A stretch of DNA of 48,283 nt from Flavobacteriales bacterium. Lineage in GTDB: Bacteria; Bacteroidota; Bacteroidia; Flavobacteriales_D; Sanyastnellaceae. The DNA lies in the NCBI GenBank assembly GCA_947463065.1, contig CANHSF010000002.1, positions 1 to 48,283 of the forward strand, read 5' to 3'. The translations under genes were made by a program, and so were the position numbers. Below the pieces are notes generated by a model that made no database searches, was not told where the DNA came from, and saw only the letters and a program-made list of their open reading frames with translations. Below, piece after piece: positions 1 through 48,283 of this stretch; position 1 is the first letter of the stretch; every line of letters starts with the position of its first letter.

Positions 1-263
1 ACGCAACTTGCTCTTGGGATGTGACAGGCGAACAGCCTGCACGACCAAGCACCGAGTGCTGGGAGAATGCAACATTCAACAATGCAACTTGCTCATGGGA
101 TGTGACAGGCGAACAGCCTGCACGACCAAGCACTGAATGCTGGGAGAATGCAACATTCAACAATGCCACTTGCTCTTGGGATGTAACCAGTGAACAGCCA
201 GCGCAGCCAGAATTAGCTTGCTACGAAATTGCATCGTTCAATAACGAAACATGTGAATGGGAT
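1..263 (+). repeat. 81-bp in-frame tandem repeat
   Basis: Period is exactly 81 bp: GTG at 21, GTG at 102, GTA at 183. The copy 21-101 and the copy 102-182 differ at four bases, all third codon positions, so the 27-residue units are identical. A partial copy lies at 1-20 and a diverged copy at 183-263. The array continues past the window start, so copy number is unknown. Confidence 0.95.
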
Positions 264-3200
264 ATCACTATTGAAGACCAGACCATTCCGGTAATTTCTG
301 CTGCTGGTGATAACATGACCATCGAATGTCCAGCAACACCTGAATTCACTGCTCCAACCGCAGAGGATGCTTGCGGTGAAGTAACTGTAGTGGAAGTTTC
401 TGACATTACAACAGAAGGCACTTGTCCAGGCTCTTATAGCCGCACCATCACTTGGAAAGCTATTGATGAATATGGTAATGAATCGGCACCCGTCTCACAA
501 ACCATCACGGTTGCAGACACTGAGGCACCGGTTGTAGTGAGTCGCACAAATGATATTAGTATCGAATGTGGTAACTCTTCATCATCCTGCGATTTGCTTT
601 GCAATGCTGATTTCGAAGACAATCAAATTGTAAATCCAGGCAATTGGACTTACATCGATCAATCCGCTGTACCATGTTGGATGGCTATCGGCTCAGGAAA
701 CATTATTGAAGTGTGGGGCAGCGGATTCTCTGGCGTTCCATCCTACTCAGGGCTTCAATTTATCGAATTGAACTCCGTATCTCCATCAACGGTGTATCAA
801 AACTTTACAGCGATTCCTGGTGCAACAGTGGATATTTCATTCGCCCATCGCGGACGCGCAGGTGTTGATGTCATGAGCCTAGAAGTAGGTCCTGTGGATG
901 GCCCATTTACATCCCTGGGAACTTTCTCAGCTGGCACGTCGCAGTGGAATATCAACTCGGTTTCTTACACTTTCCCAAATAACCCGAATACCAACTATTC
1001 ACTGCGATTCAATGCAGTTAATACAGCGGGTGGACCATCGGTTGGAAACTTCATTGACGATGTTACTATGTGCATTTCAGGCAGCGTTCATTCAGACATA
1101 ATTCCACCTGTATTTGCTGATAACTGCAGTGATGAATTGAGCATTGACTCAACACTCGTAACTACAATTATAGATTGCCATGTTATACAAACGTACACTT
1201 GGACTGCGACTGACCAATGTGGTAACTCAACAAGCGCATCCACAAGTATTACAACCACAGACACGACACCTCCTGTTGTTGACGAATACAGTATAGAAGT
1301 CACTCTTTATTGCGATCAGAGCGATGCTATTCCGGCGCCAACCGCATCGGATGCATGCAGTCAGGTCACCATGGAATATACCGATGTTCTATACTCAGGC
1401 GGTTGCCCAGGCACTATTGGGCGCAGCTACACCTTCACCGATCAGTGCGGGAATGCTGCTTATGCTACGCAGTTCATTACAGTTCTAGATAATGTTCCGC
1501 CGGCATTTAACTTCGTACCTGAGCCGAGAACATTCGTCTGCGGTGAAGCATACACAGCGCCTGTTTCTGCGCAAGCCAGCGACCTATGTGATTCCGATGT
1601 TCAAGTCAATTTCACTAGCACGATTGCTCCAAGCGATTGCCCACAACAGCAGTTGGTTATCAACACTTGGACAGCTATCGACGAATGCTTGAACCAAACA
1701 TCTGTTCAAGTTACCGATACAATTATCATCTGCCCTGAGATCATTGAAGTAACCTCTTGTGATCAGTATGAGTGGTTTGGTGAAGTATACACTGTATCAG
1801 GTAGCTATGCGCATTACACGAGCGAAAACGACTGCATCACTGCCTATGCACTTGAGTTGACCATTAACGAAAGCAGCAACACATCATTCATTGAGGAAGC
1901 ATGTGTAAGCTATACATGGAATGGAATTTCATACAATGCCTCTGGCGATTACACTCAACAATTTGTGAATGCAGCAGGTTGTGACTCCACTGTAACCTTG
2001 CATCTCACAATCAACCAGCCTTCATCGGCTCAGGTGAGTGCTTCAGCTTGCAGCAGCTATACATGGAATGGACAGACATACACCAACTCTGGAACATACA
2101 ACTACGTAACAACAAATGCAGTTGGCTGCGACAGCACAGTTACGCTTGCACTCACGATCAACACGCCGAGCATTTCATCGACGTCGATAAATTCAAGTTT
2201 ATCATCTATCGTTGCAGGCAACTCCGTTACTCTCAACGTGGTTGGTGGTTCACTTGGAACTGGTGCAATTTGGAAATGGTACCAGGGAAGTTGCGGCGGC
2301 GTTTATGTTGGCGCAGGCAATTCAATAGTTGTATCTCCAACGACTACTACAACCTATTTTGTTCGCGCGGAAGGTATATGCAACACCACACTTTGTGTTA
2401 GCAAAACCATCACTGTAAGTCCAGCTTGCGGTCCATCATCAGTTAGTAGCAACGCGTTGAATAATACCACTTGCCAGGGAGCCTCAGTCGTATTGAGCGT
2501 AACAGGTACACTTTCGAGCGGCGCTTCATGGAAGTGGTATAAAAACTCATGTGGAGGCACATGCATCGGCACCGGAAGCAATTTAACGGTTGCACCAACT
2601 GTTACCACAACATATTATGTGCGTTCACAAGGAGGTGTTTGTGGCACAACATTCTGTTTACCAATCACCATCGTGGTTACAAGACCGCCTAGTCGTCCCG
2701 GTCTCATTACAGGCTTGACTACTGGCCTTTGTAACCGTCAGCAGGTGTCTTATTGTGTAGGTGCCGTGAGCGGTGCAACGTCCTATCAATGGACTTTGCC
2801 TACGGGTGCAACTTTAGTGAGTGGCCAAGGAACCAACTGCATTGTTGTAAACTTCAACGGCAGTTTAGGTATGAATGCCTCATGCGGATATGCTGCCATT
2901 TGCGTACGTGCAGTGAACAATTGTGGAGTAAGTCAGTCAAGATGTGTGAATCTAAGTAATACGCCTAGCACCACGGGCATAAGCATCTCTGGATTATTAT
3001 GTCTAGCACCGGGCACAACCACTACTTATTCCGTTCCATCAATTACTGGTGCAACACAGTATACGTGGTCAATTCCATCAGGATGGCAGTTGATATCCGG
3101 ACAAGGCACCAATAGCATCACCGTGATTACAGGCAACAATTCTGGTCATGTGAATGTGACTCCGAGCAATACATGTTCGACTGGAACACGCATTAGACGC

Positions 3201-3482
3201 TATGTTACCATTTCAGCCAACTCACCTCGCAGTTTCAGCATGACTTCAGAATCTGCTATTGAGGTCCTGTTGTATCCTAATCCAGCCAATAATTTCTTTA
3301 CAGTATCTGCAACTGAAGAGGAGCCCGTATTGATAGAGGTTATGGATATATCTGGGAAATTGATTTACCGAGGGGCTTGGATGCGTGAAATAAGCACAGA
3401 ATCATGGGAAACGGGAATGTACATTGTACGTATCCATTTCAAAAATGAAGTTCAGTCAAAACGCATTGAGATTTTACACTAG
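3..3482 (+). CDS. Giant T9SS-secreted adhesin with HYR-like repeats (5' end outside window)
   Basis: The frame is open from base 3 with no start, so the protein begins upstream; 1159 residues are visible. A GTG at 21 is an internal Val codon, not a start. Order seen: 27-residue tandem repeats with pattern E-Q-P-A...C-[WY]-E...F-N-N...C-x-W-D (to about 263); HYR/Ig-like modules (about 264-580, 1110-1730) with recurring DxxxP and CG motifs; a jelly-roll-like module (about 590-1080); three SYTWNG-type repeats ending GCDSTVTL (about 1750-2165); two paired 'WKWY..SCGG' modules (about 2170-2680); PKD-like modules; and a T9SS type A sorting domain with core LLYPNPANNFF at the C-terminus. Cys-rich extracellular repeats and the sorting domain imply a cell-surface adhesin exported by the SprA system encoded just downstream. 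The ligand is unknown. The class is secure, the function is inference. Confidence 0.85.
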   Translation, partial: ATCSWDVTGEQPARPSTECWENATFNNATCSWDVTGEQPARPSTECWENATFNNATCSWDVTSEQPAQPELACYEIASFNNETCEWDITIEDQTIPVISAAGDNMTIECPATPEFTAPTAEDACGEVTVVEVSDITTEGTCPGSYSRTITWKAIDEYGNESAPVSQTITVADTEAPVVVSRTNDISIECGNSSSSCDLLCNADFEDNQIVNPGNWTYIDQSAVPCWMAIGSGNIIEVWGSGFSGVPSYSGLQFIELNSVSPSTVYQNFTAIPGATVDISFAHRGRAGVDVMSLEVGPVDGPFTSLGTFSAGTSQWNINSVSYTFPNNPNTNYSLRFNAVNTAGGPSVGNFIDDVTMCISGSVHSDIIPPVFADNCSDELSIDSTLVTTIIDCHVIQTYTWTATDQCGNSTSASTSITTTDTTPPVVDEYSIEVTLYCDQSDAIPAPTASDACSQVTMEYTDVLYSGGCPGTIGRSYTFTDQCGNAAYATQFITVLDNVPPAFNFVPEPRTFVCGEAYTAPVSAQASDLCDSDVQVNFTSTIAPSDCPQQQLVINTWTAIDECLNQTSVQVTDTIIICPEIIEVTSCDQYEWFGEVYTVSGSYAHYTSENDCITAYALELTINESSNTSFIEEACVSYTWNGISYNASGDYTQQFVNAAGCDSTVTLHLTINQPSSAQVSASACSSYTWNGQTYTNSGTYNYVTTNAVGCDSTVTLALTINTPSISSTSINSSLSSIVAGNSVTLNVVGGSLGTGAIWKWYQGSCGGVYVGAGNSIVVSPTTTTTYFVRAEGICNTTLCVSKTITVSPACGPSSVSSNALNNTTCQGASVVLSVTGTLSSGASWKWYKNSCGGTCIGTGSNLTVAPTVTTTYYVRSQGGVCGTTFCLPITIVVTRPPSRPGLITGLTTGLCNRQQVSYCVGAVSGATSYQWTLPTGATLVSGQGTNCIVVNFNGSLGMNASCGYAAICVRAVNNCGVSQSRCVNLSNTPSTTGISISGLLCLAPGTTTTYSVPSITGATQYTWSIPSGWQLISGQGTNSITVITGNNSGHVNVTPSNTCSTGTRIRRYVTISANSPRSFSMTSESAIEVLLYPNPANNFFTVSATEEEPVLIEVMDISGKLIYRGAWMREISTESWETGMYIVRIHFKNEVQSKRIEILH

Positions 3483-3504
3483 TTTTTTCCTCTCAAGCAA
3501 ATTC

Positions 3505-3545
3505 AAGAGGCTGTCTATCAACGACAGCCTCTTTGCTTTTTCTAC
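3505..3545 (+). terminator. Rho-independent terminator after the adhesin gene
   Basis: An 11-bp perfect stem (aagaggctgtc at 3505-3515, gacagcctctt at 3523-3533) with a 7-base loop is followed by a T-rich run. It lies 23 bases after the adhesin stop and separates that gene from ruvA. Confidence 0.88.
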
Positions 3546-3662
3546 ACTTTGTTCATCTGAATTTGGGTTGAAAACGAATTTCATCAAGTCCTTCTCAATA
3601 AAAAAGTTTTGGACTATCTATGCACTCAACATTTTGACACACTCCCAACCCTCTAACAAACT

Positions 3663-4253
3663 ATGCTTCAGCATCTTAGTGGAAAATTGATTGAAAAAAG
3701 CCCTGTCCATGCTGTGATTGACGTCAGCGGGATTGGGTATTTTTTGCAAATTTCACTGCATACCTTTGGCCGCTTGGGCGAATCCGAACAAGTGAAGTTG
3801 TACACCCATCTCACCATCAATAGCAATGACTTTAGTATTCAATTGTTTGGATTTTTTGATGATGCCGAGAGGGATGTTTTCAGAAAGCTGATTTCCGTCA
3901 GTGGCATTGGGCCCAATACAGCCCGAATGATTTTGAGTGGGCGGAGTACCGACGAGGTAAAGCACATGATTCTTACCAAGGATGTTGCTGGTTTTAAGCG
4001 CATTAAAGGAATAGGAGAAAAGACAGCCGAACGCATTATCATCGATTTGCACGATAAAATTGGAAAGATCAGTGACGCGCAGTACGAAAAAATTCCCGTC
4101 GCACACAATACCAAGAAGGTTGAAGCGTTAGCAGCGCTGACCTCGCTAGGACTAGACAGAACCAAAACCGAAAAAGTCTTGGAAAAGATGATGTTGACGC
4201 AACCGGAGGCGTCACTAGAAGATCTTATCAAGCAAGTTTTAAAACAAATTTGA
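3663..4253 (+). CDS. ruvA: Holliday junction branch migration protein RuvA
   Basis: The 196-residue protein has the usual RuvA length and layout. The N-terminal OB-fold starts MLQHLSGKLIEKSP and contains DVSGIGYF. Two helix-hairpin-helix motifs follow, VSGIGPNTA (about residues 77-85) and IKGIGEKTAE (about 112-121). A C-terminal helical domain (about 150-196) with ALTSLGL is the part that contacts RuvB. RuvA tetramers bind four-way junctions and load the RuvB motor during recombinational repair. No ruvB or ruvC is in the window. The gene stops 18 bases before sprA, in the same reading frame, so the two are probably co-transcribed. A ruvA-sprA pairing is familiar in Bacteroidota. Confidence 0.95.
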   Translation: MLQHLSGKLIEKSPVHAVIDVSGIGYFLQISLHTFGRLGESEQVKLYTHLTINSNDFSIQLFGFFDDAERDVFRKLISVSGIGPNTARMILSGRSTDEVKHMILTKDVAGFKRIKGIGEKTAERIIIDLHDKIGKISDAQYEKIPVAHNTKKVEALAALTSLGLDRTKTEKVLEKMMLTQPEASLEDLIKQVLKQI

Positions 4254-4271
4254 ATTTATTTATCCCGAATT

Positions 4272-7200
4272 GTGAATCAGCCCAGTTGGACCACCCACTT
4301 CTATCGTTTTTGCTTTATCTCTGTCTTGTCCGTTTCGGTTTGGATGGCATTGGCCAATTCCACAACCTCTTCCCTTACACCACGGCGAACATTGCGCACG
4401 CAAAAAGCCAAGATGGAAGCCGATGAAATCAGCCCGGCCGATTTTGTTGCTTCAGTTGACACCTCGGGCACAGATACGTCGGATGTTGAACTGATTTGGC
4501 CCGTAGAAGACAACATCAATCCGAGCCAAGATCCGGGTGGCATCAACATTCCACTGCCCGACAACATCGATTACAACGTCGAATACAACCCAGAAACCGG
4601 ACAATACGAGGTGATCCAAACGGTGGGCAAGGGCATTGAGTATCGCCCCCGCACCAGCATGACGTTGGAGGAGTACATGAACCAGCAGAAGGATCAGAAC
4701 ATTTACGAGTACTTCAAAGAAATTCAACAGGAAGAAGATGAGGCCAACCGTGAATGGAGCAAGGTCATCAAGGTGGGAGGAGCTGGATTCGAAGGCATCT
4801 TCGGGAGCAACGAAATCGAAATTCGCCCGCAGGGTTCTGCCGAACTGACCTTTGGTTTGAACATTTCTAAAACCGAAAACCCACGTATTCCGCTTCGCCA
4901 ACGACGCATTACCACTTTTGACTTCGACCAAAAAATCCAGCTCAATGTGGTTGGAAATATCGGAACGCGCATGAAATTGAATGTGAACTACAATACCGAG
5001 AGCACATTCGATTTCGAAAACCAGATGAAACTTGAGTACACCGGAGACGAGGACCAAATCATACAAAAAATTGAATTGGGAAATGTCAGCCTTCCGCTCA
5101 ACGGTCAACTCATCCAAGGTTCCACCAGTCTATTTGGAGCCAAGCTTTCCACCAAATGGGGGCGTCTCCGCAACACTACGGTATTCTCCCAGCAAAAAGG
5201 AGAGCGCAAAGAAATCACCGTTCAGGGAGGTGCCCAGACCCAGGCCTTTGATATAACGGCCGATAACTATGAAGCCAATCGCCACTACTTTCTTTCGGGT
5301 TGGTTTCGCGACGAATACGACCGCGCATGCAGCTCGTTGCCCGTAGTGGGAAGTGGCGTAAACGTGACGCGAATAGAGGTTTGGCTGGTGAATTTGCAAG
5401 CCAATACCCAAGATGTTCGCAACGTTGTGGCTTTCTCTGATCTTGGAGAACCCACAGAGTACATGAGCCATGACCTTGTTTTTGATGCGGGCGGAACAAG
5501 CGACAACCGACTGTACAATCGCGGAGATATTGCCACAACACAATTGGGCAACCCCAGCAACCTCAACAACGACATATTCCTAGACTGTACGGATGGCCAG
5601 CCATTCTCCGATGCCATTCTCAATACTACAGGGACATCCCAAGCCATATCCGGCAACCCCGATTACATCGACATGGACAACGGCACACACTTCGAGCGCA
5701 TAAACAATATGCGCCGTTTGAATGCCTCAGAGTACAGCTACAACTCTCGACTTGGTTTCATTTCGCTCAAACAAAGCTTGAACAATGCCGAAGTATTGGC
5801 AGTGGCCTATGAGTACACTTTGAATGGAGAAACCTACCAAGTGGGAACCATTTCACAAGATGGATATGCTGCTCCGCAATCCCTTATCTTGAAGTTGATC
5901 AAGCCGAGTATCACCCGCGTCAAATTGGAAGATGGCTTTGCTGCTCCGCTTTGGGACAACATGATGAAAAACGTCTATTCGCTCGGCGCGTTTGGTATTT
6001 CACCCGAAAACTTCCGTCTCGATGTATGGTACAACAATCCAGCGACCGGGGTCAATCAAAACTATATTCCCCGAGAGCCATTGAACGGCACCCTGCTGCT
6101 TCAGGTTTTGAATTTGGACCGCATCGATGCACAGCAGATGCCCTACTCCGATGGATTTTTCGATTTCATTCAAGGCGCCTCCACCACCGGAGGATTGATT
6201 GATGCACAGAGCGGCCGCGTGTATTTCCCGGTTGTGGAGCCATTTGGTAGTCACTTGGCCAAAAAAATAGAAGATGGTTTTGGAGGCAATACCACCGAGG
6301 CGCAACAAGTGATCAACTCGGTAGTCTACCAGCCCTTGTACGACTCCACCAAAACCGTTGCTCAGATATTGTTTCCGAACCTCAACCGTTTCCGCATCAA
6401 AGGACAATACCAAAGTTCAAGCGGCAGCGAGATCTCCCTCAATGCACTGAACATACCGCAAGGAGCGGTGATCGTTACAGCCGGAGGCATCAAACTGCAA
6501 GAAGGGGTGGATTACACCGTGGACTACAACTTGGGTCGGGTGCGCATTTTGAATGAAGGCGTCATGTCCAGTGGCCAACCGATTAAAGTTTCGGTGGAAA
6601 GCAACTCGCTGTTCAACCTGCAGTTCCGAACGATGATTGGAACGCGGTTCGATTACACCTTCAATGAGCATTTAACCATCGGGGGTACACTTCTCAACCT
6701 GCGCGAGCGCCCCGTCACTCAAAAAGTCAATCAAGGCGATGAACCGGTCAACAATACGACCATCGGACTTGATGGAAACTTTCAAAAAGAAATTCCGGCT
6801 TTAACAACGATGGTGGATCGCATACCCTTTATCGAAACAAAAGCGAAGTCCAATGTGACGTTTTCAGCCGAAGCGGCCAAACTTTTTCCCGGACATAGTC
6901 GCGCTATATCGCGAGACGGAAATGCATATGTGGACGATTTTGAGGGCAGTCAAAGCGTAATCGATTTGCGTAGCATCAATCAATGGTTCTTGGCCAGCAC
7001 ACCCAAATTGCAGAACAGTTTGTTTCCCGAATCCGCGTTTGAGGATAGCTTGATCTACAACTACAACAGAGCGAAATTGAGCTGGTATGTGATCGATCCG
7101 CTCTTCTACCGCAATACAGGAGGACTCACTCCCGACAATATCACCGAAGACATCCAAAGCGATCACCGCATGCGTGAAATTCTCGAGGGCGAGGTATTCC

Positions 7201-10200
7201 CCAATCGCCAGCTACCTCAAGGCACGCCGCCCAACATTGCCACCCTCGACTTGACCTATCGACCCAATTTGCGTGGTCCGTACAACTACGATTTGCCCAG
7301 TGGAACAGGAATATCGGCAGGTCTCAATACAGATGGAACATTGGCCGATCCCGAATCGCGATGGGGCGGAATACAGCGGGCTCTTACCACTACCGATTTT
7401 GAAGCCAGCAATGTGCAATTCATTCAATTCTGGCTTATGGATCCATTCAACGCGGATGCGACAGCAAATGGCCAAGACACCGGTGGAGACTTGTATTTCC
7501 ATTTGGGGAATGTATCGGAAGACATCCTCAATGACAGCAAATGGAGCTATGAGAATGGATTTCCAACCGACAACAATGGATTGCAATTTGGCACCGAACC
7601 TAGCCCTTGGGGCAAATATCCTGACCCCGACAACTTCAATGTCGTCAATGCATTCGACAACAGTTTGGGCAATTACGAACAACAAGATATTGGTCTAGAT
7701 GGATTGACAAGCGCACAAGAAAACGCATTCTTTGCCGATTGGCTCAGCCAATTGCAAGGTTACCTCAACAGCGGTGCATACACCCAATACATTCAAGATC
7801 CATCGGCCGACGACTACGCCAACTTCCGCAGTTCCGATGCCGACAGCGACAACCTGAATACCATCGAGCGCTATGCCTCATTCAATGGTTATGAAGGCAA
7901 CTCCGATACCAGCACCCCCGATGGTTATCCGATAGCCGCTACAACCATACCCAACACCGAGGACATCAACCAGGACATTACCCTGAACACCATCGAAAGT
8001 TATTTTCAGTACAAAGTGAATTTGCGTCCCGGAGCTTTGGGCGAAAACAACATAGGCACCAACTACATTACCGATAGCTTCTTGACCACCCGCACCACCA
8101 TCAACGGGGAAGAGCGTCCAATCCGTTGGTATCAATTCAAGATCCCGATTGAGGAGTTTGAAAAAAGCGTTGGTGGCATTGCCGATTTTCGATCGATCCG
8201 TTACATGCGTGTGTTCCTCAAAGGTTGGGAAGAGGAAGTAACCCTTCGCTTTGCGCGATTGGAATTGGTTCGCGGCGAATGGCGCAAGTACATCAGTTCG
8301 TTGAATGGGCCACAAGAATTGGAGCCCAATGACGATCCATTGACCACCTTCAACATTGCAGCAGTCAACATTGAAGAAAATGGCAATCGCGAACCGATCA
8401 ACTACGTGATCCCACCTGGAATTTTGCGCGAGCAAGATGTGGCCAGCGCCAATCTTCGCAGTTTGAACGAACAATCGCTATCCATGGAGGTGTGCAATTT
8501 GGCCGATGGAGATGCACGCGCTGCATACCGCACCGTGAACTACGATATGCGCCAATACAAACGTTTGCGCATGTTTGCACACGCCGAGGCCTTGGGCGAG
8601 GAAAGCCAAATCAGCAACAAAGACTTGACGGTGTTCATTCGTTTGGGATCAGACTTCAACGAGAACTATTATGAGTATGAACTTCCGATGAAGCTTACGC
8701 CGTGGTTTGCCAGTGATGACGATGCCATTTGGCCCGAAGAGAATACGTTCGACATCAATTTGGAAGACCTCCAGAACCTCAAGGCTGGCCGACCAACTAC
8801 ATTTAACAACCTGGCGGAATTCGAAAAAATGATTGGCAATGCCCGAGTGGTGGTGCGCGGCAATCCCAACTTAGCGAATGTCACCGTTCTTATGATCGGA
8901 GTGCGCAATCCAGACAAGGACAAAAATGCCTTTGAAACCAATGACGATGGACGAACGAAGTGCGCAACCATATGGGTGAATGAATTGCGCTTGAGCGAAT
9001 TCAACGAGCAAGGCGGCTGGGCAGCTGTAGCCCGCATGAATGCGACACTTGCCGACTTTGCAACCGTTGCTGTTGCAGGTAACATCTCCACACCAGGTTG
9101 GGGCACGATAGAACAACGCGTACAACAGCGTCAGCAAGCTACGATCATGGGTTTCGATGCAAACTCTACCTTACAATTGGGTAAATTTTTTCCAGAAAAT
9201 TGGGGAGTTCAAGTGCCGATGTATTTGGGATATTCAGAAACGGTGAATACACCGCGATTCAGTCCATTGCAGCCCGACTTGGTGATGGACGACTTGCCCA
9301 ATGTGAATCAGTCGCTCAAGAAAAAATCGCAGGACTACGTCAAACGACGGAGCATCAATTTCACCAATGTGCGGATCGACCCAAAAAAGGACAACACAAA
9401 AACAGGTGCAGAAGAAGGTAAACCCGAAGCCAAGCCCGAAGCCAAACCCGACCCGAAAGGCGCTGGAGCAGGCGGTGCAGCGGGCGGTGAAAAGCCGAAA
9501 AAGGACCAATTCTTTGACGTCAAGAACTTCAGTGTTTCTTACAGCTACAACGAAGAATACCGGAGAGACATCAACATCGATTGGCGATTGAATAAAAGAT
9601 ACCGCGGTGCGTTTGATTATTCTTTCCAAAACAAACCCAAAGAGATCCGCCCATTTGCAAAAATTCCAGGCGTCAAAGACTCCAAATACCTCAAGTGGAT
9701 CAAGGAGTTCAATTTCTATCCAGGGATCAAACAAATCGGCTTCCACACCGAAATGAATCGCAGTTATGAGACGAGCCGAATCCGCAACAACACGTTGGAA
9801 TTGACGGGGGCGTATAGCGATATATTGATCAATACCCAGGTGCAAAAAACATGGAATTGGTCGCGTCAATACACGTTAAAATACGACATTGCCAAGAGCT
9901 TAAAGTTCGATTACACCGCTAACAACCTTGGTCTCGTTGGCGAGCCTCGTGGCCTCATCGACAAAGAGGATACCGATTGGTACCAAAACTACAAAGACAC
10001 CGTATGGTCCAATATCCGCGGTGGAGGCAATAACACACAGTTCAATCAAAACATGACCTTGAGTTATAAATTGCCATTCGACAAATTCCCGTTGATTGAC
10101 TTCATCAGCAGCGATGCGCGCTATGCAGCCACCTACCGTTGGGATCGCGCTCCATTTACCCAAGATTCATTGGGCAATACGATTCAAAATTCACGTCAAG

Positions 10201-11831
10201 TGCAATTGAATGTGCAGGGCAATTTCGAGACATTGTACAACAAGGTTCCCCTTTTGAAAGAGATCAATCAAGGCAAAAAAGACAACAAAAAAGACGATAA
10301 AAAAGGAAAAGGAAAAGAGGACCCGACAACCAAAGACGAATACGGCAAGGAAAAAGAGAAAAAGGAAAAAGAGGAGAAAGCCAATCCAGTGCATCTGGGT
10401 TTGCGTTTCTTGATGATGGTGCGCAATGTATCGGGATCCTACACGCGCAACGAAGGCATTTTGTTGCCGGGATATAACCGCTCCACTAAATTCATTGGTA
10501 TGGACGATGGATTTGATGGACCTGGATTTGGATTCATTGCTGGCCAACAGAACACCGATATTTGGGGCAATCCAACAGGAAACAACTACGCCTTGGACGC
10601 ATCGGCCAATGGTTGGATCATCAATTTGCCCACGCTCAACACCCAGTACAACGAAACGTTCTCCGAAACTTGGAACTACAAAATCAATCTTGAACCAGTT
10701 AAGAGCCTTAAGATTGAAATCATCGCAAACAAGACAGAGGGCCGCAATTTGACCAGTTTCTTCCGCTTCGACGAAGACACCGATCAGTTTGTGTTTGATA
10801 GTCCATTGGAAACAGGCAATTTCAGCGCAACCGTCAATACATGGTCCACTGCATTTGTCAAAGACGATCCCGAGGCCGGTTGGAACAGTAGAACATTCCA
10901 AAACTTCTTGGATTATCGTCGTGTGATCTCCGGTCGATTGAACACCTCGACCCACAACGAAGCCTCTCCACAAACCAATGGCTTCTACAACGGTTATGGC
11001 TCAACCTCACAAAATGTGGTTATTCCAGCATTCGTGGCGGCATATACCGGACAGTCGGCTACAGAAACGGCATTGAATGTTTTTGCTTCCAAGGTGCAGC
11101 CCAATTGGTCGCTCACCTACGATGGTCTAAACAAAATTCCAGCCATCAAAAAATACTTCAAGACCTTCAACCTTCGGCACCAATACCGCTCCACATTGAC
11201 GACTTCGTATGTCAGCAATCTCAACTACGTCGAAAATGGTGCAGGCCTGCCCACTGCGATTGACAGCAGCTACAATTATATCCCAGAGCAATTGATCAAT
11301 ACCGTTACGATCAGCGAACAGATCACACCGCTCAGCTTGGACATGACATTAAAAACGAAGAAATCGAAGAACCCTGAAAAAACCAACGAACCACAGGTCA
11401 AGCTCGAATACAAGCGCGACCGCACCGTTGCACTTGGCTTGACCAATTACCAGATCACAGAAACCAAGAGCAATTCGATTACCGTTGGATTGGGCTACAA
11501 GATCATCGACATCCCCAATCCGATTGGTCGCAAAAAGGGATCTAAACTTCCTGTGCAAGTGCTCAAAAACACCACCATCAATTTGCGCGCAGACATCACC
11601 ATGCGCGACAATGTTACATTGATTCGAAAAATGGTGGAGCAACAAAGTCAACCCACAGCCGGCCAACGACTCTGGAGCATCAAAACCAGCGCAGATATGC
11701 AGGTCAGCAAAAACTTGCAGATCCGTTTCTTCTACGATCACCAACTCAATCGCCCCAAAATTTCTACGTCGTTCCCGACCTCGAATATCAATACGGGTAT
11801 TGCATTGCGATTCAATTTGAACAACGACTAA
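4272..11831 (+). CDS. sprA: T9SS outer-membrane translocon / gliding motility protein SprA (Sov)
   Basis: The 2519-residue length matches SprA (Flavobacterium) and Sov (Porphyromonas), the giant beta-barrel pore through which T9SS cargo crosses the outer membrane. The start is GTG at 4272, 18 bases after ruvA; no ATG lies between, and the N-terminus then reads as a signal peptide (about 1-30). The N-terminal family signature, with GSAELTFGLN, LNVNYNTEST and a QKGERKEI stretch, spans about residues 180-320, and barrel-like alternating strands continue to a terminal FNLNND. Two charged low-complexity inserts are unusual: about 1702-1748 (Lys/Pro/Glu then Gly/Ala) and about 2001-2039 (almost all Lys, Glu, Asp, Gly). 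A terminator follows at 11864. Family assignment is firm; exact barrel topology cannot be read here. Confidence 0.96.
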   Translation: MNQPSWTTHFYRFCFISVLSVSVWMALANSTTSSLTPRRTLRTQKAKMEADEISPADFVASVDTSGTDTSDVELIWPVEDNINPSQDPGGINIPLPDNIDYNVEYNPETGQYEVIQTVGKGIEYRPRTSMTLEEYMNQQKDQNIYEYFKEIQQEEDEANREWSKVIKVGGAGFEGIFGSNEIEIRPQGSAELTFGLNISKTENPRIPLRQRRITTFDFDQKIQLNVVGNIGTRMKLNVNYNTESTFDFENQMKLEYTGDEDQIIQKIELGNVSLPLNGQLIQGSTSLFGAKLSTKWGRLRNTTVFSQQKGERKEITVQGGAQTQAFDITADNYEANRHYFLSGWFRDEYDRACSSLPVVGSGVNVTRIEVWLVNLQANTQDVRNVVAFSDLGEPTEYMSHDLVFDAGGTSDNRLYNRGDIATTQLGNPSNLNNDIFLDCTDGQPFSDAILNTTGTSQAISGNPDYIDMDNGTHFERINNMRRLNASEYSYNSRLGFISLKQSLNNAEVLAVAYEYTLNGETYQVGTISQDGYAAPQSLILKLIKPSITRVKLEDGFAAPLWDNMMKNVYSLGAFGISPENFRLDVWYNNPATGVNQNYIPREPLNGTLLLQVLNLDRIDAQQMPYSDGFFDFIQGASTTGGLIDAQSGRVYFPVVEPFGSHLAKKIEDGFGGNTTEAQQVINSVVYQPLYDSTKTVAQILFPNLNRFRIKGQYQSSSGSEISLNALNIPQGAVIVTAGGIKLQEGVDYTVDYNLGRVRILNEGVMSSGQPIKVSVESNSLFNLQFRTMIGTRFDYTFNEHLTIGGTLLNLRERPVTQKVNQGDEPVNNTTIGLDGNFQKEIPALTTMVDRIPFIETKAKSNVTFSAEAAKLFPGHSRAISRDGNAYVDDFEGSQSVIDLRSINQWFLASTPKLQNSLFPESAFEDSLIYNYNRAKLSWYVIDPLFYRNTGGLTPDNITEDIQSDHRMREILEGEVFPNRQLPQGTPPNIATLDLTYRPNLRGPYNYDLPSGTGISAGLNTDGTLADPESRWGGIQRALTTTDFEASNVQFIQFWLMDPFNADATANGQDTGGDLYFHLGNVSEDILNDSKWSYENGFPTDNNGLQFGTEPSPWGKYPDPDNFNVVNAFDNSLGNYEQQDIGLDGLTSAQENAFFADWLSQLQGYLNSGAYTQYIQDPSADDYANFRSSDADSDNLNTIERYASFNGYEGNSDTSTPDGYPIAATTIPNTEDINQDITLNTIESYFQYKVNLRPGALGENNIGTNYITDSFLTTRTTINGEERPIRWYQFKIPIEEFEKSVGGIADFRSIRYMRVFLKGWEEEVTLRFARLELVRGEWRKYISSLNGPQELEPNDDPLTTFNIAAVNIEENGNREPINYVIPPGILREQDVASANLRSLNEQSLSMEVCNLADGDARAAYRTVNYDMRQYKRLRMFAHAEALGEESQISNKDLTVFIRLGSDFNENYYEYELPMKLTPWFASDDDAIWPEENTFDINLEDLQNLKAGRPTTFNNLAEFEKMIGNARVVVRGNPNLANVTVLMIGVRNPDKDKNAFETNDDGRTKCATIWVNELRLSEFNEQGGWAAVARMNATLADFATVAVAGNISTPGWGTIEQRVQQRQQATIMGFDANSTLQLGKFFPENWGVQVPMYLGYSETVNTPRFSPLQPDLVMDDLPNVNQSLKKKSQDYVKRRSINFTNVRIDPKKDNTKTGAEEGKPEAKPEAKPDPKGAGAGGAAGGEKPKKDQFFDVKNFSVSYSYNEEYRRDINIDWRLNKRYRGAFDYSFQNKPKEIRPFAKIPGVKDSKYLKWIKEFNFYPGIKQIGFHTEMNRSYETSRIRNNTLELTGAYSDILINTQVQKTWNWSRQYTLKYDIAKSLKFDYTANNLGLVGEPRGLIDKEDTDWYQNYKDTVWSNIRGGGNNTQFNQNMTLSYKLPFDKFPLIDFISSDARYAATYRWDRAPFTQDSLGNTIQNSRQVQLNVQGNFETLYNKVPLLKEINQGKKDNKKDDKKGKGKEDPTTKDEYGKEKEKKEKEEKANPVHLGLRFLMMVRNVSGSYTRNEGILLPGYNRSTKFIGMDDGFDGPGFGFIAGQQNTDIWGNPTGNNYALDASANGWIINLPTLNTQYNETFSETWNYKINLEPVKSLKIEIIANKTEGRNLTSFFRFDEDTDQFVFDSPLETGNFSATVNTWSTAFVKDDPEAGWNSRTFQNFLDYRRVISGRLNTSTHNEASPQTNGFYNGYGSTSQNVVIPAFVAAYTGQSATETALNVFASKVQPNWSLTYDGLNKIPAIKKYFKTFNLRHQYRSTLTTSYVSNLNYVENGAGLPTAIDSSYNYIPEQLINTVTISEQITPLSLDMTLKTKKSKNPEKTNEPQVKLEYKRDRTVALGLTNYQITETKSNSITVGLGYKIIDIPNPIGRKKGSKLPVQVLKNTTINLRADITMRDNVTLIRKMVEQQSQPTAGQRLWSIKTSADMQVSKNLQIRFFYDHQLNRPKISTSFPTSNINTGIALRFNLNND

Positions 11832-11863
11832 AGCCATTCACCCTTCGTGGTGAGCATACATCG

Positions 11864-11891
11864 ATCAAAGGGGGCGATTGTCCCCTTTTTT
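11864..11891 (+). terminator. Terminator after sprA
   Basis: A 7-bp stem, aaagggg (11867-11873) with ccccttt (11882-11888), is followed by six T residues. It lies 35 bases after the sprA stop. Confidence 0.82.
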
Positions 11892-11918
11892 CATGGCTCA
11901 CAATAAATACACCCTGCA

Positions 11919-11946
11919 CTTTGAATGACAAACATTCTTATCTTCG
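11919..11946 (+). promoter_or_regulatory. Bacteroidota-type promoter immediately before the neuB-like gene
   Basis: A TTTG box (11919-11922), a 16-base spacer and TATCTTCG (11939-11946; one mismatch to TAnnTTTG) match the Bacteroidota -33/-7 pattern. Only four bases separate it from the ATG at 11951, so a transcript would have almost no leader. The assignment is from consensus only. Confidence 0.4.
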
Positions 11947-11950
11947 ACGC

Positions 11951-13003
11951 ATGAAACTTACACAATTTCTTCAATCATATAATCCCAAGGTCGTAACCCG
12001 CCCATACATGATCGCAGAGGCCGGAGTCAACCACGAGGGATCCATGGATCTGGCCAAACGGCTCATCGATGAGGCCGCTGAAGGCGGCGCACATGCCATC
12101 AAATTCCAAACCTACAAGGCAGAGACCATTGCCAGCAAAGACTCTCCCTACTATTGGGATATATCCAAAGAGCCCACGCGTTCGCAATTCGAACTCTTCA
12201 AGAAGTACGATAAGTTCTGGAAAAAAGAATACGAAGAACTTGCTCGCTATTGTGAATCGGCTGGCATTGAATTCATGAGTACGCCCTTTGATGTTGAAAG
12301 TGCTAACTTCCTCAACGATCTGATGAGTGTATTCAAGATCAGCAGCAGTGACCTTACCAACCTCCCATTCATTGAACATCAATGCAAATTTGGCAAACCC
12401 ATTATCCTCTCTACGGGTGCCGCCTACAAATGGGAAGTGATGCAAGCTGTTGAAACGATTGAAAAATTTGGGAACACCTTGTGCTTGATGCATTGTGTAC
12501 TCAACTATCCGACAATGGACGAAAATGCCAACTTGGGTATGATCAAAGACATGATTCGTCTTTTCCCAAATGCAGTGCCCGGTTATAGCGACCACACGTT
12601 GCCCAAAGACATGCACACCTGCGAGGTGGCCACACTCTTGGGAGCAGCAGTGATTGAAAAACACTTCAGCCACGACAAAACACTTCCCGGCAACGACCAC
12701 TACCACGCCATGGACAAAGAAGATTTGAAACACTTCTGGCAACGTATGGATCGCACCTTTGAATTGATGGGAACTTTTGAGATGAAAGCACTCGAGAGCG
12801 AGGCACCGGCACGCGCCAATGCACGCCGCAGTCTCGTAGCTGCTCGAGCTATACCAGCGGGCAAGACCATTGAAATGGCCGACTTGACATGGAAACGCCC
12901 CGCCAGTGGGATTTCGCCCAAAGACATCCAACAAGTAATTGGAAAAACAGCCATCAAAGACATCGCCGAAGATGATGTAATGAAATGGCATTTCATTTCA
13001 TAA
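11951..13003 (+). CDS. N-acetylneuraminate synthase family protein (NeuB/PseI/LegI-like)
   Basis: The 350-residue protein condenses phosphoenolpyruvate with an amino sugar to make a nine-carbon sialic-acid-like sugar, judged by family. The N-terminal TIM barrel shows MIAEAGVNHEG (about 20-30), AIKFQTYKAE, EFMSTPFD, KISSSDL, LSTGAA, LMHCVLNYPT, GYSDHT and EKHFSHDK. A C-terminal antifreeze-like SAF domain (about 285-350) begins near RRSLVAARAIPAGK. The ATG at 11951 is preferred over a TTG at 11921, because family members start shortly before the IAEAG motif. Pseudaminic, legionaminic and neuraminic acid synthases cannot be separated by eye. No CMP-sugar synthetase or epimerase lies in the window, so pathway partners must be elsewhere. 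pepP follows after 10 bases. Confidence 0.88.
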   Translation: MKLTQFLQSYNPKVVTRPYMIAEAGVNHEGSMDLAKRLIDEAAEGGAHAIKFQTYKAETIASKDSPYYWDISKEPTRSQFELFKKYDKFWKKEYEELARYCESAGIEFMSTPFDVESANFLNDLMSVFKISSSDLTNLPFIEHQCKFGKPIILSTGAAYKWEVMQAVETIEKFGNTLCLMHCVLNYPTMDENANLGMIKDMIRLFPNAVPGYSDHTLPKDMHTCEVATLLGAAVIEKHFSHDKTLPGNDHYHAMDKEDLKHFWQRMDRTFELMGTFEMKALESEAPARANARRSLVAARAIPAGKTIEMADLTWKRPASGISPKDIQQVIGKTAIKDIAEDDVMKWHFIS

Positions 13004-13013
13004 GCACACAACC

Positions 13014-14303
13014 ATGAGATATACCCCACTAAGCAAAAACTTTTATCAATCAGCACGAGCCAAGTTTCAAGCTAACATGAAACCCGGTTGCTTCGCACTA
13101 TTTTGCTCCAACGATACCTACCCCACGGGCGCAGATGGCCACTTGCCGTTCAAGCAAGCCAGCGACATTTTTTATTATACCGGAGTAGATCAAGAAGAAT
13201 CGATTTTGCTAATGTTTCCCGACGCAGTAAATCCTGCCTATCGCGAAATACTCTTTTTGAAAGAGACCAGTGAACTGATCGCAATCTGGGAAGGAGCCAA
13301 ACTCACCAAAGAACAAGCAAGAGAAAGAACCGGTATTCCGACCATTATCTGGCTCAAAGACTTTGAACGCACACTGCGCAGCGTGCTTGCAGAAGCAGAA
13401 GGTGTGTATCTCAACGACAACCCGCACATGCGCGCAAGTGTAGAAGTAGAAACTCGCGAAATGCGCTTTTCGAAATGGTTCAGAAATGAGTTTCCACATT
13501 ACACCATTCACCGCAGCGCGCCTATTTCGTATGGTCTGCGCGCAGTGAAGCACCAAGAAGAAATCGATCAGTTGCAAAAAGCCATTGACATCACACGAGC
13601 AGGATTCGAACGAACGCTCGGTTTTGTTCAACCCGGCGTTATGGAATACGAAATCGAAGCGGAGTACATGCACGAATTTTTGCGCAGCGGATCGCGAGGA
13701 TTTGCTTACACCCCAATCATTGCAAGCGGGGCAAGCGCATGTGTTTTGCACTACATAGAAAACGACAAGCCCTGTCGCGATGGAGACCTCTTGCTTATGG
13801 ATGTTGGCGCCGAATACGGCAATTATTGCGCCGACATGACCCGATGCATACCGGTCAATGGCAAGTTCAGCGATCGACAAAAACAAGTTTACAATGCGGT
13901 TTTGCGGGTCATGAAAGGAGCCAAAAGCATTTTAAAACCGGGCCTCATGCTGAGCGAATATCATGTGGCTGTTGGAGAACTCATGACTAAAGAACTCATT
14001 GAACTAGGACTTATTACCACCGAAGACGTAAAAAATCAAAACCCGGATTGGCCGGCATACAAAAAGTATTTCATGCACGGCACCTCCCATTTTTTGGGCA
14101 TTGATGTACATGACGTAGGCCATTGGCACAAACCCATTGAAGAAAACCAGGTATTCACGGTGGAGCCGGGCATTTATATACCATCGGAGCAATTGGGTAT
14201 TCGCATCGAAAACAATATCGTCATCCGCGACGGAGGAAACATCGACCTGTTCAAAGATTTCCCAACGGAAGTGGAAGAAATCGAAGCATTGATGGCCCGT
14301 TAA
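13014..14303 (+). CDS. pepP: Xaa-Pro aminopeptidase (aminopeptidase P, M24B)
   Basis: The 429-residue enzyme removes N-terminal residues that precede proline. The N-terminal creatinase-like domain (about 1-170) contains DIFYYTGVDQEES. The pita-bread catalytic domain carries all five expected metal ligands: D263 in MDVGAEY, D274 in CADMTR, H359 in GTSHFLG, E384 in VEPGIY and E399 in RIENN. The length agrees with the two-domain bacterial PepP. No signal peptide is visible, so it is cytoplasmic. It lies 10 bases after the neuB-like gene and 21 bases before pbpC, which suggests one transcript; no functional link among the three is obvious. Confidence 0.95.
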   Translation: MRYTPLSKNFYQSARAKFQANMKPGCFALFCSNDTYPTGADGHLPFKQASDIFYYTGVDQEESILLMFPDAVNPAYREILFLKETSELIAIWEGAKLTKEQARERTGIPTIIWLKDFERTLRSVLAEAEGVYLNDNPHMRASVEVETREMRFSKWFRNEFPHYTIHRSAPISYGLRAVKHQEEIDQLQKAIDITRAGFERTLGFVQPGVMEYEIEAEYMHEFLRSGSRGFAYTPIIASGASACVLHYIENDKPCRDGDLLLMDVGAEYGNYCADMTRCIPVNGKFSDRQKQVYNAVLRVMKGAKSILKPGLMLSEYHVAVGELMTKELIELGLITTEDVKNQNPDWPAYKKYFMHGTSHFLGIDVHDVGHWHKPIEENQVFTVEPGIYIPSEQLGIRIENNIVIRDGGNIDLFKDFPTEVEEIEALMAR

Positions 14304-14324
14304 ACCCTAGGTCTATTGGCATTG

Positions 14325-16664
14325 ATGAAAACATACCGCACCAGCATGATTCATCTGGCGGTGTGCTTGTTCGTTGTTGTATTTTCCCAATGGCGATTTC
14401 AATGGTTTGACACGCCCTATAGCTCCGTTATCATCGGCAACAACGACGAGTTGCTTGGCGCCACGATAGCCAAAGACGGTCAATGGCGTTTTCCGCTCAA
14501 CAATTCCATCGATGGGAAGTACATTTCCTGTTTGATGGCTTTTGAAGATCAAAAATTTTTGGGACACGACGGGCTCTATCTGCCTGCTATTTTCAGAGCG
14601 ATCGAGCAAAACATGGCGCAAAATCGGATCGTTAGCGGTGGCAGCACCCTTACCATGCAATTGGCCCGCATTGCACGCAAAAATCTGGCGCGCACGTGGT
14701 GGGAGAAAATTGTAGAGACCGTGATGGCCTGGCAGATGGAACAATCCTATTCGAAACAGGAGATCCTAATGATGTATGCCTCACACGCACCTTTTGGCGG
14801 CAATGTCGTAGGCATAGAAGCTGCGGCATGGCGTTATTACGGGCGCTCACCGAGCCAACTGTCTTGGGCTGAATGCGCCACGCTAGCAGCACTTCCCAAT
14901 GCACCATCGCTCATCTATCCTGGGAAATCCCAAGAAGCATTGTTGGCCAAGCGAAATTTTATACTTCAGCGGCTCACTCAAAAAGGCACCCTTACTGCGC
15001 AAGAATTCGAATTGGCGCTGTTGGAAACGCTGCCTCAAAAACCCCAACCCCTTCCGCAACTCGCTCCGCATCTTTTGCAACATTTGATGGCGCAGTCACC
15101 ATCGGAAGCTCGCTTCAAAACAACGATTGATCCTGAACTGCAAAAAAATGGGGCACGCGTTATTGCCCAGCACATGGCCACTCATCAAGCCAACAGGATC
15201 TTCAACTGCGCTGCTTTGATTGTAGAGGTCAAAACAGGCAAAGTGTTGATGTATCATGGCAATACCCCAAGCCTTGGACAAGAGCACGAAGGCATGGTCG
15301 ATGTGGTGCATGCCCCGCGCAGCACAGGCAGTATCCTGAAGCCGGTCTTGTATTGCGCCATGCTGCAGGAAGGACTGATTTTGCCCGAAACACTGATCGA
15401 CGACATTCCCATGCAGTTCGACGGATTTACTCCAAAAAACTATTTCGACACCTATGATGGCTTGGTTCCTGCCTCCAATGCACTCTCGCGATCATTGAAC
15501 ATTCCAGCAGTGGTTATGCTTCAGCAATATGGCTATCCACGTTTCACGCACCTGTTGCAAAAATTAGAGCTCAGTGATATTCAACGGCCCGCAGACCATT
15601 ATGGCCTATCCATCATCCTAGGTGGAGCAGAAAGCAACTTGTGGGACCTCACCAAGTTGTATGCAGGCATGGCGCGCAGCCTAAACACACAAACGAGAAC
15701 GCCCCAACAAGATCTAGCCCAAAACTATTCCATGCAGTCGGTGATGGAAGAACCCCCTTTGGAAGAATTCACCTCGTATCCGCCGCTTGAAGCTTCGGCG
15801 ATTTGGTGTACGTTTCAAGCGTTGATGAAAGTGAATCGTCCTGATAGTGAATTGGGTTGGCAGGCCTACGACTCGGCCACACCGATTGCCTGGAAAACGG
15901 GGACAAGCTTTGGGAATCGCGACAGTTGGGCCATTGGCACAACACAAGAATATGTGGTAGGTGTTTGGATAGGAAATGCCGATGGCACTGGTCGACCGGG
16001 ATTGACGGGCATCCAAACCGCAGCACCCTTGCTATTTGATTTATTCAAAATGCTCGATCACAAACAAGCTTTTCCCATGCCCACGGATGCCATGGTGTCT
16101 TTGGAAACCTGCACCGAAAGCGGCATGCGCAAAGGCGAACATTGCGGAACTGGACAGTGGACTTGGGCGCCGAAATCGGGCATGCGCACCAACCTATGTA
16201 CGTATCATCAAGCTATATTTATCGATCCCTCGAGCGGCATGCAGGTACACGGACAATGCTACACACCCCATTTGATGCGACAGCGGACACAATTCATGAT
16301 GTCGCCGGTGCATGCGAGTTTTTATAAAAACAAACATCCCGATTACACATCCGCACCGCCCTTTATGCCCGGCTGTGAAACATCCGACGGGGCGGTTGGG
16401 ATTTTATATCCCCGTCCGTTTGCACAAATTTACAGCACCAAAGGACTTGATGGGCAGAGTGTTCCGATTGTATTCGAAGCCACCCACTATCAATCGGAAC
16501 AACGCTTGTTTTGGCATCTTGACGACAGGTATATTGGCGAAACCAAGTCGATACATCAGATGGAATGTGTGCCCAATGCTGGACACCACAAACTGGTTAT
16601 TTTGGATGAACAAGGCAACCGCGACGAGGTGACTTTCGAGGTATTGATGGGCGACAATCGTTAG
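14325..16664 (+). CDS. pbpC: Penicillin-binding protein 1C
   Basis: The 779-residue protein is a bifunctional peptidoglycan glycosyltransferase/transpeptidase anchored in the inner membrane by one N-terminal segment (about 6-24). The glycosyltransferase has E74 in FEDQKFLGHDG and GGSTLTMQLAR. The transpeptidase has S336-x-x-K in GSILKP, S390-L-N and K524-T-G. A C-terminal BiPBP_C-like domain follows (about 690-779, ending with DEQGNRDEVTF). The ATG at 14325 is chosen over a TTG at 14316. PBP1C genes often sit beside an alpha-2-macroglobulin-like gene, but none occurs here. It ends 28 bases from the convergent MORN-repeat gene, with no clear terminator between. Confidence 0.93.
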   Translation: MKTYRTSMIHLAVCLFVVVFSQWRFQWFDTPYSSVIIGNNDELLGATIAKDGQWRFPLNNSIDGKYISCLMAFEDQKFLGHDGLYLPAIFRAIEQNMAQNRIVSGGSTLTMQLARIARKNLARTWWEKIVETVMAWQMEQSYSKQEILMMYASHAPFGGNVVGIEAAAWRYYGRSPSQLSWAECATLAALPNAPSLIYPGKSQEALLAKRNFILQRLTQKGTLTAQEFELALLETLPQKPQPLPQLAPHLLQHLMAQSPSEARFKTTIDPELQKNGARVIAQHMATHQANRIFNCAALIVEVKTGKVLMYHGNTPSLGQEHEGMVDVVHAPRSTGSILKPVLYCAMLQEGLILPETLIDDIPMQFDGFTPKNYFDTYDGLVPASNALSRSLNIPAVVMLQQYGYPRFTHLLQKLELSDIQRPADHYGLSIILGGAESNLWDLTKLYAGMARSLNTQTRTPQQDLAQNYSMQSVMEEPPLEEFTSYPPLEASAIWCTFQALMKVNRPDSELGWQAYDSATPIAWKTGTSFGNRDSWAIGTTQEYVVGVWIGNADGTGRPGLTGIQTAAPLLFDLFKMLDHKQAFPMPTDAMVSLETCTESGMRKGEHCGTGQWTWAPKSGMRTNLCTYHQAIFIDPSSGMQVHGQCYTPHLMRQRTQFMMSPVHASFYKNKHPDYTSAPPFMPGCETSDGAVGILYPRPFAQIYSTKGLDGQSVPIVFEATHYQSEQRLFWHLDDRYIGETKSIHQMECVPNAGHHKLVILDEQGNRDEVTFEVLMGDNR

Positions 16665-16692
16665 AAGCAAGACAGACGCATTGAAACAGCCC

Positions 16693-18366
16693 TCACTGCC
16701 TCACCGGTTTTCCTTCGATTACCTTGACAACTCTGCCATTGTCGTACTCTTGCTTTAAAAGCACCTTTCCACTCTTTTCATCGTAACGGATATATACACC
16801 GTGCGGTTTATTGGCTTTGTAATGGCAGTCTTCGATGACTTTCCCGCGCTCGTTGTACATTACACTTCGACCATTGAGTTTGCCTTCTTCGTATTCGCAC
16901 TCGCGCAGAACACCGCCAAACGGATAATAATAGATCCATTTGCCATGGTTCTTCCCGTTTTTATAAGCCCCCTTTGCCTCTAGTTTCCCCGCTTCATTGT
17001 AGAGCTCCACATCTCCATTCAGCGAGCCATCATCGCTGTAGGTTTCTTTCTTCTCGATCATACCCGAATCGCGGTAATAATTCCATTCGCCCACTTTATA
17101 CTCAGCTATTTCAGCGGTGACCACCGAATCGGGATTCATTTTATAGACCTTGGTCCATTTCTCCATGTTGGCATTTTTGGTCTTCTTCACCAGCCAAGAA
17201 CCTTCATAATTTTTGATTCCATTGGGGTACCATCCTTGCCATTTTCCCGACATTTTACCGCCTTTGTAGGAACCGATATCCTTCTTCGTTCCGTTGTCGT
17301 ACCAGCTTTGCCATTCGCCTTCTTCTTTATCTTCCTTGAATTCGCCCATCATGAGCGGTTTACCGTTTTCGAAGAAATACTCCCACTTGCCCTGTTTCAA
17401 GCCGCGCTGATACAATCCCTTTTTCCACACTGCACCATTGATGTAATAGTACTCCCAAGGCCCGTCCTTTTGGCCATCCATGAATTTGCCTTTGCTTTGC
17501 AAATGACCATCGCCATAATTGTACACCCAGTCGCCGTGCTGCACATCGTTTTTAAATTCTCCTTGCATCTCCACCACTCCACTTTCCTTGTACCAGATCC
17601 AAAGCCCTGTCTTTTTCCCCATGGCATATTCACCACGCACATTGAGCTGTCCATTGGCATAATAATCTTCCAATTGGCCATCCAAAATCCCGTTGCTGTA
17701 GTGCGCTTTTTGTTTTAATTTTTGACTTGGAAAATATTCTACAAAAACTCCTTGGCGTTTGTCGTCTTTATAATTGCATTGTTCGCGTGTATTGCCGCTG
17801 GAATAATAGGAAGCCACCTCGCCATTTCGCAGACCATTTTCATAAGTCAACTTCCTCTTGGGTTTGCCGTTTTCGAAATACTCCATCACAATGCCCTTTC
17901 CTTGGTTGATTTCGCAAACATCGGGCTGAGAACATTGTTTCAGAATGCGAATAAACTGTTCATCGTGCCACTCCACGAGCATGGTATCCCCTTTTGGAAA
18001 AAAGTAAGACCACTTTCCGATTTTTTGTCCCGATTTGTAATGCCCCATTTCCAGCAACACCGAATCGGCAGAAAAACTCTTTTGGATACTGTCTTGTACA
18101 TCATTCTTAAAATAACCTTCGACCATGATGCGTCCGTTTTTATGATACCTCAAAACAGGACCATGCATTTTGCCGCGTTTGTACAGCGTGGTTTCTTCGA
18201 GCTTCCCGTCTTCGGTATAATACTTCCACAGACCATCTTCCAGACCATAGAGGTAGGTGCCCTCGCTTCTCAATTTGCCATTGGAATGGTAGTCCTTAAA
18301 ATCTTGTTTCTGAGCAAAAAAAGGCTTGCAAAAAAACACCATGCAGAGGATAATGCAGAATCTCAT
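16693..18366 (-). CDS. Secreted MORN-repeat protein
   Basis: The 557-residue protein starts with a signal peptide (about 1-18, cleavage near FFAQ) and is otherwise almost entirely MORN_2-type repeats of about 22-25 residues, such as 'YHSNGKLRSEGTY..G..DG' and 'WYPNGIKNYEGSW'. I count roughly twenty, of which several are imperfect. In Bacteroidota such proteins (often annotated 'YwqK-like antitoxin') are periplasmic or surface proteins of unknown role; nothing here supports a toxin-antitoxin function, since no toxin-like neighbour is present. No T9SS sorting domain is visible, as the C-terminus ends in a repeat-like EGKPVRQ. A near-consensus promoter lies 5 bases upstream of the ATG. Confidence 0.88.
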   Translation of the reverse strand: MRFCIILCMVFFCKPFFAQKQDFKDYHSNGKLRSEGTYLYGLEDGLWKYYTEDGKLEETTLYKRGKMHGPVLRYHKNGRIMVEGYFKNDVQDSIQKSFSADSVLLEMGHYKSGQKIGKWSYFFPKGDTMLVEWHDEQFIRILKQCSQPDVCEINQGKGIVMEYFENGKPKRKLTYENGLRNGEVASYYSSGNTREQCNYKDDKRQGVFVEYFPSQKLKQKAHYSNGILDGQLEDYYANGQLNVRGEYAMGKKTGLWIWYKESGVVEMQGEFKNDVQHGDWVYNYGDGHLQSKGKFMDGQKDGPWEYYYINGAVWKKGLYQRGLKQGKWEYFFENGKPLMMGEFKEDKEEGEWQSWYDNGTKKDIGSYKGGKMSGKWQGWYPNGIKNYEGSWLVKKTKNANMEKWTKVYKMNPDSVVTAEIAEYKVGEWNYYRDSGMIEKKETYSDDGSLNGDVELYNEAGKLEAKGAYKNGKNHGKWIYYYPFGGVLRECEYEEGKLNGRSVMYNERGKVIEDCHYKANKPHGVYIRYDEKSGKVLLKQEYDNGRVVKVIEGKPVRQ

Positions 18367-18371
18367 ATGTA

Positions 18372-18399
18372 CAAAAATAACCGCTGGATTTCAATCAAA
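18372..18399 (-). promoter_or_regulatory. Consensus promoter abutting the MORN-repeat gene
   Basis: Read on the minus strand, TTTG (18399-18396), a 16-base spacer and a perfect TATTTTTG (18379-18372) match the Bacteroidota -33/-7 consensus. Five bases then lead to the ATG at 18366, so the predicted mRNA has a leader of about 0-3 bases. Confidence 0.5.
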
Positions 18400-18575
18400 C
18401 CGGAGTTGTTCATTGGGATTATGAACACCCCTTTGCACAGCGCAGACGGCTTTGGAATAACACCAACAAGGGAGCAATATTGTATTCCTTACCTACCAGT
18501 GCCTCAGGCCAATCGGCAAAAATGGCTGCGTTAAGCACATTTTATATTAACTTGCCAAAGGTTCACTATTTCAAC

Positions 18576-21320
18576 ATGAAACAATTTATATTTTTCCTTT
18601 TGATGTCTGCAGTCATCTGCGGGGGCATATCAATTCGCTTGTCATCCGACACCTTGGGTACCAACGAAGAAGGCCACGGCGTAAATCCAGGCAGCCGCAA
18701 ATATTTCGAATACATGCGCAACCATGACCCTGAAACTGGGGAATACCGCGCAGGCATGCGTCAAGCCTCCATTCAATATTGTTCGCGTTTGCCCCAATCT
18801 CAAGATCGCAACCTGAGCTGGTCCAATCGAGGTCCTTACAACAAAGGAGGCCGCACGCGGGCATTGGCCATCGACATTGCAGATCCCAACCATATTGTTG
18901 CGGGAGGCGTTACGGGAGGAGCTTGGAACAGCTACAATACCGGAGCGACTTGGTCCATTGCGACGGCGCCCGAGCAGATTCATTCCGTAAGTTGCGTTGT
19001 TCAAGATACACGACCTGGTCATCAAAACACGTGGTACCATGGCACAGGCGAGGAATTTTACGGAGTGGTAAGCGGTACATCGTTCACTTCGTTATTCAGC
19101 GGCAACGGGATTTTCAAAAGCACAGACAATGGCGCATCCTGGCAACCCTTGTTGTCAACCGTGAGCAATACCCCGCAGAGCATTATGCAAGTGGGCAATT
19201 ACGACTTCATATGGAACATGGTGATCGATCACACCAACACCCAAGAGGATGAGGTGTATGCAGCAGTGTACAGTGGAATCATTCGCAGTGTGGATGGTGG
19301 AGAAACATGGAGCGAAGTGCTTGGATTTGGCAGCACGGGTCAAGAATTCAGCGACATCGTCATCACGCCATCTGGCGTTTTGTATGCCAGTTTGAGTTTC
19401 GCCAATGGAGCCAATCCGGGTGGATATTACCGCAGCACCGATGGCATAAACTGGACAGAAATCACTCCTACACCCATTTATTCGCAACGCCGCACCGTGA
19501 TGTGCCACAATCCACAAAACGAAAACGAAGTGTATTTTCTTTCCGAGATCATCGGCACAGAGCTGAGCAATGTAGGTCACACCTTATTCAAATACACATA
19601 CACCAGTGGCGATGGCGCCGGGACTGGAGGGCAATGGGAAGACCGCAGTGCGAATTTACCAGACGATCCTTGCTCATTGTTCATTGGAGTAGACTTTGAT
19701 TTTGGAACGTGGCGCTCTCAATTTTCTTTCGACTTGTGCATTACACATCACCCCACCGAAGCCAATACCATATACATAGGCGGCATCAATATACACCGCA
19801 GCACATCAGGCTTTGCCAACGACGACAGCCAATGGATCGGTGGCTACCAATGCAACACCAACAATCCAATCGATTACAGTTGGCCCAACCACCACAGCGA
19901 CCAGCACCTGATGGTTTTTGATCCAGTCGACCCATCCATCATGTATAGCGCCAACGATGGTGGAGTTTACAGAACTGCGGATCCGCTTGCACAAAATGTC
20001 GTTTGGGAATCGCTGAACAACGGCTATATCAATACCCAATTTTATACGGTTGCATTGGAGCAAGGCCAGTCCACTTCCGACTTTGTGATGGGCGGCATGC
20101 AAGACAATGGCACGTGGATCACCAACAACACCGACGCCAACCAATGGTGGAAAGAGGTGCATGCCGATGACGGCTCCTTCTGTGCCATTCCGCAAGGAAG
20201 AAATTGGGTGATCAGCAGCAGCCAAGGTGGGCGCATCTACAAAAAAACAATTGACAACACCGGTCAGCTCACCGGCACCCGCCGCATCGATGCCGACAAT
20301 GGTCCAGCCCAGTTGTTTATCAATCCCTTTATACTTGATCCCGTTTCCCACAATGATCTTTACATCGCCGGCAATCGCACCATTTGGTGGTTGCCCAATA
20401 TCAATGCGATTGAGGTGAATGGCGACTATTACTCGGAGTTGGATAACGATTTGTGGGACAACATGAGCGAAAGTTTAATCCCAACAAGCGCAGGCAGCAT
20501 CACAGCGCTTGACAAGGCCTTGTCCGACAACTCTGTGATATTTTATGCCTCTGCCCAAGGACGAGCTTGGCGATTGGACAGTGTATTCACCAATCCCATC
20601 CGCATAGAGATTACCGGAGATAACTTTCCTACAGGGGCATACGCCTCATCCATCTGCCTCAACGATTTCAATTTGGATGAAGGATTGATCAGCTTCAGCA
20701 ACTACAGTGTTCCAAGTATTTTTCGCACCACCGATGGCGGAGACACGTGGGAGGATGTCAGTGGCAATCTCGAAGAAAACGAAAACGGCTCAGGAGCTGG
20801 ACCTGCCGTGTATTGGGTGCATATCTATCCATCGGAAACGCCGATCTATTTTGCCGGAACCAGCGCTGGGCTATACAGCACTACATTATTGGACGGTGTC
20901 AATACGGTATGGACCATGGAAGGCGTATCGACCATCGGCAATGCCATCGTGAACATGATCGACTCGCGGCCATATGACGGAAAAATCGCCATTGGGACAC
21001 ACGGTCGGGGCATCTATACTGCAAGTTTGCCGCCAGTAACAGCCGCAAACATGACCAACTTACCCGCTGCTGAAGCACAAATCCAGGTATACCCCAATCC
21101 ATCTGCTCGCGCATTTGCATTTGATTTGCCTGCTTCCATTTCAGGATCAGTTGAATTGATGATCTACAATTCTACAGGTCGCAGAATCTATAGCACTACC
21201 CAATCACACAACAAAACATCCCGTTTGACATGGGATGCAACCGAACAACCGTTCGGCACCTATTTTTATGTGATAAAATGCAAAGACACCCAATTCGCAG
21301 GCAAGCTCGTTCGACAATAA
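18576..21320 (+). CDS. T9SS-secreted Asp-box (VPS10/sortilin-like) beta-propeller protein
   Basis: The 914-residue protein starts at ATG 18576, which opens a clear signal peptide (MKQFIFFLLMSAVICGG); an in-frame ATG 32 codons earlier would bury it. Asp-box (BNR) repeats recur, including KSTDNGASWQPL, RSVDGGETWSEV, RSTDGINWTEI and RTTDGGDTWEDV, typical of multi-bladed propellers of the VPS10/sortilin or glycosidase type. No sialidase catalytic set was recognised, so enzymatic activity is unproven. The C-terminus (about 840-914) is a T9SS type A sorting domain with core VYPNPSARAF. Its TAA overlaps the ATG of the esterase gene by one base (taATG), which suggests translational coupling and joint secretion. 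Substrate or ligand is unknown. Confidence 0.87.
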   Translation: MKQFIFFLLMSAVICGGISIRLSSDTLGTNEEGHGVNPGSRKYFEYMRNHDPETGEYRAGMRQASIQYCSRLPQSQDRNLSWSNRGPYNKGGRTRALAIDIADPNHIVAGGVTGGAWNSYNTGATWSIATAPEQIHSVSCVVQDTRPGHQNTWYHGTGEEFYGVVSGTSFTSLFSGNGIFKSTDNGASWQPLLSTVSNTPQSIMQVGNYDFIWNMVIDHTNTQEDEVYAAVYSGIIRSVDGGETWSEVLGFGSTGQEFSDIVITPSGVLYASLSFANGANPGGYYRSTDGINWTEITPTPIYSQRRTVMCHNPQNENEVYFLSEIIGTELSNVGHTLFKYTYTSGDGAGTGGQWEDRSANLPDDPCSLFIGVDFDFGTWRSQFSFDLCITHHPTEANTIYIGGINIHRSTSGFANDDSQWIGGYQCNTNNPIDYSWPNHHSDQHLMVFDPVDPSIMYSANDGGVYRTADPLAQNVVWESLNNGYINTQFYTVALEQGQSTSDFVMGGMQDNGTWITNNTDANQWWKEVHADDGSFCAIPQGRNWVISSSQGGRIYKKTIDNTGQLTGTRRIDADNGPAQLFINPFILDPVSHNDLYIAGNRTIWWLPNINAIEVNGDYYSELDNDLWDNMSESLIPTSAGSITALDKALSDNSVIFYASAQGRAWRLDSVFTNPIRIEITGDNFPTGAYASSICLNDFNLDEGLISFSNYSVPSIFRTTDGGDTWEDVSGNLEENENGSGAGPAVYWVHIYPSETPIYFAGTSAGLYSTTLLDGVNTVWTMEGVSTIGNAIVNMIDSRPYDGKIAIGTHGRGIYTASLPPVTAANMTNLPAAEAQIQVYPNPSARAFAFDLPASISGSVELMIYNSTGRRIYSTTQSHNKTSRLTWDATEQPFGTYFYVIKCKDTQFAGKLVRQ

Positions 21321-22711
21321 TGCGCCAAATAACCTTTATCCTCCTCTTTGCTTTTGCGAGTCATTTTGTCAAAGCAGCAATGACCTTGCATATTGCGGCA
21401 GTTCCTCAACTGACTCCGCTTTGGGACACGCTATATGCGGCTGGCAATTTCAACAACTGGGAAGAAAACGATCCCGATTTCATGTTCATACCCGACGGAA
21501 GCGGTTGGTCGGTAACCATCAGCGGATCGGAGAACATGGCATTGGAATTCAAAATTACCCGAGGCAGTTGGAGCAGCGTTGAAGGCGACGCCCTAGGCAA
21601 TTACATCGGCAATCGCACTGCGGTATTGTCGAACAACACGACCCTTTCGATCAGCGTGGCGGGTTGGGAGGACTTGTCAGGAAATTCGACGATTACGAAC
21701 AACGTGCGGATTTTGGACAGTAATTTTCTTATTCCACAGCTCAATCGCCAGCGGAAGATTTGGCTTCGCTTGCCCGAGGGGTATCAAGAAAACGGCGACG
21801 GCTATCCCGTGGTTTATGTGATGGACGGACAAAACACGATGGACTTGGCGACCTCTTTTTCAGGAGAATGGGAAATCGATGAGGCATTGGAATCTTTCGA
21901 GAGCGAGGCCTGTCGGAATGCCATTGTGGTAGCCATTGACAACGGCGGATCGCTTCGAATCGATGAATACTCCCCTTGGGTAAACAGCCAGTACAACGAA
22001 GGCGGAGAAGGAGATGCCTTTGCCACATTCTTGGCCGAAACCTTAAAACCCGCCATTGATGAGCATTTCAACACCCTGCCTGCTGCTGAGCAAACAACGA
22101 TAGTGGGTTCTTCGCTAGGCGCATTGATGGCCACCTACGCCATGTGCAAATACCCCAATGCATTTGGCAATGGCGGAATGTTTAGTCCAGCGTATTGGTT
22201 CAACACCGAAATTTTTGGGTATGCCATCAACCATCCTTTGCCCGCTTCAGCGCGGGTGTACTTTGTATCGGGCACCAACGAAAGCAACGATATGGTCAAC
22301 GATATGCAGGACATGCAAAACACCCTGATCAACGTCGATTCCGCCAACCCCGAAACACTTTTGCTCACCCATACCGATGGGGCGCATAGCGAATGGTATT
22401 GGCGCAGAGAGTTTCCTGCCGCCTATGCTTGGTTGACCCAATGCAGCAGCACCTCAACCGCTGACATTGCCCAGCCAATTGTACGTGTGTTTCCCAACCC
22501 CTTCGTGGATAGCCTTACGATAATGCCGATATCCAACGAGGCAATGGATGTGAAGATCATCGACGTCCGCGGTAGAGAATGTTTGGTAAAGCGCATAAAA
22601 GGAGAAAACCGTTTAGATTTGTCGTCCCTGTCGGAAGGATTGTACACCCTTGTGCTGACCGCCACGACGGGCGAAATTATCCATCAAGAAAACATCATCA
22701 AAAATGAGTGA
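21320..22711 (+). CDS. T9SS-secreted esterase (esterase D/Fes-like alpha/beta hydrolase)
   Basis: The 463-residue protein has a signal peptide (about 1-17). Residues about 18-115 form a beta-sandwich resembling glycogen-binding/CBM-type domains ('YAAGNFNNWEENDPDF'). The alpha/beta hydrolase of the PF00756 'putative esterase' type follows, with PVVYVMDGQNTMD, nucleophile S265 in VGSSLGAL and a probable catalytic His in DGAHSEWYW. A T9SS sorting domain with VFPNPFVDSL ends the protein. Relatives act on feruloyl esters, siderophore esters or other acyl esters; the substrate here is unknown. The start overlaps the previous stop by one base, and the end overlaps the ridA-family gene by 8 bases. 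Confidence 0.88.
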   Translation: MRQITFILLFAFASHFVKAAMTLHIAAVPQLTPLWDTLYAAGNFNNWEENDPDFMFIPDGSGWSVTISGSENMALEFKITRGSWSSVEGDALGNYIGNRTAVLSNNTTLSISVAGWEDLSGNSTITNNVRILDSNFLIPQLNRQRKIWLRLPEGYQENGDGYPVVYVMDGQNTMDLATSFSGEWEIDEALESFESEACRNAIVVAIDNGGSLRIDEYSPWVNSQYNEGGEGDAFATFLAETLKPAIDEHFNTLPAAEQTTIVGSSLGALMATYAMCKYPNAFGNGGMFSPAYWFNTEIFGYAINHPLPASARVYFVSGTNESNDMVNDMQDMQNTLINVDSANPETLLLTHTDGAHSEWYWRREFPAAYAWLTQCSSTSTADIAQPIVRVFPNPFVDSLTIMPISNEAMDVKIIDVRGRECLVKRIKGENRLDLSSLSEGLYTLVLTATTGEIIHQENIIKNE

Positions 22712-23138
22712 ATCAAATCCCATTCATGCCACCAATGCACCCAAGCCAGTAGGCGCTTATCCACACGCACGCCGCGTAGGAAACTTGTTGTTTCTATCCG
22801 GAGTAGGACCCCGAATAGCGGGCAGCGACGCAACGGACAGCGGTGTTCCTGGATTGCATTTGGATAAAAACGGCAACTTCTTGGAATTTGATTTTGAAGC
22901 CCAATGCCGCAATGTATTTGATAATGTTCGGGCCATATTGGAATCCAGTGGCAGCAGTTGGGAAAACCTGGTCGATGTCACTGTCTTTTTGGTGAATATG
23001 AAACGGGATTTTCATACCTATAATCGATTGTACGCCGAATACTTTACAACGGCACAACCCTGCCGCACCACGGTCGAAATAAATGCTTTACCTACGCCAA
23101 TTGCCATTGAATTGAAGTGTATTGCGACCATTGATTGA
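22704..23138 (+). CDS. RidA family (YjgF/UK114) enamine/imine deaminase, 2-aminomuconate-deaminase-like
   Basis: The 144-residue protein has the RidA fold signature: PVGAYPHARRVGNLLFLSG near the start, R121 in the CRTTVEI motif and ALPTPIAIEL near the end. RidA hydrolyses reactive enamine/imine intermediates released by PLP enzymes. A short insertion around residues 36-62, with GPR and GNFLEFDFEAQCRNVF, resembles the 2-aminomuconate deaminase subgroup, but no kynurenine or aminophenol genes are nearby. It has no signal peptide and is cytoplasmic. Its ATG lies inside the esterase 3' end (8-base overlap), an odd pairing of a cytoplasmic enzyme with a secreted one. Confidence 0.88.
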   Translation: MSESNPIHATNAPKPVGAYPHARRVGNLLFLSGVGPRIAGSDATDSGVPGLHLDKNGNFLEFDFEAQCRNVFDNVRAILESSGSSWENLVDVTVFLVNMKRDFHTYNRLYAEYFTTAQPCRTTVEINALPTPIAIELKCIATID

Positions 23139-23327
23139 GCGTGAGGTGGCGATTTCTGCATCCCAGAAAATCTCAGAGCAAGAAGAAAAGCTACTGGATA
23201 CACCAAAATGCGTAATGTGATCGTTATGGCCTCCATGGGATTGGGCTCCGCCAATTTTTGAGGGTCACAAAAAAAGTGGCACTCCAATTGCATGCCGCCA
23301 CCCTACGTTGTATAAAAGACGACACAC

Positions 23328-24152
23328 ATGAAAAAGCAATTTATCATTATGAGCATGATTTTCGCGGTAGCGGAAATATTCGCTCAAGCCACCAAGCCCC
23401 CACGAGTAAAGATCGAGAACTTACCGAATCTGGGGTATCGTCAAATGACCAACACCGCATTTCGCGCAGGCGAATCAGTTCAATACCGTATCCACTATGG
23501 AGTGGTCAATGCAGGTTTGGCTACCTTATCGGTAGAAGAGAGCAAATACAAATTCAACGGACGTGAAGCGTATCATGTGGTCGGTAAAGGTCAAAGTCTC
23601 GGATCTTTTGATTGGTTCTTTAAGGTTCGCGATCACTTCGAGACTTACATTGATAAAGAAGGCTTGTTTCCGCATCGATTCATTCGCAATTGCGATGAGG
23701 GCGGCTACAAGATCAACCAAGACTATACTTTTCACCCCGAGAAGCGCGCATACAAGGACGCCAAAGGCAATGGATACATGACGCCCGATTTTGTTCAGGA
23801 CATGTTGAGCAGTTATTATTTTGCACGATGCATCGATTACAGCAAGGCGAAACCTGGGGATATTTTCACGATCATGACGATTGTAGACGACGAGGTATTT
23901 CCACTGAAAATGAAGTACATGGGCAAGGAGCAGGCGAAGATTGATATCGGCACGTTCAATTGCTTGAAGTTTGTACCGGTGATCCAGAAAGGACGCATTT
24001 TCAAGAAAGAAGAGGATCTGTGTGTATGGATTTCGGACGACGGCAACCATCTGCCTATCCTGGTCAAGGCCAAAATCATGGTGGGAAGCGTCAAAATGGA
24101 ATTGCACCAATACAGCGGAATATCCAATTCACTGGCTCAAGTTTTTCAATAA
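23328..24152 (+). CDS. DUF3108 domain-containing exported protein
   Basis: The 274-residue protein has a signal peptide (about 1-20, 'MIFAVAEIFAQA'). The remainder matches my recollection of DUF3108: 'FRAGESVQYRIHYGVVNAGLATL', a GKGQSLGSFDWFFKVRD stretch and a C-terminal 'IWVSDDGNHLPI'-like strand (here CVWISDDGNHLPILVKAK). DUF3108 proteins are periplasmic or outer-membrane-associated beta-rich proteins of unknown function, with LolA/LolB-like folds suspected. It lies 189 bases after the RidA gene and ends at a terminator at 24275. That 189-base gap may hold its own promoter, so membership of the upstream operon is uncertain. Confidence 0.85.
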   Translation: MKKQFIIMSMIFAVAEIFAQATKPPRVKIENLPNLGYRQMTNTAFRAGESVQYRIHYGVVNAGLATLSVEESKYKFNGREAYHVVGKGQSLGSFDWFFKVRDHFETYIDKEGLFPHRFIRNCDEGGYKINQDYTFHPEKRAYKDAKGNGYMTPDFVQDMLSSYYFARCIDYSKAKPGDIFTIMTIVDDEVFPLKMKYMGKEQAKIDIGTFNCLKFVPVIQKGRIFKKEEDLCVWISDDGNHLPILVKAKIMVGSVKMELHQYSGISNSLAQVFQ

Positions 24153-24274
24153 GTCTCAAATTTTCAGGTAAACGAGCGCAAAATGAGCAAGTTGATCTAT
24201 ATTTGAAGTCTTATCGCGAATCACAATTATCCATCCGTCTCATCGGAGATGACTGGATTACCTAAACAAATAAG

Positions 24275-24306
24275 AAATCCCCGGCCAATGGTCGGGGATT
24301 TTGTTT
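24275..24306 (+). terminator. Terminator, possibly bidirectional
   Basis: A 9-bp stem, aaatccccg (24275-24283) with cggggattt (24293-24301), is followed by TTGTTTT. It sits between the DUF3108 gene and the convergent 34-residue ORF ending at 24326, and on the minus strand the stem is followed by a weaker T-rich run. Confidence 0.85.
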
Positions 24307-24325
24307 TCAGCAACACACTACTTGT

Positions 24326-24430
24326 TTAGTCGTATTTCGGCTTTTTGTCGCGCTTTTCGGCGCGCTTTTCTTTGGCCGATTTGGTTGCCACTTTTTTTGT
24401 TTCCTTTTTTGCATCTTTTGACTTTGCCAT
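24326..24430 (-). CDS. 34-residue Lys-rich basic microprotein
   Basis: The minus-strand ORF begins ATG at 24430 and ends TAA at 24326-24328. It encodes 34 residues starting MAKSKDAKKETKKV and ending EKRDKKPKYD; about half of the residues are Lys or Arg, with scattered Asp and Glu. An A/T-rich leader precedes the ATG, as is usual for Bacteroidota genes, and a hairpin terminator lies 25 bases after its stop. I recall similar short Lys-rich hypothetical proteins across Bacteroidota ('KSKDxKKETKK...KEKRAEK'), which supports a real gene, but I could not search. No domain is recognised; nucleic-acid or ribosome binding is only a guess from charge. Confidence 0.6.
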   Translation of the reverse strand: MAKSKDAKKETKKVATKSAKEKRAEKRDKKPKYD

Positions 24431-24605
24431 ACTATTTAAGATTAAAAATTAGACGAATTGGAATTTTACCCAAGGTACAACAATGCGCGTACCGTTTGCA
24501 AGCGAGGATTGCAAGAATTTGCCGTTGGCGTGGATACCACAGATGCAATCCGAAAAGAGGTGCGCCACGCCGCCATTGCAAAGGATGGTTTACCGCGCAA
24601 AACAA

Positions 24606-24968
24606 CTACTTTTCTCCCCTTTTGGCTGCATCCGGTGCATCCTTTCCGAAAGACTTGGGCGGTTTGGCGCCGTTGCTCGTGCGCAATTCTTTTGGAGGAG
24701 CTTTATGCGAATTGCCCTTTTCTTTGATATCTGGTCCTTTGCCTTCAGGCATGGGACCGCGCATTTCGATGATCAAACCGTTGAGAAAATTGCGCAACAA
24801 TTGATCGCCACACGGCTTGTAATTGGGGTGATCCTCGTTTCGAAATAAAGCGTTGATTTCGGGTTTGGTTGCTTTGAATTGGACGTGCTCAAGAATTCGG
24901 ATCATATCGTCGTCTCGCAGTTGCATGGCAACGCGTAATTTTTTCAGGATGTCGTTATTGGTTAGCAT
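24606..24968 (-). CDS. Half-length DUF1456 (YehS-like) protein
   Basis: The 120-residue protein carries one DUF1456 unit (about 1-70) with NNDILKKLRVAMQL, a RDDDMIRILE helix, and ALFRNEDHPNYKPCGDQLLRNFLNG. YehS-type proteins normally hold two such units in about 150 residues; this unit most resembles the second one. A disordered basic Pro/Lys-rich tail (about 72-120) replaces the other half. Function of the family is unknown. The upstream region (24969-25185) shows no obvious first half, so this looks like a natural single-unit form and not a fresh frameshift, though that is inference. A -7 box lies 16 bases upstream. Confidence 0.82.
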   Translation of the reverse strand: MLTNNDILKKLRVAMQLRDDDMIRILEHVQFKATKPEINALFRNEDHPNYKPCGDQLLRNFLNGLIIEMRGPMPEGKGPDIKEKGNSHKAPPKELRTSNGAKPPKSFGKDAPDAAKRGEK

Positions 24969-24984
24969 GATTCCTCGCTTTGGT

Positions 24985-24992
24985 CAAAAATA
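24985..24992 (-). promoter_or_regulatory. -7 box for the DUF1456 gene
   Basis: The minus strand reads TATTTTTG at 24992-24985, a perfect TAnnTTTG, ending 16 bases before the ATG. No clear TTTG lies at the usual -33 distance. Confidence 0.4.
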
Positions 24993-25127
24993 GGAGAAAA
25001 ACAAGCTACTGCTAGCGTCCACGAGATAGTTACCAACAAAGGAGGGCTTGGGTTGAGTCCTTGAAAAACAAGCGGGTAATGTCAACATTTCTCCACACGA
25101 AACCAAAAAATAACCCTAGAATGCAAG

Positions 25128-25135
25128 TACATTTG
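25128..25135 (+). promoter_or_regulatory. -7 box upstream of the PGI/PMI-lipB pair
   Basis: TACATTTG (25128-25135) is a perfect TAnnTTTG about 50 bases before the ATG at 25186. A -33 TTTG is not evident, so support is partial. Confidence 0.4.
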
Positions 25136-25185
25136 CGCATCTCAATGAAAGATTTTAAGCATTCATACACACACAGCAAAAAAAA

Positions 25186-26175
25186 ATGATGAAATCACTT
25201 GTAGAAGCCTTTCCTACACACCTTACCGAAGCCATGTCGATTGGACGTGCAGCTCAACTTCACCCCTCCAACCGTCAGTTTCGCAACATAGTCATTTCCG
25301 GCTTGGGCGGCTCGGGTATTGGCGGTAAAATTGTTTCCCAAATTGTCAGCGAACTATCCCCTCTGCCCATACTTTGTTTTAACGATTATGTATTGCCCCA
25401 ATTTGTTGATCAACACAGCTTGGTCATCATCAGCAGCTACAGCGGCGATACCGAAGAAACCGTAGCAGCGATGCATGAAGCAGCGGCCAAAGGGGCAGAG
25501 ATCGCTTGTGTCACCAGTGGCGGTAAAATTGCGGCCTATGCACAAGCCCATCAGCTCAACCACATCATCATTCCGGGAGGCAATCCACCGCGAAGCATGT
25601 TTGGATACAGTTCTGTGCAATTGTTCTTTTTGTTGGCCCACTATGGCATTATCGACCGCAGCTTTGAGCAGCAAGTTGAAGCAAGCGTTCGTGTTATTGA
25701 AGAGAACATTTCAACCATTCGTTCGGAGGCAGCAGCCATAGCCAAACAAATCGTTGATCGCATTCCGATCATGTATAGCGAAGCCTCTTATGAAGGATTG
25801 GCTATCCGTTGGAGACAACAAATCAACGAAAACAGCAAGATGTTGTGTTGGCATCATGTTTTCCCAGAAATGAACCACAACGAGCTTGTTGGCTGGACCG
25901 GTGGCGATAACCGTGTAGCTGTTTTGCTCATTCGCAATGCCGATGATCACAAGCGCTCGCAATTGCGCATGGAATTGTGCAAGACCCTGATGGGAGAAAA
26001 GTGCGACACCATTATCGAAGTATGGAGCAAAGGCAATAGCCGCATTGAACGTACGATGTACCTCAATCACTTGGGCGATTGGCTGAGCATTGAATTGGCA
26101 GAATTGCGCAACGAAGACGCCGTAGCCATTCCCGCAATCATTTATTTGAAAAACGAATTGAGCAAAGTGCACTAA
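25186..26175 (+). CDS. Bifunctional phosphoglucose/phosphomannose isomerase
   Basis: The 329-residue SIS-fold enzyme interconverts fructose-6-phosphate with glucose-6-phosphate or mannose-6-phosphate. The first SIS domain shows GLGGSGIGG (S43), SSYSGDTEET (about 83-92) and PGGNPPRSMFGYS. The second shows PEMNHNELVGW, a signature of the bifunctional PGI/PMI family. Its length of about 330 fits that family and not the roughly 450-550 residue classical PGI. Two ATGs in tandem (25186, 25189) are both possible starts. It is cytoplasmic and feeds glycolysis and mannose-derived surface sugars. Its TAA overlaps the lipB ATG by one base. Confidence 0.92.
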   Translation: MMKSLVEAFPTHLTEAMSIGRAAQLHPSNRQFRNIVISGLGGSGIGGKIVSQIVSELSPLPILCFNDYVLPQFVDQHSLVIISSYSGDTEETVAAMHEAAAKGAEIACVTSGGKIAAYAQAHQLNHIIIPGGNPPRSMFGYSSVQLFFLLAHYGIIDRSFEQQVEASVRVIEENISTIRSEAAAIAKQIVDRIPIMYSEASYEGLAIRWRQQINENSKMLCWHHVFPEMNHNELVGWTGGDNRVAVLLIRNADDHKRSQLRMELCKTLMGEKCDTIIEVWSKGNSRIERTMYLNHLGDWLSIELAELRNEDAVAIPAIIYLKNELSKVH

Positions 26176-26900
26176 TGCTGGTAGATGCGCTAACCAAGCC
26201 CCAGGTTCATTTCAACGACCTGGGACTCATGGATTATAAGGCATGCTGGGATTTGCAAGAGGGCTATTTTCAAGCCGCAGTCGAAACCAAACTTGCCAAC
26301 CGCAATCGCTCTTCCGAAGAACAAGTGATGACTAAAAATCACTTGTTCTTTGTGGAGCATCCCCACGTGTACACATTGGGCAAGAGTGGCGACTTGGCGC
26401 ATTTGCTTTTGGACGAAGAATCCCTCAAAGCCGTCGATGCCAAGTATTACGCAATCAATCGTGGTGGCGACATCACCTACCATGGTCCTGGACAAATCGT
26501 AGGCTACCCCATTTTCGACCTCGATCACTTTTTCACCGACATCCATCGCTACTTGCGTTATTTGGAGGAGGCCATTATTCGCACGTTGGCAGACTATGGC
26601 ATATCAGCAAGTCGACTGGAGGGATTGACCGGAGTTTGGTTGGATGCAGATGGAGCAAAGCCAAGAAAAATCGCAGCGCTGGGTGTAAAATGCAGTCGCT
26701 GGGTGACGATGCACGGCTTTGCATTCAACGTCAATGCCGACTTGAGTTATTTTGGACATATTATCCCATGCGGCATAACAGACAAAGCCGTAACATCGAT
26801 GCATTTGGAACTGGGATATTCATTGCCCGTTGAAGAGGTAAAAGCCAAATTACTGGTACACCTTGGTACGGTATTTGGGTTCGAACTGGCCCATCACTAA
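26175..26900 (+). CDS. lipB: Octanoyl-[acyl-carrier-protein]:protein octanoyltransferase LipB
   Basis: The 241-residue enzyme transfers octanoate from acyl carrier protein to lipoyl domains, the first step of lipoate synthesis. Family motifs are present: RGGDITYHGPGQIVGYPI (about 95-112), K165 in RKIAALGVK, HGFAFNVN and the catalytic C199 in IPCGITDK. The start is the ATG within the preceding taATG junction, so translation is probably coupled to the isomerase gene. No lipA lies in the window. The protein is cytoplasmic. Confidence 0.95.
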   Translation: MLVDALTKPQVHFNDLGLMDYKACWDLQEGYFQAAVETKLANRNRSSEEQVMTKNHLFFVEHPHVYTLGKSGDLAHLLLDEESLKAVDAKYYAINRGGDITYHGPGQIVGYPIFDLDHFFTDIHRYLRYLEEAIIRTLADYGISASRLEGLTGVWLDADGAKPRKIAALGVKCSRWVTMHGFAFNVNADLSYFGHIIPCGITDKAVTSMHLELGYSLPVEEVKAKLLVHLGTVFGFELAHH

Positions 26901-27228
26901 AACTCAATACGCTCACACATGAATTGCCAAAACAACCACAATCGGATCTAATCGATTGTTCCCTAGAGGCCATTCGCCTCACAAATCACAAGTAAATCGG
27001 CACATTTGCAAAACACTCCGCAAATAGTCCCACACGCCACAGTTGATGTCGCGTTGGTAAATTGAATTTACTTTACTATTCGTTTTATTATCTTTGGTTC
27101 GTTGGATAAGGTCATCGACCAACCAACAACTGAATGTATTGTTTGAATAACCTTCCGGCCCTCGGGCCAAGTTCCTGAAAACATCCCTGTTTTCGCAAAA
27201 GCTACAACACTCACTAACTCTCAAAAAA
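26901..27228 (+). other. Intergenic stretch, lipB to lipoprotein gene
   Basis: No gene was recognised. A weak 7-bp hairpin (acaatcg at 26938-26944, cgattgt at 26953-26959) may end the lipB transcript. A perfect -7 box lies at 27089-27096. Minus-strand ORF 26979-27224 has no recognisable features and is treated as chance. Confidence 0.5.
27061..27096 (+). promoter_or_regulatory. Promoter candidate for the lipoprotein gene
   Basis: ATTG (27061-27064) and TATCTTTG (27089-27096, perfect TAnnTTTG) are 24 bases apart, slightly long for the family. Initiation here would give a leader of about 125 bases before 27229. Confidence 0.4.
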
Positions 27229-27867
27229 ATGAAAAATCACATTACAGTATCCATTGCTGTGCTGCTGCTTTGCGTTGCATTGACAGCTTGCAAAAAAGAA
27301 AAGAACGAACGCGGTCCACTTGTCGGTAAAGTCATGTTGATCAATTCCACAACGCCTGTTGATCAAGCCTTGGTTCGATTCATTCGTTCCGAATCCAATG
27401 GTCTATTTAATCCACCAACACTTATCGTTACCCAAGAAGTCATTACGGGACCAGATGGCAAATTCACCATTCCAGATACCACCTCAGCTGAATATGTTCA
27501 AGCTTGGGGATTGCAATCCATATACGGTGGAGAGCCTTCGCAGGAAACAGACATCGAACATTTTCTTGCCGTTGGAGGAGCCCCCAAATTGTATCTGACG
27601 CCACCTGCTTGGCTAAAAATTCGCGCATTGGATGTAGAACCGCTCAATCCCGAATACACGTTTGTTTATTTCAGCACTACACCAAATAGCCTTGACGGAT
27701 GGGAAGATTGTGTGATGGAAACCATTACCTATTCAACAAAAGGCAATGTGGAAATACCCCTTACATTCAAAAAATTCAACACCCAAACGTCCGCCTTTGA
27801 ATATGTTTTCGTAGACAGTGCGCCCATCGCACCATTTGATACATCACAATTCGTTTTCGAATATTGA
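27229..27867 (+). CDS. Hypothetical lipoprotein
   Basis: The 212-residue protein has a type II signal peptide with lipobox LTAC, so Cys21 is the probable lipidated residue, followed by KKEKNER. Residues about 30-105 resemble a carboxypeptidase-regulatory-like beta sandwich ('LVGKVMLINSTTPVDQALVRF', then 'ITGPDGKFTIPDT'). The rest is beta-rich and unrecognised. It is probably tethered at the outer membrane. It stands alone, with 328 bases before it and 374 after. Its function is unknown. Confidence 0.75.
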   Translation: MKNHITVSIAVLLLCVALTACKKEKNERGPLVGKVMLINSTTPVDQALVRFIRSESNGLFNPPTLIVTQEVITGPDGKFTIPDTTSAEYVQAWGLQSIYGGEPSQETDIEHFLAVGGAPKLYLTPPAWLKIRALDVEPLNPEYTFVYFSTTPNSLDGWEDCVMETITYSTKGNVEIPLTFKKFNTQTSAFEYVFVDSAPIAPFDTSQFVFEY

Positions 27868-28241
27868 TGCCACTTCCGGCAGTATAGGTTTGCCTCTTTT
27901 GTGTCGCAGTAAACAGCATGTTGCTTTCATGCACACAGACGATCGCAATCGCTCCGTCTCGCCCATCTCATGGTGGGCGCCGATGCACTGCGCCCTCTCC
28001 GCTCTGGACCCTTATTTTATTTCTAACCAACAACAATTATACAAGTATGAAAATCACGCATCACATCCGCGATCACCCGCAAAACCCAAATATGCCATTG
28101 CAACATTTGAACATCAACTTCGGTACAATTGAACTGAACCATCCGGTCCCGGTCAAAGGACTGTCGAATAGCTAATTCCATCAATGTTTGTTGTGTGCCC
28201 CATGGGCTGAGACCACTAACTCTCTATTTTCAAAACACAAC
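27868..28241 (+). other. Intergenic stretch with one weak small ORF
   Basis: No terminator or RNA was recognised. A 42-codon ORF (ATG at 28047, stop ending 28175) follows an A/T-rich leader and is listed separately. The remainder shows nothing supportable. Confidence 0.4.
28047..28175 (+). CDS. Possible 42-residue small ORF
   Basis: ATG at 28047 follows an A/T-rich leader (aacaattatacaagt) of the kind seen before real genes here. The peptide begins MKITHHIRDHPQNPN and ends VPVKGLSNS, with no membrane segment or motif. It resembles no family I know and could be a chance frame. Confidence 0.2.
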   Translation: MKITHHIRDHPQNPNMPLQHLNINFGTIELNHPVPVKGLSNS

Positions 28242-31200
28242 ATGAAACATTTCTATTTGCTGCTGTTGGCAGCACTTGTACATGGCCATGCCTATGGCCA
28301 ATTGGACTCGGTGTATCTTCATTTGGACACCACCCAACTCACCACCAATTTCTTTTGGGACGAATTTCAAGACCATCAATTTCCACCCAAACCGAATGAG
28401 GCGACACCTCTTCAACCGGGGCGAATCAGAAACATCATTCAGCACCTGGATAGATTCGAGGTCCATGACAACCTTGGTCTTCTTCCGGGGTATGCCGAAT
28501 TCCACTCGAACAATGAAAACCTTCGGATGCAAAACAATTGCATTCCGATTACCATCATTGACATCAAATACAATCACATCGATACCAACGCCGTGATCGA
28601 TGGCCGCCTGTTCCTTGTAGACGACGAACTCCATCAACTTCCGAATGCCTCTGTATTCGGAGAGTCGCAAACCACCCTGATCTATGCCGACATCAAGGAC
28701 TACGAGGCGGGCACCTATTCTTTTTGTTTGAGTCCAACACAGTTCTTTCACAACTACGGCGATGCACCCGCTGCCATTCGCATCGATTTCGGCGATGGTC
28801 TTGGGCTGCGCGATATTGTTATAGGCCAGAGCATTCAGGTCACCTATGGCACCAACGACCAAGAGCGCACACTGCATGCTGAAATCACTCGAGGCGATGA
28901 AGTTCATCATGGACTGATGCAATTGCGTTCGAACAATTGCAACTCCACATTTGCCGATCCCACTTTTCCGGCACCTTTTCCCAACAATGCAACAGCAGAA
29001 TTTCCTTGGTTGTTGTCCACCACCTACCAAGGCACTGTGGTTTGTGGCAATGCGTATACTTTGGTGAGTGGCGATTTCGACAAACCCTTCCTATTTGTAG
29101 AAGGTATCGATTTCAATCGCGCTCGGAGCGCAGAGCGCAATGGCGACTTCGGTTGGTGCCAATTGACGAGTGGAATCGACGATCCCGAATACGATTATTC
29201 GATGCTTGCCCGCATGCCATTGCTGTTGAACGAAGCCATTGCGCATGGCTATGACATTGTACTATTGGATTTTTGTGATGGAGCAACCTACATCGAACAC
29301 AATGGCCAGTTATTGATTCATTTAATTCAAACCATCAATGCCCACAAAGTTGGCAACGAACCCCTCGTGGTGGCTGGAGCCAGCATGGGAGGACAGGTAG
29401 TGCGCTATGCCTTGGACTTTATGGAAGCGAATGATCTCCCACACTGCACGAGGCTCTATATATCGCTCGACTCACCGCATGAAGGAGCCAACATTCCAAT
29501 TTCCATCCAACAAGCCATTTATTTGCAGTCCAGCAGCGATCCAGCGGCGCAAAATTTTGTCCAAGATTACCTCAGCCGTCCAGCAACGAAGCAATTGCTG
29601 AACAACCGCTACACCCCCAATGCATCCATCACCAGTTATTGGCACCCCGAGGAAAACAGCCAATGGTATGAACTCATGCACGATTGGGGCATGCCCCATT
29701 ACAGCCGAAACATAGGCATTGCCAATGGCAGTTTAAACGGATCAGGGCTCGCTGCACAATATCTCGGTCACTATAGCCCTGATGAGCCCATTATCAGCTA
29801 TACCTGCGAGGCATTTGCCACGTGGTCTGGTCCAGAAGGCCGCATATTCATGGCCAACTCTGGAGGCGATCCGTACTACAATCAAGAGGGTATTGAGAGC
29901 AATTCGAGTTCCAATGTATCCGTGCACATCAAGTCAACGGATGCCAAAGCCACCTTTCTCAGATGGCAGAACTTGTTGTTTTTGCCATCAGCGCTTTTTC
30001 TCCCCGAGGTTGAGCACAAAACCGCACGAGTGCCCGCCAATGCGGTAAGTTGGGATTATGCACCCGGTGGATACCGCACGACCGCCAAAGACTTTGTCGA
30101 TGCCGTCAACGCATCAGAAAAACTTAAACCACCATGCAATCCAATTACCGAATACCTGAAAAGGCATTGCTTCATTCCTACAAGCAGTGCACTGGGAATT
30201 CAGACCAGCAATCCCTTTCTAAATTGTGCTGACTACTTTCTGAATAATCCAAATCACCAGCTATTTGATCGCATAATTGCTCCTGAAAACACGAATGAAC
30301 CGCACACGTATATTTCTGAAGAAAACTTGGCCTTTATACTTGAAGAGTTGTTGATAGGCGAGACACAAGACGGATCGCCATTGGTGCCCTTGGAGTTCAC
30401 ATCGGGTATATTCAACTATGGCCGCGAAGGCTTCAACTACCTGCGTGGCATCCATGTTACATCGGGCGCACGTTTGGCTGTAAACAGCGAATACGAACTC
30501 CACTATGGTTTGGACAATTGGGGTTATCCTGCCAACAATACACACTTCAAATTGAATACCCTTAGCCATTGCGCAGGGTCGCATGTGTTGATCGACCATG
30601 GAGGCACTTTGGAGATGGGATCACAGAATTTACAAACCACCGCTGAATTGAAATTGCTCCCAGAATCATCGCTCACCATAGGATCAGAAGGGCATTTGAA
30701 ATTGCATCCTGGAAGTAGCATCGTGATTGAACGCGACGCCAGTATGATTCTTTACACCGATGCCACATATGAATTAGTCGATGGATGGATCGAGGTCCTT
30801 GCAGGTGGCAAACTGATCATTCGTTCCGCAGGCAACGGCGATCAAACGGCTTTACTTGAACTCATCGGCAACAACTCCAAAATTCTGTTGCACGGAGGTG
30901 AATTGGTGATAGAAGCAGGCACCACACTTGCCATACAGCACAATGGGCAAGCAGGAGGCTACATCGCGGTAAATGACGCTCAACACAACAACATTCTTCT
31001 GCACCCCAATGCAAAATTATTGCTCAGCGGAAATGGCAGCAATGACTTGCTCTTGGACATTTCCAACCAATCCGATGTATGGACTGGCGTTGGTACCACC
31101 GGATTGATTCAATTGCAAAACGGCCTTGTAAAAATGCATCATGGCGGTACCCTGTGGACCAAGCACCGCATCCAATGTGCCAACCTGCGCATCGAGGATC

Positions 31201-33110
31201 CGTATTATCAAGAAGGTTTAGCGCCAGCCACCATCTTCATCACCAATCAAAATACCAGTGCATGGTACAATTGTGAATTTGACCGTGTGAAATACGAAGC
31301 TTGGCGCACCCACAGTTCATTGCACACCTGTACATTCCGCGACCTCTATGAAGGTGTAGCCATTTCTGAAGGCAGTTTCAACATTCAAAACAGCCTCTTC
31401 CAGGGCACCTCATTGCGCTCCAACAGCTTGAGCAATCTCAGTGTCATCGGAGGCAGTCATTTTAGAAACAACTTCACGGGATTTTGCATTGAAGACGAGA
31501 GCCTCGTTGAGTTGATGATTTCGTCATCCTCCATGGCCGATAGCAAAAACGGATTGTATAAAATTGGCGGCAAACTCAGTTTAAAATGCAATGCATTCAA
31601 CGCATTAGATGAAACTGCTGTCACCGTTGACCGTTGTCAAATCAACGCATCCTCGACAAGCGGAGCGGGATACAACACCTTTCGGAATGTAAGCACTTGC
31701 ATCCTAATGAAATATTGTCCAGGGTTGGACTTCTACAAAGGATACAATGATTTCTCCGGATACACCGCCAACTGCATAATCGGAAGCATGTGGGGCAAAC
31801 ACCTGTGTAAAGATTGCGCCACCTGGCAAGACGCCTCCAGCAATTATTGGGGAGCAGCATCGCCATTTGGCATGGGCTTTCAAACAGCCAATGGCTTGTA
31901 TAAACCCGAAATGGAAGAAGTAGCGATCTCGATTTATTATGTGAACGGCTCCACGGGTTGCAACATCAACAGTGAAAACGGACAGTCTCAAGGTTGTGAG
32001 CTGATTCTATTTGACCTCAACCCCACCCTGCCCAAAGCATGTGGAAGTGGCAGGCCCGTTGTTCGCAAACAAAAAAACATAGTTGCACAAAACAATCCGC
32101 AATTGCGACAATCCGCAGGTGCTGCTCAAGGCCAATTGCGTGAAGAAGCCTTGGACCTTGGCAATCCCATTCTACAGACCGCCCATTTCAACGATGTTGT
32201 GCTTGATAGCGCGCTGGTTTATGCGGCAAGTCAAATGGAGTTGTTCGATAGCTTGGGCAACGACAGCTATGCCAACGACCTCTTTCACGAAATCCTGACA
32301 AGCGGACTGGACGCAAGCCACTCCGATATTCGTTGGAAAATGCATTGGGCACGCTACCACATGAAGGGCTGCATTGAGCGCATGTTTGTAGAACAAGAAC
32401 TCACCGCATCCAACAACGCATCAAGTTTTGAGAATCCCATTCAAAAATATGTGGATGTTTTGAATCTCATGACCGATACCTTGCTAACCGATTCAACATT
32501 TCGCGAACAATTTTATTTGGAGCTGGACAAAGCCCAGCTATTGCGCACCTTGGGGCAATCTCAGTTGGCAAGAAACGCATTTAGCCATTTGGACGATTGC
32601 CAATTGGATGCGCCAGAGCAAATTGCACTGAACAATTGGTTACTGGAAGTTGATCAAGAAATAAGTTTGAGCGAACAATACCTTGAGGAAGGACTAGCGC
32701 CTGAGCAAGTTGTACTGAATATCGACACTACCGACTATACCGCGCCAGTAAGTTACTCGAGCAGCAATTACTATTTCGGCATGTGGATTCACGATCCCCA
32801 GTCGTTTACCTTTATGAGCTGTGGCGAAGATGCCCAGTACCGCAATCAAACAGCAACCTCGGTTGTCGAGGCCTCTCGCGTTTACCCCAATCCCGTTCAT
32901 GAGGCATGTTTTTTATTGCCCTCGACAAGCGGATTGATCACCATCGAATGTTGGAGTGTGCATGGAGCATTGATCAGCAGCCAAACGATCCTGGTCGAAA
33001 AAATCCAACCGATCGCATTGGACACTTGGCTACCTGCATCGCCCGGAGCCTATTTCCTTCATGTGAAAAGCGCCAAAGGCCATGAGGTTTTCAAGCTTAT
33101 CAAAGAATAA
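28242..33110 (+). CDS. T9SS-secreted multidomain protein: alpha/beta hydrolase plus beta-helix
   Basis: The 1622-residue protein starts at ATG 28242, which opens a signal peptide (about 1-20, HAYGQ); an in-frame upstream ATG is not preferred. Residues about 20-270 are a beta-rich lead region. An alpha/beta hydrolase (about 280-480) shows FLFVEGIDF, YDIVLLDFCDGA, nucleophile S381 in AGASMGGQV and LDSPHEGANIP, resembling PGAP1/lipase-type hydrolases. Residues about 730-1260 have the short strand-turn repeats of a right-handed beta-helix. A helical segment (about 1330-1480) precedes the T9SS type A sorting domain (about 1545-1622, RVYPNPVHEAC). The catalytic Asp and His were not placed with certainty. 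The protein is probably a surface lipase or esterase attached to an adhesive stalk; substrate is unknown. Confidence 0.82.
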   Translation: MKHFYLLLLAALVHGHAYGQLDSVYLHLDTTQLTTNFFWDEFQDHQFPPKPNEATPLQPGRIRNIIQHLDRFEVHDNLGLLPGYAEFHSNNENLRMQNNCIPITIIDIKYNHIDTNAVIDGRLFLVDDELHQLPNASVFGESQTTLIYADIKDYEAGTYSFCLSPTQFFHNYGDAPAAIRIDFGDGLGLRDIVIGQSIQVTYGTNDQERTLHAEITRGDEVHHGLMQLRSNNCNSTFADPTFPAPFPNNATAEFPWLLSTTYQGTVVCGNAYTLVSGDFDKPFLFVEGIDFNRARSAERNGDFGWCQLTSGIDDPEYDYSMLARMPLLLNEAIAHGYDIVLLDFCDGATYIEHNGQLLIHLIQTINAHKVGNEPLVVAGASMGGQVVRYALDFMEANDLPHCTRLYISLDSPHEGANIPISIQQAIYLQSSSDPAAQNFVQDYLSRPATKQLLNNRYTPNASITSYWHPEENSQWYELMHDWGMPHYSRNIGIANGSLNGSGLAAQYLGHYSPDEPIISYTCEAFATWSGPEGRIFMANSGGDPYYNQEGIESNSSSNVSVHIKSTDAKATFLRWQNLLFLPSALFLPEVEHKTARVPANAVSWDYAPGGYRTTAKDFVDAVNASEKLKPPCNPITEYLKRHCFIPTSSALGIQTSNPFLNCADYFLNNPNHQLFDRIIAPENTNEPHTYISEENLAFILEELLIGETQDGSPLVPLEFTSGIFNYGREGFNYLRGIHVTSGARLAVNSEYELHYGLDNWGYPANNTHFKLNTLSHCAGSHVLIDHGGTLEMGSQNLQTTAELKLLPESSLTIGSEGHLKLHPGSSIVIERDASMILYTDATYELVDGWIEVLAGGKLIIRSAGNGDQTALLELIGNNSKILLHGGELVIEAGTTLAIQHNGQAGGYIAVNDAQHNNILLHPNAKLLLSGNGSNDLLLDISNQSDVWTGVGTTGLIQLQNGLVKMHHGGTLWTKHRIQCANLRIEDPYYQEGLAPATIFITNQNTSAWYNCEFDRVKYEAWRTHSSLHTCTFRDLYEGVAISEGSFNIQNSLFQGTSLRSNSLSNLSVIGGSHFRNNFTGFCIEDESLVELMISSSSMADSKNGLYKIGGKLSLKCNAFNALDETAVTVDRCQINASSTSGAGYNTFRNVSTCILMKYCPGLDFYKGYNDFSGYTANCIIGSMWGKHLCKDCATWQDASSNYWGAASPFGMGFQTANGLYKPEMEEVAISIYYVNGSTGCNINSENGQSQGCELILFDLNPTLPKACGSGRPVVRKQKNIVAQNNPQLRQSAGAAQGQLREEALDLGNPILQTAHFNDVVLDSALVYAASQMELFDSLGNDSYANDLFHEILTSGLDASHSDIRWKMHWARYHMKGCIERMFVEQELTASNNASSFENPIQKYVDVLNLMTDTLLTDSTFREQFYLELDKAQLLRTLGQSQLARNAFSHLDDCQLDAPEQIALNNWLLEVDQEISLSEQYLEEGLAPEQVVLNIDTTDYTAPVSYSSSNYYFGMWIHDPQSFTFMSCGEDAQYRNQTATSVVEASRVYPNPVHEACFLLPSTSGLITIECWSVHGALISSQTILVEKIQPIALDTWLPASPGAYFLHVKSAKGHEVFKLIKE

Positions 33111-33435
33111 AAGCAGTCGATCACAAACAACAAACCATGGCAATCGAAACGATGGCCATGGTTTGTTCTATTGCATCCGCGTGCATCAACCTGCGATGGA
33201 TTGCAACACCACAAAGCGAATTACACAGGTAAAAGGTGTTAACGCCCAAAGTTTGCAACCGCAATAAAAGTTTGCATCAGAGCAGAACTTTCAATGACAA
33301 CCAATAACACCGTAAAAAATTTCCGCTGGCGTTTTGCCAACCACCTCGCACATCTGACAGGTTGAATTCACCCAACCGTTGAGAGGCCGGACATCCCATT
33401 TGCAACGATCGATCGCAACGCTCTTTCTGAAAGAC
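33111..33435. other. Convergent intergenic stretch
   Basis: It separates the hydrolase gene (+) from the 512-residue protein gene (-). Apart from the hairpin at 33129-33167 nothing is recognised; a 23-codon ORF starting at 33295 has no support. Confidence 0.5.
33129..33167 (+). terminator. Long perfect hairpin after the hydrolase gene
   Basis: A 13-bp perfect stem (33129-33141 with 33155-33167) encloses an inner 4-bp stem, atcg-aaa-cgat. It lies 18 bases after the stop. The 3' arm ends in TTTGTT but no T-run follows, so it could act as terminator or mRNA-stabilising hairpin. Confidence 0.6.
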
Positions 33436-34974
33436 TTAAACACTTACCATTTCTCGAAAACGCTTTCCTTCAACCTTGCTTTTCGCCCATGAGAGGAAAT
33501 CAAAATATTCGAATACCGTTTTTTCGAAAGGATGATTTTGCAGAACTTCAAGATCGATCACCAACTGAGCATACAATTCATCAATGGTTTTGGATTGCCT
33601 TTTTTTGAGGCACTCATTGACAAACTCGAGGATGGTGGATTCGAATTGAAAAGTTCTGCTTCGTGTTTCCAGAAAGCGTTGAGTTGAACGCAATGCGTAG
33701 GGCAACAATTCAGTATTTCCAAGTTCCAGATGAATCACCAGATTAAAAATCTGGGCCATGCAATGGATATCTTTTGATTTGTCGATATCCACTTGATTTA
33801 AAAGTTTGTTGATGTATTTGAGTGCCTCGCTTGGTTTTTCAGCGCCAAAAAGAATGACCGCCATATTGAAGTACAATTGGGCACGTCGCACGGAAGAAAT
33901 TTTGTCATCCATCTTTTTGAGGCCGAATTCGAGTTGAGGTACCAGAATGGATGCCATTTCAAATTCCCCCTTTTGAGCATGCAGAGTGAGTTGTGTGCTC
34001 ATGGCCACGGTAAATATTTTTATCTCCAGGTCTTCGCTTGGCGTAATTTCAAGAATAGCTGGTAAATCTTTCATTTGTTTGCTCCACTCGCCTGCTTCCT
34101 CCCATTTCCCCAATCGCATGGCCACGTGCACCGCATTGCTGAGTACAGACAAGAACACCGAAGGATCTGCTTTGAACAACTCGCGTCTTTGATTGATCAG
34201 CTCGATGTTGTGCATTAAATACAGGTAGCAATTGGCATAATCGCCTTGGGCAAAATAAAAGGCAGCATGAATATGGTTGCATTGATACGACAGTTCAACA
34301 CTCTGCGGAGCCCATTGAACAATATCTTTGACCGTATGTAGCGCTTCGTTGAGCATTTGCACGTGCGCGGCATCTCTGACCTTTCCTTGGCGATAAATCT
34401 GGGTAAAGATGACAGACTTGGCTTGCCACATTTGATTGAACGCATCGATTTGTTGCAAAACCTTTTTGTCGCGGCTGGCGAGATCGTTCAATTCATCGGC
34501 CCCTGGGTTGGCTTCATAATGATCCTTTTCCAAGACGCGCTTTTCCCACCGTTGAATTTCCATTAGCAAAAGAAAACACTCGTGGTTCTCGGCAATTTTA
34601 CGGGCACTGTTGAGCAATTTCAGGCATTGATCGTAAAGCGATTTGTGGTAGAGGATTTCAATGGCATGCAGTTGTTTGTGCAACTGTGCTTGGATACTGC
34701 TCTCGCCATGAAAACTGTCCAAGCTTTTCAGTATAGCGGCATATAGACGGTTTTTGCTGATGCTAAAACGTTGCGTGAACGACTTATCCTTGAATTTACG
34801 CAAGAGTTTTTCCTCGTCATACACTTCTTGTTTGTCGATTGCATCAAACAATAACTCGTAGTTATTGTTGTCACCAATGATGTGGCGAGAAGAGAACACT
34901 TTAAAATAGCGTTTCTCTGCTTTGGTCAAGCTTTTCACCAATTTGTGGAGGTTATCACTTACTACGTTGCTCAT
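33436..34974 (-). CDS. Hypothetical 512-residue helical-repeat protein
   Basis: No family was recognised. The sequence is strongly helical with TPR-like pairs of amphipathic helices (for example 'LLNSARKIAENHECFLLLMEIQRWEKRVLEKDHYEA' region, about 125-160, and 'AQLYFNMAVILFGAEKPSEALKYINKLL' region, about 365-395). There is no signal peptide, so it is probably cytoplasmic. The N-terminus (VKSLTKAEKRYFKVFSSRH) recalls conserved hypothetical proteins seen across Bacteroidota. It is divergent from porZ across 313 bases, so a shared control region is possible. A scaffold or regulatory role is only inference. Confidence 0.8.
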   Translation of the reverse strand: MSNVVSDNLHKLVKSLTKAEKRYFKVFSSRHIIGDNNNYELLFDAIDKQEVYDEEKLLRKFKDKSFTQRFSISKNRLYAAILKSLDSFHGESSIQAQLHKQLHAIEILYHKSLYDQCLKLLNSARKIAENHECFLLLMEIQRWEKRVLEKDHYEANPGADELNDLASRDKKVLQQIDAFNQMWQAKSVIFTQIYRQGKVRDAAHVQMLNEALHTVKDIVQWAPQSVELSYQCNHIHAAFYFAQGDYANCYLYLMHNIELINQRRELFKADPSVFLSVLSNAVHVAMRLGKWEEAGEWSKQMKDLPAILEITPSEDLEIKIFTVAMSTQLTLHAQKGEFEMASILVPQLEFGLKKMDDKISSVRRAQLYFNMAVILFGAEKPSEALKYINKLLNQVDIDKSKDIHCMAQIFNLVIHLELGNTELLPYALRSTQRFLETRSRTFQFESTILEFVNECLKKRQSKTIDELYAQLVIDLEVLQNHPFEKTVFEYFDFLSWAKSKVEGKRFREMVSV

Positions 34975-35287
34975 GGCGCTGAGGTGTTAAGGTTTGAAGT
35001 CGTGAACAGGATGATCGTTTGATCTCCACTAATTTGAGTGAAAATCCCGAACGTGGGCTTTGAAATTTAGATTCGGTCGGAATTCGCGGATTTTCGGCTG
35101 GGTTCTGCCCAACAAAGGAAACAGCAAAACATAGCATTGTGATTTTCAAAGTTATTTGAATGCGAGACGGTCGCGACGAGATGAAAAAAACATGATTCAA
35201 AACCATGCAAAGCCATTATTTTTGAGAGCACAAAACAAATTGACAACAGCTGCGTTGGAGACAACGTTTAAGCGATATTGCGTTCCC
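34975..35287. other. Divergent intergenic stretch upstream of porZ
   Basis: It holds the start regions of the 512-residue protein gene (-) and porZ (+). A -7 box for porZ is at 35217-35224. An ORF extension upstream of porZ's ATG is in frame but has no signal peptide and is not used. No clear promoter was found for the minus gene. Confidence 0.5.
35217..35224 (+). promoter_or_regulatory. -7 box for porZ
   Basis: TATTTTTG is a perfect TAnnTTTG, 63 bases before the ATG at 35288. No TTTG lies at -33, so support is partial. Confidence 0.35.
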
Positions 35288-37660
35288 ATGAAAAGTACAT
35301 TCTACCATACATCTGCTGCTGCCCTCATCGTGATGCTTGTGATTGCAACCAAGCCTTTGCTCGGCCAATACAGCATAGGCACATGGCGCGATCATTTGCC
35401 GTACAATGAATTGGTGGATGTTTGTGTCATTGGCGAAACGGTTTATGCAGCTTCGCCGTATGGCATGTTTCGTTACGACAATGTGAGCGGGGAAGTTCAG
35501 CGCATCTCCAAAATCAATTTTTTGAGCGATGTAGGCATCAGTTGCATCGAGTACGATCCAGTAAGTCAGTATGTGGTGGTTGGCTATCAGAATGGCAATT
35601 TGGACCTCATCAACTCTACCAGTGGTATCAATATTCCCGACATCGCGCTGAGCAATATCATCGGTGATAAAAAGATATATGATATCTATCCCCGAGGCGA
35701 TCGACTTTATCTGAGCACCGGATTTGGCGTTGTGGTGATCGACACACCCCGCCGAGAAGTGAAAGAAACGTATTTCATTGGTGAGAACGGAGCCCCAGTC
35801 ACCGTATTTGATGTAGTCATTGCTGAGGATAAAATTTATGCTGCTACTGCCGACGGACTTTTGCGTGCCGAAGTGAGCAATCCCTTTTTGCCCAACTACG
35901 CTAACTGGAATGAAGTGACAGACCTGCCCATGGACACCACCGTCAAACACATCGAGTACTTTCAGGGCTATATTCTGATGGCACAAGGATCTACCGATCG
36001 CGACGTGTTGTATCGCAAACCATTTGCTTCCGACACTTGGGAAACTTTTATTGACTTTGAAGGCCTTCGCTTCAATGAGGTATGGTCCGATGGCGAGTGG
36101 TTTACGGTGAGTTGCAATTTGACCTACTTCTTGTACCACTACGACTTCAACCAAAATTACAATGTACCTATTCACAACGGCTATCAGGTGCACACCAACA
36201 ATTCGGTGGTCGGACGGTATGGAATCATTTGGACGGCAGACAAATTCAATGGCCTACTCTACAAGATGGGTGACAACGAAAAGAATATCATTCCTCAGGG
36301 ACCCGTGTCAGGCGATTCCCGACGATTGGAAGCATTTGACAACAACATTTGGGTTGCACACGGCGGCATCACACCGGACTGGACCAACCAATGGCGCGTT
36401 ACGGGCTTGTCTGGATTTGTCGAAGAGACTTGGCGTCACATCGGCCCTGAGCCATCGGTGATCAATGGACAAAACGAAAGCCCGAACGATCCTGCGGTAT
36501 GCGACATCATGGATGTGGCAGTGAATCCGCTCAACCAAAATGAGCTCGCTCTTGCCTCTTGGGAAGAAGGTTTGGTGATGGTGAATATTGCCAACGAAAC
36601 CGGTGTAGTGACCAATGGAGATCCGGAGGAAGATGGCATTGTACCGGGCGCAGCGCAGCAAAGCTTTGCACCCGGATGGAAAGGCGTCGCAGGTGTGGCC
36701 TACGATGCAGACGGCATACTTTGGGTCACCAACAGCTTTACCGACAAAGCCCTTCACGCGATCGATTTGGGTGGCAATTACCACAGTTTTGATTTATCGC
36801 CGAGTGTAACTGCATCGGATAAAGTTGGCGATATATTGATCGATTACAATGGATTCATTTACATAACGGTCTTCAACAAAGGCTTGCTGGTGTTCAACGA
36901 CAACGGTACATTGGGTTCGACCAGTGACGACAACTTCAAGCTTCTGAGCGACGAAGAAGGCAATGGCGGATTACCCAGTGCCGATGTGCAGTGCATGGAA
37001 GTTGATTTGGATGGTGAAGTATGGGTTGGAACAGCGCAAGGACTGGGTATATTTTACAATTCGGCTGGAATCTTCAGCGAGGACGTATTCGATGCTGAAC
37101 CCATCTTGATCCAGCAGGACGGCAACACCCAAGAGCTCCTCGGCACCGAAAGCATTACATGCATCAAGATTGATGGCAGCAACCGCAAATGGATCGGCAC
37201 CCAAAACAGTGGTGTTTATCTCTTCAGCGATGATGGCTTGCAAGAGATTTATCATTTCACCGAAGACAACAGTCCACTTTACAGTAACACCATTTACGAT
37301 ATTGCAATCAACCACAGCAATGGAGAAGTATTGTTTGCAACTGAGCAAGGTGTGATTGGTTTTTTCTCCACGGCTACCAAATTTTATGAAGACGTTGAAA
37401 ATGCACGTGTATTCCCGAATCCTGTTAGGCCCGATTACACTGGGAACATCACCATCGACGGCTTGGCTTACAACACCAATGTAAAGATTACCGATATCCA
37501 AGGCAATATTGTTTTTGAAACAATCAGCGAGGGCGGTCGCGCCGTTTGGAATGGCAAGCGATTGGATGGAGCACGGCCAGCAACTGGAGTTTATTTGGTG
37601 TTTATCACCAATCCCGATGGATCGGCCGATACCACGCGCAAACTTACCTTCATCCGTTGA
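35288..37660 (+). CDS. porZ: T9SS attachment-complex protein PorZ
   Basis: The 790-residue protein starts at ATG 35288, opening a signal peptide that ends near LLGQ. The mature N-terminus YSIGTWRDHLPYNELVDV and the SKINFLSDVGISCIEYD, NGNLDLINS and LYLSTGFGVVVID stretches match the PorZ propeller family as I know it. Two beta-propellers (about 25-690) precede a C-terminal T9SS-type domain (about 705-790, RVFPNPVRPDYTG). In Porphyromonas PorZ sits on the cell surface with PorU, PorV and PorQ and supplies the lipopolysaccharide to which cargo is attached after sorting-domain cleavage. With sprA it is the second T9SS component in the window. Its stop codon abuts the folC stop directly. porU is not visible here. 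Confidence 0.9.
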   Translation: MKSTFYHTSAAALIVMLVIATKPLLGQYSIGTWRDHLPYNELVDVCVIGETVYAASPYGMFRYDNVSGEVQRISKINFLSDVGISCIEYDPVSQYVVVGYQNGNLDLINSTSGINIPDIALSNIIGDKKIYDIYPRGDRLYLSTGFGVVVIDTPRREVKETYFIGENGAPVTVFDVVIAEDKIYAATADGLLRAEVSNPFLPNYANWNEVTDLPMDTTVKHIEYFQGYILMAQGSTDRDVLYRKPFASDTWETFIDFEGLRFNEVWSDGEWFTVSCNLTYFLYHYDFNQNYNVPIHNGYQVHTNNSVVGRYGIIWTADKFNGLLYKMGDNEKNIIPQGPVSGDSRRLEAFDNNIWVAHGGITPDWTNQWRVTGLSGFVEETWRHIGPEPSVINGQNESPNDPAVCDIMDVAVNPLNQNELALASWEEGLVMVNIANETGVVTNGDPEEDGIVPGAAQQSFAPGWKGVAGVAYDADGILWVTNSFTDKALHAIDLGGNYHSFDLSPSVTASDKVGDILIDYNGFIYITVFNKGLLVFNDNGTLGSTSDDNFKLLSDEEGNGGLPSADVQCMEVDLDGEVWVGTAQGLGIFYNSAGIFSEDVFDAEPILIQQDGNTQELLGTESITCIKIDGSNRKWIGTQNSGVYLFSDDGLQEIYHFTEDNSPLYSNTIYDIAINHSNGEVLFATEQGVIGFFSTATKFYEDVENARVFPNPVRPDYTGNITIDGLAYNTNVKITDIQGNIVFETISEGGRAVWNGKRLDGARPATGVYLVFITNPDGSADTTRKLTFIR

Positions 37661-38881
37661 TCACAAGACTTCGGCAACAGTAAACACCGAACCCCCGACA
37701 AAGATCATGTCATCGTGTTGAGCAGCTTGGCGGGCTGCTTCAAATGCCATTGGCACAGATGCATATGCATTGCCCATCAAGCCATATTGCGCAGCGGATT
37801 GTAGCAGTCGTTCCGCATCCAAACCGCGAGGAATATTGGCCTTGCAGAAGTAGTATTGAGCGTGCGCTGGGAGAAGTTTAAGCACCAAGCTCACATCCTT
37901 GTCGGCCACCATCCCCAGCACCACATGCAATCGGCTGAAGGACTGTCGGCTCAATTGCTGAACCACCCATCGGACACCGTCCTCATTGTGTGCAACATCA
38001 GCCACGACCAACGGATCGGTCCCCAAGATCTGCCATCTTCCCAACAATCCCGTTTGATCGATGACCTGTTCGATACCGCTTTGAACGTGGGCATCGGGCA
38101 AAACAAATCCGACATCACGGAGCACTTCGATCGTTTTTCCGACTGTTTGAAAATTTTGTTGCTGATACAAACCGGTCAGTGGGCAACTGCGAAAAAGATG
38201 GAGCAGTGATGCATCGGCTTGATAAAAACGCGCATTCATGGCTTGCGCCTTTTGGAGCATTACCTGGAGCGCATCTGGCAGCATCGGCCCCAACACCACG
38301 GGCACATTGTTTTTGATGATTCCGGCCTTTTCATGTGCAATCTCCGAGATGGTATTGCCCAACAGATTCATATGGTCCAACGACACATTGGTGATGACAC
38401 TGACTACAGGTTGAACAACATTGGTGCTATCGAGTCTACCACCCAAGCCTGTTTCGATGACGGCCAAATCGACACCTTTCTTTTTGAAATAATCGAAGCA
38501 CAAGGCGACAGTTATTTCGAAAAACGAAGGCTTTATTTCAGACCAGAACAATTTGTTCTTTTCCACAAAATCCACAACATCTGCTTCGCCGATCATCTCG
38601 CCATTGACCCGAATGCGCTCACGAAAATCCTTCAAATGCGGTGAGGTGTACAGGCCGACTTTGTAGCCATTGGATTGTAAAATGGAGGCCAACAAATGAG
38701 ACGTTGAGCCCTTGCCGTTGGTTCCGGCCACATGTATGCATTGGAGACCGATATGCGGATTGCCCACCGCGTTGAGCAGTGCGACGGTATTGTCCAATCC
38801 CGGTTTGTATGCCGCGGGGCCCACCCGATGAAACATGGGGAGCTGTTCATACAGGAAATGAAGCGTATCGGTGTAGTTCAC
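37661..38881 (-). CDS. folC: Bifunctional folylpolyglutamate synthase/dihydrofolate synthase
   Basis: The 406-residue ATP-dependent ligase adds glutamate to dihydropteroate and to folates. The P-loop G53-TNGKGS lies in HVAGTNGKGST, followed by YTSPHLKDFRERI, ETGLGGRLDSTN and 'TNVSLDHMNLLG'. The C-terminal glutamate-ligase domain (about 285-406) begins near GRWQILG and contains DVAHNEDG. The start is GTG at 38881, 3 bases after the tonB stop; the N-terminus from this codon aligns with other Bacteroidota FolC proteins (a QLPMFHR motif near residue 13-19), so a later ATG would truncate it. It is last in the exbB-exbD-tonB-folC operon. Confidence 0.94.
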   Translation of the reverse strand: MNYTDTLHFLYEQLPMFHRVGPAAYKPGLDNTVALLNAVGNPHIGLQCIHVAGTNGKGSTSHLLASILQSNGYKVGLYTSPHLKDFRERIRVNGEMIGEADVVDFVEKNKLFWSEIKPSFFEITVALCFDYFKKKGVDLAVIETGLGGRLDSTNVVQPVVSVITNVSLDHMNLLGNTISEIAHEKAGIIKNNVPVVLGPMLPDALQVMLQKAQAMNARFYQADASLLHLFRSCPLTGLYQQQNFQTVGKTIEVLRDVGFVLPDAHVQSGIEQVIDQTGLLGRWQILGTDPLVVADVAHNEDGVRWVVQQLSRQSFSRLHVVLGMVADKDVSLVLKLLPAHAQYYFCKANIPRGLDAERLLQSAAQYGLMGNAYASVPMAFEAARQAAQHDDMIFVGGSVFTVAEVL

Positions 38882-38884
38882 GAG

Positions 38885-39721
38885 TTATTTTCCGAGAACA
38901 AATTCGAAGGTGATATACCCGGTTTGTTCAATCTTATCGGCCGATTCAAACTTGGCCTCTTTGGCTGCGCTAACGGCCAAGTCATAGAGGCGGGCATCAA
39001 TCGCGCTGGACTTGGAAGGATCTGCCACCGCTTTGGTCACCACTCCTTGTGCATTTACCCATATCCGGACAACTACTTTTCCCTCGGCTGGAGCAGTTCT
39101 ATTTTTAATATAAGTGGTATTGATCCCGCGACCACCGAGTTGAAAATCGGAAACACCTTTTCCATGGCCACCACCTTTTCCATCGCCTTTTCCGCCGCCT
39201 TCACCCCCACCTTCACCGGGGCTTCCGTCTTGATTGAAGATACCTTTTTTGTCAATGGCCCCATCCTCAACGCCTTGTTTGCCATTCCCTGATGTATTTC
39301 CTTTTCCCGACTTATTGGCCTTATTCATGAGGTCGTTGAGGCGTTCTTGTTGTTTTTGAGCCTCGGTTTTTTCGGCCGGTTTAGAATTGAGTTTTGGATT
39401 AGGGTTTTTGGTGGTTTGCTTATCGTTGTTGACCGTTGGCGCCGGCGCGTTGGTATTATCTGCAATAGCGGCATCGTCCACGACTTGATCGCTAGATGTC
39501 AATGGAGCTTCGGCAGCTTCCTCAAAGCTTTCGCCCCAGCCATCAATGCTATTTCCTAAGCCAGCCAATTCTATGCTTTGGTATGGACCACCGTTCATTC
39601 CTCCGTTGCCGCCGCCACCACCACCTGCGCAATGGCGCAAATTGATGAGCAATAGCACAAGCAAGGCGTGAAAGAGTGCAGTACCTGCTAGAGAGATATT
39701 TCTGTCTTTGGCCGTTGTCAT
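38885..39721 (-). CDS. TonB-family energy transducer
   Basis: The 278-residue protein has one N-terminal membrane segment (about 9-28, ALFHALLVLLLINL). A low-complexity periplasmic region follows, with a run of Gly after the membrane segment, a Lys/Gln/Glu helix (about 115-135) and a second Gly-Lys-rich stretch (about 170-195). The C-terminal TonB domain (about 200-278) reads NRTAPAEGKVVVRIWVN...VTKAV and ends YITFEFVLGK. TonB couples the inner-membrane proton gradient to outer-membrane receptors. The spacer is Gly-rich where many TonB proteins have Pro-Lys/Pro-Glu. The ATG at 39721 lies 7 bases after the exbD stop; a longer in-frame start overlaps exbD and is not preferred. Confidence 0.87.
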   Translation of the reverse strand: MTTAKDRNISLAGTALFHALLVLLLINLRHCAGGGGGGNGGMNGGPYQSIELAGLGNSIDGWGESFEEAAEAPLTSSDQVVDDAAIADNTNAPAPTVNNDKQTTKNPNPKLNSKPAEKTEAQKQQERLNDLMNKANKSGKGNTSGNGKQGVEDGAIDKKGIFNQDGSPGEGGGEGGGKGDGKGGGHGKGVSDFQLGGRGINTTYIKNRTAPAEGKVVVRIWVNAQGVVTKAVADPSKSSAIDARLYDLAVSAAKEAKFESADKIEQTGYITFEFVLGK

Positions 39722-39728
39722 TATTCGA

Positions 39729-40133
39729 TTATTGTTCAACTTTTGGTTTGGTGGCCACAAAAGGTTCCCAAGCGTTGGATCTCAGTACAGCTAACAATTC
39801 AATTGTTTCACCGGTTGGGACGTCCCGATCAATATTTAGAATAATTTTTTTATCGGGGATATTTCCCATTATGGCTTTGAGGCGTCTTTCGACTTCGGGA
39901 GCGCCCCCATCGATGATATCGCTATTGATCATGTAGACCAAGTCTTTGGTCACCGTCACCGTCGTCGTGCTGGTGGTTGGGGTTCCATTGGCCACTTTGG
40001 GCAGGTTGACTTGTTCACCATTCACTGCCATGGTGCTGGCGATGATGAAGAAAATCAACAACATGAAGATGATGTCGGACAGCGCCGACATACCGCCTTC
40101 GATGTGTACTTTATTTCTGCGACCGAAATTCAT
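39729..40133 (-). CDS. exbD: ExbD/TolR family biopolymer transporter
   Basis: The 134-residue protein has one membrane helix (about 16-36, MSALSDIIFMLLIFFII) with the conserved protonatable D20, and a periplasmic domain (about 45-134) with 'VYMINSDIIDGG' and DKKIILNIDRDVPTG. ExbD forms the proton channel with ExbB and passes energy to TonB. It lies 8 bases after exbB and 7 bases before tonB. TolR assignment is possible by sequence, but the neighbouring TonB and the absence of tolA/pal favour ExbD. Confidence 0.9.
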   Translation of the reverse strand: MNFGRRNKVHIEGGMSALSDIIFMLLIFFIIASTMAVNGEQVNLPKVANGTPTTSTTTVTVTKDLVYMINSDIIDGGAPEVERRLKAIMGNIPDKKIILNIDRDVPTGETIELLAVLRSNAWEPFVATKPKVEQ

Positions 40134-40141
40134 GCTGGCAA

Positions 40142-40855
40142 TTAGTTAGTGGGTTGTTCAAGAATATCCATGAATTCAACGGCATTGCTTTCCATTTTAT
40201 TGACCACCTTTCCGATGCGTGTAACCAATGTGTTGTAGCCCACATAGGCGATAATGAAAACAATAAGACCCACCGCAGAGGAAATCATTTTGAGATAAAG
40301 ACCCTCGGATACCGTTCCAATCTGCAGGCTGCCTGCCTCGGCGATGTCGCGGAAGATGGTAATTACACCGAATACAGTACCCAAGAATCCGAATACCGGA
40401 GCGATACCCGCGATCGTTGCGAGGATATTGACATTGCGTTCCAATTTGGCGGTCTCGAGTTTACCTACATTTTCAATGGCCTTTTTGATTTCATCTACCG
40501 GTTTGCCAATTCTCGATACACCTTTTTCGATCATCCGAGCCACGGGCGTCTGCGATGTACCGCAGAGGTTGCGTGCGCTATCGAGTTTACCTTGTGAGAT
40601 GTATTCTTTGATTTTTGCCATGAAATTGGCTTCCTCTTTGTCTGCCTTTCCCACGGTAAGCGAGCGTTCGATGATGATGTACACGGCAACAACGCTCATG
40701 ATCAATTGAGGAAAATAGATATACCAACCCTTGATCAATTGGTCCATGATATCAAAATTGCCTACAGGAGCTTTCGCGGGATTTGGCACCAAACCACCGG
40801 CTGCCTCATTGAGTCCGTTGGTCACACCCTCTTGAATGAAAAAAAGCAAATCCAT
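40142..40855 (-). CDS. exbB: ExbB/TolQ/MotA family proton channel protein
   Basis: The 237-residue protein has three membrane helices: about 45-65 (FPQLIMSVVAVYIII), about 140-165 (NILATIAGIAPVFGFLGTVFG) and about 185-210 (SSAVGLIVFIIAYVG), with the family motif GIAPVFGFLGTVFG and GLYLKMISSAVGL. It forms the stator with ExbD. The start chosen is ATG 40855 (MDLLFFIQEG); an in-frame upstream ATG adds 19 unrelated residues. It is first in the exbB-exbD-tonB-folC operon. A dyad-symmetric element lies 43-65 bases upstream. Confidence 0.9.
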   Translation of the reverse strand: MDLLFFIQEGVTNGLNEAAGGLVPNPAKAPVGNFDIMDQLIKGWYIYFPQLIMSVVAVYIIIERSLTVGKADKEEANFMAKIKEYISQGKLDSARNLCGTSQTPVARMIEKGVSRIGKPVDEIKKAIENVGKLETAKLERNVNILATIAGIAPVFGFLGTVFGVITIFRDIAEAGSLQIGTVSEGLYLKMISSAVGLIVFIIAYVGYNTLVTRIGKVVNKMESNAVEFMDILEQPTN

Positions 40856-40897
40856 GTTGTCGATCGTTATAAATGAAGTGAATATTGGTTTATGTAC

Positions 40898-40920
40898 TGC
40901 CCTTGGGTTCAATTAGGGCA
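40898..40920. promoter_or_regulatory. Dyad element upstream of exbB
   Basis: tgccct (40898-40903) and agggca (40915-40920) form a perfect 6-bp inverted repeat with an 11-base spacer. Position in the exbB upstream region suggests a transcription factor site, but the regulator is unknown and the spacing does not match a Fur box. Confidence 0.3.
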
Positions 40921-41134
40921 ACGCTAAAATTGGAATAGAATTGCATCTTAAATGTGGGGTTCCAAAAACTTATCCAACATCAGACGTTCATTGAAGACGC
41001 ATAGATCCACTCGCTCATGTGCAAGACCATGCAATAGTGTATCCTCTGCAGCGGGCCATACATCGCCACATTGGTACTCCCTTTACACCGCAAAATACAA
41101 CGGTGCATTTCTGTACGCAACAGGAGCAAAAACA

Positions 41135-41158
41135 AAGGGCCGCTCAAGAGCGGCCCTT
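41135..41158 (-). terminator. Terminator of the 1627-residue adhesin gene
   Basis: An 11-bp GC-rich perfect stem (41135-41145 with 41148-41158) is followed on the minus strand by TTGTTTTT. It lies 23 bases after the stop at 41182. Confidence 0.88.
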
Positions 41159-41181
41159 CGGTATATGCAAAGCATACGAGA

Positions 41182-44100
41182 TTATCGTAGAGTCACAATT
41201 TTTTTGGTAGCAAACACGCGGTTGTTGTCCGACAAGACCACTGTGTAAACACCTTTCACCAAGTTGGCGATATTGAAGCTTTGTGCATTCGCACCCGCAA
41301 GAGGCATTACCTTTTCGGTGCGCACCAAGCGTCCTGCCGCATCGTAAACCCGCGCTTGGAGATCGTTGGATGTCAACTGACCGCCCAGCCAAATCCAATC
41401 ACCTTGTTGGGTAATGCTCACTGCACTGTTTGATCCATCTTCCATCAAGCCCACAGTACCCACTGTAATTTGGATTTCTTCAGCGCATGAACAAGCCCCA
41501 TCTAGCACCTGCAATTGCGCAGTGTAAACTCCAGGCTCATCAAAAGCCAAGATAACTTGAGGACCTGCATATTGCACTCCGTTGATGGTCCAGACATAAC
41601 TCAATTGATTATCGCCTTGAGCATTCAGCTCGACAGCTTCGCCCACTTCAACTTGAAGTTGATTGGCCGTCCAAGCGTAATTGAAAGCCACTGCAGGGTA
41701 CAAGTCCACCGACTCGGAGTACGTATCGCAAGTAGTGTAAATTCCGATCTCATAGCGGCCTGCGGGCAAAAACTCTTCGATGAATTGGTCGCCTTCCACT
41801 GTGCCTTCGCGCACGATTGCTCCATTGGCATCCACCACCACATAAGCGAACCAATCGGTGTTGTTCACACGATAGCTGATCACCCCGTCGTTGCCTCCGC
41901 AAGTGGCCTTCACTGCAATTTCTTGCTCCACAATCACCGGCATCGGTTCTTCGACAACGATCGTTTGTTCATTGACACCGCAGCCTTCCGCACCGTTGCT
42001 GATGGACAAGGTATAAGCACCTGGGCTCAAGTGATCAAAACTCACAGAACCATTGGCCGAGTAGACCTCTTGCTCTGCGGTCAAGGTTACATTCCACATG
42101 CCATCCGGCGTGGTCACATCGATAACGCCATTGCTAGCGCCTGCGCAGGTTGCGGGCGTAGTGATGACCGTAGCAGGCACTTGTCCGTGAATCACAAAAC
42201 GTTGGCCTTCGAAAGGAGCGTTGAGTTGGATGGACATCGATTGACCTTGAACGATATTGATGCGTTGACCGGTGATGATATCCTCCAGCACCAAGCAAGC
42301 ACCTACGGGCAGGAGTTGATCCTCAGCAATCGCAATGGTATATGCACCCGCTGTTGGCATTTTGGCATATACTGGAATAGACAATTCTTGATTGTAAGGG
42401 CGGCTATCCAAGCTTAGAGGCAGATCAGCGAGCCCCATCAAAGCCAATTGCACCGCTTCAGGCTCTGGGCTTGTTAGGTGAATAACATCAAAATCATCGT
42501 AGGTAGCAGTAGCCGCATCGGTTAATGCCACCATTACTTCGTCTTGGCGGCCATCTTTGGTCAATTGTATCGCAAAGAAATGCGCATCTTCTTCGGCACG
42601 TTCGAAAACCGCTCCTGTTGCAGTCTTGTGTGTTTCCAGATAATTCAAACTTTGGCCGGCAGTATTGACTTTGACAAGGAAAGACTGGCTATGGGGAATG
42701 TAGCGCGAAGCCGTACCGGTGTTGTTGGCGGCATTGCGGAATCTATAACTGCTGGTGTTCCAGTCGTAAACGTAATACACTTTAGGACCAGAGAGGCTAG
42801 AAGACACCAAGTTCCAATCCACTTCACTTGGATAAGGATTGGTCATCAAGTTCCAACCGTCGTGCAACAAACCGCCAGTAGTGATGGAGTAGCTCAAGCT
42901 CTGGTTAATAGCACCGGAGCGAATTAAGCCGGTCATGTCGATGTTTTGCTGAGCACCTTGCATCCACACAAAATAACCGCGATCCACTTCCAAAGGCGTT
43001 GTCACATTGGCCACACCTTGGTAACCAATATTGGATACGCCAATGGTTGATTCATTGTACAATTGGATGTTGTTGAACGAACTGGAGGGGAAGTCGGCAC
43101 CGGTAAACCCGGTGGTAATGATGTCATCGTTCCAATCCGCCACTGTTTGATTTTGGATAGGACAACCGAGGTTGACATAGGCCCCATAGAACCACGGAAT
43201 AGATGGGATATGGCGTTGCAAAATCACGTTGTTTATCACCGATGATTGTGCACTAATGGCGCCGATAGATGCCGATCCGCTGCTATTGGAAATAAGCGTC
43301 AATTTTGCGTTGGCGTTGAGCGTGCCTTCTTGAGGAGATACCACACCTCTTGCAGCGACGTTGGCTACACAGGTCACCGTGCTGCCATCGTTATCAATTC
43401 TCAAATTATTGAAGGTCGTTGTTTGCGCTCCAAGAATGGATTGCGCAACATTGCCTTTGAAGGTTACGGTGCCTGTACCAGAGGTATAGGTGCCATCGTT
43501 GATCCATTGACCAAATACCTTCATATTGCCCGAACCTTCGACCACAGTTGCACCGGGTTCAATGGTGACGTCTTGGCAAATCCAAGTTCCACTATTGGAA
43601 ACAGTATGACCGGGTTGCACACGGAATCTTGAATATCGACCTGGGAAGGCCGGTTCTGTGGTACCCACGGGCTGCTTGCTCCATAAAGTGGCCGAAGAAG
43701 GAGCGCCGTTGGTTTGGCTGTACCACAATTGGCGACAGCCCTTTTGCGCAACACTGATATCATCAATGCTCAATTTGTCGGCTTGGCTTGTGGTGTATCT
43801 GAAACGAATGCCGAAGTTTTTGATTTCGCCGTATGTGGCGTCGATGCCAGTTCCCGCCGAAACCAGGCCATCGAAATCGCCATTGGGGTCAACGCGCAAG
43901 GTCCATGTTCCGTTGTCCGCTAAGACTACCTCAACACCAACTTTTGTTCCGCCATTGAGGTTGTTGAGCCATTCGTAGGTACTGCCCACGATAAGCGAAG
44001 CATAGGTGTTATCGGTTACACGGTACAAACGGATGAATTCGTCTGTGCCACTTGTGGGAGCCGCATTTTGGTCGATCACCACTGCGTAGCCATCCACGGT

Positions 44101-46065
44101 GGGCGAGAACAAATTTGTTTCATTGGCGGCCAAGAAGACTTGGAAATTGTTGTTGGCAGAGCAATCGTCTTGAAACTTGAGGTTGAATCGCCAAGTGGTG
44201 GTTGCGCCTGGAAGACAAGCATCATCGAGATCGTACACGATGCTGGAGGTCCCATTGCTGGCTTGGGTGCTGTGGCGCAGGCTCAATACTCCATTGATTG
44301 GCGCATTGTTATCGGTTGTCCAAGGCGTTCCTGTGGTGGTCCAGCCCGTAGTACCTCCCGACTCAAAATTGGCCGACAGCAGATTGTCATATCCCATGTT
44401 GTCGTCGATCACAGTGAGGGTGTAGGTGTTAGGTGAACCGACGAAAGCATTGTTGCCCCCTGTTGCATTTTGCAATTGGAAATTGAGTGTAGCCATATCG
44501 TCGCAGAGATCGTTGTTATCCGGATCAATGTAAACGATTTGCGAACCACCGGTGTTGGCAGCCCATGTCAGTGTAATGGTGGTATAACTTGGGGCATATG
44601 CCGTATTTGAAGCCGTTCCGCGGCCCACTCGACCGGCACTACCTGAGGTCAATACCAAACTTACCGAAGAAGAACTTGTTGCAGAAGGATTGGCCAATTG
44701 GATTTCGATTGGAATATTGCCCGCTAACGCGGCGTCCTCGTTCACAGAACCGGAGGTACCGTTGATGATGGTGAAAACCGTGCTTGGAGGGAGGGCTCTG
44801 AATCGGATATTGTCGAATTCTGCAGCCACGCGTGCTGCTGCTCCCGAACTATGCATGGCCTGAAAACCGATGTGCCCATTGGCAGATGGCACGTAGGTAT
44901 TGTCGGTAGCCGTTCCGTGATTCACAGTGGATAGCGCTTCTGGGCAGCTCAATGGCGTTGGGGTAGATTGCGTAGCGGTGCTTGTTGTTGGCAGCGTTGA
45001 AGTGTAAACTGTCCACACACCATTTTGACTTCTGGTCACCCGGAAAGAGATACCATAATCCACCAAACCATTCGAAATACCAGCTGTCGATTCAAAGATG
45101 GTCGTACCTACACCGTTGTCCATGCGTTGCAAACGAATATTGGTGGTGACGTCCTCCCCCATTAGGATGCGGTATCCATCAACAGTAGCCGATTCCAAGT
45201 CGGATTCATTGGCGTACAACCAAAAGGTCTGTTGATTGACTCCGCTAAAATTGATTCCACCGCTGATGTCATTGCGTCCCATCCAGAAATACCATTCCTG
45301 TTGTGCATCCCAAGTTGCTATTTGGGTAGAAAGGCTTTGCGTACCAGCACCTGTTGCAACATTTAATCGAACCGTTTCGGTGCGCACATATTCCGAACCC
45401 GTTAGACCGCTGCAGCGGCTGTTATCGATCACCGTAAAATTACCGGTATCACCTGTCCAAGCTGGTGTAGCTGAGATGTTGCTGTCGGTAAAGCTATCAT
45501 TGACATCAAATTCAAAGTAGGCTATGTAATTGAGTGCAGAATTGTTGTCAAAAATGGTTTGAGCACAACCACCGGTATCTCCACCTTGCGCATCGAAATA
45601 AACTTCGATGATGTAGGTTCCAGCAGCCGAAAGGCCTGAGATCAAGTTGATGGTCGAAACGGGAACACCACGCCATTTTTGGTCACCAGCACTATTGACA
45701 TCGGGGCCACAAGCTCCACCTGTGCAGTTGGTTCCACCGAAATTACAGCAAAACGTGAGCGCCAATGAAGAGAACGACGGAGCTGCATCACAAGTGCGGT
45801 ACACGCGGTAGTTTAAGTTTCCACCGCAAGCATCGGATGACCCATTTTTGAAGGTCAAAATCTCTGCAAAGTCAATGGTTAGCGACCCACCAGAGGTGTA
45901 GCGACCAAAGTAGCTATGGTTGTAATCAGGCGAAGCCGTATTCAACTGGCAATCGTAATAACCGCCATTCAAGGACAAACCTGACTTGTAGACTCCCCAG
46001 GCAGCGAAAGCTTGTTGAGCGACAATAAGAATAACTAGGGTGGTAAGTGACTTGATTTGCTTCAT
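41182..46065 (-). CDS. T9SS-secreted adhesin with LamG-, Calx-beta-, SprB- and PKD-like modules
   Basis: The 1627-residue protein starts at ATG 46065, opening a signal peptide (about 1-21, QQAFAA). Order: a conserved Cys-rich N-terminal region (about 22-185); two LamG-like domains (about 190-430 and 580-770, with 'WYFWMGRNDIS' and 'ATTTWRFNLKFQDD'); a Calx-beta-like domain between them (about 435-575, ending TVIDD); a strand-rich region (about 800-1160); a SprB-like repeat (about 1285-1360, PATCAGASNGVIDVT); a further SprB-type unit; a PKD-like domain (about 1450-1530); and a T9SS sorting domain (ARVYDAAGRLVRT...FATKKIVTLR). The sorting domain lacks the usual YPNP segment. A surface adhesin related in parts to the gliding adhesin SprB is likely. 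The promoter is at 46111-46140. Confidence 0.83.
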   Translation of the reverse strand: MKQIKSLTTLVILIVAQQAFAAWGVYKSGLSLNGGYYDCQLNTASPDYNHSYFGRYTSGGSLTIDFAEILTFKNGSSDACGGNLNYRVYRTCDAAPSFSSLALTFCCNFGGTNCTGGACGPDVNSAGDQKWRGVPVSTINLISGLSAAGTYIIEVYFDAQGGDTGGCAQTIFDNNSALNYIAYFEFDVNDSFTDSNISATPAWTGDTGNFTVIDNSRCSGLTGSEYVRTETVRLNVATGAGTQSLSTQIATWDAQQEWYFWMGRNDISGGINFSGVNQQTFWLYANESDLESATVDGYRILMGEDVTTNIRLQRMDNGVGTTIFESTAGISNGLVDYGISFRVTRSQNGVWTVYTSTLPTTSTATQSTPTPLSCPEALSTVNHGTATDNTYVPSANGHIGFQAMHSSGAAARVAAEFDNIRFRALPPSTVFTIINGTSGSVNEDAALAGNIPIEIQLANPSATSSSSVSLVLTSGSAGRVGRGTASNTAYAPSYTTITLTWAANTGGSQIVYIDPDNNDLCDDMATLNFQLQNATGGNNAFVGSPNTYTLTVIDDNMGYDNLLSANFESGGTTGWTTTGTPWTTDNNAPINGVLSLRHSTQASNGTSSIVYDLDDACLPGATTTWRFNLKFQDDCSANNNFQVFLAANETNLFSPTVDGYAVVIDQNAAPTSGTDEFIRLYRVTDNTYASLIVGSTYEWLNNLNGGTKVGVEVVLADNGTWTLRVDPNGDFDGLVSAGTGIDATYGEIKNFGIRFRYTTSQADKLSIDDISVAQKGCRQLWYSQTNGAPSSATLWSKQPVGTTEPAFPGRYSRFRVQPGHTVSNSGTWICQDVTIEPGATVVEGSGNMKVFGQWINDGTYTSGTGTVTFKGNVAQSILGAQTTTFNNLRIDNDGSTVTCVANVAARGVVSPQEGTLNANAKLTLISNSSGSASIGAISAQSSVINNVILQRHIPSIPWFYGAYVNLGCPIQNQTVADWNDDIITTGFTGADFPSSSFNNIQLYNESTIGVSNIGYQGVANVTTPLEVDRGYFVWMQGAQQNIDMTGLIRSGAINQSLSYSITTGGLLHDGWNLMTNPYPSEVDWNLVSSSLSGPKVYYVYDWNTSSYRFRNAANNTGTASRYIPHSQSFLVKVNTAGQSLNYLETHKTATGAVFERAEEDAHFFAIQLTKDGRQDEVMVALTDAATATYDDFDVIHLTSPEPEAVQLALMGLADLPLSLDSRPYNQELSIPVYAKMPTAGAYTIAIAEDQLLPVGACLVLEDIITGQRINIVQGQSMSIQLNAPFEGQRFVIHGQVPATVITTPATCAGASNGVIDVTTPDGMWNVTLTAEQEVYSANGSVSFDHLSPGAYTLSISNGAEGCGVNEQTIVVEEPMPVIVEQEIAVKATCGGNDGVISYRVNNTDWFAYVVVDANGAIVREGTVEGDQFIEEFLPAGRYEIGIYTTCDTYSESVDLYPAVAFNYAWTANQLQVEVGEAVELNAQGDNQLSYVWTINGVQYAGPQVILAFDEPGVYTAQLQVLDGACSCAEEIQITVGTVGLMEDGSNSAVSITQQGDWIWLGGQLTSNDLQARVYDAAGRLVRTEKVMPLAGANAQSFNIANLVKGVYTVVLSDNNRVFATKKIVTLR

Positions 46066-46110
46066 TTTTGTAAAGTTTGTTGTACTACATTCAAAGTTTT
46101 TAGTGAGGCG

Positions 46111-46140
46111 TAAAGATACAACCAAATCTGTTTCAACAAA
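46111..46140 (-). promoter_or_regulatory. Promoter of the 1627-residue adhesin gene
   Basis: Minus strand: TTTG (46140-46137), 18-base spacer, TATCTTTA (46118-46111; one mismatch to TAnnTTTG). Initiation about 46105 would give a leader of about 40 bases to the ATG at 46065. The 140-base spacer between genes holds nothing else recognised. Confidence 0.55.
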
Positions 46141-46205
46141 CAATTCACAACGATAGAAGTGTGAAGTTAGTACCGTCTTCACTCTTGTTGCAAAAACCCT
46201 GATTG

Positions 46206-48283
46206 TCAATCATTTACAAAAAAGGGATTCCATCTCACCCCAAAATAAAACATTCGCCCAAATACAGGCCCCCAGATCAAGGCGCTGTCAAAGGCTTCGG
46301 AAGCGGGGTTTTCAACAGCAACAATGGGGTCATGCACCATAAAGTTGCCCAAATTCTCCCCTCCGACATATACTTCCAATGATTTAGAAAACGCCCGTGT
46401 AATTTGAGCATTCCATTGCATATACGCCGGGCTATAGGTGCCCATTGCCATATGTTCGGGATGCAGCATATCGGTGGTCGGAATACGTTTTTGACTGATC
46501 CACTGCGTGGTAAGGTCGAACCCCCATTTGGCACCGTTGGTCTTGGTTTTGGTTTCGTAGGCAAGATTGACAAAAGCGCGGTGGCGATTGAGCAATGGCT
46601 TGTCACGGAGTCCATCGGCAAACTGTGTTCGCACTTCCAGCCAACGATAAGCCAATCGGAGATCCCATCTTCTTGCAGGAGAATAGTTGGCTTCGGCTTG
46701 GAACGAATGGCTATAACTTTTTCCATCTAGGTTGTAAACCCTCACCAGCTCGGGGGTTTCGAAATCAACCACGACCTGCCGCTGAAAATTGGTGCGATAC
46801 GCATCGATCGAAAGACTGGCATCGCGATGGGCGATTTTCATTTTTTGGGTCCAGATCAAACCCGCGTTCATAGCCGATTCCATGTCCAATGCATTCCAAT
46901 CGATGCGCTCACCGTAGCGTCCGACAAACTTTCGATTGCCGGCCAACATGCCCACATTATCCATCCATACGTTGGCCACTCGCCGACCACTGCCCCACAT
47001 GGCTTTGAGCGAAGCCCGGTCGGTCACGCTCCAACGTGCATGCAAACGCGGGGTGATAAAACCACCGTAGATGTTGTGCCAATCGTATCTCGCTCCCCCA
47101 ACAACGATCCAATTGGGGTTGGGCGCCCAAGTGTATTCGGCAAAAGCCCCTGTCACCCATTCCTGACGTTGAATAGCCTCACCGGCAAGGGCCATCGGAG
47201 GAAAAGACTTGAAGAAAATGCGCTCATCATAGTTATCGACTACAGAAGAGACACCCACGATGTATTTGTGTGCATCCGACCCCAACCGCGAGCTAAACAG
47301 CACATTGACGCGCGCATAGTGTTGGCGGCCTTCGTACCACCGGTATCCATAATTGCCCTGCTGATCGTGAGCTAGGATAGAAACTTGACTGCCCCAACTT
47401 TGCCAAGGTTTATCCTGGTAAACATAACCTGTTTTCGCCCCTACTTCGTATCGGTTGGTGAGCAAGTGTACGCCCCACAATTGGGCGCGGACAGCATCTT
47501 GCGGTTGAAAATCAAATTGCCCACTTGTATTAGTAAAACGCATGAAGGATCCAGAATACATGCCCGTCCAGCCGCGCGCAGATTGCCATTTCCAGTCGTT
47601 GCGCACAATGACATTGGTGAATAACGGATTGTCCAAAAACCCATCGTCGTTCATGTCGCGGCGCAGCGAACTGAATGCACCATGTGCCATCCAAGAGGTG
47701 AGCCAATTGGCATCGGGTTTCAGGGCGGTCGGATTAAAAACCAAATTCAGCTCCGTTCTGCCTGCATTACCTGCGTATGCATTGAGAAAAAAACGTTCAG
47801 CGTTATCCGGATTTTTGTGCGCCACATTGATTTGTCCTGCAATGGATTCATAGCCTGCGACAACCGAACCAGCACCTTTGGCAATTTGAATTTGGTGAAT
47901 AAATGGACCAGGAACATAGGTTAAACCATAGGTGGCAGCCAATCCGCGGACACCGGGCATATTGTCGAACATCACTTGGGTGTATTTGCCATCGAGGCCC
48001 AGCATACGAATTTGTTTGGTCCCAGTGATGGCATCGGTGAAAGCCGCATCGATGGAAGCATTGGTTTCAAAGCTCTCCGATAAATTGCAGCATGCCGCTT
48101 TGCACAATTCTTTTTTATTGAGCGTCTGGAAGCCCTGGGGGTTGAGCATAGCGAATTCGGTACCACCAACGTGTTCTTCAATTTTGACTTCGTTGAGGAT
48201 ATCGCTGCTCAACGCAATGACTTTGCTCGCTTCGTTGCCCAGCCATTCCAACGTGTCTGGTCGGTAGCCCAACGCATGAAAGA
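46206..48283 (-). CDS. TonB-dependent outer-membrane receptor (N-terminus outside window)
   Basis: 691 residues are visible; the frame is open to the window edge, and FHALGYRPDTL near the edge looks like the end of a carboxypeptidase-regulatory-like domain. The plug domain reads GTKQIRMLGLDGKYTQVMFDNMPG and 'IQIAKGAGSVVAGYESIAGQINV'. A 22-strand-type barrel follows and ends FYFGVRWNPFFVND, with a terminal aromatic residue pattern typical of outer-membrane barrels. A Cys-rich motif, KELCKAACCNLSESFETN, lies in the linker before the plug, at about 48060-48120. Receptors with this motif in Bacteroidota are, in my recollection, linked to copper or other metal loci; the cargo is not proven. It would be energised by the ExbB/ExbD/TonB set 6 kb away. 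Confidence 0.88.
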   Translation of the reverse strand, partial: FHALGYRPDTLEWLGNEASKVIALSSDILNEVKIEEHVGGTEFAMLNPQGFQTLNKKELCKAACCNLSESFETNASIDAAFTDAITGTKQIRMLGLDGKYTQVMFDNMPGVRGLAATYGLTYVPGPFIHQIQIAKGAGSVVAGYESIAGQINVAHKNPDNAERFFLNAYAGNAGRTELNLVFNPTALKPDANWLTSWMAHGAFSSLRRDMNDDGFLDNPLFTNVIVRNDWKWQSARGWTGMYSGSFMRFTNTSGQFDFQPQDAVRAQLWGVHLLTNRYEVGAKTGYVYQDKPWQSWGSQVSILAHDQQGNYGYRWYEGRQHYARVNVLFSSRLGSDAHKYIVGVSSVVDNYDERIFFKSFPPMALAGEAIQRQEWVTGAFAEYTWAPNPNWIVVGGARYDWHNIYGGFITPRLHARWSVTDRASLKAMWGSGRRVANVWMDNVGMLAGNRKFVGRYGERIDWNALDMESAMNAGLIWTQKMKIAHRDASLSIDAYRTNFQRQVVVDFETPELVRVYNLDGKSYSHSFQAEANYSPARRWDLRLAYRWLEVRTQFADGLRDKPLLNRHRAFVNLAYETKTKTNGAKWGFDLTTQWISQKRIPTTDMLHPEHMAMGTYSPAYMQWNAQITRAFSKSLEVYVGGENLGNFMVHDPIVAVENPASEAFDSALIWGPVFGRMFYFGVRWNPFFVND

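Follow-up and report, generated by a model that had tools for sequence, protein, structure and literature searches.

The gene at positions 28242..33110 (+ strand, stop codon included) of the window, the 48,283-nucleotide stretch of DNA analysed here, encodes a protein that is best explained, with a probability that we put at about 0.6, as a surface-displayed lipase or esterase carried on a modular stalk and accompanied by a lipoprotein partner. The reading frame translates without an internal stop into one 1622-residue protein, in agreement with a preliminary description that had proposed a lipase-type hydrolase, a beta-helix-like stalk, a helical segment and a type IX secretion system (T9SS) sorting domain in a single chain. 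Two features go beyond that description and constitute the main interest of the locus: the linkage to a lipoprotein gene upstream, and the exchange of heads above a shared distal stalk.

The protein opens with a Sec-type signal peptide, judged by eye (residues 1-20, 28242..28301); Q20 is retained in 22 of the 26 alignment rows that have a residue at that position. It is followed by a mostly-beta N-terminal domain delimited by the strands of the predicted model (residues 22-230, 28305..28931), which our own profile also detected in distant relatives. The alpha/beta-hydrolase domain occupies residues 236-700 (28947..30341), as indicated by the model, structural alignment, residue conservation and Pfam matches in relatives. 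Beyond it lie a predicted right-handed beta-helix stalk (residues about 716-1262, 30387..32027), a helical segment (residues about 1321-1482, 32202..32687) and a T9SS type A sorting domain (residues 1547-1622, 32880..33107). A search of the 3.06 Mb, 87 % complete genome of origin returned this gene as the sole full match, the second match consisting of a sorting domain only. No PDB sequence matched the whole protein at E<=1, and Rfam returned nothing at gathering scores across the window. Around the gene, promoter-like (9, shuffle mean 9.9) and terminator-like sites (10, shuffle mean 7.4, sd 2.8) were about as frequent as in shuffled sequence.

The lipase-type alpha/beta hydrolase was borne out by structure prediction. 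An AlphaFold2 model of residues 20-720, built from 33 aligned sequences, had a mean pLDDT of 86.4 and displayed a nucleophile elbow within a lipase-like fold. The structural aligner, in whose ranking rows within 1 Z count as tied, placed Candida antarctica lipase B (3icv) at the top (Z 17.6, rmsd 3.1, 214 residues), and Foldseek recovered 413 chains at E<=0.001, many of them esterases or lipases, with TM-scores that were low for so long a query. No Pfam hydrolase matched the window protein at E<=0.01; around residues 356-420 it scored under the cut-offs of PGAP1 (14.3/24.3), LCAT (13.7/21) and DUF676 (13.8/20.3). Within alignment A1 (n=33, including three members without a hydrolase, from L045, L049 and L062), these families were matched at E<=0.01 by 20/33 (PGAP1), 12/33 (DUF676) and 6/33 (LCAT) members. 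The relatives L053 and L080 exceeded the gathering cut-offs of PGAP1 and DUF676, and L097 those of DUF676 and LCAT, not PGAP1. When the hydrolase profile was compared with PDB sequences, the outcome was a single weak local match, to a palmitoyl thioesterase (E 0.31), which was set aside.

Conservation was assessed in 79 sequences, obtained from 112 ORFs with a hydrolase match after removal of 33 duplicates or fragments. The motif G379-A-S-M-G-G contains the expected nucleophile S381 (29382..29384), which is serine in 79/79 rows and is flanked in the model by a strand and a helix. The putative catalytic histidine, H688 (30303..30305), is present in 76/79 rows, the other three having a gap. For the acid, D410 (29469..29471) is the likeliest candidate, with D in 77/79 and E in 2/79 rows. 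We prefer it because it combines a conserved acid with a place directly behind the strand next in line to the nucleophile helix in the predicted model, the position at which pancreatic lipase has its acid. Since D338 and E395 are likewise acidic in 79/79 rows and the D676 position is D or E in 66/79, D410 is described only as the likeliest, and the triad S381-D410-H688 is favoured by about two to one over S381-D676-H688 from these alignments. N495 (N in 64/79) and S649 (S in 79/79) were considered and rejected, neither being a usual acid.

The beta-helix and the helical segment were also recovered by prediction. The model of residues 690-1622 had a mean pLDDT of 82.2 and contained a right-handed beta-helix for which the aligner, run on Foldseek candidates, gave as best match the cyanophage Pam1 tailspike (Z 17.7, 415 residues, rmsd 3.7), with NosD at Z 16.2; Foldseek alone returned nothing at E<=0.001 for the same model. 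The aligner also found similarity to the adhesin PfbA, to autotransporter passengers and, at Z about 13.8 to 17.2, to PL6 lyases and AlgG/AlgE epimerases, with an rmsd of 18-20 in several of the PL6 rows. At the level of predicted fold, both the lipase-like hydrolase and the beta-helix were present, so that the refuting outcome named in the preliminary description (no triad or no beta-helix) did not arise there; the triad itself is a candidate one drawn from conservation. The proposed helical segment corresponds to helices that the model places at about residues 1321-1482, and our own profile found it in full-length relatives. Matches of TssA/VasJ models to this segment were far under cut-off and were discarded.

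The C-terminal sorting domain was supported by a TIGR04183 match (25.1 bits against a cut-off of 23; 30.2 bits for the same protein in the genome scan) and by profile A2, which matches solved T9SS C-terminal domains, with Pfam's own tail model below cut-off in the window protein (18.9 vs 27). Genes for the secretion system lie on the same contig as the cargo, namely sprA (4272..11831, +; PF14349, E 1.5e-181) and a gene for a PorZ-like T9SS protein (35156..37660, +; PF21544, E 2.7e-33). The protein therefore has the three traits of a T9SS type A cargo: a sorting domain, a signal peptide (by eye) and T9SS genes in its genome. The same genome contained 132 TIGR04183 matches at E<=0.01. Elsewhere in the window we observed a second T9SS-sorted hydrolase (21230-22711, +, 493 aa; Esterase PF00756, E 2.3e-30, plus a sorting domain), an 81-bp tandem repeat of 2.4 copies (3-199) opening a gene for a PKD/HYR-like sorting-domain protein, and a 557-aa MORN-repeat protein (16693-18366, -; PF07661, E 5.5e-46). 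No lipid or polymer pathway was seen among the neighbouring genes in the window.

Judged by sequence similarity, the window protein is a member of a widespread family rather than a one-off, and no name for the family was found. A search with the window protein matched 37 of 60 genomes, its own counted, with relatives in 30 of the 36 other genomes of the same taxonomic family and in 6/23 from other families of the order; the matches in G011 and G030 did not span the hydrolase, and the gene in G016 was truncated at the edge of its contig. Scanning public genomes with the single protein yielded no confirmed relative. A scan using two short conserved patterns from a narrower alignment (A3) yielded 73 confirmed loci, mostly labelled Bacteroidota (Flavobacteriales, Bacteroidales, Saprospiraceae and others), the labels being those of metagenome bins. 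Labels other than Bacteroidota were Calditrichia (L100) and Latescibacterota (L107), with L108 and L120 labelled merely as bacterium; same-family contigs carried the labels Flavobacteriales, Crocinitomicaceae and Bacteroidetes, several bins being labelled Chryseobacterium gleum. Some relatives were broken or enlarged. Genome G050 carried two relatives, each in two ORFs (L051, 9351-14351; L065, 8395-13514), one match having an internal TAG, and others were broken into successive ORFs (L103, 7905-12456; L135, 7197-11645; L117, 1432-4413; L120, 7198-9275). Longer relatives were found in L080 (4356-11432, 2358 aa), which carries extra hexapeptide and PKD repeats, and L099 (7710-14504, 2264 aa).

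Our own profiles divided the relatives into three classes: those with hydrolase, helix, helical segment and sorting domain; those lacking the helical segment; and those in which hydrolase and sorting domain occur without the helix (L053, L060 and L097). In addition, three loci (L045 and L062 in G030, L049 in G011, the two genomes belonging to one genus) displayed the distal helix and helical segment beneath a different, non-hydrolase N-terminal half, with the sorting domain also present wherever the contig extends that far. The module profiles were trained partly on these sequences, and the window protein alone also found them, matching contig C57 of G030 at 2.0e-99 over residues 873-1610, contig C144 of G030 at 1.5e-53 over 870-1458, and G011 at 5.0e-48 over 1284-1612 and 2.5e-25 over 867-1218. 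Because these distal matches recur under a non-hydrolase head, the junction near residue 867 looks like a site of head exchange. A search with the stalk only recovered the other-head proteins too and matched 32/120 genomes. The other head was present in 6/60 genomes; in G043, G046, G054 and G059 it sits on contigs without any match to the window protein. The head of L045 matched no Pfam family and no PDB sequence at E<=1. Such an exchange suggests that the stalk serves as a display module that can be reused.

The gene directly upstream on the same strand (27229..27867, +) encodes a 212-aa lipoprotein with the lipobox L-T-A-C21. Its first half weakly resembles CarboxypepD_reg (2/9 members, best E 0.0033) and transthyretin-like proteins (E 0.041), and related lipoproteins diverge fast, with 14-54 % identity to that of the window. 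We counted as linked any lipoprotein of 130-270 aa within 520 bp upstream, recognized by our own lipoprotein pattern, in 94 loci left after repeated contigs had been dropped from 112, using mechanical ORFs of at least 300 aa with the upstream side visible. A lipoprotein lay directly upstream of 34/59 hydrolase-plus-helix ORFs, 7/28 hydrolase-only ORFs and 2/3 stalk ORFs with another head, compared with 1/22 other sorting-domain ORFs and 13/325 other ORFs; the size and distance limits were chosen after the data had been viewed, were the same for all classes, and the counts ignore kinship. The first lipoprotein pattern (102/1007 background ORFs) missed evident cases and was loosened after that was seen; the looser version recognized 35/52 upstream genes, compared with 86/881 ORFs of the background. 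An iterated lipoprotein search took in 40 sequences, 9 of them background ORFs, so membership is loose.

By the same criterion, 25 of the 59 hydrolase-plus-helix ORFs had no linked lipoprotein. These included near relatives (L035-L039, L042, L047, L048 and L075) and a group, drawn from L131-L141, in which the upstream gene is thioredoxin-like. Weaker relatives of the lipoprotein lie apart from hydrolase genes in many genomes, several near other sorting-domain genes. Use of the lipoprotein as a marker for the hydrolase was rejected: its 11 strongest matches among 60 genomes were just upstream of the hydrolase, but 10 of the 11 were rows of the profile itself. In L045 and L049 a different kind of lipoprotein was found upstream. 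Because the gap between the lipoprotein and hydrolase genes is wider in the window (375 bp) than in relatives (157 bp in the same-genus L064, <105 bp in most others), co-transcription is uncertain here. We also observed tandem lipoprotein gene copies in L032 (5291-6157 and 6749-7402) and L153 (1584-2228 and 2297-2941), and, in L160, L162 and L166, a different gene group that recurs near sorting-domain proteins of ~600 aa and includes relatives of the lipoprotein. In Bacteroidales, hydrolases without the helix (L111, L115, L116, L118, L128 and L129) lie between a ~440-aa gene, immediately upstream, and a downstream gene of ~250 aa that is lipoprotein-like.

As we read the locus, the protein would be a lipase- or esterase-like serine hydrolase whose nearest Pfam families are PGAP1, DUF676 and LCAT. 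It probably leaves the cell in two steps, through Sec and the T9SS in turn, and would be retained at the surface by type A sorting. Its beta-helix, together with the helical segment, would form a reusable stand-off stalk holding the head away from the outer membrane, from where the head may obtain nutrients by cleaving ester bonds of lipids or of polymers resembling them. The lipoprotein from the preceding gene most likely partners the head, be it as an anchor, as a folding aid or as an inhibitor. The preliminary description had left a choice between a surface-displayed lipase and a depolymerase. Conservation, fold and sorting domain uphold the lipase-type hydrolase on a stalk; the depolymerase, in which the beta-helix is itself catalytic in the manner of a polysaccharide lyase or epimerase and the hydrolase strips acyl groups, was not supported and appears very improbable, even with PL6 lyases and AlgG/AlgE epimerases among the fold matches. 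In a 35-row alignment, limited to columns with at least 20 residues, the columns of residues 700-1260 kept at >=80 % are mainly glycine, asparagine, aromatics and cysteine, and D1258 (20/23) is the sole charged residue among them. That pattern fits a stalk with a structural or binding role better than it fits a lyase, unless the active site differs from one relative to the next.

An alternative is that the protein is an adhesin, its helix attaching to a surface or glycan and its hydrolase being accessory. The likeness of the helix to tailspikes, PfbA and autotransporter passengers and the retention of the distal stalk beneath a non-hydrolase head would fit, yet S381, H688 and the acid at 410 are kept in 76-79/79 rows and hydrolases with a sorting domain occur without any helix (L053, L060 and L097), leaving this reading unlikely. 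T6SS lipase effectors have periplasmic immunity lipoproteins, and the window protein might by analogy be a lipase weapon exported by the T9SS with the lipoprotein conferring immunity, a reading consistent with the fast divergence and frequent linkage of the lipoprotein (14-54 % identity; 34/59), the tandem genes in L032 and L153 and the pairing of a different head with a different lipoprotein in L045 and L049. However, the linked gene is absent in 25/59, related lipoproteins are found apart from hydrolases, the head is conserved, unlike variable toxin tips, and the window's genome has a single copy, so that we regard a weapon as improbable. A broader proposal, to which we give similarly little credence, is a widespread modular surface system of Bacteroidota in which heads are interchangeable on a beta-helix stalk delivered by the T9SS and every head has a lipoprotein of its own encoded upstream, that of the lipase head being its cognate inhibitor; if true, this would amount to a T9SS lipase-immunity system. 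Under the preferred reading of a displayed lipase or esterase, the locus is of value because sorting-domain proteins are numerous and most lack a known partner. The hydrolase and lipoprotein offer a concrete pair with which to ask how Bacteroidota manage a secreted enzyme able to harm their own membranes.

Several known systems share parts of this arrangement. T6SS lipase effectors likewise set a lipase-fold enzyme beside a lipoprotein gene, but the window protein would use the T9SS route, many of its relatives lack the linked gene, and its lipoprotein is only a putative inhibitor. The preliminary description knew of no named example, which holds for this architecture in the literature searched: among titles and abstracts, where absence is not absence from print, none joined type IX secretion, lipase, beta-helix and sorting domain, and none joined parallel beta-helix and type IX secretion. 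It does not hold for T9SS-sorted esterases without a stalk. PET27 and PET30 (Aequorivita, Kaistella; PDB 7PZJ) resemble the window protein in combining an alpha/beta hydrolase with a C-terminal T9SS sorting domain, described as PorC-type, and have an Asp-His-Ser triad (PMC8767016). In the 7PZJ sequence, profile A2 finds its match in the tail part (E 4.6e-7). They differ in being of PETase/cutinase type without a beta-helix stalk, and the consulted parts of that report mention no lipoprotein partner (PMC8767016). The PGAP1/DUF676/LCAT-like hydrolases (PF07819, PF05057, PF02450) share sequence around the nucleophile with the window family, whereas the window protein falls under all three cut-offs, is part of a large T9SS cargo and belongs to a family with an invariant acid right after the strand following the nucleophile helix. 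Of the solved structures that were aligned, Candida antarctica lipase B (3icv; Z 17.6, 16 % identity over 214 residues) and Bacillus BlEst2 (6wpy; Z 17.4, 17 % identity over 221 residues) come closest in fold, and both lack a stalk. The stalk fold is shared with the cyanophage Pam1 tailspike, NosD and PL6 lyases (Z 17.7, 16.2 and 15.4-17.2) at 9-13 % identity, whereas in the window protein the helix joins an enzyme to a sorting domain as a stalk. By prediction, the window protein appears to bring known kinds of parts together in a combination for which we found no name and which is widespread.
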